From contig NC_069123.1 in assembly GCF_026914265.1 (NCBI RefSeq), forward strand, positions 35,797,178 to 35,861,177: a stretch of 64,000 nucleotides of DNA, given 5' to 3'. This stretch comes from Mya arenaria (taxonomy: Eukaryota; Mollusca; Bivalvia; Myida; Myidae). Made by a program: the position numbers and the translations under genes. The notes under the pieces were generated by a model. That model saw only the letters and a program-made list of their open reading frames with translations. It searched no databases and was not told the DNA's origin. Below, in pieces: positions 1-64,000 of this stretch (the stretch's first letter is position 1; every line of letters starts with the position of its first letter).

Positions 1-150
1 ACAAAAATGGTTTATTGTAATACGCATTAAGATAATGTATATCTAAAGTATAAACACTCTTGAACTTAAATATTACGCAAATAATTGAAAAACAAAAAAT
101 AGTGAGGCTAGCCTAATCCTGTTATAAGCGACTTAAGAAGTTTCTGGTGC
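1..150. repeat. MITE family 1, partial copy at window edge
   Basis: The stretch matches the inner and right part of the elements at 5,424-5,669 and 50,779-50,996: it shares the TGGTTTATTGT segment, the AATAGTGAGGCTAGC-like segment and the CTTAAGAAGTTTC right arm. The left part lies outside the window and the right terminus has diverged. Confidence 0.55.
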
Positions 151-892
151 CAGTAAACCCAACGTTGACCAATTCAGCCACTCTTCAAATTGAGTAGAAC
201 ATGACCCTGATGCCAATACGGAATTAGACTACAAATAACTAATTTACAAGTTCCACAGGCAATGATTGTTCCAATATTTACATTGGAAAATATCATTGTT
301 TCAATACACTGTCAAATTATGTTGAGTTCTATGCAAAACGAGTACCCGTTTCTTAATTTTTGACATAAAAATGTCAAAGAGCCAAACTGAAATGCTTAAA
401 CTTGTCGATTTTGTGCTTTTCTGGCCTACTCATGTACATAGTTAACATAACTATTCAGTTTTACAATATGAAAATAGTGATAATGGGCTTATGGGTAGCC
501 TCAACCACTATATACCAAACTGATTGCCTCCGGGAAAAATGCCACACAAAATTAATGGCCAAAAATCCCCCAAAACTGAAAGATTTATGATAAATGCTAG
601 TGTTTCCATATGTAAGATGGCTACATTGTGTAGAAATGGCTAAATTTAAGAAGACAGCAATTTTTTATTGCCTATACGTTGCTTAATTTTAACTGATTTG
701 CTATGATTTCCCTCTTTTGAAACAGTTACACACAAACAAGTACTACAGAGTTGACAAATGGATTCAGAGCTGCATCTCCTTGATTCTGAGTGCGTGACCA
801 CTCGCCTGAGAAATGTCGCAGCTTATTGGCACATCAGAATCTGAAAGCAATATACAAAAGCAATGTTAAAGTATGAAACTGCCTTTAAACAC

Positions 893-1222
893 TAAAGCTG
901 CACTCTCACAGATTAAACGTTTTGAAAACTTTTTTGTCTGGGAACAAGTCAGTTTATGAGAAAATGCATGTAAAACAGTTATATAAGACTGCTGACAAAA
1001 ATACGATCACACATGTTTGTATTTGAGTTCAAAAATTGATGTTTTATTGATGGTTTTCTTTAACCATTAGTAACGCTTTTAGTCTTAAAACATTAATTTT
1101 CGAATGGAAATATGAAAAACTGCGATCTAATCTTTTGTCAGCAGTCTTTTATCACTGGTTTGCAGATATTTACACAAAAATTTGCTTATTCAAAGACAAT
1201 TAAAAACAAATTTTGTACAGAT
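893..1222. repeat. MITE family 2, copy lacking its right terminus
   Basis: It begins with TAAAGCTGCACTCTCACAG and tracks the complete copy at 54,188-54,534 through its middle, including AAGACTGCTGACAAAA, TTTTCGAATGGAAATATGAAAA and the segment ending TTTGCAGATATTTAC. The right terminal inverted repeat is absent or too diverged to see. Confidence 0.7.
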
Positions 1223-3590
1223 ACATTTTAAAGGAGTTAAAACCAGACATGCTTTAAAATTCTTACTAGGAGACGGTATTCCTTTTTCGGAAACCCTTGC
1301 TGAGAGTTGGTATGATATTCTATACAAGACCACGTTTTGACCAGACCGGTTCTTGTCATTGAAAATGCTTTAAAGGCTTCAGAACTAGGCTGGCTATATA
1401 AATAAGCAATACACTAGTGTTTTAAGGAATTTTGAGTGCATTTTGTTGTTAATTAATTCATTAAGGAAAAAGGTTCTTATCTTAACGAAGCCGGCACAAT
1501 TAATATTTATTTTACTATGAGAAATCTCAACTTGTTCAATGTATAAAACTGATCAAATGACTGAATAATTGAATAAGTATGAATTAATGAAAGGTAGCAA
1601 TACTTCTTTAAATAGACATATCATTGTACTATTCCTGTTGCTTTGATTGTAAACGGCATGAGGGTGATTCATTTAGAATTAGAACAAACAGTACTGATGA
1701 GCTTATATGACCAAACTTACTAAAACAATACTTCAGTTTGGATACATTTTTCCATAGCATGCTCTTTAAACACTAACACATTACCGCATGTTGGCTTACA
1801 CCAATTAAAGCTGTGGCTGGCTAGCTGCTCTTTATAAGTCTCTACTGTTTAAACAAAAAGAAAGTATAATAAATTAATGAAAAACACGTACCCGAAACAC
1901 AATGATTGACGACCTTATAGCCCTTACAGCAGACGCGGTTAACACATCCCCGACATACCTGTTGCAAATGATGGGGTTCAACCTGTGAACATGTAGGTTT
2001 TATTTCAACTTACCGTCAGGAAACCTAGCATTGACATCCCAATCCTACCAATAGTATGTTATATAATATTAACAACTGTCATCAACTGAACATCAATATT
2101 CTATGGAAACGCACATGCAAATATCAAGCAGATATTTGTATAAATTAAGACATTATCACTAATATTAAAAATATAACACCCCTCCAAAAGCTTCCTATAT
2201 ATCTCGCCTAGGACCACAGTTATTTTACTTTATGTTTCGTATACACACTAACCTGACTTTTCACAAATATTCCCAATTCAAAAACAAGCGACTGGCTGCT
2301 GTAGAAAAATCAAAGACACAAAATTAATCACAATAAAACATAACGTTTACAAATTCAGCTTCACGAAAAAATAAGAAAAAATATAAGACCCTGAGTTCAA
2401 GACGGAATAAGCAAACAACAAATTTAAAGAGTAATACAAGCAATGATTTTTTCCAATATTTACACTTGAAACTATCATTTTCTGCAATAAAGTGTTGAAT
2501 TATGTTAAGTTATATGGAAAAAGAGCCTCCGTTTCTTCTATTTCATTCAATTTAATAAAATATTGATACTTGAACACAATCACTCTTTTTCTATAATAAC
2601 ATTCACATCCTAGACAACGGCCGGCGGAGGGCAGATTACTGTTGTCCTGGGCAATGTCGCGGAGAAAAACAGAATCCGTGAACGAAATGGAAAAATTAGC
2701 TTCGATAATAAGGAAAGGTAGACATTAAAATGTTTTTAATAAAAATATCTAGTTTATGCAGATTTGTAAAATTTCTCATATAAAAATAAATGCCTTTTAA
2801 AAAGCCCAGCTTGACTATGGACAACCATTTTATGATCCTCTAGATACATTAACATCAACAGAAAAATAAGAAAAGTTTCTGATCAAATAGTAAACTTTGA
2901 AATTCTAATGCAGAGTGTTTGTAAAAGATAAGAAATAATTGTTCGTCATTTCTGTTAAAATTTCTGCCCAATTCTAATTTCAAATGAAATATTTTCCCCA
3001 TGTGTGGATTAAATGAGGATGCAAATGTCACACAGGAGAACTCAAATAAACAAAAGACAAATTGCACTATAGAAAAGTGTGTACTGTAACACTCGCTTTT
3101 AGCAAAAACCCAGATGATGGACTTATACATGATACATGTAAACACTATCAGATACTGGGACAACTAATTAACATAAAAAAATGATTTCATCCAAAAGATA
3201 TAATATATCAAGATTAAGAAAGTTTGAATCTTATGGCTCCTAAATTGGAAACGTTCTACTTCAATTTCATTCTGCCAGATGTTGCTTGTCTAAGACACCA
3301 GACATCCGCAAGCACTGTTTACCATTGCTATGCATTAATAATTTAAACCGGAAATGGTAAAGTTTTAATATGTATGCAATGTATTTAAAAGTTGGAAACT
3401 AATATATTATAGTGTTTTTTAATCGTATAAGGATTGATCGCAATTTTCATGCGTTTATGTTGTATGAACCAAGTAACGCATTTGAGCAAGTTCCATAGAG
3501 TACAATTGAGTATTTGTTCTTAAAGGAGTGTGAACAACATACGTTTGTATAAAAGAATAGCCGTTTTTGTTAAGTCGTATATTATTGGTA
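1223..3590. other. Gene-free stretch
   Basis: Only short open frames without recognisable domains, splice context or paralogues are present. The longest, a minus-strand frame at 2,855-3,163, is Phe- and Cys-rich low-complexity sequence and I do not regard it as coding. Nothing else can be supported here. Confidence 0.5.
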
Positions 3591-3608
3591 AAACGACGTC
3601 ACGCTTAT

Positions 3609-3688
3609 CCAATCGGATATGACAATAAACAATGACGTCATAACGCCTTGCGTGTTATACAATATGAACGTTAAGTTCTATATATACA
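3609..3688 (+). promoter_or_regulatory. Candidate core promoter of gene A
   Basis: A CCAAT box (3,609-3,613), a perfect CRE-type palindrome TGACGTCA (3,633-3,640) and a TATA-like run CTATATATA (3,678-3,686) occur in that order about 345 bases upstream of the gene A start codon. A further GACGTCA core lies near 3,595. Genes C and D have TATA-like boxes at a similar distance from their start codons. Assignment as a promoter is inference from motif order and spacing. Confidence 0.4.
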
Positions 3689-5423
3689 AAAGACTAGGCT
3701 AGAATGTTATTATGTATCTGCTACAAAAATCATATTTAAAACATAAGCAGTTAGAAATGAATCCTATTGTTTATTCAGATCATATTACAAACATAATACT
3801 CATAAATTTTATAAATCTGGTTGTATTCAATTTCGTCTGAAAAACAAAATTTGCCGATCCATTAGTTTTATTATTCAACTTCAATACACTTCATTGTTCT
3901 CCTGCTTTAGAAATGAAATAAATATAGATCTGTTTTATTCTCCATACGAGTCTCCAATCATTTACCGAAGTTCCCTGTGTTTAAAGTTTTATTTTGTTAG
4001 AATACTGCTTATGTGTGAATGCTACTAGAGGATGGATATTGCAGTAATTAAGAATAAATGTATTATTTTGCTTGTGATAATATTATTGTCGGTTGTTACT
4101 GGTAAGTCGATCAAGACTTTTTGTTTGTAAATTGATATGACATGCTGAATGGTTGAAAAAATTAAGTTACAATGTACTATTTTTGTTCCACTACTGCAAC
4201 GGGTACAGAAGCTCGTTTAACAGTGCTTTATACAAAACATTATTTTGTAAGGGTTAAATCACTGTTTTGAACGTGCTTAATGCATCTCATTATTTCTAAA
4301 CATATATTATGTTACTTGTATTTCTGATTAATGTGACACCAGTTGAACGAATACATGAAATATCCCTTTGTTCTGTAAGTGTAGTTTTTTATGACAAAAC
4401 ATTCTTTTGCGCCAGAGCTATATAACGTCCTAACAATTAAAGTTAAAAGAAATATCGAAGAGTTTTTATTCCATCTGAAATTAGATAACATATTTCTGGG
4501 ATTCAAGTTATATCTCAGCTGTTTATGCATCATGCACAGGTGAATATTATTTTATACTGTACTTTAGCGCTTACTATGTAATATTAAAAACAAAACAAAA
4601 CAAAAATATATTTAAGTGCTTTAAATCTACATGAAATTAACAACTGATTTGCAATATGTATGTGAACTAAAAATGTAACACATCTGAAATGCATCATTCT
4701 TTACAGGTGAGCATTATTTTTTATCAAACGATACAACTATTTGGGGGGAAGGCAACTGCACACTGGCCTTTCCACATCTTACAGATACAGATATAGGTAT
4801 TAATGTCGTGAATGATGATATTTCTGCATTATCCTTGCCATCAGAGGGTGCATGGATAGGACTATACAAGGCTCGAACGAGCTTTGCTTATGTTGGTACG
4901 TTTACATGTAACTGTGTTAAATGTTGCTTGTTTCTTGACCAGGTCTTTAAAACAAATGAAACTAAATATCTTAAGTTTGGGTTGACATATTGTGGCCAAA
5001 TTTAGTTTAAAGGAAGATTATATGCAGAAATTTCATGGGATTGCATGCAAACTATTTTGCATACGGTTTAAAACAATCCAATGTCAAACTAGTAACAACA
5101 AATGACATGTTTTAGTCAGGTGCGATGGAAGCGATTATAGCCCACTTGATTTAGATGCAAAATGACGCAATTTTAATTCATGTCCCTTTTAAATACCTTT
5201 CCTATGTTTGCATTTAAAGCCCCTTCGGTTAAGGTCACTGTTACTTAAAATAAAAACTAATCTATTGAAACTATTAATCTTCATTAATGCTTGGCGTATT
5301 TTTACCGAACTTGTAATGTTTTATAGAAACCTTTCATGGAATTGCGTTTTCATGCACAAGAAACAAGTTTTTACATAATTCTGCCACTACGGGAAATTAT
5401 TTTGTCGACCTTTGAACACCTGG

Positions 5424-5669
5424 CCCCAATTTCTCGAAACTTCTTAAGCTTAACTGTCTTAAGTATCTTATTTCAATTAGGCAAATTACAAACCTAAATT
5501 GAATTTTGATTAATGGAAAATGGTTTATTGTGATTATCATAATGATGATTCCTATCTAAAGCATAAAACATTTAAATTAGTAAATATTACACAAATTATT
5601 GAAAGACAAAAATAGCGAGCTTAGCTTTATCCTCTTATTAGGGACTTAAGAAGTTTCGAGAAATGGGGG
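5424..5669. mobile_element. MITE family 1, complete copy in intron 2 of gene A
   Basis: Terminal inverted repeats of about 25 bases (CCCCAATTTCTCGAAAC at the left, its near complement at the right) bound a 246-base non-coding element. CCTGG flanks both ends (5,419-5,423 and 5,670-5,674). The duplicated target can be read as CCTGG, or as CTG with termini starting GCCCC, which would suit a PIF/Harbinger-type element. No coding capacity. Confidence 0.8.
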
Positions 5670-7383
5670 CCTGGTTAAATTTACGAATTTACTTTTTAAA
5701 GCATTTACTTGCACAGGAATTAGATTTACAGCACTTTCTTGTCATGTTGTATTAAATGATCTGCGATAACCTGATTGAAATCGTTTTAGCCATTGCATTT
5801 CGGTTTTGTTTTGTTTTAAAGGTTGCAATCAATACAATGAATGATACCGATGTGATGACACTACGAGATTTAAGCGACTGTAGATGGCAGAGCGGCTGTG
5901 ATACGTTTGGTGTTCGAAAAACACACAATGATGTAATTATTATTTACAAGTACTAGAATGTGGGAAACTTCAGTACGAACAAACCAGCCGAAATCTACGA
6001 CCAAAATACCTGTATTACTATGTCAAACAGGCATTCGAGCATGGGGCATGCAAAACGCGCTGAACACAAGATCAAATATCATCAAGTATATGATTAAAGA
6101 CTTTCGCTAAATGGTAAATGGTACTTTAATGAAGTGGTATGTAAAACATTCATGTGATGTGTCTATCGTACTTTAAATGAGTGCACGTGTTTCCTGTCGT
6201 CCGTTACCAAGGAAACGGGATGTACTTCCATGTGTGGTTCAGAAGTTATCTATCCGTGTGGGTCTATAACAAACAGATATTTTTCAATATACACAATCGA
6301 AAATGGTTTGTACTAATTATATCTCATTACATTATTTATATTTTATTTATTTAGGTAATTTGCTTGTTTATGGCTGGTTTAGTACAACACCACTAGCATG
6401 TGTATCTAGTTATAACATGCATCATACATAAATATGCCTTATTTCGTTTCAGTTTTGAATTGTTCTGTTAATTGTGATGAAGTTACACATGGATGTTTAG
6501 GATTTCGTTTTGATACAGTTAACATGGTCAGATGGTGGCCGTGTAACTTTGAGCTGTAGAATTCTGTGTAGCAAACAACCGTTTACTGGTAAAAGTAACT
6601 GCTTGTTCAAAAAACATCATACTGCCTGAAATATTAGCTCCAATAGCACAAAGTATAATAATTGTTCATTATATAATGTACATAAAAAGTAGAAACATAC
6701 TGATTGCAAGAATCTACCAAACCACTCCTTTGTTAATAGACTTTTGGTGAAGACCCTTCTGTTTTGTTTGATAAAAGTTGAAAAAGTAAAAAACTGTTCT
6801 TCGGTTGTTACATACATATCTTGTTTATGCGTGGTAAAATGATGTAATTCGCCAACAGTGAGTAAAGTAAAACAATTGATATAATTCCAGAACCGGCCGA
6901 AGAGTTCGAAGTTAGCGAATGCGAAACTGGAAAATGGGCAAGCACTGGGCAAAAATGTTTTGAAAAAAACCTGTTTCCAACACCATTTCGACATGCCCAG
7001 TCAAAAAGCTCAAATCTAACAGGAAGGTTATGGTCGAGCGTTATCAGGATGGAATCACTTCTCCGCGTTTATGGTAGTTGATCTAAAACAACCTGAATTT
7101 CCGGTCATTAAATATTTGTTCGTTTTTGTCTATAACATATTTTATTAAAATTGCTTGAAAGGACCATGACCCAAATTCATGTGTGTTTATTTGTTCTTCT
7201 TTTAGGGAAAACTGTCAGTTTTGAATAAGTTTGAAAACAGGTAACATAAACATGTACGTTTACTTTTAGAACACTTTATAACGTCCGACCCAAAACAGTA
7301 TGCATACGTTACATCTGCTAAAGGGAAACTTGAAGTCCGGTTTGATGGCAATTTGAGAGCACAACAGATAAGCCTCTGTTTAG

Positions 7384-9527
7384 GTCTGTAGTTTTAGTTA
7401 TAAATAAATTAACATATCAAGGAAATTCTGTTTGTATATTATATATATATATGTGTTTTACATACAGAGAATAAATGTTGTTGTTCTTAAATTTGATTTT
7501 TTTTTATAAAAAAATGTATTTGATTTTGAAAGTGACCTATTCCCTACAATTTAAAACAAATCAATACAAATGCAATACAGTATTGCCAAATGGCCTCAAC
7601 ATTATTATCCTGAAAGTTTGAAGGCATTCGGTCAACATTATCCCAAAGAAATTGGCGAAAAATACCTCTTGCGTATAAAGATACATTTCAAAAATTGATT
7701 GGTTTCAAAGCATTTTACCGGAGATGCCGGATGACTACCCAGCATCGATAAGCATCTTTTCGAATACGACAACTTTAGGGGTAGCGATTACTATTGTTCT
7801 AAAGTGCAAAACATTTTTTTTTTTAATTGAGCATAAGCTGTACTTCACACATAGCATTGATTGAGTGTGAGGTTTAGATTCAACACCAATTATGAACCAC
7901 TTTTCTTTGATTGTTCAGTCTAAATTCGTATTTATCTTAATTACTCGATTGACCCGCTATTCAACAACTCGTCGAATAACTAGTGTATGTGTATGTGTGT
8001 AAGGAAAATAACTTCAAATGTGCAAATACTATATAAATGTGAATTAATTACACCCTTAAATGTTTAGGATCACGACGACAAAACAATCGCAATTAGTAAA
8101 CGTGTTAATATGCTTAATAGCGGTTATTCTTGGGAGGAACATATTTTGCGAGTAGATACAAATACTTTTCCTTCTTTTAAGTTTATAATGGTCTGCCCAC
8201 GCTTTATAATGGCTGCATTATAGTTTGACCACTTCACATCCCAGTTGAGACTAGAACAATTCTTAAGCCAAAAGGAAAATATTACCACGACCAGTAGGTG
8301 GGGGTATATGCCAATGAAATTAATTTAAAGCTAAAACGCTTAGAGATCCACGATGAATGACATCGAGAGTGGTCCCACTGCTCTTTCAAGGGCCACATCA
8401 CTGCTCAACGTGGATGCTCCAGCAGCAGCCGATTTTCAATTTATGTCATATTCGTGTACCATATTTAGCAGGATCTTTATCATTATAAAAACGTCGTGCG
8501 ATGTATCTTTCTTCAGTATGTCTCTGACTTCGGTTTAGCAACTTCACTTGAGATGCATTTATCACTTATGTCATTAATTACGAATACATAGTTTAACACC
8601 TTCAGATAATTCTCATAAAAAAGTTCCTTAACCAATGCGTGAGTTGTTCTAGATTATAGCGTTTCAACAAAACCTCTGTCTAAGTTTGGTTATTTGTAGT
8701 ATGAATTGCTTTTATCAATGGCATTTGGTTGAAAATTGCCTCAGTGGGAAGAGAAATTGCCCGAAGGCTTTAGTCCAAGAGCAATTGAATTTTAACTCGG
8801 GCAGTTATCAAACAAAAGCCAATGTCAACAGTGTTTTGTCCTGTATAATACACGTTCTGTCATTTGTCAATGATAATACCTGATTTTTCAAACACATTTT
8901 GAAACATCATAGGATTTAATTAATAGAGGGTTTGAAAAGTAAAACTAATTGGGTTGGAATTAATGTAGCTATTAAAGATACTAATTCGGAATCAAAATAA
9001 CACATCTGTTCCATTTATGTTAGCAGTAAGACGTCAATCTTTCAATTCTTCATTACCTGATTATTTCTTGCTAACGTCGGATGATTTTGACGTGCATTTC
9101 GGTTTGTAAGCTATGGTTGATCATGTCTAGGAACAATTTAATGAGGGTCTCTGGTGAAATATCCCTAGCCATTTTAATGTTTTTATTTACATTTCTTAGC
9201 AGAATACGTTTATATCTTCACTCTCTGTAAACTTAAATACCGTTAAATATGTTAATAGTGTTCCTTTCGCTAAAAGTTCCATTTAAATCGCTTAAAAGAT
9301 TGCCTACTCGTCGTCCATATTTTTCATAAAAATGACGTCAATTTTGCACGTGCTCGTATTCGTCATGCAATTATGCCTTGATTGCCCTAACGTGCCGTAA
9401 TACTCTCATTGGTGTAAACGACCATCATTTTTGCGGGAACACATTCTTTAACGGAAATGTAATTTTCACTAACATTTGTATTGTATAATCATATGTAAGG
9501 AAATTAAAATAATAGTGGTTTTCGCAG
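7384..9527 (+). other. Intron 7 of gene A, no recognised content
   Basis: This 2.1 kb intron separates the Cys module exon from the short stalk exon of gene A. A short TA/TG-rich run lies near 7,440-7,455. The small open frames here (for example 8,353-8,538) have no splice context or counterpart in genes B to D, and I see no gene. Confidence 0.5.
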
Positions 9528-10837
9528 GTGAAGAAATAGCAACAACACAGCAAACAATCAATTTAAAGTCGACGACACGGGACTTTGCGTCAACATCCCA
9601 TTTACCTGAGGAAGGTATGTAGGTTTGTTAACAACTTAATGGAAATAAACACCTTGTTGATATTGTTTTACTATTTTGGAAATGTAAGGCCGGCATCGCT
9701 TTAATTTGAGAGCTACCGACAAATGTAAGCGACTGAAGATTTATTGGCGTATCGAAGCTGAATCGTAATTACACGTTGACATGAGCAGCTGGTTATATAG
9801 TTCAAATGTCATTTCATCATCAGACATATATTATACTGGCATAAACATACAAAAAACACTAGTTTACGTTAGTTCGCTAAAGCATTACTCGATGGAACCG
9901 ATCGGAATGTTATGTTACATACAAACCATAATATTTAATTATCAGGGCCGGTCAACCTCTGCTGTTACAAGCAATAGAATCTTGGTTTGATTCCCCGACT
10001 TGCGCAACACTTTCTTGGTTAGAATACTCTGATTCTCTTTAATCATTTTTTTAATATTTGTTTATAGTTTTAGATCTTAAAAGCTGGTCTGTCAAGTATT
10101 GCAGGAGGAGATGGAAGACAATGGTTGATTCATATTGCTTATAGAGTTGCGATTTCATAACAGAGTAAATATACAAATTGACCAAGCAAATGGGTAGTAA
10201 AAGGGGGATACTCCTATTGAATGACAATTCCCCTTCCAATATAAGGAAGGTGGTGGTGTCCTAATTGGACAAAATAAATAAAAAAATGTTTAAAGAACGT
10301 GCATTCTAGAAAACTAATGGAATGAACACTACTTGAATAAGCCCAAGGACCAATTATTAACCAGTTTTAACTAGCTCATATCGCATTTTCATTTCACCGC
10401 CTGGAAGTAATGCTTTCGTTGCAAATGCACACTTAAACTATCCTTTGAAGTTGTCAGCGCCATAAAGATATAAAAAATAGAAGACCAATTTTTACAGATG
10501 TTACAACAAATTGAGTGTATCTTTATTCGGGTTATGTAATTAAGTATATAAAAATCATTGTTCGATGGACTTTGTTAGTAATTTTAATGATATATGCCTA
10601 TTTCTTGATATTTCAATACGAACACATAATATATGAATCCTTAATTTAGATAAAAAATTATCAATTCATTGGACTTGGTTGGCTTTTATTTCAGCTTCCA
10701 AACACATTCTTATCGCGGGGATATCTGCTGGTGTATCAATTATTCTTCTGATAGTAATCGCCGTTGTTGTTCTTATCCGGAAAAGGTGAGGCTTGATTAG
10801 TTTACAAGATAACCTGATATACATGTGTTTAAGAGGT

Positions 10838-10975
10838 AAATACAGGGCGAAGCCGGGCCGTACGTGATACTTAATTCGAGTGTCTCATAACGGCATGAGA
10901 AGAAGTCGTTATGGGACGTTATGAACCCGAGGGCCGATTGTCACGCTACGGCTCGGCTCCTCCATGTTTTATCCT
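10838..10975. repeat. Small palindromic GC-rich element in intron 9 of gene A
   Basis: GAAGCCGGGCCGTACGTGA near the left is roughly inverted at the right (TCACGCTACGGCTCGGCTCC), and an inner pair, CATAACG and CGTTATG, forms a second inverted step. Related sequence occupies the same intron of gene C (about 36,283-36,400); gene B retains only the left part (about 24,570-24,640). Confidence 0.5.
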
Positions 10976-12019
10976 CTTTAATGCATATGTTTTGTTCTTG
11001 TTTTGTTTGTTGACTATTCATTTTATAAAGTTTCTCACCGCTCTACTGGTGTTCTTGTCACCTTCAATGACAATTAGTAAAATTATTCTCAAATTATATG
11101 TTTAAGAGTAAGCCAAGTCGCAAAAACAACAACATTGTATCATTAAAACGTTCGATGCATTCCATTATATGTGATTATTATCACTATAACTGTAAACTTG
11201 TGAGTTCGACAAGGACTCAACCTTAAATGTTTATGTACCAATCACTGACACACATTCTTTTCATCTCTTGTATCTACAACTAAACTTAATACAAATGAGC
11301 TCGTAGCAAGTAGAACAACGCTCTGTTCTTAAACAACAAATAATTGGTTTCCTTGAAGTCGAAATATATGTAAAGCGTTCCAAATTCAAGGAAATGAACA
11401 ATTACCTCTTCGTTTTTTATGTCTTCTCTAACATCAACGCTTACTAAATGACGCCGATCTTTAAGTCTATATCGATTATCGATCAATGGCATACTTTCCA
11501 AAAACGGCGTTGGTGTTGGCCACCCTTAACAATTTATTTATTATTCTGTTTAGATATATTGTAGATAACACTGCATCATTGCAAGTAATATGGTATGCCG
11601 TAAGGTATTTTGTATGCCATATACCATTTTTGACAATAATGCGTTAGATACAAACGTACTTGTTTCATATAACAGTAAACAATGCATTCAATGAAAACAA
11701 CTTTAAAAGTATTTAATGAAGTGCCTCACGCATACACAATGTTTTCTCAGTATTTTAAATTACCTACTTGTTAAGATTTGCTTCATCCAATTTTCTATTT
11801 ATATCACTTATGTTTTAGAAAAGGATTATGCAGTCTTTCAGAAGAACCATCTACAAAAATAAAAGGGATGATGGTGAACATTTATACTACAATGAAAATG
11901 TTACGAATAACGAAGTTAACCTGTATCAATGCCTACAAAACGACAAGACAAGCCATGATTATATGGAACTCACCACGGTCCAAAAAAACCTTCCAACTGT
12001 TTCTACAGCAGAGTTTTGA

Positions 12020-12580
12020 CTGTGGGATGTCTTTATTATGCTTCTTCTTTTGCATTTGAAATGTTTAATTTATGAGTAATCCAGTCGTAGATCTGAAATC
12101 AAGTTTTACCATCTGTATGATTAGTCCCAAACATGGGGCTTAGAAGTAAAAATGTCTGATACCATGGTGAAAATGTTCCGTAAAAGAGCACCAGCTAGAC
12201 AGAATTAAACTTGGCTTAGTAACGAAGAATCACTTTCTGAGGTCGACGACTTAAATAACTAATAAGGCATTCTTCGATTTGTAGAGATACTACTCATGAG
12301 GGTTATGTGTAATGGTGCAAAAATATGTAACTGCAGTTGACTTTTGGATACTGCATTTTATCAACATTGCAAAACCTGCACACAAATTTATAGAGTACAT
12401 CTGTTGGTATAGTGTTTCGTTAAAGAGATATTACGGACTAGATGTACGCACGTTGTTGAACAGTTTGTTTTTGATTGACTTGATTTTGATGAACTCATGT
12501 TAACACTTAAACTCAAGGGGCGCCTTCACTTCCAGTGGTCGAAATTGATGGTGACAAGTAACTCGTGATTTATGTCCAAA
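12020..12580. other. Intergenic DNA between genes A and B
   Basis: This covers the 3 prime flank of gene A. The region just downstream, 12,520-12,960, is related to the upstream regions of genes C and D. A possible counterpart of their TATA boxes near 12,594-12,601 reads TGTAAAC in gene B. No further gene is visible. Confidence 0.45.
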
Positions 12581-12962
12581 AGCTTGCCCTTTATGTGTAA
12601 ACAAGGTTAAAGTAGTTTAAATATAAATACATTGTCTTTGAATGTTTGTCAATCGAATGTTGGAGTGTGTTATAACCATGTTTATTAACAAAAAACCTTT
12701 AAAGATTGATGGTAGTTAAAAATATTTCTAAACGGTTTATTTATACCAACTTGCATACCTGATACGCATAAAGCTGTATACAATATTGTCCTCAAAGCAA
12801 TAATTATCCGTGATAACTGTTTAAAATACCCCAACAATTAACTTCCTTATACATCGACTTAAAAAATTGAATCAATGCATATCTGTTTCCGTCTTAATCT
12901 GATTATACAGTCTTACAAAGAAGATATCTGTACTTTTAAGTTATTTTAAAACCATATAAAGG

Positions 12963-15900
12963 ATGGATGTTACTGTTTTTCATAATGAAGTTTTTGCTTT
13001 GCTTGTAATACAAATATTGCCGTTTGTTACAAGTAACAGGACTTTTTTATATAAATGTTACATATTGATAACATGTTGTTGGGTACTAAGAGAAACGCTA
13101 ACACCGTGGTTTCCACTACTATACTAGTATATGAACTAACAACAATAAATGATTTGATGCGAAGTACACACTAGCAAACTTTGTCTTTTTAGTGGTCCAC
13201 AGTTTCTTGTGTTAACTCGCAACGAAGACTGTTTATATATATATTGCTCTACCTTGTTCAAATTATTAAAGGCTGACTGGTGATTCACTGAAAGAAATGA
13301 ATTGGAAAACTTGTGAAATACTGCCTTATCATTAAACTAATGAACATGTTGACCACTAATGACAACATGTACATTAATGCTCTATAGCAGTTATATAGGC
13401 AAAAGCTTCAAAATGCTTATTACATATAATTAAAACGTTGGAGCATCTGTACGTTTTAAACAGTTCTTTCCAAACTATTATCGCTGAATATTTTGGCGCT
13501 GGTTGAAAGAATGCATAGAATATTTATTTGGTTTGTTATTGTGATTTTCTGTGACAAACTATACTTACGTGCTTACAATGTAGCATGATAATACAAAAAT
13601 AGATCTCTAAGTGCTATTATTTCCTTCGAAGTAACAACTGTTTTACAGTTATTTTGTGAATTTAAAATATAAAAGAACCGTTAATATGCGCCAGGTGTAG
13701 GCTGCATTTTTTCAGAGCTCCTGAATATTAGTAGGTTTGAGTGATTTATACCTGGACTTATATTCTGAAAGTTGGACATATTGGATATTATTTTATTGTG
13801 ATTGCAGTGGTGTAAAATTCAACTGGATTTTGTAAATGATTTAAGAGTAATTTGGATTTTAAACAAACATTTTGAGACATATTTTGAAAAGCCTTTCATG
13901 ACCTGCAGCAATTATGTGTTTTGCTGAGCGAAAATCATCACGGTTGGTGTATACAAGAGCAGAGCTGTACAGTATTGGACAATTATCAGGTGCACAAAGG
14001 ATGCTTAATCCTATGACTTACAAATCATTGAAGCAAATTGGCTTAGCACAATACAGAGGGACTAGAGGTGGTAGTTATCAGATGAGGCGACCATGGGACA
14101 CTAACAACGGTGTAAATAGCAACAATTTAAAGTTACTGCCCCAACAAATTACAAGTATTGTTGGGTCTAAATATTGGGACTAAGTCAATTAAAATATGTG
14201 AGCACTATGGGGGAAACATAATACGTATTCAGCCCGACAACTGCACACAAACAGCAGGGAAGAAAAACATAAGAGTTTGCTCCGTAAATACTCGATCAGT
14301 TAAAAATAAAACATTATCAATATGTGATTTTATCCTTACAAAGGACTTTGACATTTGTGCCATAACCGAAACTTGGCTCGGTAGCTCTGAAGATAAGTCA
14401 TGCACCAGTGAACTACTACCAGAGGGTTACAAAACGAAGCATGTCCCTCGTAGAGGTAGGCGAGGCGGAGGCGTAGCCATCATTTACAAAGCTTCCATAC
14501 ACATCAACATTATTGCATCAAGCAAAGACCATGATTTTTCTCAGGTTGAGTTCATGGATTGCAATGTGGTTATAGGCAAACATTCAATACGGCTTGCTGT
14601 TATTTACAGACCACCCCCATCAAGAGAAAATGGCCTGAACGCAAACACGTTTTTAGAGCAAGAATGGCCCCTTTTCTTATCGAAATATGCTACAGAAGGC
14701 AACTCTTCAGTAATTGTAGGAGACCTCAACTTTCATCTCGACCAACCTACAAATAGTGACACCAAAAAGTTTAATAGCAATTTAGATGCTTTTGGCATGC
14801 ATCAACATGTTGCAGAACCAACCCATGTTGCTGGACATACACTGGATGTAGTGATAACCAGAGATAATAACAATGCCATTTCAAATGTTGAAGTCATAGT
14901 TCCTGGTCTGTCAGATTCCAACGGAAGGATCTCACGTGACCACTTCGCAGTTACATTTCATGTGGAAGCTTCCAAGCCACCCCCAATTCGTAAAGCTGTG
15001 TCTTACCGAAAGTTGCGTTCGATTGACATTAATTCATTTAGAGACGATATTAGGAAAACAGATTTTTTTAACGCTCGAGGAATATCTTCAAATATTGATG
15101 ACTTCATTGAAGAATACTCAAATGAACTGACGTTAATTTTGGACAAGCACGCTCCATTGACAACCAAAACTATCACGTTAAGACCTTCATGTCCATGGTA
15201 TTCTGAGCAGCTTCATGATGCAAAACATCAGAAACGCAAATTAGAACGAAAATGGCGTGAGAGTAAACTTTCAATTGATCATGACATTTATAGATCACAA
15301 TGCGCTGTGGTAAATAGGATGCTGAAACAAGCCCGTGTTGACTTTTACACAAGCAAAATTGAATCTTGTGGGAGTGACCAGAAAAGTCTGCATAGAATAA
15401 CTAAAACTCTTCTTGGAAACACAAATGAGGTAATTTTACCATAGCATTCGTCTCCAAAACAGCTTGCTCAGAATTTCAGCGACTTCTTTATTGGGAAGAT
15501 CGAAAATATCAGAGACAATATAACCTCACAAATCACTGGACAGAAATAATGTAACTATTCTAGTAATGTTAGATCTGTCGGCTGCTTTCGATACAATTGA
15601 CCACGAGACGCTTCTTACTCGCTTAGAACATCACTTCGGTATCACAGGGACACCACTTACATGGATGAGGTCCTACCTCAGTGATCGCTTTCAAACAGTA
15701 GCCATTAATGGTGAACTCTCGGACCCAGTGCTGATGAAGTACAGCGTACCCCAAGGGTCTGTTCTTGGCCCCAAAAACTATACAATGTACACAAAGCCTG
15801 TTGGAGCTATTTGTAGAAACCATGAATTGGACAACCATTTCTATGCGGATGATTCGCAATTATACTTATCGTTCAAACCATTAAACACAATTTCAATTGA

Positions 15901-18900
15901 AGAATCTGTCAATCGCATTAAACTCTGTCTGAATGACATAGTGAAATGGATGAACAACAACATGTTAAAGCTAAATGCGGACAAAACAGAATTAATCCTA
16001 TTCTCATCTGAGCACAACTCAAAAACAGTTTCAAATGTCTCCGTCACCGTTGATGGCTCTGTAGTCAAACAATCACCAAGTGTTAGGAATCTGGGCGCTT
16101 ATCTTGACTCAAACATGAAGCTGGATCAACACGTCAATAGTGTTTGTAAAAATTCTTACGCACAATTGCGACACATTGGCCATATAAGACCTTATCTAAC
16201 ACTGAACGCAACCAAATCTTTGGTAAACTCTCTTGTTACATCTCGCATAGACTACTGCAATGCTCTCCTGTACGGTGTTCCAAAGCAGATATTAAACAAA
16301 CTACAAACTGTTCAAAATACGGCAGCTAGAATTGTTACGAGGACAGCAAGGTACGACCATATAACCCCCGTGCTACAGGAACTACATTGGCTCCCTGTGC
16401 AATGCAGAGTAGAGTACAAAATTCTAACACACACATTTAAAGCGCTCCATGACCAATCGCCTGCGTACATTGTGGACATGTGAGAAATATACAGAGCATC
16501 CAGAAATCTGAGGTCGAAAAATAAGTCACTGACGTTAGTTGTGCCTAAATGTCGGACGGCGTGTTATGGTGACAGAAGTTTCCAGTCAGCATCAGCTAAG
16601 TTATGGAATGCCCTCCCATCTGACATCAGAGACTGTAACACCTTGCAAAGTTTTAAAAAGGCTCTGAAAACCCACTATTTTATACAGTATTATGGACGAT
16701 AAGTGTTTTATTATTTTATTTCCGAGTGCATGGATCTATCCGGGATTTAACAGCTTGTTGTTACTTTATCTTTAAATTTTATTGGTTTTCACTAACTCTG
16801 AAATTATTATTCTATTATTTTATAGTTATTTCAAACATTTTATATTATATTAATTTTGTACATATGTACTATGCATAAACACTTTGTTTTAATAGACTAG
16901 CGTTAATATTGTTATAAGCATTTTAGTTTGTCTATTGTTTTATATTACATTGTAAAGCACTTTTGAACATACTTTATGTATGAAAAGAGTGCTATAGAAA
17001 TGTGGTATATAATAATATAATAGTAATAACTCAGCTATAGTGCATCTTCTTTACAGGTGAACATTATTTTTCATCAAACGATTCAACAATTTGGGGGAAA
17101 AGCAACTGCACACTGGCCTTTCCAGATCTTACATACACGGATGAAGATATTAATGTCGTGAACGATAATATGTCTGCATTATCCTTGCCATCAGAGGGTG
17201 CATGGATAGGGCTTTACAAAGCTCTATTGAGTTTTGCATATGTTGGTACGTGTATTTGTATTTGTGATTAAAGTTACCTGTTCATTGCGATTATTTGTTG
17301 TTGTTTTTTTCAAATTTAGTGGCTTGAGCTGAGCGATGTTACCTAATGTAAATGAATGTCATGAATTTGTATTTGGTCGTTAGGTCACTGGTTTGAACAA
17401 ATACAACTATGGTGCATTTGTAATCAGTGCACAGCATTTCAATTTTCATTCTTGTCTCTGTCCAATTAGTATTAATACTTATGTTTGCGCTAACTTGTTA
17501 ATATTCATTTAAGCATATCTGTTTGTTTTGCTTTGCTCTTAAGGTTGCAATACATTAGATGACACCGATGTGCTGCTGGTTAGGATTTTGAGCGACTGTA
17601 GATGGCAAAGTGGATGTGACATGTTTGGAGTGCGAAAAACGGACACTGATGTAATTTTTATTAACAACAAATAGAATTTACACAAACCAACAAGCCAAAA
17701 CCTACATGCACTATACTGTATTTAATAAGTCAACCGAGCAGGAATAACACACAACTCACGCACATTTTCCATAAAACCGTATCATTTATTACGTGTTGTG
17801 ATAATGAAGTTATTAAATGAATCGTTTGCAAAAAACGCGTGGTTGGTAGTTTTTGCATGGCATTCTAATACAAAATGATATTCGTCTTCAAAGAAGCCAC
17901 ACGAGAAACATTTTCTCTGTTCAATGCGAATAGGACTGGTTCTCTCCCATATACAACTTGAAATGTTAAGTATATATGCAGATAGATACATCCAACCACG
18001 ATGACCTTAATCGAAACTTACCATGCTATTAACAGATTCAGTCGCTGTGGAAAAGGTGCATAAGTGACATAAAGAATAACTTAAAAAAGGAAAATCCCAA
18101 CATAAAACATACAAATAATAATTTAAATTATTTAAGGGATTAAGTTTGAATTTTTATCTTCTTGGGTCGTTCCTGTTGCTTTCATTGTTTTACAAAATCT
18201 CTCATAAATTATTCTATGGGACATTTCAAATCGCTTTCGTATTATTCCCGAAATTAAATAGTGCGTAGCCAGAGGGCTGGTGTTCAGCATTCAAGTGTCA
18301 TATTTTTTTAGTTTCGTTTCGTTTCATAATTATACATTCAACCTTTTTAAAGAGTTTAACAAAAAACGATACCATTACTTACTGGTGAATTCAAATCATC
18401 CGTCAAGCTGCCGAACAGTTAGCTATCTAAAAGTAGAGTAATCATTTTCTCATGCTTTACTCTCTTCAAAATATTTCAACAATCTCTGACAATGTAGCTT
18501 TGTTCAATAATAAACATTCAAACGAATACAATACAATAGCATTGACATTTAATCATGTTATATAATTGAGATTTCATGCACGTGTCAAACTGAAAGTCAT
18601 CATTTCTTGTTGAAACTTCCAAAATTGCTCAATTAGAAGTCAATACACTGAAAAAAGACGCCATTTGTACACTGGGTAGGTCGTTAAACGTTTAAATTTC
18701 CGAGGCTAATACAAAGGCATTATTTAAACAGGGATAATATTTAGGGCATGATATAATGCTGGAAAAAGCAAACATATTACTACCGGCAAAATTGCTCGTT
18801 TTAAGAAAATATTTGATAGTTAATCATATTAATTACTTTTTTCCTTTTAACCAACGATATACAGCACTTTACTTCGCAGCACCAATATATATGTACATGT

Positions 18901-21900
18901 CAACAACTAAGAATCAGATGTCATTCTGTGAGTAAAAGCTGCACTCTCACAGATCGAACGTTTGGTCAACTTTTTATTTTTTGTCTTGGAACGAGCCATT
19001 TTTTGCGAAAATCCATGGAAAACAGTTAAATATCCATTATATGTGTTGTGTGTCTTACGTTCACTAAAAAGATGCTTTCTACAATGAACAACATGCTTTA
19101 ACTTTTCACAGCACTTTGTCGTTACACGTTTATTTTATGTTAATGATATATTTTGCTTTTCTGTTTGAAAGAACGTAGAGTGCAAGTGTTTCCAATCGTC
19201 TGTTACCAATGAAACAGGATGTACTTCTATATGTGGATCAGCAGAAAAATATCCGTGTGGATCTTTTGGAAACAGCTATTTTTCAATATACACTATCGAA
19301 AACGGTTTGTACCACTTTCATTTAGAAAACAACAATTAATGACTTGTGTATTTAGGTAAGCTTAGCTTGCTTGTGTGTGGTTTATCTTTAAGTTCCTGTT
19401 CTTTCTCCATATTCAACAGCTATTTTTCAATATACACTATCGAAAACGGATTGTACATTCTATATTTAGAATAAAATAACTAATTTAATTATGTTAGTTG
19501 CTCGTGTGTGGTTTATCTTTAAGTTCCCGTTTTATTTCCTTATTTATGGCTAGATTAAGTACATCATAAACAGTTTCATCTAGTTGTAACGTACATACTA
19601 GTAGTATTCATTACCATGTTTTATTTCCTTTCAGTTTCGAGTTGTTCTTTTGGTTGTAATATTGTTACCAAGGGATGTTTAGGCGTTCGTTTTGATCGTG
19701 TGAATAAGGTCAGATGGTGGTTGTGCAACAGGCCATTGAACACTTCAATTCTGTGTAGCAAACAACCGTATAATGGTAGGTGAAATCAATCAAAATACAT
19801 CATACTGACTAAACTCTCCGCTCTTGTTAAAGGTTATGTTAAATGTCATTTTAGACATAGCCAATTGTAACAGTGATATTTTATAATTATATTTTAATAG
19901 CCGTTCTCAAATCATGATTATAATTACGTAGTCAATAATAATTATTGTTGCAGTAAATATTCACTATCGTCCGTGTTAAACAAATCTAAATTAAAATAAT
20001 ACATATTATTAATACTGCTAGAGTTAGTGTATATACGAGTGTACGTTGATGTAGTGTCAGAACATATACTCATAAACACAACTCCAATGTAGTCAGTAGG
20101 AAAGACAATAAGCGTTCATAGCCAAGAGTGTTAGATAGATTCATTTCAACCCGAGCGTATGCTTTTTTGCGAAAACGAGGTTAAGCTAGGTTCCGCTGAA
20201 AACCCTGCGCGAGGGTAGTGGCCGTGGTAGATGTTTTTTCTTCCAACTAAGCTAAACAAAATATAGTTAAAAATAGTTTTACATTGGATTTTGGTGCGTT
20301 ACGTTAGTGAAGAAAAGCTTTTTCATACGGATACTTTTCGATCCTTGCCTTTGGGCAAGAACATAGGTATCTGCCATGGCCGCTCGTGTATGATTCAACT
20401 GAATCACTGAATTAAGCAAACAAAAATGCTACACTTGACAAGAACTATGATTTTATGTACTTTTTGATATGCAAAGTAAACCTGAGCAGATACGATATCA
20501 CGTCATGTGTTAAAAAGCAAGCAGTACAATAATCTATGTTTTAAGCGGAGAACGCTTGGAAATTACGATGTCTCATAGGAGGTTGGAGGAATATAAGTAT
20601 ATTCCATGACCGCTCGTGTAAGATAGCTTAATCCCAACCTACCTCAACAATGATCATTCCAACAGTTATTCTTATGCAAAACACCATTAACGAGGGTTGG
20701 TATGAACCTTTCTTACACATGCGGCCATGATAAATGTTTTTTATCTCCCACTTTAGTTAAACAATGTATATTTAAAAAAATCGGTTTTCGCTGGAATTCT
20801 TATCGACGTAGTGGAATCGTATTTACTTTACCCGTGGGCAAGATAAGGATTTCCAGCATGGCCTAATGTTTGGATCTTCTTATCTTGATAGGGAGATATA
20901 TTTAGTCAATGTCGTAAATCTGATAAAAAGCTACCTATCTCAACATGGATCAATCGAACAGTTTGCCAAGTAAAACAAGCACAATATTATTTTTTTTCTA
21001 GAACTTGATGGACGGATTGAGGCGAACGGAAGAAGTAAAACATGGGTAAATACTGGACAGGAGTGTTTCGAAAAAGGTCTGTTTCCAACTCTTTTTCGAC
21101 ATATCCAGTCAACAAACTTTAATGAAACAGGACCGTTCTGGACAAGCGTTATCAGGATGGACTCTCTGCTCCGTGTTGATGGTATAATGCCTTAAGTGAA
21201 GTTTACAAATCAAAGTAAACTGCATACGGGCTATTACCGAATTGTTGTATAATTGTATAAAAAACTACTCAGTAATGCAAGTCATTTTGCCTTACCTTCC
21301 AATCTATTGACAAACTTTGCAATTCATTATATTGACCCGAATTTTCATTTCTTTGGTTGTTGGTTATCCTTAATGGAAGCATTCAATAAATGACAAATGA
21401 AACATGTATAATACTTACAGATAACTTTGGTACTTCAAACCCGAAGCAGTACGCCTATGTAAAAGGTGTTAATGGTGAACTTAAAGTCGAATTTGACGGT
21501 GACTTGACCAAACAAGGGAAAACTCTATACCGGGGTATGTTAGAGTTTTGTTATGAATGTATTATTATATCTAATACGAATTTAATGAACGTAATGAAAG
21601 TTGCATTTAACATCGTGTTTAACTTGTAAGTGTGTATCTTTCACGGATAATCCGTCTGAGTTTTGTCTCGTTAGTGGTTATCCTCGTTTTGTTGTTATCA
21701 GGTACGTTAAAATAGGACCATGATTAACAGCTCATATTCCTTGCAAGAACCTTTGATTGGGTTTTTCAGTGTTATTATAGTTAACCGTATTTTACCAACT
21801 AAATTCATGTACCGAATATAAATAAATCAAGAACAAATAGTAAGAAAACTACAGAGACAAGCCTGCATTTAACAGTACCATTAATGACATGATCCTATTT

Positions 21901-24900
21901 TAAAAACACAAATCCCTACAATGCGAATGAATTTTCTTACGTATCATCAGTTAATCAATTGTCCCTTTAAAATGTGGTAATTTATAAAGTATCTTTTATG
22001 TGATTGACATAGTATCATTTATTTAACAATGGAACACTGGGTTCTACAGGTTGTGGAGTTACAACAACAATGCAAACTACTGCGTCAAAATATACTACCA
22101 CACAGGCATCCGGAGACCAAACTACACATGTATATAGAACTCATACAACAGCAACAGGAGGATGGACGCCATATGACGTGGCAATAGCAGGCGTTTTAAC
22201 ATCCCCGTTGAGTTCAGCTTCATCTGAGAAAGGTATGTTGAGTTAAAAGTTATTTATTTTACAACGATTGTAATATAGACATGGTGTACATGCCATTTAT
22301 TTAAAACGCCATATGTTAACATAATTAACGGACGCGCATTGTTGCCAATTCACGACAAATCGACGCAAGTATATCGAAATCGACTTTGTATCTTGAAATT
22401 TAGTCAAAAGAAGAGATTTTTCATTGGGTATTCTAAGACGCGTTTTTATGGCAATTGAAATACATCCTTAAATAAAGCGACAATATATTGTGTTGAAAAA
22501 TATATTGTATATATTAATAAAGCTTTAAATACTGAAGCGTTATATGTACTTGTTTATGTTTGTTTAACTGATAGAACAAATGTTAATTCAAAATTTATAA
22601 ATTCAGCTGAAGGGAGTACGTTATCTTTAATGTCATTGGCTTTCAAAAGTTGTTTTACTACATTTTTGCCCTCATAAGGGTGTAAAAAATATAAATAAAG
22701 TCAAATGCAAATATGTAAAAAATTCAATCAGACATAATAATGGAACTTTAAGAGAAAAAAGATATAGTGGGTATTTTGCGTTATTATCAGTTTTACATAA
22801 TTGCACCGGGGTTAAAATGGCACATGATGGCAAATCGTGTTAATATATAAACGCAGCGTTGATAAGTAATTTTAATTTGGGAGTCAACAAGTCTTGATCT
22901 CGAGTAAGTATCTAAAGTTCAAATTTCGCTATTGTTAGTCGAAATTTCTCGTTAAATAGTCGATCCTCAAAGACAAAGTAATTAAGTCGGTATTTTGCCA
23001 TAGTCAGTCGAAAATTCGAGGTAATAAGTCGAAAAATCGAGTTAGTATAAAGAGTTAGTCGAAATTTTCCAGATACTAAATCGAAATTCTAAATACTTAG
23101 TCACGATTTATACATTCCTGTGTCTCATTATAATTCTTAAATAGGCACTAACGCGCTTTCGTAGAATCGAAGATACGTATAGCCGGACAATATCGATTTT
23201 CTTTTTTCTTCTAATTGCTTTTGCCCCAGGTATACGATGCGGAAAAGGCTAAAGCGAGATGAATACATATTAGGTGTACATATGCGCAACTTCCTAGTAT
23301 ATAAATCGTAAATGCGTGTCAAATATGTGACGTTTTGCTATTTCGTATTGTTTTAATCAAAGAATTGCTCCTAATGAGCTTTTGTGTACACATATTTAAG
23401 GCTATTGCGGTCATCTTGTGGTTGACTTTGTAGCATATGTCTGTTTGGGAAATAATAACAACTAAATACAGAATCAATAAACATCCTGGTTACACGACGA
23501 AAACTTACGTTGTATGAGCTTCATGATACAACGTGTTATTCAATAGTTGCATTTACGATATACGTTTAAGATGCATATAAAAGAGAAGAGGTCTCATTAT
23601 TGAATTATGTTTCTAAACGTTTAAAGGAATACACTGGTCAAACAAGAGATTTTTATATAAGTTAATATATGTATTATGTTATTTTGTTATCGATAGATAC
23701 ATACGAACATTCATTTATTAGTGTTTGAATTAATCTAGTAGTACATCAGCCTCCAATCACAGTGATAACTGCTGGTGTTTCATATGAAGTTCTCCTTTGC
23801 TCAATTGATATTCCTTATAGAGTTTGTATTTAGGACTGAGTATATAAACAAATCAGACGAAACAATTGGGAATTAAAAGGGGGTATTTCCTTCTACATGA
23901 CAATTCCCTAGCCGATGAAAGTACGGTGGTGATGTCCTGACTGGACAAAAAAGATAATGTAACGATTATTACATGAATAAGCAAATACAAACTAAAACTG
24001 TGATACTTTGAAGTATCATTTTTCAGTGCCTTAAAAGTATATAAATGGAAGACTAATCTAAACAGGTGAAACAACAAGGCGAGTGTATCAATTTTTTGGA
24101 TTATGATATTTTATATATAAATACATTGTTCGATGGACTTTTTTTTAATTTTTAAACCTAGCGTACTTTTTTATTTTTTTTCAATAAAAAGCGTATGAGG
24201 ACCTTTCACCAAATAATATAGAAATTTGAGGTTGCATTTTTGTTAAACCGTAAAAGAAATTATGAATATATACTATTTATATAGCACATGCTATTATGCC
24301 TGCGAATCAATTCAAAGTTATAAGAGTTAAGAGTTTCTTGATAGTTCAATGCAAACACATAATGTATGAATCCTCAATTTTGATAAAAAGTTACCAATTC
24401 ATTGAACTTGGTTTGCTTATATTTTAGCTTCCAGACACATTCCTATCGCGGGGATATCTGCTGGTGTATCAATTATTCTTCTGATAGTAATTGCCGTTGT
24501 TATTCTTATCTGCAAAAGGTGAGGTTTGATTACTTGATAATAATTGTTCTTGATATAAGAGTTTCTTGCATGGCGAAGCCGGGTTGCAGCGTGCCCGGTG
24601 TCCCATAAGACGTAGTCGAAGGACATTATAAACACGATGAACACCAAATATGGACTTAAATTTCACAATTAAATTTGATAAAATTGAAATCGTAGCAAGA
24701 AGAACAACGCTCTGTTATAAAATTAAAAGCGTTCCAAATTCAAGCAAATATAAACTTACCGTTGCGTTTTTTTTCTGATATCAACGCTGAATAAATATCG
24801 CCACCCTACCAGTCTACACTTGTTATCGATAACTGATATACTTTAGTCTTGACGGTTTAAGCGTTTGCCTCACTTTACTTCTTCAATAACTATTCTGTTT

Positions 24901-25365
24901 CGATAGTTTGTTATTATATAGTTAATACTGCATCCCTGCAATAGTTGTTTAAAGGTATACCGTAAGGTTTTTTGTATACCATATACCATTTTGACAACAG
25001 CACGTACCGTTTTCATATACAGTAGACAATTCATACAATGAACATAGCTTTAAAAATATCAAATAAAGTGCAATCACCCATGAAAATGGTATTTCAGTAT
25101 TTTCTACTTAATACATTCACTCCCACTTATATTCAATTTGTATCTCTTATGTTTTAGAAACAGGCTATGCAGTCTTTCTGAAGGACGAAAATCATATACA
25201 CAAAGAGAAAGGGGTGATGGTGAACATATATACTGCAATAAAACTTTAACAAATAATGAAGTCAACCTGTATCAATGCCTACAACACGACCAGACAAGTC
25301 AGGAGTATATGGAACTCAGCACGGTGCAAAAAAACCTTCCAACTGTTTCTACAGCAGAATATTGA
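12963..25365 (+). CDS. Gene B: WSC-domain transmembrane receptor with ITAM tail (471 aa)
   Basis: Ten exons, all in compatible phase: 12,963-13,032; 17,057-17,245; 17,544-17,650; 19,172-19,304; 19,635-19,775; 21,002-21,181; 21,421-21,534; 22,050-22,232; 24,428-24,518; 25,158-25,365. They total 1,416 nt including the stop. Order: signal peptide (about 1-23); module ending GAWIGLYK (24-86); WSC domain with eight cysteines (about 84-166; GCN, DC, GC, EC, KC, GC, MC or IC, PCG pattern); Cys/Trp module (VRWWLC); lectin-like module ending FWTSVIRM; Cys module; Thr-rich stalk; transmembrane helix; tail with YQCL-x8-YMEL (Tyr 441 and 453). Likely a plasma-membrane receptor with an intrinsic activating motif; the ligand is unknown, and WSC and lectin-like modules hint at glycans. 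Odd points: a LINE fills intron 1; the exon 1 donor is GTAACA; the candidate TATA is altered; one cysteine has moved across the exon 7/8 boundary; intron 8 contains a relic transmembrane exon. Confidence 0.75.
13914..14183 (+). pseudogene. LINE N-terminal frame fragment (89 codons)
   Basis: It contains YTRAELYSIG and RGTRGG, a pattern I associate with the leader of CR1/L2-like open frames just before the endonuclease. The adjoining endonuclease frame overlaps it in another phase, so a frameshift separates the two. It is part of the defective element in intron 1 of gene B and not a host gene. Confidence 0.5.
14158..15444 (+). CDS. LINE apurinic-type endonuclease region
   Basis: An open frame of 428 codons. 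Motifs of the AP-like endonuclease of non-LTR elements follow in order: CSVNTRSVKNK, DICAITETWLG (catalytic Glu), RRGGGVAIIYK, VIYRPPPSRENG, VGDLNFHLD (Asp/Asn catalytic pair), HTLDVVIT and SRDHFAVTF (terminal SDH/RDH His). The linker that follows, with PSCPWYSEQL and a basic helix, normally leads into the reverse transcriptase but here stops at a TAG. The frame is intact, but the element around it is not. Confidence 0.8.
   Translation: MLGLNIGTKSIKICEHYGGNIIRIQPDNCTQTAGKKNIRVCSVNTRSVKNKTLSICDFILTKDFDICAITETWLGSSEDKSCTSELLPEGYKTKHVPRRGRRGGGVAIIYKASIHINIIASSKDHDFSQVEFMDCNVVIGKHSIRLAVIYRPPPSRENGLNANTFLEQEWPLFLSKYATEGNSSVIVGDLNFHLDQPTNSDTKKFNSNLDAFGMHQHVAEPTHVAGHTLDVVITRDNNNAISNVEVIVPGLSDSNGRISRDHFAVTFHVEASKPPPIRKAVSYRKLRSIDINSFRDDIRKTDFFNARGISSNIDDFIEEYSNELTLILDKHAPLTTKTITLRPSCPWYSEQLHDAKHQKRKLERKWRESKLSIDHDIYRSQCAVVNRMLKQARVDFYTSKIESCGSDQKSLHRITKTLLGNTNEVILP
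15566..16702 (+). pseudogene. LINE reverse transcriptase, N-terminally deleted
   Basis: The frame starts at the palm motif LDLSAAFDTIDHETLL, followed by VPQGSVLGP and the catalytic YADDSQLYLSF (15,841 on). Thumb sequence with VRNLGAYLDSNM and SRIDYCNALLYG follows. The frame closes at 16,481-16,483 (TGA), after which homologous C-terminal sequence (ALPSDIRDCNTLQSFKKAL) continues in the same phase. The fingers region expected upstream (motifs 0-2) is missing. Confidence 0.8.
17782..17991 (-). pseudogene. LINE relic: RT-type zinc-binding fragment in intron 3 of gene B
   Basis: The minus-strand frame reads SPIRIEQRKCFSCGFFED followed by EYHFVLEC. This is the C-x2-C, then H, C pattern of the zinc-binding segment at the C-terminus of many molluscan LINE reverse transcriptases. 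Genes C and D carry more diverged copies at the same intron position, so the insertion predates the array's later duplications. Confidence 0.6.
18937..19040. repeat. MITE family 2, left-end fragment in intron 3 of gene B
   Basis: The segment with AAAGCTGCACTCTCACAG, then GGAACGAGCCA and ATCCATGGAAAACAGT, matches the first hundred bases of the complete copy at 54,188-54,534. The rest is missing. Confidence 0.6.
19268..19540 (+). repeat. Local tandem duplication of the end of exon 4 and start of intron 4, gene B
   Basis: The segment from ACAGCTATTTTTCAATATAC (19,270 on) through TTTATCTTTAAGTTCC is repeated from about 19,414 to 19,530. The second copy has GATTGT in place of the GTTTGT donor, so it is not a usable alternative exon end. 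C and D have a single copy. Confidence 0.75.
20126..20735. repeat. Foldback element cluster in intron 5 of gene B
   Basis: Two degenerate inverted-repeat structures lie at about 20,126-20,245 and 20,605-20,735. Each has a TAAGATAG- or GATAGATTCAT-type arm and a complementary arm ending near GCGGCCATG or GGCCGTGGTAG. Palindrome-like CTTGCCTTTGGGCAAG (20,341-20,356) lies between them. Homologous structures occupy intron 5 of genes C and D. Confidence 0.5.
23730..23800 (+). pseudogene. Relic of a D-type transmembrane exon inside intron 8 of gene B
   Basis: GTAGTACATCAGCCTCCAAT and the following bases through GGTGTTTCAT match the start of the transmembrane exon of gene D (48,817 on), including the CAG-like acceptor region, here CTAG. 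The match stops within the hydrophobic core, and sequence like intron 8 of gene A begins by about 23,800-23,820. The second half and donor are absent, so it cannot be used as an exon. Confidence 0.75.
25158..25365 (+). CDS. Gene B cytoplasmic tail exon with ITAM
   Basis: The acceptor TTTTAG precedes phase-2 sequence encoding NRLCSLSEGRKSYTQRER, a basic juxtamembrane segment, then NLYQCL-QHDQTSQE-YMEL. This is YxxL with an eight-residue spacer and a second YxxL, within the ITAM consensus (YxxL/I, 6-8, YxxL/I). The protein ends STAEY. Another tyrosine (HIYCN) lies upstream. In known ITAM proteins phosphorylated pairs recruit tandem-SH2 kinases of the Syk family; that role here is inference. Confidence 0.8.
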
Positions 25366-27290
25366 CCGTGGGACTAGCCTATACGATTTTTTATGCTACT
25401 GATTTTGCAGTTGAAATGGTTATATCATGAGTAATTTAGTTTGAACTCAAACTTTAACCAACTGTATGATTATTGCCAAACATGGGGCTTAGAAGTAAAT
25501 ATATCTGATACCAAGCAGGAAATATTCCGTCACAGAGGACCAGTAAGACCGAACGAAACTTAGTTTTGTAACGAATAACCACTTAATGAGGTCGACGAGT
25601 TAAATAACTAACATGGCGCTTTATTTTTAAATACGGCTCCATTCTTTTATACGTAATTAGCATTGCTCTTAAAGATATGCATGTATAATAACAACAATCA
25701 AAACATTCACGTCGCCTTAAAAATTGCGCACTAATTAAGCTAATCGTTTATAGTTCTATCTACAATTATGGAACTAATGTTTGAGTGTTTTACAAAACAA
25801 AATACATCGAACGGGGTCACCATATGTTTTGAAGAGGTCAGGAAAAGAACTTTTACACAGACTGTTTACGAATGATTAGGGATTTATGCTAACGTATTGC
25901 TTTAAAGTGCAAGAATCTTATTTTATTTAACTTCAGTGTACTGTAAATACAAGGTTAAGCAAGGATGGTCTTTCCTATTGGTATCATTCAACGTTCAAGC
26001 CAACTTGATAAAATGGAATTTTGCACGTCTGGTGTAATTGTAATGTCAAAGTTTTTTTTTCAAGTCTTATGATTGATGTTGGTCTACAAAAGAGTTATCG
26101 TAACAGTGCGAAACTCAATGACATATTCTGACATGTGCATGGTTCATTTAGTATGTCTGAATATTGCATTTAATAAAACCAAAAGAACCCGCATAAACAA
26201 GTCGCGTGTATTGGAGCACAACACTACATGTAGCAACATCAAGAAACGGTCCAAATGGACTGCCAATAAAGATATATTATGTTTATTATGCATAAAGGGA
26301 AATTACGGATAAAAGTAATTTTGTAATTTCATGTAATTATTTCAATGCACTCTTACCAATGTTTATTTAAAAGGTATTTATATTGATGACTTAATAATTA
26401 ATAGAAATTATCAGCATGTATCAACTGATGTAAATTAATGAAAGCACTTGTTACAGCAAATAGTGGAAGAGACAAGTTAATTAATAACACAGTGTTCTAC
26501 TTTATTATATGTTGGTGTTATTAGCATAAACTATATACATTTGCATTCTGGTTGCAGATGTCAAATAGAAGAATATGAAGACCAGAAGAAAACAACATTT
26601 AAAAAAAAGAAATATCCTGGAATAGTCCATATACTTACGGAACATGTTATCCATGGTTGAAAACCATTAATATTATTCCGATACACAAAGGAATGGTGGA
26701 AGAGAATAATTATCTCCACAATTTTATACCCGTCACTTTATTTCCTTGCTTATGCAAAATAATTAAAAGTATTCTACTTAAAAGAATAAACAAACATGTA
26801 AAGATTTACAGTGTACCATTGCCGTCACCATAACAACGAGGATCCCAGAAAGGCTTTAATTGTATTACTTCCGTGTTTAACCTGCAGAAAAGAGTTTTAT
26901 TCCACTATAACGAATTTAACTCCTTTTTTGTATTGTTACACAATTTTGAATATCCGGCAAACACTTGTGTATAATAATAAATTCTCCACTTTAGCAACAG
27001 AGGCTGATTGCCACGTTTTGGGTACCGTATTTGTATCGATATAAGCATCGTATATGAGCTAAGGTGGATTTTTTTTAATCGCTTGAGACAAAGGAGTTGA
27101 ACGATCGGCTACAAACATAAGCCCAATGCAAAGGTAAAGTGAAAATGAAAAAGGTATCTGGCATTTCAGGGATATCTGTAAATCAGACCAGAAACCCTTA
27201 GTCAAATAAATTATTTTGCAAAGGCAGCTTCTAAATTGAGCTGATACCTTCGAACTCGTGTTTTATGACCAAAATTGCTGCCTTTTATGT
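25366..27290. other. Intergenic DNA between genes B and C, with LINE relic
   Basis: No host gene is visible. A 79-codon frame at 26,073-26,312 recurs at 37,938-38,177 only because the block is duplicated; it has no recognisable domain. LINE debris lies at about 26,600-27,000. Confidence 0.5.
26650..26990 (+). pseudogene. LINE relic: reverse transcriptase fingers region
   Basis: The plus-strand reading NIIPIHKG, then FIPVTLFPCLCKIIKSILL and KRINKH, then after a stop QRGSQKGFNCITSVFNLQK, follows the order of the fingers motifs of non-LTR reverse transcriptases (NYRPVTLLPxLxKIxExxLxxRL, then QxGFxKGxSCIT). It has stops and is a fossil. A near-identical copy lies at about 38,815-39,130 in duplication unit 2. 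Confidence 0.6.
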
Positions 27291-27291
27291 G

Positions 27292-27298
27292 TATAAAA
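27292..27298 (+). promoter_or_regulatory. Candidate TATA box of gene C
   Basis: TATAAAA lies about 350 bases upstream of the gene C start codon; gene D has TATATAA at the matching place (39,444-39,450). The possible gene B counterpart near 12,594 reads TGTAAAC. Inference from position only. Confidence 0.35.
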
Positions 27299-27648
27299 CG
27301 GTTAAGTTCGGTAATATAAGCCTCGTATTTCAAGGTTTGAAAATCTAGAGTAATGATGTGTTATGAACATGTTTTTCTTCAAATAAAACGTATAAAGATG
27401 ATAGCAGTTAAAACGATGTTTAAACTGTTTATTTAGATCAACTTATATACCAGATACCCATAAAGGTGTATACAATATTTTCCTTAATGTAGTGTTTGGC
27501 TTTTATTACTGTTTATGATACCCGAGCAATTCACTTCCTTATTCTTCAGCTTAAGAAATTGAATCCATGTTCACCTGTTTTATTCACAACCTAGTCTTAC
27601 AAGGAAGATATCCTTATTTATAAGTATTTTTTAAAAACCATATAAAGG

Positions 27649-30600
27649 ATGAATGTTACTGTTTTTCATAATGTTATATTTGGTTTGCTTGTGATACCAA
27701 TATTGTCGGTTGCTACAAGTAAGTGAACTTATATTATTTTTTTATAAATATTACATTTTGATTTTGCATGTTATACGGTTATAAGAAAAACATTAACCTC
27801 TTGGTTTCTACTACAATACTTTTAAAATAAATGGTTTGCTGCGACACAGTCACTTTTGGTGTAAGATCATACTAGCAAACTTTGTCCTTTTTTTTTGGTG
27901 GTTCACATATTTACGTGCAAACTCCCACAAACACAGTTTATATCTATCGCTTTACCTGTTTTAAATTAATAACAATTGACTACTGATTTACTGAAAGAAA
28001 TGTACTTGAAAACTTCATAAATACTGCTTTCTCATTTGCCAAATGAACATGTTGACCACAAACGACAGTATGTACAATGACGCGCTATAATAGTTATACA
28101 GGCTAAGCCTTAAAATGCTTAAAACGTCGCTACATTTGTAAGTTCAGTTTTAAACAGTTCTTTTCAAACCATTATAGCTGAATATTGTGAAGCTCGTTGA
28201 AATAATTCTTGAAGTATTTAATTGTTTTTTTTATTCTGATTTTCTATGACATTCCATCCTTTAAAGCTTACTATGAAGCATTAAAGGAAAAATATCTTTA
28301 AGAGCTTTTAATACATTCGAAATTAACAACTGCATTGCAATATGATTTGTAAATTCAAAATGTTACTCAGCTGTAATGCACTTTTTTACAGGTAACGCTT
28401 ATTTTTTATCAAACGATTCAACAATTTGGGGGAAAATCAACTGCACACTGGCCGTTCCAGATCTTAATTATACAGATGAAGGTATTTATGTCGTGAACGA
28501 TGATATGTCTGTATTATCCTTGCCATCGGAGGGTGCATGGATAGGACTATACAAAGCTCGATTGAGTTATTCATATGTTGGTAAGTGTGTATGTGATATA
28601 TGTTGCTTTTTCAATGCGATTGATTTCTAATTTTACTAGCTTGAGCTGATCGATGTTACTTATTTAAAATGCATGTCATGAATATGAGTTTCTGATTATG
28701 TCGTTAGGTCACTGGTTTTGAACAAATAAAACTATTCTACGTTTCTAAAGATTCATTTAAACCGTTGCATGTCGGTTTTTATTGTTTTACTCTTAAGGTT
28801 GCAATACACTGAATGACACCGATGTGTTGCTGGTAAGAAATTTGAGCGACTGTAGATGGCAAAGTGGATGTGACATGTTTGGAGTACGAAAAACGGACAC
28901 TGATGTAATTATTACTAATAAGTAATAGTAAATAAACAAATAGGTAAATAAACAACCTAGATGCACTATACCTGATTTAAATCAGTCAACCGAGCAGGAA
29001 GAACACACAATTAACCCACAGTTTACATAAAACTGTATCATTTATTACGTGTTGTGATAATGAAGTGATAAATGGAAATTCACAAAACTTTGAGAATTTC
29101 ATAACAACTCAGCCGCGATGATCCGACAGAAAATAAACCCCATGTGAAGATAAACATACCTTTAACGTGTTTAAAGTTGTTTCAATGCAAATATCCTACG
29201 AATTAAACAAACAATATTGAATGTTCAAAACCTGTCGAGATATCATTATATATAAGTTTATTTCCACCAAAAACATCACACATATATACTAATGAAGAGG
29301 ACTATGCTAGCCCCTGATCATCTAAACATTTGCTTGGCGGTCTATAAGTTTTATAACTAGTTGAGATTCTTAATAATTACATAAAATGTAGCAAATGTTT
29401 GAACTCCTTCCAATTTTGCATATTTGTTCCACGTCTTAGGAGTATAAATATTAACATATCAGAATTTAAACTGCATTCTAACACGAAATGAAACTTGTCT
29501 TCTAAGAGGCTGCATGAGAAATATTTTCTCTGTTCAATGCGAATAGGACTGGGTCCCTCCATTCTGCATCTCTCAATTTCAAGTCTATATGCAGATACAC
29601 GTAACCACGATCAACTAAATCTAATAATGTAAAAATGTCGTTAACATATTAAGTAGCTATAAAAGGAAGCATAAGTAAGGTTAAGATTGCCATCAAACTA
29701 AAAAATCCAAACGTTACGTATACAAATAACATTTGATTTATTTGAGGGTTAGTAATTTTGACTTATGGGCTCGTCCCTGTTGCTTTTATTGTATTATTAT
29801 TTGTTGTATTATTGTATCTTATTATTTGGACATTTCATGCCGCCTCGTATCATTCCTGGGAGTATATAGTACGTAGCCAGAGGGTTGGGGTTCAGCATTC
29901 AAGTGAAATATGTTCAATCTCGTGTCGTAACACAATTGTGGATTGAAAACTTTTAAAGGGTTTAACAAAATACTATACCATTGGCTAATATTGAACTCAA
30001 TCCATCCGTCAAAATGCAGGACAGTCACACTATCTTAAAGTAATCATTTTCTCATGCTTCAGACTCTTCGAAGTATTTCTACATTCTCTAACAATGTAGC
30101 AATGTTCAATAATTAACATTGAATTAAATACAATACAATGGCATTAACACTTTCAGATTTCATACACGTGTCAAACTAAAAATCATCAATTTTGTTCAAA
30201 CATTCAAAAATGCTCTATTGCGGCAGTCACGTTTTACAAGTCGATACACTGAAAAAAGTGACTCCATTCGTACAATGGGCAGGTCCTTAAAACGTTTAAA
30301 TTTTCGGGGGCTGATACAGAGGGATGATATTATTTTACAGGGATAATATGAAGGGCATAATTCAATGCTTGAAAAAGGCATTTAAATCACTTCTTGCTAA
30401 ATCGCTCTTTTTTAGAAAGTAGTTGATAGGTAATCATATAAGTATCTTCCATGGCCGAGAGTTTAAGATAGATTCATCCCGAACCCGAGCGTAGGGTGTT
30501 TTTCGGAAACGAGGCTTACCGAGTTTCCGCAAAACACCCTGCGCGAGGGTCGGGATGAACCTATCTTACACGAGTGGCTATGGTAGATGCTTTTTCTCCC

Positions 30601-33600
30601 ACCTCAGTTAAACAACATTAAGTAAAAATGTGTTTTTTTGCTGGAACTCTTTTGTGCTTTGTGAAAATAATTGCGCATGGATATGCGATAATTCGTGAAT
30701 GTCATGGATATGCGCGCAGTGATTCAGTTGATGTTAATAGTCAAATCGGTCTAAATAGTTCTAAGGAGAGTGAACCATTATTTCTTGAAAGGTGCATGAA
30801 AACTGTTTTATGGTGACATTTGAATCGAGAAATAATAAATTAGCGTTCTAAATATTGCCACAAGAAAATGTTTCCATGATGCTTCAGACGAACAAGGGAG
30901 GTAATTAAAATGTGGTGACCATTAAAAAGAAGTTCCATACGGGCATTTTATCTTTGCCCGTGGGCAAGATAGCACTTGGTTTACTTCGAAGCACTGTGAT
31001 AGATGCGCATCTCAACAACTTATGATCAAATGTCATTCTCTGAGTTACCAATAAAACACTTTTGAAATAAAACTTTAAATGTAGTTTTAAACACATTATA
31101 TGTGTACGATGTCTAATGTTTAATTGATCGTGACATGTTTATTTCGCTTTTTTGCTACATTTTGCTTTACTGTTTGACAGAAAGTTGAGTGCAAGTGTTT
31201 GAAATCGTTTGTTACCAAGGAAAAAGGATGTACTTCCATGTGCGGATCAGAAGATAAATATCCGTGTGGACCTATTGGAAACAGCTATTTTTCAATATAC
31301 ACTATCGAAAACGGTTTGTACAACCTATATTTAGAAAAAATAACTTATTACTTATTTAGTTAGGTAAGTTGCTCGTGTGTGGTTTATCTTTAAGTTCCCG
31401 TTCTCCTTATTTATGGCTAGTTTAAGTATATCATCGACCGATTCATCTAGCTGTAACGTACATACTAGTAGTATTCATTATCATGTTTTATTTCCTTTCA
31501 GTTTCGAGTTGTTCTCTTGGTTGTGATGATGTTACTAACGGATGTTTAGGCGTTCGTTTTGATAATGTGAAGAAGGTCAGATGGTGGTTGTGCAGCAGGT
31601 CATGGAACACTTCAATTTTGTGTAGCAAACAACCGTATAATGGTAGGTGAAAAATAAATCAAAATACATCATACTGACTAAACTGTCCGCCCTTGTAAAA
31701 GGTTATGTTAAATGTCATTTTAGACATAGCCAATTGTAACAGTATTTTTTTATTATTATATTTCTGTAACCGTTCTCATGTCATGATTATAATTACATAG
31801 TCAATAATAATTATTGTTGCAGTAAATATTCACAATCGTCCGTGTTAAACAAATCTAAATTAAAATAGTAAATATAATTAGCGTGCGTAAGTTGATGTAG
31901 TGTCAGAACTTATACCCATTAACACAACTCAAATGAAGTCAGTAGGAAAAACAATAAGCATTCATAGCCAAGAGTGTGAGATAGATTCATCTCAACCCGA
32001 GCGTATGTTGTTGTTTTTTGCAAAAACGAGGTTAAGCTAGGTTCCGCAGAAAACCCTGCGCGAGAGTAGTGGCCGTGGTAGATGTTTTTTATCCCAACTC
32101 AGTTAAACAAAATAAAGTTAAAAAATAGTTTTACATTGGATTTTTGGTGCGTTACGTTAGTGAAGAAAAGCTCTTTCATTCGGATACTATTCGATTCTTT
32201 CCCATGGGCAAAAACATAATTATCTTCCATGGCCGCTCGTGTATGATTCCACTGAATCACTGAAATAAGCGAAGAAAAATGCTGCACTTGACAAGAACTG
32301 TGATTTATGTACTTTTTGATATGCAAAGTAATCCTGAGCAGATACGTAATCACGTAAGTTTTAAAAAGCAAGCAGTACACTTATCTATATTTTTAGCGGA
32401 GAACACTTGAAAAGTACGATGTCTTATAGGATGTAGGAGGAATATAAGTATCCTCCATGATAGCTATATCCCAACCTAACTCAACAATGATAATTCCAAC
32501 AGTTATTATTATTATTCTTATGCAAAACACCCTTAATGAGGGTTGGTATAAACCTTTCTTACACATGCGGCCATGCTAAATGCTTTTTATCTCCCACTTC
32601 AGTTAAACAATACATATATTAACAAAATATGTTTTCGCTTGAATTCTTGTGTACGTAGTGGAAAAAATCGTATATACTTATGTATCTATGCCCGTGGGCA
32701 AGAAAAGGATTTACAGCATGGATAAATATTTGGATCTTACTGGAATGGGAGAAATATTAAGACAATGTCGCAAATCCGTTAAACAGCTACCTACTTCAAC
32801 AGTGATCATTCCAACAGTTTGACAAGTAAAACAAGCAAAATATATATTTTGTTCTAGAAACTGATGGAGAGATTGAGGCATTTCCGAGAAAAAGAAATAA
32901 AACATGGGCAAACACTGGACAGAAGTGTCTCGAAAATGGTCTGTTTCCAACACCATTTCGACATATCCAGTCAATAAACTTAAATGAAACAAGAGGGTTC
33001 TGGACAAGCGTTATCAGGATGGAGTCTCTGCTCAGTGTTCATGGTATAATGCTTTTAGTTAGGTTTACAAATAAAATTAAACTGCATACGGGTCAACACC
33101 GCATTGTTGTATAATTGTTAACCTGTACAGTTTACAAATCTACTATGTAATGCAAGTCAATTGTCTTGTTCTTCTTCTCATTTACAAACATTGCAATTCA
33201 ACATATGGACCCGAATATTGGAAGCATTCAATAGATGACATTTGAAGCACCTGTGCCAAACAATGCCAAGTCAATGAAACAAAAATACTTACAGACAACT
33301 TTGCTACTTCAAATCCGATGCAGTACGCCTATGTTAAATGTGTTGGGGGTGAACTTAAAGTCGGATTTGACGGTGACTTTACCAAACAAAGGACAGCTCT
33401 ATGCCGGGGTATGTTAGAGTTATATTATGAATGTACTAATAGAGCGACATCCAGTAGGCTGCTGCGCTTTAATAAAATTATCAAGAAAAAAGTAAAACTG
33501 AAGAAATAGTGATATATGAATGGAATTGCAAACATTTAAAGACAAAACTTCTGTTAACAGAAAGTAATGAAAGCTGCATTTAACATCTTGTTTAACGAGG

Positions 33601-36600
33601 AACTCTTATTTTACTGTTTCAATGATAAGTTTTAGATTTTCTTTCTCATGAGGGTTTATTCTGGTTTTGTTGTAGAAACCTACATTAAAAACAGGCCCCT
33701 GACTAACAGAACGCATTCCTGGCAATCATCTTTCTTTGGGTTATCAGTGTTATCAGTGTTTTACCGTTATTTTAAAACTTAATACATGTTCAATACGACA
33801 ATAAATCAATAATCAAAGGTATGATAACTACATAGACAAGCCTGTATTTAACAGAACGCTTTTTCGTCTGAGATCTTCAAATGATCCAATTTCAAAAAAA
33901 CAAATCCCTACAAATGCGTAAGGATTTTCTGACGTATCATCGTTCAATCAAGCATCTCGTTAAAATGTGTTAGTTGATAGAGTATCAGTATCTTAAATTT
34001 GATTGTCATATTATCATTTATTTAACAATGGAACACTGGGTTTTACAGGTGGTGGAGTTACAACAACAATGCAAACTACTACGTCCAAATATACTTCTAC
34101 AAAGGAATCCGAAGACCAAACTACACAAGGTCATGTATATACAACTCATACATCAACGTCAGAAAGATCGACGCCATATCACGAGACAAAAACAAGAGAT
34201 TTAACATCCCCTACGAGCTCTAGTTTAGCTGAGAAAGGTGTGTTAAGTTTAAATTTATTTACTTATTTTACAGCAATTGTGATATAACATGGTGTACATA
34301 CCATTTAGTTAAAACGGCATATGTGAACATAATTAACGGACTCGCATTGAAGTTAAGTCTACTTTTCAACTGTCTAGAAATTCAGACCTTAGCGAAAGAT
34401 CGACTTAAATCATTTGGAAGGAGAGAAAAGCATATACTAGTCGCTTTTATTTTTAATAATGGTTTTCTTTATTTGTTCCCAGTTTTAGTACAATGATGCT
34501 TTTTATTATGAAACTTTATGATCACACAGTTTTAAACCTTTTAAGGCAGACTGTGTGTTAAGCTTTTGGTTTCTAACGATTACTGCATCGTATCTTTGAA
34601 AAGTATTTGAATTAGGTGCTCTGAATTGTTTCCCTCCGTCTGCAGATAGAGTTGGGATCTCTAATCATTGAAGTACTTGGGGTTTACCTTTTCGTTTTTT
34701 ATTATTATTTGTTTTATTGATAAGTTTCCTCAAGTTAATGCATACTTTGATAAGATTTATCTTTTGCGTTTTATCTTTATTAAGAATTGATGGGATAAGA
34801 GTGAGGTTTGTGCACATAAACTGGTTTAAACCCCCAGTAAATTAAAATTTTACTGACCGTTCCAAGGCGGTACCTAACAATTCTTGATAAACATACCAAT
34901 TATTTATATATATATATATATATAGTATTTATGTTCTGTGTTGTTTGTAGAGTTGTGTGCTGTTCTATCTTTCTTGTTTGTGAATTTGTGTTCTATGTCT
35001 TTGGCGTTGCCCATTGCCACTAAACCGGGTTTATGTTTAAACTCTTTGCTACTGAGCATGTTTCTGTAGGTTTTTGCATATATATTAGTTCAATGGAAGT
35101 TTTGGCTAACATGCGGTGTTTTTATGACAGAATTTGTCCCTGGGGTATTTCTAAAACGCGTGTTTTTGGCAATTGAGAAAATACTTACCTGATTAAAACA
35201 CCAATAGTTTGCGTCAAAAATATGTTGTATATATGTAGAGGAATAAATACTGACGTGTGAAATGTACTTGTTTATTTTTGCCGAACAGATAAATTCAGAT
35301 TTGATAGGTTCAGCTGAAGGGAGTGAATAGCTTTAAAGTTATTGCCTTTTGAAAGTTTGGGGCTTCAAATTCATTCTCATAGGGGTGATAAAAGATATAA
35401 TTGTCAAATTTCAATATAAAACACTTCAATTAGATATAAAAATGATATTGTAATAATCAAAGCCGTAGTGGGTAGTTTGCGTTATAAATATTTCTACATA
35501 TTTGTCCCGGGGGGGACGGCACATGATGACAAAGATTGTTTAAAAACGCACTGTCGATTTTTTATTTGAACGTCAAATTTCCGAGTGAGTAACTTATGTT
35601 AATGTAGTTCAAATTTTGCTATTGCTTGTCAAAATATTGCAGACTGGACAAAAAAGATAATGTAACGATTATTACATGAATAAGCAAATACCAACTAAAA
35701 CTGTGATACTTTGAAGTATCATTTTTCAGTGCCTTAAAGGTATATAAATGGAAGACTAATCTTAACAGGTGAAACAACAAGGCGAGTGTATCAATTTTTT
35801 GGATTATGATATTTTATATATAAATACATTGTTCGATGGACTTTTTTTAATTTTTAAACCTAGCGTATTTTTTTTTTTTTTTTTTTTCAATAAAAAGCGT
35901 ATGAGGACCTTTCACCAAATAATATAAAAATTTGAGGTTGCATTGTTGTTAAACCGTAAAAGAAATTATGAATATATACTATTTATATAGCACATGCTAT
36001 TATGCCTGCAAATCAACTCAAAGTAATAAGAGTTAAGAGTTTCTTGATAGTTCAATGCAAACACATAATGTATGAATCCTCAATTTTGATAAAAAGTTAC
36101 CAATTCATTGAACTTGGTTTGCTTATATTTTAGCTTCAAGACACATTCCTATTTCGGGGATATCTGCTGGTGTATCAATTATTCTTCTGACAGTAATTGC
36201 CGTTGTTATTCTTATCTGGAAAAGGTGAGGCTTGATTACTTGATAATAATTGTTTATGATATAAGAGTTTTTTAGAGGTAATTGCATGGCGAAGCCGGGT
36301 TGCAGCGTGCCCGATGTCCCGTAAGACGTAGTCGAAGGACATTATGAACACGAGGGCCAACGGTTCGGCTCCTCCATGTTGAATCCTCTTTAATACATAT
36401 GTGGGGTTTTTTTTCTTGTTTTGTTAGTTGACTATATAGTTTTATAAAGTTTGTCATCACTCAAGTTGTACTCGCATGTCGAGGAATAAACTTAATCACA
36501 AAAAAGGTTGTTAGAGTAATCCAAGTCGCAAAAATATGGACTTAAACTCCACAATTAAATTTGATAAAATTGAAATCGTAGCAAGAAGAACAACGCTCTG

Positions 36601-37242
36601 TTATAAAATGAAAAGCGTTCCAAATTCAAGCAAATACAAACTTACCGTTGCGTTTTGGGGTTTTTTCTATATCAACGCTGAATAAATATCGCCACCGTAC
36701 CTGTCTACACTTGTTATCGATAACTGATATACTTCAGTCTTGACGGTTTAAGCGTTTGCCTCCCTTTACTTCTTCAATAACTATTCGGTTTCGATAGTTT
36801 GTGATTATATAGTTAATACTACATCCCTGCAATAGTTGTTTAAAGGTATACCGTAACGTTTTTTGTATACCATATACTATTTTGACAATAGCACGTACCG
36901 TTTTCATATACAGTAGACAATTCATACAATGAACTTAGCTTTAAAAATATCAAATAAAGTGCAATCACCCATACAAAATGGTATTTCAGTATTTTCTACT
37001 TAATACATTCACTCCCACTTATATTCTATATGTATCTCTTATGTTTAAGAAACAGGCTATGCAGTCTTTCTGAAGGACGAAAATCATCTGCACAAAGAGA
37101 AAGGGGGGATGGTGAACATATATCCTGCAATAAAACTTTGACAAATAAAGAAGTAAACCTGTATCAATGCCTACAAAACGACCAGAAAAGTCAGGAGTAT
37201 ATGGAACTCAGCCTTCCAACTGTTTCTACAGCAGAATATTGA
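27649..37242 (+). CDS. Gene C: chimeric WSC-domain receptor, D-type ectodomain with ITAM tail (470 aa)
   Basis: Exons: 27,649-27,718; 28,392-28,580; 28,798-28,904; 31,181-31,313; 31,502-31,642; 32,858-33,043; 33,295-33,408; 34,049-34,237; 36,134-36,224; 37,050-37,242. They total 1,413 nt including the stop, all phases agreeing. Domains: signal peptide (about 1-23, MNVTVFHN start), WIGLYK module (24-86), WSC with eight cysteines (84-166), Cys/Trp module (167-213), lectin-like module (214-275), Cys module (276-313), Thr/Ser stalk (314-376), transmembrane helix (about 383-405), tail with YQCL-x8-YMEL (Tyr 445 and 457) ending AEY. N-glycosylation sequons include NDS, NCT, NTS, NKT and NET. Exons 1-8 nearly equal gene D, while exons 9-10 nearly equal gene B; the junction is at 35,640/35,641 in intron 8. 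An in-frame 15-base deletion shortens the C-terminus relative to B. Likely an activating receptor; ligand unknown. Confidence 0.8.
29377..29562 (-). pseudogene. LINE relic: RT-type zinc-binding fragment in intron 3 of gene C
   Basis: Minus-strand MEGPSPIRIEQRKYFSCSLL then HFVLEC is homologous to the gene B relic at 17,782-17,991, with the first cysteine replaced by Tyr. Upstream on the minus strand, LEIERC-like sequence fits the usual run into this zinc segment. Confidence 0.55.
30451..30582. repeat. Foldback element with 60-base arms, intron 3 of gene C
   Basis: The left arm (30,451-30,510) and right arm (30,523-30,582) are imperfect inverted copies around a 12-base loop; GTTTCCG and ACACCCT pair with their complements and CGGGATGA pairs with TCATCCCG. 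GC content is well above the surroundings. The gene D counterpart is at 42,601-42,732. Confidence 0.8.
31963..32580. repeat. Foldback elements in intron 5 of gene C
   Basis: Two further degenerate foldbacks, at about 31,963-32,084 and 32,455-32,580, resemble the 30,451 element: CAACCCGAGCG and GCGCGAG arms, and ATCCCAACC pairing with GGGTTGGTAT. TGCCCGTGGGCA-type palindromes follow (32,689-32,700). Gene B and gene D carry the same arrangement. Confidence 0.5.
34795..35075. repeat. Dispersed repeat family 3 in intron 8 of gene C
   Basis: A segment with GTGCACATAAACTGGTTTAAAC, CTGACCGTTCCAAGG, a TA run (34,906-34,925) and GCCCATTGCCACTAAACC recurs in gene D (47,028-47,290). It also recurs, inverted and more diverged, within the SRCR gene at about 58,245-58,505. 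No coding capacity is evident. Confidence 0.7.
34906..34925. repeat. (TA)n microsatellite
   Basis: Simple TA run within dispersed repeat 3; the duplicated copy at 47,135-47,152 is a few units shorter. Confidence 0.9.
35636..35650 (+). other. Junction of the 12 kb tandem duplication, intron 8 of gene C
   Basis: The left side (AAAATATTGC) continues differently in gene D at 47,868. The right side (GACTGGACAAAAAAGATAAT) is preceded by different sequence in gene B at 23,939. One A separates the two at 35,641, with no long homology, so the join looks like end joining rather than recombination between long repeats. Confidence 0.85.
37050..37242 (+). CDS. Gene C cytoplasmic tail exon with ITAM
   Basis: The acceptor is TTTAAG where gene B has TTTTAG. 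The exon encodes the basic NRLCSLSEGRKSSAQRER segment, then NLYQCL-QNDQKSQE-YMEL, then SLPTVSTAEY. Compared with gene B the spacer residues differ (QNDQK against QHDQT), HIYCN has become HISCN, and five residues after YMEL are lost in frame. The two ITAM tyrosines and leucines are unchanged. Confidence 0.8.
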
Positions 37243-38415
37243 CCGTGGGACTAGCCTATACGATTTTTATGCTACTGATTTTGCAGTTGAAATGGTATTA
37301 TCATGAGTAATTTAGTTTGAACTCAAACTTTAACCAACTGTATGATTATTGCCAAACATGGGGCTTAGAAGTAAATTTATCTGATACCAAGCAGGAAATA
37401 TTCCGTAACAGAGGACCAGTAAGACCGAACGAAACTTAGTTTTGTAACGAATAACCACTTGATGAGGTCGACGAGTTAAATAACTAACATGGCGCTGTAT
37501 TTAAAAATACAGCTCCATTCTTTTATACTTAATTGGCAATGCTCTTAAAGATAGGCATGTATAATAACAACAATTAACACATTCACGGCGCCTTTTAAAA
37601 TTGCGCACCAATTAAGCTAATCGTTTATAGTTCCTTGTGCAATTATGGAACTCATGTTTGAGTATTTTACGAAACAAAATACATCGGACGGGGTCACCAT
37701 ATGTTTAAAAGAACTTTTACACAGACTGTTTACGAATGATTAGGGATTTATGCTAACGTATTGCTTTAAAGTGCAAGAATCTTATTTTATTTAACTTCAG
37801 TGTACTGTAAATACAAGGTTAAGCAAGGATGGTCTTTCCTATTGGTATCCTTCAACGTTCAATGCCAACTTGATAAAAATGGAATTTTCCACGTCTGTTG
37901 TAATTGTAATGTCAAAGTTTTTTTTCAAGTCTTATGATTGATGTTGGTCTACAAAAGAGCTATCGTAATAGTGCGAAACTCAATGATATATTCTGACATG
38001 TGCATGGTTCATTTGGTATGTCTGAATATTGCATTTAATAAAACCAAAAGAACCCGCATAAACAAGTTGCGTGTATTGGAGCACAACACTACATGTAGCA
38101 ACATCAAGAAACTGTCCAAATGGACTGCCAAAAAAGATATATTATGTTTATTATGCATAAAGGGAAATTACGGATAAAAGTAATTTTGTAATTTCTTGTA
38201 GTTATTTCAATGCACTCATACCAATGTTTATTCAAAAGGTATTTATATTGATGACTTAATAATTAATAGAAATTATAAGCATGTATCAATTGATGTAAAT
38301 TAATGAAAGCACTTGTTACAGCAAATAGTGGAAGAGACAAGTTAATTAATAACACAGTGTTCTACTTTATTATATGTGGGTGTAATTAGCGTAAACTATA
38401 TACATTTGCATTCTG

Positions 38416-38712
38416 GATGATCTATATTTTGTTTTCATTTGATTACTTATGTTAAATGTATTACAATATTGCCATAAAATGTATTCTAATACAAACAATT
38501 CTATCGAAAAGTGCAAAAAAATCATATTACTACAGTGATTTTATTGTGTTGATACTAAAATCAAGTTCAAAAAAGTTGTCAACGGGTTTTAGAAGTTCTT
38601 TGGATATGTTTCCGATTGTGAATATCATTGTCTAAATTAATAAAGATAAAGAACTGATAGGTTGTGTCCTTACAAATAATGATGGCTTAAAAGACACTAC
38701 CCTTCTACCAGA
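38416..38712. other. Segment present only in duplication unit 2
   Basis: Unit 1 passes directly from CATTCTGG to AGATG-type sequence near 26,545-26,555, while unit 2 has about 290 extra AT-rich bases here. I see no terminal repeats or clear target duplication, so a deletion from unit 1 is as likely as an insertion into unit 2. Confidence 0.7.
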
Positions 38713-38814
38713 TGGCAAATAGAAGAATATGAAGACCAGAAGAAAACAACATTTAAAAAAAGAAATATCCTGGAATAGTCCATATACTTACGGAACATGT
38801 TATTCATGGTTGAA

Positions 38815-39130
38815 AACCATTAATATTATTCCGATACACAAAGGAATGGTGGAAGAGAATAATTAACTCCACAATTTTATACCCGTCTCTTTATTTCCTT
38901 GCTTATGCAAAATAATTAAAAGTATTCTACTTAAAAGAATAAACAAACATGTAAAGATTTACAGTGTACCATTGCCGTCACCATAACAACGAGGATCCCA
39001 GAAAGGCTTTAATTGTATTACTTCCGTGTTTAACCTGCAGAAAAGAGCTTTATTCCACTATAACGAATGTAACTCCTTTTTGTATTGTTACACAATTGTG
39101 AATATCCGGCAAACACTTGTGTATAATAAT
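38815..39130 (+). pseudogene. LINE relic: reverse transcriptase fingers region, second copy
   Basis: Duplicate of the relic at 26,650-26,990 carried by the 12 kb duplication; it has the same motif order and remains non-functional. Confidence 0.6.
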
Positions 39131-39443
39131 AAATTCTCCACTTTACCTACAGTAGCTGATTGCCAGGTTTTGGGTACCGTATTTGTATCGATATAAGCAT
39201 CGTATATGAGCTAAGGTGGATTTTTTTTAATCGCTTGAGACAAAGGATTTGAACGATCGGCTACAAACATAAGCCCAATGCAAAGGTAAAGTGAAAATGA
39301 AAAAGGTATCTGGCATTTCAGGGATATCTGAAAATCAGACCAGAAACCCTTAGTCTAATGAATTATTTTGCAAAGGCAGCTTCTAAATTGAGCTGATACC
39401 TTCGAACTCGTGTTTTATGACCAAAATTGCTGCCTTTTATGTG

Positions 39444-39450
39444 TATATAA
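39444..39450 (+). promoter_or_regulatory. Candidate TATA box of gene D
   Basis: TATATAA in place of the TATAAAA of gene C, about 350 bases upstream of the gene D start codon. Position-based inference. Confidence 0.35.
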
Positions 39451-39801
39451 CGGTTAAGTTCGGTAATATAAGCCTCGTATTTCAAGGTTTGAAAATCTAA
39501 AGTAATGATGTGTTATAAACATGTTTTTCTTCAAATAAAACGTATAAAGATGATAGCAGTTAAAACGATGTTTAAACTGTTTATTTAGATCAACTTATAT
39601 ACCAGATACCCATAAAGGTGTATACAATATTTTCCTTATATGTAGTGTTTGGCTTTTATTACTGTTTATGATACCCGAGCAATTCACTTCCTTATTCTTC
39701 AGCTTAAGAAATTGAATCAATGTTCACCTGTTTTATTCACAACCTAGTCTTACAAGGAAGATATCGTTATTTATAAGTATTTTTTAAAAACCATATAAAG
39801 G

Positions 39802-42800
39802 ATGAATGTTACTGTTTTTCATAATGTTATATTTGGTTTGCTTGTGATACCAATATTGTTGGTTGCTTCAAGTAAGTGAACTTATATTATTTTTAATAAA
39901 TATTACATTTTGATTTTGCATGTTATGCGGTTATAAGAAAAACATTAACCTCTTGGTTTCTACTACTATACTTTTAAAATAAATGGTTTGATGCGACACA
40001 GTCACTTTTGGTGTAAGATCATACTAGCAAACTTTGTCCTTTTTTTGGTGGTTCACATATTTACGTGCAAACCCCCACAAACACAGTTTATATTTATCGC
40101 TTTACCTGTTTTAAATTAATAACAATTGACTACTGATTTACTGAAAGAAATGTACTTGAAAACTTCATAAATACTGCTTTCTCATTTGCCAAATGAACAT
40201 GTTGACCACAAACGACAGTATGTACAATGACGCGCTATAATAGTTATACAGGCTAAGCCTTAAAATGCTTAAAACGTCGCTACATTTGTAAGTTAAGTTT
40301 TAAACAGTTCTTTTCAAACCATTATAGCTGAATATTGTGAATCTCGTTGAAATAATTCTTGAAGTATTTAATTGTTTGTTTTTATTCTGATTTTCTATGA
40401 CATTCCATCCTTTAAAGCTTACTATGAAGCATTAAAGGAAAAATATCTTTAAGAGCTTTTAATACATTCGAAATTAACAACTGCATTGCAATATGATTTG
40501 TAAATTCAAAATGTTACTCTGTTGTAATGCACTTTTTTACAGGTAACGCTTATTTTTTATCAAACGATTCAACAATTTGGGGGGAAATCAACTGCACACT
40601 GGCCGTTCCAGATCTTAATTTTACAGATGAAGGTATTTATGTCGTGAACGATGATGTATCTGTATTATCCTTGCCATCGGAGGGTGCATGGATAGGACTA
40701 TACAAAGCTCGATTGAGTTATTCATATGTTGGTAAGTGTGTATGTGATATATGTTGCTTTTTCAATGCGATTGATTTCTAATTTTACTAGCTTGAGCTGA
40801 TCGATGTTACTTATTTGAAATGCATGTCATGAATATGAGTTTCTGATTTTGTCGTTAGGTCACTGGTTTTGAACAAATAAAACTATGCTACGTTTCTAAA
40901 GATTCATTTAAGCCGTTGCATGTCTGTTTTATTGTTTTACTCTTAAGGTTGCAATACACTGAATGACACCGATGTGTTGCTGGTAAGAAATTTGAGCGAC
41001 TGTAGATGGCAAAGTGGATGTGACATGTTTGGAGTACGAAAAACGGACACTGATGTAATTATTACTAATAAGTAATAGTAAATAAACAAATAGGTAAATA
41101 AACAACCTAGATGCACTATACCTGATTTAAATCAGTCAACCGAGCAGGAAGAACACACAGTTAACCCACAGTTTACATAAAACTGTATCATTTATTACGT
41201 GTTGTGATAATGAAGTGATAAATGGAAATTCACAAAACTTTGAGAATTTCATAACAACTCAGCCGCGATGATCCGACAGAAAATAAACCCAATGTGAAGA
41301 TAAACATACATTTAACGTGTTTAAAGTTGTTTCAATGCAAATATCCTACGAATTAAACAAACAATATTGAATGTTCAAAACCTGTCGAGATATCATTATA
41401 TATAAGTTTATTTCCACCAAAAACATCACACATATATACTAATGAAGAGGACTATGCTAGCCCCTGATCATCTAAACATTTGCTTGGCGGTCTATAAGTT
41501 TTATAACTAGTTGAGATTCTTAATCATTCCATAAAATGTAGCAAATGTTTGAACTCCTTCCAATTTTGCATATTTGTTCCACGTCTTAGGAGTATAAATA
41601 TTAACACATCAGAATTTAAACTGCATTCTAACACGAAATGAAAATTGTCTTCTAAGAGGCTGCATGAGAAATATTTTCTCTGTTCAATGCGAATAGGACT
41701 GGGTCCCTCCAATCTGCAACTCTCAATTTCAAGTCTATATGCAGATACACGTAACCACGATCAACTAAATCTAATAATGTAAAAATGCCGTTATCATATT
41801 AAGTAGCTATAAAAGGAAGCTTAAGTAAGGTTAAGATTGCCATCAAACTAAAAAATCCAAACGTTACGTATACAAATAACATTTGATTTATTTGAGGGTT
41901 AGTAATTTTGACTTATGGGCTCGTCCCTGTTGCTTTTATTGTATTATTATTTGTTGTATTATTGTATCTTATTATTTGGACATTTCATGCCGCCTCGTAT
42001 CATTCCTGGGAGTATATAGTGCGTAGCCAGAGGGTTGGGGTTCAGCATTCAAGTGAAATATGTTCAATCTCGTGTCGTAACACAATTGTGGATTAAAACC
42101 TTTTAAAGGGTTTAACAAAATACTATACCATTGGCTAATATTGAACTCAATCCATCCGTCAAAATGCAGGACAGTCACACTATCTTAAAGTAATCATTTT
42201 CTCATGCTTCAGACTCTTCGAAGTATTTCTACATTCTCTAACAATGTAGCAATGTTCAATAATGAACATTGAATTAAATACAATACAATGGCATTAACAC
42301 TTTCAGATTGCATACACGTGTCAAACTAAAAATCATCAATTTTGTTCAAACATTCAAAAATGCTCTATTGCGGCAGTCACGTTTTACAAGTCGATACACT
42401 GAAAAAAGTGACTCCATTCGTACAATGGGCAGGTCCTTAAAACGTTTAAATTTTCGGGGGCTGATACAGAGGGATGATATTATTTTACAGGGATAATATG
42501 CAGGGCATAATTTAATGCTTGAAAAAGGCATTTAAATCACTTCTTGCTAAATCGCTCTTTTTTAGAAAGTAGTTGATAGGTAATCATATAAGTATCTTCC
42601 ATGGCCGAGAGTTTAAGATAGACTCATCCCGAACCCGAGCGTAGGGTGTTTTTCGGAAACGAGGCTTACCGAGTTTCCGCAAAACACCCTGCGCGAGGGT
42701 CGGGATGAACCTATCTTACATGAGTGGCTATGGTAGATGCTTTTTCTCCCACCTCAGTTAAACAACATTAAGTAAAAATGTGTTTTTTTGCTGGAACTCT

Positions 42801-45800
42801 TTTGTGCTTTGTGAAAATAATTGCGCATGGATATGCGATAATTCGTGAATGTCATGGATATGCGCGCAGTGATTCAGTTGATGTTAATAGTCAAATCGGT
42901 CTAAATAGTTCTAAGGAGAGTGAACCATTATTTCTTGAAAGGTGCATGAAAACTGTTTTATGGTTACATTTGAATCGAGAAATAATAAATTAGCGTTCTA
43001 AATATTGCCACAAGAAAATGTTTCCATGATGCTTCAGACGAACAAGGGAGGTAATTAAAATGTGGTGACCATTAAAAAGAAGTTCCATACGGGCATTTTA
43101 TCTTTGCCCGTGGGCAAGATAAAAATTTCTAGCATGGTTAAATTATTGGATCTACTTATCTGAGGTGGGATAATATTATTTTATTCCTTTTTGTCCTGGT
43201 AAACCAACGTTATACAGCACTTGGTTTACTTCGAAGCACTGTGATAGATGCGCATCTCAACAACTTATGATCAAATGTCATTCTCTGAGTTACCAATAAA
43301 ACACTTTTGAAATAAAACTTTAAATGTAGTTTTAAACACATTATATGTGTACGATGTCTAATGTTTAATTGATCGTGACATGTTTATTTCGCTTTTTTGC
43401 TACATTTTGCTTTACTGTTTGACAGAAAGTTGAGTGCAAGTGTTTGAAATCGTTTGTTACCAAGGAAAAAGGATGTACTTCCATGTGCGGATCAGAAGAT
43501 AAATATCCGTGTGGACCTATTGGAAACAGCAATTTTTCAATATACACTATCGAAAACGGTTTGTACAACCTATATTTAGAAAAAATAACTTATTACTTAT
43601 TTAGTTAGGTAAGTTGCTCGTGTGTGGTTTATCTTTAAGTTCCCGTTCTCCTTATTTATGGCTAGTTTAAGTATATCATCGACCGATTCATCTAGCTGTA
43701 ACGTACATACTAGTAGTATTCATTATCATGTTTTATTTCCTTTCAGTTTCGAGTTGTTCTCTTGGTTGTGATGATGTTACTAACGGATGTTTAGGCGTTC
43801 GTTTTGATAATGTGAAGAAGGTCAGATGGTGGTTGTGCAGCAGGTCATGGAACACTTCAATTTTGTGTAGCAAACAACCGTATAATGGTAGGTGAAAAAT
43901 AAATCAAAATACATCATACCGACTAAACTGTCCGCCCTTGTAAAAGGTTATGTTAAATGTCATTTTAGACATAGCCAATTGTAACAGTATTTTTTATTAT
44001 TATATTTCTGTAACCGTTCTCATGTCATGATTATAATTACATAGTCAATAATAATTATTGTTGCAGTAAATATTCACAATCGTCCGTGTTAAACAAATCT
44101 AAATTAAAATAGTAAATATAATTAGCGTGCGTAAGTTGATGTAGTGTCAGAACTTATACCCATTAACACAACTCAAATGAAGTCCGTAGGAAAAACAATA
44201 AGCATTCATAGCCAAGAGTGTGAGATAGATTCATCTCAACCCGAGCGTATGTTGTTGTTTTTGCAAAAACGAGGTTAAGCTAGGTTCCGCAGAAAACCCT
44301 GCGCGAGGGTAGTGGCCGTGGTAGATGTTTTTTATCCCAACTCAGTTAAACAAAATAAAGTTAAAAAATAGTTTTACATTGGATTTTTGGTGCGTTACGT
44401 TAGTGAAGAAAAGCTCTTTCATTCGGATACTATTCGATTTTTTCCCATGGGCAAAAACATAATTATCTTCCATGGCCGCTCGTGTATGATTCCACTGAAT
44501 CACTGAAATAAGCGAAGAAAAATGCTGCACTTGACAAGAACTGTGATTTATGTACTTTTTGATATGCAAAGTAATCCTGAGCAGATACGTAATCACGTAA
44601 GTTTTAAAAAGCAAGCAGTACACTTATCTATATTTTTAGCGGAGAACACTTGAAAAGTACGATGTCTTATAGGAGGTAGGAGGAATATAAGTATCCTCCA
44701 TGATAGCTATATCCCAACCTAACTCAACAATGATAATTCCAACAGTTATTCTTATGCAAAACACCCTTAATGAGGGTTGGTATAAACCTTTCTTACACAT
44801 GCGGCCATGCTAAATGCTTTTTATCTCCCACTTCAGTTAAACAATACATATATTAACAAAATATGTTTTCGCTTGAATTCTTGTGTACGTAGTGGAAAAA
44901 ATCGTATTTACTTATGTATCTATGCCCGTGGGCAAGAAAAGGATTTCCAGCATGGATAAATATTTGGATCTTACTGGAATGGGAGAAATATTAAGACAAT
45001 GTCGCAAATCCGTTAAACAGCTACCTACTTCAACAGTGATCATTCCAACAGTTTGACAAGTAAAACAAGCAAAATATATATTTTGTTCTAGAAACTGATG
45101 GAGAGATTGAGGCATTTCCGAGAAAAAGAAATAAAACATGGGCAAACACTGGACAGAAGTGTCTCGAAAATGGTCTGTTTCCAACACCATTTCGACATAT
45201 CCAGTCAATAAACTTAAATGAAACAAGAGGGTTCTGGACAAGCGTTATCAGGATGGAGTCTCTGCTCAGTGTTCATGGTATAATGCTTTTAGTTAGGTTT
45301 ACAAATAAAATTAAACTGCATACGGGTCAACACCGCATTGTTGTATAATTGTTAACCTGTACAGTTTACAAATCTACTATGTAATGCAAGTCAATTGTCT
45401 TGTTCTTCTTCTCATTTACAAACATTGCAATTCAACATATGGACCCGAATATTGGAAGCATTCAATAGATGACATTTGAAGCACCTGTGTCAAACAATGC
45501 CAAGTCAATGAAACAAAAATACTTACAGACAACTTTGCTACTTCCAATCCGATGCAGTACGCCTATGTTAAATGTGTTGGGGGTGAACTTAAAGTCGGAT
45601 TTGACGGTGACTTTACCAAACAAAGGACAGCTCTATGCCGGGGTATGTAAGAGTTATATTATGAATGTACTAATAGAGCGACATCCAGTAGGCTGCTGCG
45701 CTTTAATAAAATTATCAAGAAAAAAGTAAAACTGAAGAAATAGTGATATATGAATGGAATTGCAAACATTTAAAGACAAAACTACTGTTAACAGAAAGTA

Positions 45801-48800
45801 ATGAAAGCTGCATTTAACATCTTGTTTAACGAGGAACTCTTATTTTACTGTTTCAATGATAAGTTTTAGATTTTCTTTCTCATGAGGGTTTATTCTGGTT
45901 TTGTTGTAGAAACCTACATTAAAAACAGGCCCCTGACTAACAGAACGCATTCCTGGCAATCATCTTTCTTTGGGTTATCAGTGTTATCAGTGTTTTACCG
46001 TTATTTTAAAACTTAATACATGTTCAATACGACAATAAATCAATAATCAAAGGTATGATAACTACATAGACAAGCCTGTATTTAACAGAACGCTTTTTCG
46101 TCTGAGATCTTCAAATGATCCAATTTCAAAAAACAAATCCCTACAAATGCGTAAGGATTTTCTGACGTATCATCGTTCAATCAAGCATCTCGTTAAAATG
46201 TGTTAGTTGATAGAGTATCAGTATCTTAAATTTGATTGTCATATTATCATTTATTTAACAATGGAACACTGGGTTTTACAGGTGGTGGAGTTACAACAAC
46301 AATGCAAACTACTACGTCCAAATATACTTCTACAAAGGAATCCGAAGACCAAACTACACAAGGTCATGTATATACAACTCATACATCAACGTCAGAAAGA
46401 TCGACGCCATATCACGAGACAAAAACAAGAGATTTAACATCCCCTACGAGCTCTAGTTTAGCTGAGAAAGGTGTGTTAAGTTTAAATTTATTTACTTATT
46501 TTACAGCAATTGTGATATAACATGGTGTACATACCATTTAGTTAAAACGGCATATGTGAACATAATTAACGGACTCGCATTGAAGTTAAGTCTACTTTTC
46601 AACTGTCCAGAAATTCAGACCTTAGCGAAAGATCGACTTAAATCATTTGGAAGGAGAGAAAAGCATATACTAGTCGCTTTTATTTTTAATAATGGTTTTC
46701 TTTATTTGTTCCCAGTTTTAGTACAATGATGCTTTTTATTATGAAACTTTATGATCACACAGTTTTAAACCTTTTAAGGCAGACTGTGTGTGAAGCTTTT
46801 GGTTTCTAACGATTACTGCATCGTATCTTTGAAAAGTATTTGAATTAGGTGCTCTGAATTGTTTCCCTCCGTCTGCAGATAGAGTTGGGATCTCTAATCA
46901 TAGTACTTGGGGTTTACCTTTTCGTTTTTTATTATTATTTGTTTTATTGATAAGTTTCCTCAAGTTAATGCATACTTTGATAAGATTTATCTTTTGCGTT
47001 TTATCTTTATTAAGAATTGATGGGATAAGAGTGAGGTTTGTGCACATAAACTGGTTTAAACCCCCAGTAAATTAAAATTTTACTGACCGTTCCAAGGCGG
47101 TACCTAACAATTCTTGATAAACATACCAATTATTTATATATATATATATATAGTAATTATGTTCTGTGTTGTTTGTAGAGTTGTGTGCTGTTCTATCTTT
47201 CTTGTTTGTGAATTTGTGTTCTATGTCTTTGGCGTTGCCCATTGCCACTAAACCGGGTTTATGTTTAAACTCTTTGCTACTGAGCATGTTTCTGTAGGTT
47301 TTTGCATATATATTAGTTCAATGGAAGTTTTGGCTAACATGCGGTGTTTTTATGACAGAATTTGTCCCTGGGGTATTTCTAAAACGCGTGTTTTTGGCAA
47401 TTGAGAAAATACTTACCTGATTAAAACACCAATAGTTTGCGTCAAAAATATGTTGTATATATTAATAGAGGAATAAATACTGACGTGTGAAATGTACTTG
47501 TTTATTTTTGCCGAACAGATAAATTCAGATTTGATAGGTTCAGCTGAAGGGAGTGCGATAGCTTTAAAGTTATTGCCTTTTGAAAGTTTGGGGCTTCAAA
47601 TTCATTCTCATAGGGGTGATAAAAGATAATTGTCAAATTTCAATATAAAACACTTCAATTAGATATAAAAATGATATTGTAATAATCAAAGCCGTAGTGG
47701 GTAGTTTGCGTTATAAATATTTCTACATATTTGTCCCGGGGGGACGGCACATGATGACAAAGATTGTTTAAAAACGCACTGTCGATTTTTTATTTGAACG
47801 TCAAATTTCCGAGTGAGTAACTTATGTTAATGTAGTTCAAATTTTGCTATTGCTTGTCAAAATATTGCGATATTGAGTCGAACTTTAAACAAAGTTACTA
47901 AAATCGAAATTTTGCTAAACTAAGATCGAATTTCGAGTTAGTGAGTCAAAAAATCGAGTTACTATAAAATCGAAATTTCGAGACACTAAGTCGAAATTTT
48001 TTATATTGAGTCGTGAATAAAACATTTCTGTGTCGCTTTATCATTCTTTAATAGGCACTTTCCGTAGATGCGAATAGCCGTACACAAATATAATGCATTT
48101 GCGATCATGTTGTGCTTAGTTTTGTAGCAAGTTTTTCTTGGGGAGATAAGATAAAGTAAAAACAGAATCAATAAACATTCTGGTAACATGACGAAAATTT
48201 ACGTTGTCATTAACTCGTAATAAAAGGTGTTATTCAAATGCTGCACATACGATATACGTTTAAGTTAGCTGCAAGACTGTACAAAACGCAATTTCCGTTA
48301 GCAGCAATTTCAATTTTATGTAAAACTATTCTGAAAATATATATTAACATTTGAGAAAAATGTAAGATAGATATACATGTGTATGTTAATCGTGTTTCGC
48401 CAGCATGAGCATCTTTGATCCAAGAGACGTCTGTGTTTACAGCCACGTGCATACTTGAATGCGTGATAATACACGTATACTCTTGGTGATTTTATGTTAC
48501 GTAAAAAAGTATAATCGAGCTACGGCAATATTGTAACGAAAATTGTCAACATTTGAATATGTATGTTGATTGTTTAACATAAATTGACAATACTTTAAAA
48601 TAAAGCAACCATTTCTGTAGAAACATTTTGCCACAAGATATATTTACAATAATAAAAGGGGCAGAAGCCTCATTATGAATTTTAGTTTCTAGAAACGTTG
48701 ATAGGAATACTCTGGTCAAACTACAAATTTGTATTTAAATTAGCTATATAAATATATATTACCGATATTCATAGATACATGTAAATATTCATTTATTGGT

Positions 48801-50054
48801 GTTTGAAATAATCCAGTAGTACATCAGTCTCCCATCACAGTGATAGCTGCTAGTGTTTCATCTGGCGTTCTTCTGGTCACAGCAGTTGTCATGGTTATTC
48901 TTTGGAAAAGGTTAGAATGCATAAAATATGCAGGAGGAAGATTTTTGAGATTTTAATATAAACACAAGTTTGTCTAGTGTACTTTGCTCAAGTGATATTT
49001 AGTAAGATGTGTATACAGTCGAATCCCGTTGGCTCGAATTTGCTTGGCTCGAATTCATCGTTGGCTCGAACTAGATGTAAAAGACCGATTTCTTTACACT
49101 GAAGGTAAACAATCCCGCTTGGGTCGAAATTTCCGAGGCTCGAGGTATTTTCGCCGGTTCCTGGCAGTTCGAGCCAACGGGGTTCGACTGTATATATTTG
49201 AATAAAAATGATTGTATAAATTGGCTAAATATGTGTTCGTTTTAAAGAATAAAATGCTGAGTATTGTAGAGTTATCGAGTGTATTAAGATACTGTACGTC
49301 ATTTAGATATTTTTTTAAGATATTTATAACATGCACTTGGTGTTTTTCTACATATAACATTGAAAGGAATATTCCTATATCACTTCTGTTTATATCATCA
49401 AACTAGTTTGCAAATATCCTACATAAAAGATTAATACTTTCATTTTGTATTTATTAATTGTGTTTCAGGGGAACATTACATTGTTTTCGGAACGGTAAAA
49501 ACGTAGCGGAAACAAACGAATCGATAATGCAGGATTTTCCCACAGAAGCCGAAGAACCAAAATCAAACACTCATCCTAATGCGTATCTAAACGACGGATA
49601 TTCAATGTGTGAAGACCTTACCTTTTCATCTATACAATCAGTACCTGTGAATGATGAGCATATGTACGCCAACGGAGTTGCTAAACATATAAATCCTGGA
49701 GTAGTTGAGACTTCACATACTGTGTACAACGACTGTAAGAATGGTCAGCGAGATGAGAACTATGATCATATGAACAGCAATGATATGCCTAAGTTTCTTT
49801 CACCTCGACCTGTCAATGACTATGATTCCATGACAACCTACAAGACGAAGACGGATGGAAATAGCGAAGAAACGTACAACCACTTAAATGAACCATTGGG
49901 TCGGGTAGAGATAACGGACAATGTGTATGGATTTAAAGGAAACCAAGAACCCGACGACGAATATGACACTACGTTTGAGACAACGATGTCAAACACCGAA
50001 GGGCGCGGTGATAAGGGTTTTGACGAGTATGACGAGATAAACAGAAAATGGTAG
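39802..50054 (+). CDS. Gene D: WSC-domain receptor with long multi-tyrosine tail (602 aa)
   Basis: Exons: 39,802-39,871; 40,543-40,731; 40,948-41,054; 43,426-43,558; 43,747-43,887; 45,092-45,277; 45,529-45,642; 46,282-46,470; 48,817-48,910; 49,469-50,054. They total 1,809 nt including the stop and all phases fit. The ectodomain modules match gene C almost residue for residue (signal peptide, WIGLYK module, WSC, Cys/Trp module, lectin-like module, Cys module, Thr/Ser stalk). Exon 9 is of a different type (VVHQSPITVIAAS, then a helix ending VILWKR), and the 195-residue tail is unrelated to the ITAM tails. It has about a dozen tyrosines, including YANG (a YxN, Grb2-type site), YDHMN, YDSM, YNHLN, VYGF and a terminal YDEI. 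No consensus ITIM is seen. The tail resembles adaptor-docking tails of molluscan scavenger or MEGF-type receptors by style only. Confidence 0.8.
41524..41712 (-). pseudogene. LINE relic: RT-type zinc-binding fragment in intron 3 of gene D
   Basis: Duplicate of the gene C relic at 29,377-29,562 (SPIRIEQRKYFSCSLLED, then HFVLEC), carried by the 12 kb duplication. Confidence 0.55.
42601..42732. repeat. Foldback element with 60-base arms, intron 3 of gene D
   Basis: Same structure as 30,451-30,582: two imperfect inverted arms around a short loop. Downstream, unit 2 keeps about 90 bases after TGCCCGTGGGCAAGAT (43,107-43,122) that unit 1 has lost. Confidence 0.8.
44212..44815. repeat. Foldback elements in intron 5 of gene D
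   Basis: Counterparts of the two degenerate foldbacks in gene C, at about 44,212-44,330 and 44,697-44,815, again followed by a TGCCCGTGGGCA palindrome (44,923-44,934). Confidence 0.5.
47028..47290. repeat. Dispersed repeat family 3 in intron 8 of gene D
   Basis: Second copy of the repeat at 34,795-35,075, carried by the 12 kb duplication. A 71-codon minus-strand frame inside it is part of the repeat and not a gene. Confidence 0.7.
49016..49190. mobile_element. MITE with CAGTCGAA termini (pogo/Tc1-mariner-like), intron 9 of gene D
   Basis: CAGTCGAATCCCGTTGGCTC at the left is nearly the exact complement of the right end (GAGCCAACGGGGTTCGACTG). TA flanks both ends (49,014-49,015 and 49,191-49,192). 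The element is 175 bases and non-coding. The TA target and CAGT-type start fit pogo-like elements; the superfamily is inferred. Confidence 0.85.
49469..50054 (+). CDS. Gene D long cytoplasmic tail exon
   Basis: The acceptor TTTCAG precedes phase-2 sequence completing an Arg, then GTLHCFRNGKN. The exon encodes 195 residues, acidic and Asn/Thr/Asp-rich, with tyrosine motifs spread along it: NAYLND, GYSMC, MYANG, VYNDC, NYDHMN, DYDSM, TYNHLN, VYGFK, EYDTTF and EYDEI near the C-terminus (NRKW end). Spacing between YxxL/I/M sites exceeds the ITAM limit. Likely a phospho-tyrosine docking platform (inference). Confidence 0.75.
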
Positions 50055-53000
50055 TTTTTAAGAAAATACCAAACTGCTATGACACTGTAGAATCCAAGGT
50101 TGAAATGATATCTTTACATTATTGATAATTATGTTCTATAGATTCGTAAAATAATATTACGACAATCTTTACTAAACTTTAATTAATAACTCTACTAACT
50201 CGACGCTCACTGCTATTTCGTTTGAGTGAGATAAATTGTTTGTGTAACATAGCATGACTAACCTGCATTCGAATAACGAAAAAAACAACAGACTGTTTTG
50301 GATTAAAGTTATTAAATTGTAAAAAAGTATTTTATTTCATTTTGTAATTATGTATGTGTCATTCACAAGTATATTAAATTTTATACGAGTTTTCTTATTG
50401 TATATGATAAAGATGCATTTGCAAAAAATGAATATTAAGTCGACCGCCGGACAGGGTTAGAGAAGTTATTTTATTTATGATTATGTTACAGCCACAATAC
50501 TTTGTCATTTTCCAGCACAAAGATTAAACATGAAAATTAAGTACCGTCAAACAAAGGAGGCACTCGCTAAAAACAACTTCTCACGCATTCCATATCAAGT
50601 GCTACGTGTTAACCCTTCGTAATAACATGCGATAGATGTGATCGAATTTCATTTACGTTTTAAAGTAAGATTTAAAGTCCAAGTATGTTTTAGCAAGTAA
50701 ACTTACCCCAGGGATTATCTAAGCGCATGTATATCCAAATGAAATATCTTAACTTTTTTTACACATGTAATCCCCAGGCCCCAATTTCTCGACAGTTCTT
50801 AAGCTTAACAGACTTAAGTAGCTTATTTCAATAAGCCAAAATACATACTTAAATTGAATTTTGATAAATGGAAAATGGTTTATTGTGTAAAAAAACTCTT
50901 AAAGAAGTTAATACTATGCAATTTATTGAACACCAAAAATAGTGAGCCTAGCTTAATCCTGTTATAAGGGACTTAAGGAGTTTCGAGAAATCGGGGCCAG
51001 GTTGATAAAAAATGCATCGCAGTAACAAACATGCAACAAAGCCGAAATTATATTCTAAAAATAGCACACAAAACGTCACTACGACATCACGTGACTTTTT
51101 TTAAACAACAAAGTCTAATTTGTTTGTTTGAGTTTATTATTGTTTGCCCGTGCATATTGGCTGCATAATGGCTTGTTTCCGCCGTGACACCATCACCGAA
51201 AACGTCATAAGTGACATGACATAGAAGTGACTGTAATTCGCAGTCAAATCCAGACACTAGAAGACTTGAAGAAACAGAGTGATTTACGAGAGATCCGGAT
51301 TAGTTTCATGAAATATTTAAATTGAAAGCAAAAATATTAATTTGAAGCAAAAATAGGTAATGGTATTGACCGATGAAATCGAAAAAAAAACTAAACAACA
51401 TTAATATTTTTTCATTCAAAAATGTTTGCATCACTTGCATTCTTAATTCATGTGAAAATTCATTTAAAAATCTGCAGTATTTCTCCAGCTACTTGTGAAA
51501 TAGCAGGGAGGCTCCGTTTAATGGCAAAACATGCCATGCACTGTTTACAAATCTAGCTTTTGTCCTCCTACGTATCTTCCTTATTAGCATATTATACGAA
51601 AGCGAAGTCGAGTAAGTGATACCGTTGGACATTCCCATACATTTCCGTATAACACAGCATCGTGTGAACCTCGAGGTTTTATCAGACATTATCTGATACT
51701 CTTCCATAGCTATATAAGCCCTATATTTTTGCCTAAGTTATTTAACTATGCAACGAACTGAGTCTTAAGTTGCATATAATATCGAGTTTTCAAAATGATT
51801 CTTTTAAAAATCTTTTAAACGAACGTGTCACACAACGCACACACCCCAACAGTCCACACCGATACACTTAAAGTCAGGCATCTACAAGTCATTTCTATAT
51901 GATAAAACAAATTCAAAACATTCAAATTACTACTCTTATAATGCTTGATAAACATCCGCATTTCACGAATTCAATGCTGCGGAATCTGATATTATATGAC
52001 GTACTGTTTGATTAACATGGCGTGTTAAACTTGACATTCTTATGATTTGTCATCCGTTTTCTTTTTCAAACAATAAAAATAAGGGTTTTCAGTAACGCAA
52101 CCTGAAACCACAGGTATAGTCTACATTTTATTATATACCCATCATAAATCCACATCAAATACATATCGCAAAATACAGTAATCCATGTTCCACTCCAGTG
52201 CAGTACGGCCGTCATAAAACAAAATAGTGCGTCGTTAAAATGACATTTATTATGAAAACATCTGGCTTTTAAGTGATCTAACCAGTAATGTTTATAATAA
52301 AAGGGTTATTAGTACTGCATTTTGATCCGGCATATCATATTCGACTCTCGTGGATTTTTGCAGATTTTGATTTCAGTCGGCTGGCTAATAACCCTATTAT
52401 ATTGAATCTATTAAGTATCACGTTCAAAAATAACCAGTATGTGGTATGTCATTATTTAAGGAATGCAATGAATGTATGAACGCAATTGGGCTGGTCTAAG
52501 TGTGTGGAGTCCACGCGTACGTGATACTTTTAATCAATCGTTTTAAGCAAAATAGCTTGTTTGTAATGTTTCTGTTTTGTGTACGTTTTACACGCGGTAT
52601 CCAAAATAATCCGAAATAATACTAATGCCCTCAGTTGTATTTGAAGTAACTGGGACTGTTTTACTTTTTCAATATTCCGAACAGTTTTCAAACTACGAGT
52701 CTTCAAAATATACCACTGACGTCAATTTTGAGACGTTCCATCTACAATAACCGGTATTTTCATCAATTCTTCATCCAACGCTATAAAATTTCAACCTCAA
52801 GTGTGTCTATTGGAAATGTTTACGGACATATATTTTTCTTTTTCTTGCTGTACGTTTCTTATTTTAAATTCGTCTAAAACGTCATTTTTCGCGGGAAAAA
52901 CGGTGTCGTGTTTCGTTGAAAATAGTATCCTATCTAATTTTCTAATTTGTGTAAAAACTGTTCATTTAATTTTTGATTGTTTAAAATACATGTATTCATT

Positions 53001-53882
53001 TTTTTAAATTACAAATTGCCTGTTATCAAGACAAGTGTACCTAACCGACTTCGTGTTTGAGCAATTTCAAAAAATCTAACCCCTTTACCTGTTTCTTATG
53101 TAATACGTATTATACTAAAACGTTAAGCATGACGTAAATCGAACTATTGTTTTTTATAAATATTTGATAAGAGTAGAAATTTTACACTGTCTCGTAGTAT
53201 AAAACCCTTATAAGTTTTATGTTAGGGATATTTTTTATTTGTGTTGTACAGAATTTATAATTCCTCACAATATGAGCGCTAAATAACCAACCTTGTAAAT
53301 CAACGGATGACTTAAATCGGGCGGCTATTTTCATAAGAGGCTTCTAAATAAATAAGCAATGATAATCTCATTTGCCGAATTATAATAATTTGATAATACA
53401 CACCAACAATGCATCAAGTCAGCTGTTAGTATAATGAATAAAAAAAATTCATTGACTGAAATTTTAAATTTCATTTATTTCTACGATATATACAAGCAAA
53501 ATGAGAGCATATTGATGTAAAATGAAACAATTGCCCTTTTCGTTTATCCTGCAAAAGAAAATTGCTCATTTTATATCGTTATTAAATCGACAACGTGTTT
53601 TCTTAAAAAGCTACATTGTAAGAAAAATGAATTTAGCATGTTATCATGTAAAAATATGTACTTTTTTAACAACGCAATCCTATTCAAAACTTTGCTGTGA
53701 ATGTTCAATTTTAATAGCATTAACGCTTGTCGTAAGCGTGTCCTAGCTGAAACCAGCATCCGTGTGACGTCATATTCAGCCAGTTGGACTTATACAAACT
53801 ATTTAATTTCATAATTTCCATGAGTCAACGGTGAAGTGTAACAGTTTAAATATATGTATAGGTCAATTTCAATTACTTTTAG
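50055..53882. other. Intergenic DNA between convergent genes D and SRCR
   Basis: Apart from the MITE at 50,779-50,996, nothing recognisable is present. Possible polyadenylation signals are ATTAAA near 50,371 on the plus strand for gene D, and ATTAAA on the minus strand at 53,802-53,807, about 75 bases past the stop of the SRCR gene. Small frames such as 51,489-51,707 have no support. Confidence 0.45.
50779..50996. mobile_element. MITE family 1, complete copy downstream of gene D
   Basis: The termini CCCCAATTTCTCGA and TCGAGAAATCGGGG bound a 218-base element related to 5,424-5,669 (shared TGGAAAATGGTTTATTGT and AATAGTGAGCCTAGC). It is flanked by CCAGG on both sides (50,774-50,778 and 50,997-51,001). 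Confidence 0.85.
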
Positions 53883-56800
53883 TTAGATCAAATCACGAGA
53901 AGTGATATACTGACATTTGCTCGGACGACACTGAACACCGACGTCCTCGTTGTGGTCGCAGTTTTCTTCACCGATACCGTTGTGTCTACAGAAGAAGATG
54001 TTCATGTCGGCGGAAGTGCACTGTACGTCATCCAACAAGATGAGAGAGGTGGAATTGCCCTCACCGTAAGGCGCATTGCGTAGTGCTACAGCGCCCGCCC
54101 TAATATGGAATAGTTTTTGAAGAGCATCTTTAGATACCGAGGCACAAATTGAAAACGCTAAACTGTTCAAAAACATCTATCAGTTAAAGCTGCACTCTCA
54201 CAGTTTTGACAACTTTTTTTATTTTTGTTTTGGAACGAGCCAACTTTTGCGAACATCCATGGAAGACAGTAATATAAGACTGCTGACAAAATATCAGATC
54301 GCAAATTTTTATTTTTCAGTTTAAAAATTGATGTTTTATGCATTTTTCTTAAACCGTTAGTAACGGTTTAGGCCATAAAACAATAATTTTCGAATGGAAA
54401 TATGAAAATGTACGATCTGATCTTTTGTCAGCAATCTTATATTATTGGTTTGCAGATATTTACGCAAAAATTTGCTCTTTCCAAGACAAAAAATAAGAAA
54501 GTTGTAAAAATGGTAAATCTGTGAGAGTGCAGCTTTAACATCCTACCATCATAAAATACCGAGGCAGGTTCACTAATGACCTGATTTCAAGTTTCGTTCG
54601 AAACAAACTGTGCTACTTCTAACGAGATGTACAATATAAATGGTAGGGTTAATTCTCACCAAGGGTATTCCAGCATGTGGCACACGACCCTGGCCTCCAT
54701 GTCCCCAAAGCCGTCATCACAAACCGTGCCCCACGTGAGGCCGCCGTCATCCGACACCTCTACCCGCCCTTCGTGTGAGGTAGGACCGTCAACAAGACGC
54801 ACACGGAGGTTAGTCGCTTTGTCGTAAAAACGTGCAATACTTATAATTATAAGTGTAAATGGTATATTAAGTAAGTGAAGTAACATCACCAGCTGGGGAT
54901 TTTGAGACAATGTAGAAATCAATTCTTACAAAAATCATGGCTAATACGTAAATAATACGAAAACAATTATTTCTCAGCAATTATATGCAATTTGATGTAT
55001 ATCCTTCTTTGCTCTGGTTAGTTTTATAAAATGGATCTAACGGAATACACAAAAGAAACGTTACCGCTAAGACAAGAAACACCAACGTCCTCGACGTGTG
55101 CACAGTTGCTTTCACCGACGGGTCGGTGCTGGCACGCTAATATATTCGTTTCGTTCCCCTTGCAGTAGACGTCATCTAACAGGATGACCTGCGATTTCGA
55201 TCCACCGCCAAAGTAGGAATTCAATTTCGCGAGTGCTGATCCTCTGAGTAAGGATCAAATGACAGCTATTATTAACTGTCAATGGCAATAATATTGTTGT
55301 GTATAACACCTTTAAACAATATAGGAATAATGCATCGATATTGTAAATGCTCGCTAAATAAACCCATTGCCCTATATTTCCAAGAAGAAATAAATCATTT
55401 TTAAGAAAACAAATCTTGAAATATTACAATGTTTAATGTTCATCATGACAGTATTCCGCACACGTAGCCCATTACAGTACATGCAGTCCATCAAAGTACA
55501 TGTAGCCCTATTAACTAACATGTGGCCAAAACAAAGTACATGTAGCCCATTGCAGTACATGCAGTCCATCAAAGTACATGAAACCCTAATAATTAGCATG
55601 TGGCCAAATCAAAGTACATGTGGCCCCATCAAAGTATATGTAGCCCCATCAAAGAACATGTAACCCAATTAAAGTACATGTTTCTCATCAAAGAACATGA
55701 AGTCCCAACGAAGTATTTCTAGTCTAACCAAAGAAACTATACCCCTCAAACAACATATCTGCTTTTGGTCAATTATTTGAAAGCAAAGTTTTATTTTCTG
55801 TGCGCTTTTTGCCATTAGGGTGGTACTTATTGATGAAATAACAAATAAAACTCCACATGATAAAGTTGCAAACCTCTCGTATCCAAGTGAGGCACAGATG
55901 ACCCCCGCCTCCGTGTTGTTAAAATGGTCATCACAAATGGTTCCCCATGTGGCCCCGCCGTCTACGGACACCTCAACCCGCCCCTCCCTCGGGGAAGTAC
56001 CGTTAACCAAGTGGATCTGAGCATCCGACATTGGCGCTGAGGATTAAATAAAAATGGCGTGATTTTTTCGCTCTCATATAATAAGGGTTGTCCAATCAAC
56101 TCAGTAAAATGGATCGACGTCATTTCACTCATTGGCGCCTCCCTCGTAGGGATTGTGGTTCCGAGTATCACTGGCATCGTTTCTTAGCATACGATTGTGG
56201 TTAAACAGATTGATTAGCACATGCTTCATAATCTGACATCATAAAAGTACACACATTTGTTACATAGGGAGACAATGAATATTTAGATAAAAAACCGTTT
56301 CAATTATTTTTGTTTTAGGGATGCGCATAGGGATTTCAACTAGTTTAAAGATACCTGAGAAAAATGATTTTTCTTTTCGGTATTCATCTAACCAATCACA
56401 AGTAAATACAATGAAATAATAGTAGATTAATTGTTCAACCTACTTGACACACATGAGACGCCGACATCTTCACTATGGTCGCAGTTATTAACACCGACAG
56501 TGCTATGCCGACAGTTGAAGATATTTGTCTCAAAGCCCCGACAATCAACATCATCAAGCAGGATCTTCTGGCTAGTTAACCCAGTCCCAAACTGCGATGT
56601 TGCTATGGCCCCTTGTCTGTGATGTAAGAAATATGAGCATGTATACAATAATCACGTCCATATATATCCAAAGTGTAAACAAAGTCAAATGCTTGTCATG
56701 GTTACTATTCTTTGTTTGCTACAAGTTAAAAAATATCAATGTCTAGATAAAATTAAAACAACGAGTGCGAGAGAGCTTATTAAGACCGACTACTGTAGTC

Positions 56801-59800
56801 AAGGAAATCAAGTTCCAATGCAAAAAAAATTGCTTCCGACAGCGTTCTAAACCATAAAGCATTTAAACTAAAGTAACATAACGCAAAATGGAACTTACCT
56901 CCACCTCGTCACTGGTTGAAGGATGTTTGTCAGATTGCCATATTAATCCATTGGATTATAAAACCATGTGCTATTATATGTCGACAAAATAGTTGTTACA
57001 AAATGGTCAATCGATTGGTTAGGTGGCAATCACGGCTGATAATATAATAAAGGATCACACTCTCACTTTCACTTCACTACCAAGATCGTTATGGATCAGC
57101 ACCTAGATCCTCAGTCATGTTTACTTACACCTTATAAAATCGATCCTATGTTAAGTGGTAAAAGTAACGTTGGTTAGTAGTGATTTAAGGCTGGGTTGTG
57201 GTTGAAAACAAGACAGATTAGAAATTCCATTAAAGTAATCCAGAAATTGAAAGAAAATCAGTGATATGTGCAAGATCTGTTATTATTTTCCGTAGGAAAT
57301 ATAAATATATAAATTACCTTCAACCATTTTTATTTTTTCTTCTAAAAATAGTAACGTACTTTCTCGCGCTGTATGCCAGTGTATGGTGTTGGGGGGGAGG
57401 TATTTAACCATTAGAAAGCAGTATTATTTTGCGTGTAAATTTATCAATTTATAATAAAATATATATAAAGTTTTTTATTAGACTCTGACCTACATGTATC
57501 ATATTTTGGTGTATGATTTATTTGTTTTCATTACACGATGTTTTAAAACAGTGTTCTGTACAATTATATTAGCCATATTCGTATCGAAACAGTTAAAGGC
57601 TAAACAATTTGCAGAAGCTTGTTTACATTTCACCAAGAAATGGGTAATGTGCTTGCAATAAACATAATGGGGGGTTAAGGTACAAAAATTCGACATGGAA
57701 ACATGCACAGTCGAGTAATGACCATGAAGTTTGAAAAATAGGAATTATATATACATGCAAGCACAGTTACAACATGCACAGATAGGCCATATTTGCCGTA
57801 AAAATACGAAAAAGGATATATTCAACACGTTTATTTGTAAACATTGCCTCCTAAGCCACAATATGTTCAATAACTTTTTTATCTTTAAAGCAATGATACC
57901 AAACTAAGATGTCGATCGAAGAATATGTTTTTCGCCACACACTGGACGTATTCATTTTTCAAAATTTAAAGAAAAAGTCCACTTACAAGGCAAAAATTGG
58001 TACCAGAATCGGTACTTTTCATTCTAAATCCGCCATTTTGTTTGCCATGAAACCTTTTTCTCACTTAATGTTTGCATGAAACGAAATTACGTCCTCTTCC
58101 TTGACTAGTGAATGACAATATGTTTTTTTATTAATCCCTTGGTCTATGACATTGATTTAATTTTAACCTTGTTAATATAAATATATTTTTCTGTCAATTT
58201 CAGATGTCAAAACGCTCGTATTGAATATTTTCATGGAAAACTACAGAAACAAGCTAAGTAGCCAAAATTTTGAACATAAACACCGTTTAATGGCACAGGG
58301 TAAACACCAAAGACATATAACACACACACACACAAAAATCACAAACAAGAAACATGTAACAACAGCAACAAACAACACAGAGCTTATATACTATATACAT
58401 CTAGGTGTGTATATCAAGGATTGCCTGGGAACGGTCAGCAAAATGTAAATTTACTGGGGGTTTAAACCAGTATGTGTGCACAACCTCACTCTTTATCTCA
58501 ACAAACCCGAATAAGGTCATAACATAAATGGTTGAACGTCATCAAATGTTCAGGTGTTTCTTACAACATTTCTATTTAAATTTTAAAAACCAGATGTGTT
58601 GATCGAGAATTGTTAGGCACTCCCTGGGGAAGAAACAAAGAAAACATTATTAAAAATGAAAACGGCATGTATAAGCTAGACTGTTCTTCCGAATGATTTC
58701 CTTAGTAAAACTTTAAAAAAACAATACGTCACACGCTGACACATCCCAAGCCAGCAAAAAAAAAGGTTTTAAGTTAACTGCGAGAGCTTAAATATTTAAC
58801 ATCTGTACATATTCTAGGGATCTTATCAACTTAGTATGGAATAAAAATGAATACTTCATGATTTGATCTTTGAGATGATGTCGTATATATGACCTGCATT
58901 CGCCAAAGCATTTTGTCTGGTCAAAATTTATCTACAAACGTACACGTGCGTATAGATTATAAAAATAAAACGTGTGTTCGTTAACATACAGATCATTTAA
59001 AACATGTACATAAGGGTCATTTAAGTGTCATCATTTATTGCCTTATGTCTAAGGTAAAATAATTCTGTTCTTTGGCTAGTGCGTTTAATATATGTATAAC
59101 CAATTTCCAAAACAAAATCACATACAACGTGTTAGAATGTATATTCGTAAAGAATTATTCAGCTAAATGTATGGACACGTTTTGGCATCATCCATTTTGT
59201 CGTAAAACATTTTGCCTAGAAAACATAGTTATAAAAAAGAATGTTGTCCTAATTAGCATGCAACCATATCTTGGCAGTATTTTATGGTGTTAATAGCGAC
59301 ATTAGAAAATAAAGCAACGCATCATTGATAACTTGCAATGGACAGTTGAATGTACACAAATTGTTTGCAGCTTTTTTCAATGAATCATATATTTTAAAGG
59401 TGCTATTGCAACATAACATAACTGATAAAAAAACGCTAAATGTACATTAAGAGTTGCACAGGAACTAAGGTGCCTAGTGAACTCAACATATTGCAACAGT
59501 AAATTGCATGTGACTGTCGGTGTGAATGTTTCATTAAGACGAATTCATGCGCATAACAGAAACACTTGAGAAATTGACTAGCTCTCTGATTAAAGCAAAA
59601 GTGTACAGGTGAAGTGTAAAAGTGAGTGAAAGTTGTTGGAACACGTTGAAAATAAAGTTTACTTAATGGCTTAGTGAACCATACTAGGGTTGAGAGGGAA
59701 CCGTTTGTCATATCTGTTAATGCAACTTGGAAGTAGTTCACCCCATTTTAAATAACAAACAGATTACGAAATCGATAATAACAGGATGTCATCTTGCACC

Positions 59801-62800
59801 TATCTTGTAAACACCATTTCAATTTCCCGATAACTTTAATGAATTTTCTTACCTCTGGTCTTATAGTCCACCACAGACCGTCGTTACCCACCACTAACCA
59901 ACGTTACTTCCACCACTTCACCTCGTACCGTTTGTAAACAAAGACTTGCCAAGTACCATTAGACAATGAGTTAACAATTGGATTACCTTTAATCGTCAAT
60001 ATGTGTTTTATTATCTTCAATGTTCTGGTCAACAAAGAACAATATACAATTCGTTTAGATTTTATTTGTCATATTGCTTAGCCTAAGAAATCTAAAAGGG
60101 GACCGCATTTGGAACATTCCGTGTTTGATTGAAATTAGGCAATTGGTTTGGCAGGAGAGGTTGTTTGTAGGAATTAGTTGTCGTCGCACTACGACGTTCA
60201 AAAGGTGGTTACAATGTTCAAATTAAAATTGTGAGCGAAAATAGATTACCTCTGATATCCAAGCATTTTACATACAACTCCGGCCTCGGTATTAAGAAAG
60301 CTGTCGTCACAGATGGTTCCCCACGTTTCCCCATTGTCAAGTGAAATCTCCACGCGACCTGCGGCTGCGGAAACACCACCTGTCAGCCGAACTTGTGCTG
60401 GATAAACTGAAAGAGGCGTAGTGGCGGAAATGTATGTTATAGAAGAAGAAGGTTTAATCAAGGAAATATAACACACAATATATATTTGAAATAGGCCAAC
60501 ATGATCTGTGATCAAATCAGTCATATAATATGTATTATTATACCTCACTTCTATAGAACATATAGTAAAACACCCCGCACTATCACCCTCTGCCGCACTG
60601 TCACCCTCTGACGTCATGAAATTGAAAATACGCTACAAATACGCCGCCATGTTGGATTTGTATGTGAAAAATTATGAGTAATATAAAACTGGCATTGCAA
60701 CCTTAAAATGCACTAATTATAAAACCTCACTTCTATAGAACATATTAAATTGGCAATACGGTACGAATACGGGATTTACTGATAGTATTTTACTTAAAGT
60801 CTGTATCACCTGAGCGCTTTGTTTACCAGCCGACAATTCTTGCCAAAATGGCAGCAAGATTCGCAGCTGTCAGTGAAAATGGTATTTTAGTCTTTAAAAT
60901 ACTACAGGTTTTGTTCGGTATAATAAAATAGATATTGACTCGCCTCGGTCGACAGTATTTACCTCAGGTTGACAATATGCACTGACACCCTCAAGGCAGT
61001 CAATATTTATATAATGGTCTACGTGTAGAAATACAAATAGTGAACATGTTAACTATAAAAAAAGTATGTTTGTATTAAATAGATAAATAAATAGCAGCTG
61101 CATCTAATGAGATCGATACACATATAATAAATAATAAATAAATGAATTAAACTCTGAAATAGTACATTTGTATCATATTATTTACAGTAGTATTTATAGA
61201 ATTTGATAACTTTCGAATTACGTCCCATTCCCTATAGTCTAAATTTGAAATCGAAAGCGAACGTTAGACTATTACAGGACTCGATTAAATAGCTTATTTT
61301 GTCGGCATTGAAGTTTTGCCTTACTGAACTAAAATACGTTTTCCAAATATATTTTCTATAAATTAAATAGTTGTACAGTGTATGATTTCTTCTTTCATAT
61401 AAATTTCTGGGTAACAATCAGTTATATTCGAACTTCTTTTCGCAAGTATTTCTTTGGGTTACATTTGTTATAAATGCTTTTCAATCGATCGATCGAATAA
61501 GATAGTTTACGCTATCGTGAAATGAGAGGGAAATCTCGATTTGAAACCTACTTGTCGAGTACGCCTCGTCAAGGAGTATACTTACCGCTATTATGTTGTT
61601 TGTATAGTTTAAACGTTTTAAAAATATAAGTAAACAATAAAAGTAGGTTTTACATTGTCCAAACTTTTTCACATACTAGTTATACATTTGCATACAATTC
61701 AGACATAGGCATGTTCATTTAGCTTATCATTGTAAATTGTGTCGATATTTAAGAATATACTATTCTATGACTAGTGTTTAAGATGGAAAGCATTTCACAC
61801 TTTTGTTTTGGCTGTTTTTATCCAAATTAAAACCGAAATCACCCGTCGATGAATGTTCAATTTTTTAGCTTGGTCAATGTTATCCAAATATCTGTTTTCC
61901 AACCAAATTGTTTTAATTTCACTTATTTTTAATTTCATATAATTGGCTGCAGAATGTAACAAAAATATCCCAAATTAAATAAATCAAATGTAAGGTATGA
62001 AAGTAGGTTAAGATAAATCTACATCATGATATTAAAAGTACAGACCAAAGGAGCAAAACTTGTCGTTGCAAAGATCAGCAAAGCAGCACTTGCGGCAGTC
62101 CGCCTGTTGGCGCTTCTCCACGGACCGACCAACAATGATGGTATCCATCAGAGCACACACCTACGTACATATTTCGGTAATGGGATCACGTTTAAAAAAA
62201 CACAACATGTCTTTGCATTGTTGGTGTTGAATGATTCTTTAACATAATGATTTGTATGAATGATATATCAACTTTACACTGCAGACCTTAAGTGGTAAGG
62301 AGTTTTTTATTCAGCGTAACGTAAGCCGTCTGAATGTTTTAGGCGAATATCATCATTTGTTTTAGAAAAAAAAAAAAACAAGAGCGATGCATTTTAATAA
62401 TTCAGGAAGGGATACGAAATTTAAAGACTGGTTTGTACCGCTGTATCCCTACATCCCATATCAAACACGGTTCCCGCCGACGTCCGACGACTCTCCTGGT
62501 AGCACGACTGAAACCACACAGATAAAGAACTAGAGGGTAGGATATGGTAAACAAATCTAAACCCTTGGAAAATGAGATGATCATATTTAGGAAATAACAT
62601 GAATATGCGTTGCTATAAATGCACTTTAAGCACGCAGACTTTCACTGGCACAAAGTAAATATTATTTTTAATGTTTTAACAGTAAATTACATTGTTCAAT
62701 CTTGCAATAATTCCCATAAGTTTGTTACAAAGCACGTTTGTTAGACTTCACATTTTAGTTGTGTTAAAAAATATCAACCTGTCCCGCTTCACATGTGCGT

Positions 62801-63414
62801 CGACTTTGACAAGAACTTGGTGACATCACACCGTGGCAGTTATAACATTCCAAACAACCTGGGGGAGAATTTGATATTTAAAAAGTCTTAAAATTAATTT
62901 GAAATATATCATATTCAATTTGATAAATGATAGTAGTTCATGTTCATTTAGTTTGGCTTGATTGTGTAGACAGCTATTATTTGATATGAACCAGGGCTGG
63001 ATCCAGAAATTGACAAATGAGGGTCACAACCTTTTAACATTCGCCCCTACCTAAGAACTAAAATTGTTATGGTTTGAAAGTTTGACAGGGGGTTTGGTAG
63101 CTTTCATCAAATAATTTTTAACAATTTCTAGATAGAAATGGTGCATTTTTTTCCTTTTTTCTCCGATGTTGACATTAAAAGTTAACATTGACGAAACTGC
63201 GCCCCTTCCCCCAATCCGCTTCTGTAAACCACTCACAATACCGTTGGATAAAACAACAATATTGTCCTTTTTGAGATCCTTACACAGGAGTTCTCCTGGG
63301 GGGACATGATAACATTATTTATTCTATTATGTATTGTGTTAAAGAAGCATAAATCTACTTGTTACTGACCTACGTTGCGTACAAGAAAAATGCACAGGGC
63401 GAAGGTATACACAT
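53883..63414 (-). CDS. Ly6/uPAR plus three SRCR domains, secreted-type protein (about 428 aa, start exon not found)
   Basis: Minus-strand exons in order: 63,414-63,370 (signal-like [14 protein letters not shown]), 62,858-62,779 and 62,160-62,046 (Ly6), 60,406-60,250 and 56,616-56,444 (SRCR1), 56,036-55,874 and 55,243-55,065 (SRCR2), 54,816-54,660 and 54,099-53,883 (SRCR3, stop TAA). All nine exons join in phase, with GT/AG borders. The Ly6 part has [15 protein letters not shown] and the diagnostic [12 protein letters not shown]. Each SRCR has WGT-CDD, VC-x3-LGY or a variant, LLDDV-C and a final VGV-C; there are six cysteines per domain and no Cys after LG, which makes them group A. SRCR3 has EYPW where GYxR is usual. 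No transmembrane helix or GPI-type tail follows SRCR3; the protein ends ITSRDLI. Likely a secreted pattern-recognition or adhesion protein. The first exon must contribute one base and the Met; I could not place it. The acceptor of 54,816 is pyrimidine-poor. Confidence 0.8.
54188..54534. mobile_element. MITE family 2, complete copy in the last intron of the SRCR gene
   Basis: Terminal inverted repeats AGCTGCACTCTCACAG and CTGTGAGAGTGCAGCT bound 347 non-coding bases. TTAA flanks both ends (54,184-54,187 and 54,535-54,538). Two inner segments, near AAGACTGCTGACAAAA and TTTTGTCAGCAATCTTATA, are complementary, giving a second inverted step. TTAA targets occur in piggyBac and Kolobok types; the termini alone do not settle the family. 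Confidence 0.85.
55458..55735. repeat. Minisatellite in the SRCR gene intron
   Basis: The approximate unit AAAGTACATGTAGCCCATC (about 20 bases) repeats more than ten times with drift. The first part has a higher-order period near 78 bases (CAGTACATGCAGTCCATCAA appears twice). It lies between the exons at 55,243 and 55,874. Confidence 0.85.
56617..60249 (-). other. Large intron inside SRCR domain 1
   Basis: This 3.6 kb intron splits the first SRCR domain between its two halves. It contains an inverted copy of dispersed repeat 3 (58,245-58,505) and a pair of inverted segments around AAGTAACGTTGGTTAGT (about 57,155-57,200 plus and 59,885-59,935 minus). No exon with an open, in-phase frame is visible in it. 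Confidence 0.6.
58245..58505. repeat. Dispersed repeat family 3, inverted diverged copy in the SRCR gene
   Basis: Read on the opposite strand it follows the copies in genes C and D: AAACATAAAC, GGCACAGGG/GGCAATGGG, AAAGACATA, AACAACACAGA, GGAACGGTCAG, TTTACTGGGGGTTTAAACCAG, then GTGCACAA and CCTCACTCTT, in the same order. Confidence 0.65.
60542..60744. repeat. 22-base direct repeat pair in an SRCR gene intron
   Basis: The 22-base sequence starting ACCTCACTTCTATAGAACAT occurs at 60,542-60,563 and 60,723-60,744. The roughly 160 bases between are non-coding. It may be a target-site duplication around an old insertion or a local duplication. Confidence 0.6.
62046..62858 (-). CDS. Ly6/uPAR (three-finger) domain exons of the SRCR gene
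   Basis: The first exon (62,858-62,779) enters in phase 1 and ends in phase 0 with [11 protein letters not shown]. The second (62,160-62,046) starts [14 protein letters not shown], carries [17 protein letters not shown], and leaves in phase 1 at a GTCTGT donor, matching the phase-1 acceptor of the first SRCR exon at 60,406. If the donor were skipped the frame would run FGLYF and stop, giving a short stand-alone Ly6 protein, so an alternative end is conceivable. Confidence 0.75.
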
Positions 63415-64000
63415 CTGAAATGAAATGATTGCTTTAAGAAGATGAAATGATTTTTTTAAGTTCATAGACCGTTTCACGTTATTGATCTGTGTGTTATTCA
63501 ATTTTGTTAAAGTATTTTTATACAAGAAATTGTTGAAACAAAACTCCGTGTACCGGAAAAAATATTGAAAGAATTAACTTACATTTCATAATTGTTCACA
63601 CATGCGAATACTTTTATTACAACTATTATTATTTGGTTTGAAAAGTCTTTTCTCTAAATCATATATGCAAGGTGAAGTAAGGATCTGCAGTGTTAAATAT
63701 GCACAAGTAAGTTGCCAAATATCACGTTCACTTTGACGAAAGTGCTGATATGGTGGGCCGTTTTTTATATTTAGCCAAACTGAACTGTATAAACTCTGAA
63801 ACTCGTAAATTTTAACTCATGACAGAAACAAATTGTAGAATGAATGTTTATATGATTCTCCACATTTGGGAAATCAACCATGCGCAGTCGCAAGTGTACT
63901 TTGCGTCGTATTTTAATACACTCATTTTGAACCAGCAATAAAGGGCTCTCATTGGCAGTGATCTCATATTAATGAAGGTCTACTGATTTGCTCCAAATCC
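63415..64000. other. Upstream end of the window, start exon of the SRCR gene not identified
   Basis: The signal-peptide exon ending at 63,414 has an acceptor (TTTCATTTCAG on the minus strand) and needs an upstream exon supplying ATG. I see no convincing one up to 64,000; it may lie beyond the window. Confidence 0.4.

Follow-up and report, generated by a model that had tools for sequence, protein, structure and literature searches.

Can receptors of a bivalve carry, within their own cytoplasmic tails, the paired-tyrosine activation motif (ITAM) of vertebrate immune receptors, and if so, how did this tail come to be joined to their ectodomains? The question is raised by a tandem array of four genes, here called A to D, in a 64,000-nucleotide stretch of the Mya arenaria genome (hereafter the window). 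Mya arenaria suffers from a transmissible blood-cell cancer, and its self/non-self receptors are therefore of practical interest, a point that applies to the species and is not tied to this locus. The locus itself bears on the birth of activating receptors from receptors of another kind.

Organization of the receptor cluster

The layout of the A to D family comprises a signal peptide, a cysteine-rich ectodomain, a Thr/Ser stalk, a single transmembrane (TM) helix and a cytoplasmic tail. The spliced translation of gene C is identical to its NCBI protein, the NCBI protein of gene B was matched to the DNA piece by piece, and gene A is decayed. The features of these three genes are:

4707..12022, +, gene A, NCBI LOC128214574, decayed (exon 2 frameshifted, acceptor of exon 3 missing, tail out of frame)
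10695..10785, +, gene A type 1 TM exon, ISAGVSIILLIVIAVVVLIRKR
11924..11971, +, ITAM codons of gene A, YQCL-QNDKTSHD-YMEL, legible in the decayed gene
12963..25365, +, gene B, NCBI LOC128214585 (P0002), 471 aa
from 12963, +, gene B signal exon
between 17057 and 21534, +, gene B ectodomain exons
22050-22232, +, gene B stalk
24428-24518, +, gene B type 1 TM exon
25158-25365, +, gene B ITAM tail exon
25270..25317, +, ITAM of gene B, YQCL-QHDQTSQE-YMEL, from the sequence
27649..37242, +, gene C, NCBI LOC128223439 (P0001), 470 aa
27649-27718, +, gene C exon 1 (signal)
28392-28580, 28798-28904, 31181-31313, 31502-31642, 32858-33043, 33295-33408, +, gene C ectodomain exons
34049-34237, +, gene C Thr/Ser stalk exon
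36134-36224, +, gene C type 1 TM exon
37050-37242, +, gene C ITAM tail exon
37162..37209, +, ITAM of gene C, YQCL-QNDQKSQE-YMEL, from the sequence and the NCBI protein

An earlier note on this DNA had assigned WSC and lectin-like domains to the ectodomain, and neither assignment was supported. No Pfam match to WSC (PF01822) was obtained at E<=10 in any of the four database proteins of the receptor family, and none of the 36 genome hits of the WSC profile fell within the window. With a profile built from the genome's own WSC exons, 22 of 1000 shuffled decoys outscored P0002, the highest of the five family proteins, the other four being absent among the matches listed. The ectodomain may nevertheless be distantly related to WSC. 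The supposedly lectin-like part received no domain call, with no lectin-domain match in Pfam or in sequence-profile searches of solved structures, for which some of the queries were incomplete gene models. Structure models of the C protein reached a mean pLDDT of 32.3 (5 sequences) and 30.5 (6 sequences), too poor for a fold search.

The ITAM tail

The presence of YQCL, eight residues and YMEL in the tails of B and C, as previously claimed, was confirmed, both corresponding to NCBI proteins with the tail in frame. In both genes, which encode intact type I receptors, the tail exon is in frame with the TM exon, and the cytoplasmic tail contains the pattern YxxL/I-x(6-8)-YxxL/I, the paired-tyrosine arrangement of vertebrate immune receptors. 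The description of the locus as a tandem array of bivalve type I receptors with an intrinsic, canonically spaced ITAM is likewise supported. The tail is compact, at 68 residues (63 in C). Gene A was rightly described as out of frame: its tail exon is shifted by one base relative to the frame of the TM exon and is read so in LOC128214574, the ITAM frame being reached only when the tail exon is started 5 bases late, and exons 2 and 3 are damaged too.

A search of the genome with the ITAM tail returned five matches, three of which are A, B and C and two of which have E values of 6.5 and 8.8 (7/7 candidates scored), and no further significant match was found in the genome or among the proteins searched. 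The YxxL-pair pattern is common on its own. Six-frame translation of the window contains 25 stop-free matches, a figure in which tandem copies are counted repeatedly; 60 first-order Markov simulations gave 12.8 +/- 3.7. The pattern arose in 201 of 20000 shuffles of the B tail (1.0%) and 55 of 20000 of the C tail (0.28%).

Constraint on the anchors relative to the spacer, which the earlier note had proposed to examine codon by codon, was assessed over 50 codons of the A, B and C tails, 15 of which carry a replacement change; the sample is three copies from one species, one of them decayed, and p values range from 0.03 to 0.23. The two YxxL units show replacement changes in 0/8 codons and the spacer in 5/8 (Fisher p 0.026), and 0/8 has a p of 0.044 given the overall 15/50; however, the four anchor positions alone give a p of 0.23, and replacement changes are equally absent from the C-terminal LPTVSTAE (0/8). 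Both tyrosines and both leucines of the ITAM are retained in all three copies, and the spacer stays at 8 residues while its composition varies. Tyrosine positions outside the ITAM have changed in 3/3 cases and those within it in 0/2. Between A and B, dN is 0.112 and dS 0.261 over the 50 codons (omega ~0.43 in the distal tail), and B and C diverge by only ~5% in the tail region. Judged from these sequences, conservation would add modestly to the case that the motif exceeds chance and may weakly suggest selection upon it. Support for the previous claim of selection on the motif is weak.

Gene D and the older tail

Beyond gene C lies a further member of the array, with GT-AG splice sites and an open reading frame of 602 aa containing one stop only:

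39802..50054, +, gene D, 602 aa ORF after splicing
39802-39871, 40543-40731, 40948-41054, 43426-43558, 43747-43887, +, gene D exons 1-5
45092-45277, 45529-45642, 46282-46470, +, gene D exons 6-8
48817-48910, +, gene D type 2 TM exon
49469-50054, +, D-type (type 2) tail, 194 aa, 11 tyrosines

Genes C and D differ at 8 of 1129 nucleotides across eight shared exons, with 6 differences in the first 376 aa, yet despite this near-identical ectodomain the TM exon and tail of D differ from those of C. The D tail contains the tyrosine motifs ENYDHMN, NDYDSM, EETYNHLN, DNVYGF, DEYDTT and DEYDEIN. No ITAM was found over its 194 residues, and the only match to a strict ITIM ([ILVS]xYxx[LIV]) in D lies in the ectodomain. 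As assembled, C and D thus combine nearly identical ectodomains with different tails, as paired receptors do, while the opposite motif (an ITIM) expected of the partner is absent in strict form from the tail of D. Near its end, the old-type tail of paralogue P0006 has an ITIM-like match (INYDII), with none in that of P0003. SEETYNHLN and FDEYDEIN in D, and LDEYDHLN and HEDTYNHLN in P0006, may be hemITAM-like, a hemITAM being a single YxxL preceded by acidic residues.

By tblastn, homology to the D tail was found in LOC128234856 (its tail, 8e-17) and in LOC128233717 (its annotated tail, 4e-7, and sequence immediately beyond that tail, 5e-14), with a shuffle p of 0.0005 for both annotated tails. 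At least three genes, namely D and two paralogues on contig C5, carry this tail, and because the two C5 paralogues have it too we regard it as the older type. Both gene D and the hybrid origin of gene C, described below, were missed by the earlier note.

Probable hybrid origin of gene C

The intron before the TM exon of gene C changes abruptly in its resemblance, and the neighborhood of the corresponding exon in gene B retains a trace of the other tail type:

35640..35642, +, recombination junction of gene C, within the intron preceding its TM exon; D-like on the left, B-like on the right
23738..23803, +, gene B, decayed remnant of a type 2 (D-type) TM exon (tblastn E 9e-5, 68% across 22 aa)

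By blastn, C 35000-35640 corresponds to D 47228-47868 at 98.8%, and C 35642-36300 to B 23939-24584 at 94.8%. Unless the assembly contains a false duplication, gene C is a hybrid of a D-type ectodomain and a B-type ITAM cassette. The relic in gene B, the decay of which is read from the alignment, lies 0.6 kb upstream of the working type 1 TM exon, and the DNA at 23577-23796 is 79% identical to D 48652-48874. Together, these features suggest that the cluster makes new receptors by exchanging tails.

We think it quite unlikely that C is an artefact in which false tandem duplication of one haplotype fused the D ectodomain to the B tail, so that the true locus would consist of B as its single intact ITAM gene and D as its old-tail gene. 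Such an error would account for the exact coincidence of the hybrid junction with an edge of the duplicated block and for the 0 to 8 differences per 300 bases between C and D over ~9 kb, a level of divergence that could be allelic in a bivalve. Against it, divergence is uneven: the cassette part has 7 to 22 differences per 300 bases and 30676-35494 has 0 to 2, and gaps of ~95, 175 and 290 columns distinguish the two blocks; moreover, the difference in tails remains with B and D alone.

A Syk-family kinase gene

For the tandem SH2 domains that would bind an ITAM of this kind, a candidate gene was located elsewhere in the genome:

C13:58934021-58943008, -, Syk-family tandem-SH2 kinase locus (SH2/interdomain hits and kinase exons)

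This locus has four collinear SH2/interdomain hits (E 2e-7 to 6e-4) and kinase exons containing HRDLAARN and KWYAPE. Three of the four SH2 matches in the genome search cross one stop codon, probably through alignments running past exon edges; shorter alignments contain no stops. The same genome thus contains a gene for a Syk-family tandem-SH2 kinase.

Proposed model and its alternatives

On balance we favor a model in which the cluster includes ITAM-bearing paired receptors that arose by tail swapping, as in the mammalian CEACAMs, an older tail having been replaced by an ITAM cassette. In this model the long tyrosine-rich tail of D and its two C5 paralogues would be the older one, and the compact one-ITAM cassette would have taken the place of the earlier TM and tail exons of genes A to C. 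Ligand clustering would lead a Src-family kinase to phosphorylate both ITAM tyrosines, and the clam Syk would bind the phosphorylated motif through its tandem SH2 domains, resulting in cell activation. Gene D would bind the same ligand as C, or a very similar one, and send a different signal, making C and D paired receptors. Through the ITAM form, a binding surface that was employed before would gain an activating output, like CEACAM3 beside CEACAM1. More tentatively, in a form we hold to be possible though short of probable, unequal recombination in the pre-TM intron attaches an ITAM cassette, young and specific to the lineage, to ectodomains that at first had tails with another kind of signal, giving a convergent invertebrate counterpart of CEACAM3/CEACAM1 coupled to the clam Syk.

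The two YxxL units might instead act separately, as endocytic YxxPhi sorting signals or as independent single SH2 docking sites, without a co-operating ITAM. Both YQCL and YMEL fit the YxxPhi consensus, a lone YMEL occurs in the old-type tail of P0003 (TPVYMELD), and the YxHL(N) units of D-type tails stand singly and far apart; but the spacing has held at 8 through changes of spacer in A, B and C, which may count against separate action, and a tandem-SH2 kinase gene exists. We consider this reading somewhat unlikely. That the ITAM tail developed step by step out of the N-terminal portion of a D-type tail, with no new exon acquired, is doubtful to a similar degree: the type 1 and type 2 TM exons can be aligned, both tails start with a short basic/Cys stretch, and YMELDTKVK in the P0003 tail resembles YMELSTVQK, whereas local alignments of the B tail with three tails of the D type score no better than shuffled sequence (p 0.36, 0.56 and 0.84). 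That the ITAM match arose by chance in a short tail of recent origin and serves no function with Syk seems less probable still. The frequency of the pattern in simulated and shuffled sequence, the restriction of the tail to a single locus in the genome and proteins searched, and the loss of frame in copy A are compatible with chance, but the A-B omega and the retention of the ITAM tyrosines and leucines beside three changed tyrosine positions speak against it.

If the tail-swapping model is correct, an animal without antibodies or T cells has independently reached the paired-receptor arrangement of vertebrates, in which one recognition surface serves two signalling outputs and is renewed through tail swapping. 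The locus offers a non-vertebrate test case for this, in which both the pair (C and D) and the junction are defined and a gene for a candidate kinase is present.

Comparison with known systems

The Drosophila engulfment receptor Draper has EGF repeats and an intrinsic ITAM-like tail that couples to the Syk-family kinase Shark. It resembles clam B and C as an invertebrate receptor with an intrinsic tail of this type, the EGF repeats and engulfment role being Draper's own. Among bivalves, one review (PMC13027682) describes the oyster C-type lectin receptors CgCLec-TM1 and CgCLec-HTM, in which a hemITAM is linked to Syk association and ERK phosphorylation. Like the clam proteins these are bivalve transmembrane receptors with a YxxL signalling motif, but they have a single YxxL and a carbohydrate-recognition domain, while the clam receptors have a two-YxxL ITAM and no recognized lectin domain. 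The suggestion that the clam receptors form an undescribed family consequently stands for the gene family, which is absent from the literature and databases searched, but not for Syk-coupled signalling in bivalves, given the oyster hemITAM receptors reported there.

Oyster CgIgIT2, also a bivalve receptor credited with an ITAM, differs from clam B and C in its five Ig domains. A review (PMC11999971) calls its motif a classic ITAM, whereas two titles among its references describe signalling by CgIgIT2 and IgIT as inhibitory, making the motif call contradictory; a fuller bivalve precedent may lie in the ancient BCR-like signaling in oyster named in the title of the review's reference 95. Further afield, fester co-receptors of Botryllus carry ITIM/hemITAM motifs and proteins of the Hydractinia Alr locus carry ITAM/ITIM motifs, as summarized in another review (PMC12065747). 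The Botryllus proteins have Ig/sushi ectodomains and act in allorecognition, unlike the clam genes with their swap through gene recombination.

A close parallel is that of the mammalian CEACAMs, in which ITAM exons replaced ITIM-bearing ones, and gene conversion and recombination maintain similarity (PMC2832619). CEACAMs have an Ig-fold ectodomain, an ITIM partner and known ligands, in contrast to the unclassified ectodomain of the clam receptors and a D tail without a strict ITIM. The two arrangements would be of independent origin; CEACAM1 and CEACAM3 nonetheless share with the clam locus the joining of very similar ectodomain exons to different cytoplasmic exons (PMC2832619).

Results

The paired motif of the tandem receptor genes A, B and C, YQCL followed by eight residues and YMEL (hereafter ITAM), was confirmed on the sequence in all three copies, each where the earlier note had placed it. 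Splicing the exons of gene C reproduces NCBI LOC128223439 exactly; this protein ends in the ITAM tail, as does that of gene B (NCBI LOC128214585). Intron 1 of gene B also contains a non-LTR retrotransposon (window 13902-16500; family judged by eye) with endonuclease-like and reverse-transcriptase-like reading frames.

Gene A is a decayed copy. A four-base insertion shifts the frame of exon 2, a 19-base deletion has removed the acceptor of exon 3, and the tail exon joins the transmembrane (TM) exon in a frame shifted by one base, which only the use of a weak AG further downstream would mend. NCBI LOC128214574 reads gene A as signal peptide, stalk, TM and an out-of-frame tail, and a partial database model, MAR_028996, takes the tail in the ITAM frame. 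The stalk exon of the NCBI model (window 9518-9616) yields a short protein without an ectodomain; a query with this protein found no match to that exon above 60% identity in the other copies.

The ITAM regular expression by itself is weak evidence. The window holds 25 stop-free matches against 12.8 +/- 3.7 in simulation, and 1.0% and 0.28% of shuffled tails carry one. For the distal tail, dN and dS are 0.112 and 0.261 between A and B (50 codons, A in the ITAM frame) and 0.038 and 0.122 between B and C (45 codons), with replacement changes in 15/50 codons. These fall on none of the eight YxxL codons and on five of the eight spacer codons (p 0.026); within the compared codons all three tyrosine positions outside the motif vary, and neither of the two inside does. 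The C-terminal stretch LPTVSTAE is likewise unchanged (replacements in 0/8 codons). The pattern agrees with the selection on the motif proposed in the earlier note but does not prove it.

Querying the 1.216 Gb genome (the window being G000:C2:35797178-35861177) with the ITAM tail gave five matches, all 7 candidates being scored: A, B, C and two at E values of 6.5 and 8.8. Tail matches of a whole-protein query were confined to A, B and C among the 92 matches listed (90 of 257 candidates scored), and a tail-region search of 5.77 billion proteins, which requires shared five-residue words and proteins of similar length, returned the B and C proteins as sole matches from seven candidates. With no other significant match, the ITAM tail looks young, but distant relatives may have been overlooked by these searches. 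A profile of five family database proteins recovered nine proteins at E<=0.01, all from Mya, the only genus in which the family has been seen so far. Among the matches listed for the whole-protein query, other ectodomain relatives lie on contigs C5 (9.03-9.42 Mb), C11 (40.16-40.78 Mb), C7, C9, C15 and C16, forming clusters on some of them; tails were read for two genes, both on C5.

The WSC identity previously given to the ectodomain was not borne out. Against Pfam, four family proteins and the partial models gave no domain above threshold, and three proteins gave none against NCBIfam. A home-built profile of seven WSC exons from the Mya arenaria genome did not set the family clearly apart from decoys, with 22 of 1000 shuffled decoys scoring above the gene B protein and the other four family proteins outside the top scores listed. 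Solved-structure searches gave nothing credible. To the eye, the cysteine pattern is reminiscent of a WSC domain, an impression only.

The context goes beyond the earlier description, in that one ectodomain is joined to two unrelated tails. Gene D, absent from that description, splices at GT-AG sites into an open reading frame of 602 residues. It differs from gene C at 8 of 1129 bases across eight shared exons, with six differences among the first 376 residues of the proteins, and ends in two exons of its own:

48817-48910: TM exon of gene D, of a type unlike that of C
49469-50054: tail exon of gene D, 194 residues, 11 tyrosines

A motif scan of this tail found neither an ITAM nor a strict ITIM, and the matches of the five-protein profile included no separate protein for gene D. 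Two genes on C5, LOC128234856 (tblastn, 8e-17) and LOC128233717 (4e-7), have annotated tails homologous to it, with 0/2000 shuffles scoring as high against both (p 0.0005). From this homology we infer that the family had the D-type tail before the ITAM tail. The D tail also matches a stretch directly downstream of the annotated LOC128233717 tail (5e-14), and that annotation may be truncated or frame-shifted. The downstream stretch (L039 3932-4216) lies in another frame, with ETYNHLN, ENVYGL and DYDKINKIW intact. Among the D-related tails, that of P0006, a paralogue on C5, has one ITIM-like INYDII; the scan found no such match in D or in the second C5 paralogue, P0003.

Gene C is D-like up to base 35640 (98.8% over the last 640 bases) and B-like from 35642 (94.8% over 660 bases), C and B being ~83% identical over 2.2 kb upstream. 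The junction lies in the intron preceding the TM exon. Most simply, a D-type ectodomain and a B-type ITAM cassette were fused by unequal crossing-over or conversion. A false assembly duplication, which could mimic the C/D part of such a hybrid, is kept as a rival reading; uneven C/D divergence and gaps between the C and D blocks make it less likely. In gene B, a decayed TM exon of the D type (23738-23803) persists upstream of the type used with the ITAM tail, so that B, too, appears to have been built in the old way at one time. Elsewhere in the window, the stretch 54183-54539 aligns with its own reverse complement at 75% over 371 columns, has a second match at 893-1213, and is possibly a palindromic mobile element.

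For a partner kinase, the tandem SH2 region of human SYK, an approximate sequence, gave 19 genome matches at E<=1. Four on the minus strand of C13 (E 2e-7 to 6e-4) run in the same order as N-SH2, interdomain and C-SH2 of the query. Three of these span one stop codon in the genome search, probably where the alignment ran past exon edges; shorter later alignments contain none. Kinase exons with a glycine loop, HRDLAARN, DFG and KWYAPE follow downstream on the same strand, and we take the locus as a putative Syk-family gene. The other matches, among them three on C3 that include the top score (8.7e-8), are each confined to the C-SH2 part and for this reason resemble SH2 exons from other proteins.

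Discussion

The ITAM in this clam receptor family is real and probably working, and its mode of action would be Syk recruitment with paired signalling. Literature on ITAMs and immunoreceptors in bivalves, invertebrates and Mya, judged by title and start of abstract and with subscription papers thinly covered, yielded nothing on these genes. Oyster C-type lectins with a hemITAM associate with Syk, leading to ERK phosphorylation (PMC13027682). Oyster CgIgIT2 has been credited with an ITAM, and titles in the same review's references call it inhibitory (PMC11999971). ITAM/ITIM motifs are described in Hydractinia, and Botryllus co-receptors carry an ITIM and a hemITAM, the motifs being swapped by splicing (PMC12065747). 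The closest evolutionary parallel to the Mya cluster is offered by the CEACAM paired receptors, in which ITAM exons took the place of other cytoplasmic exons and recombination has preserved the likeness of the ectodomains (PMC2832619).
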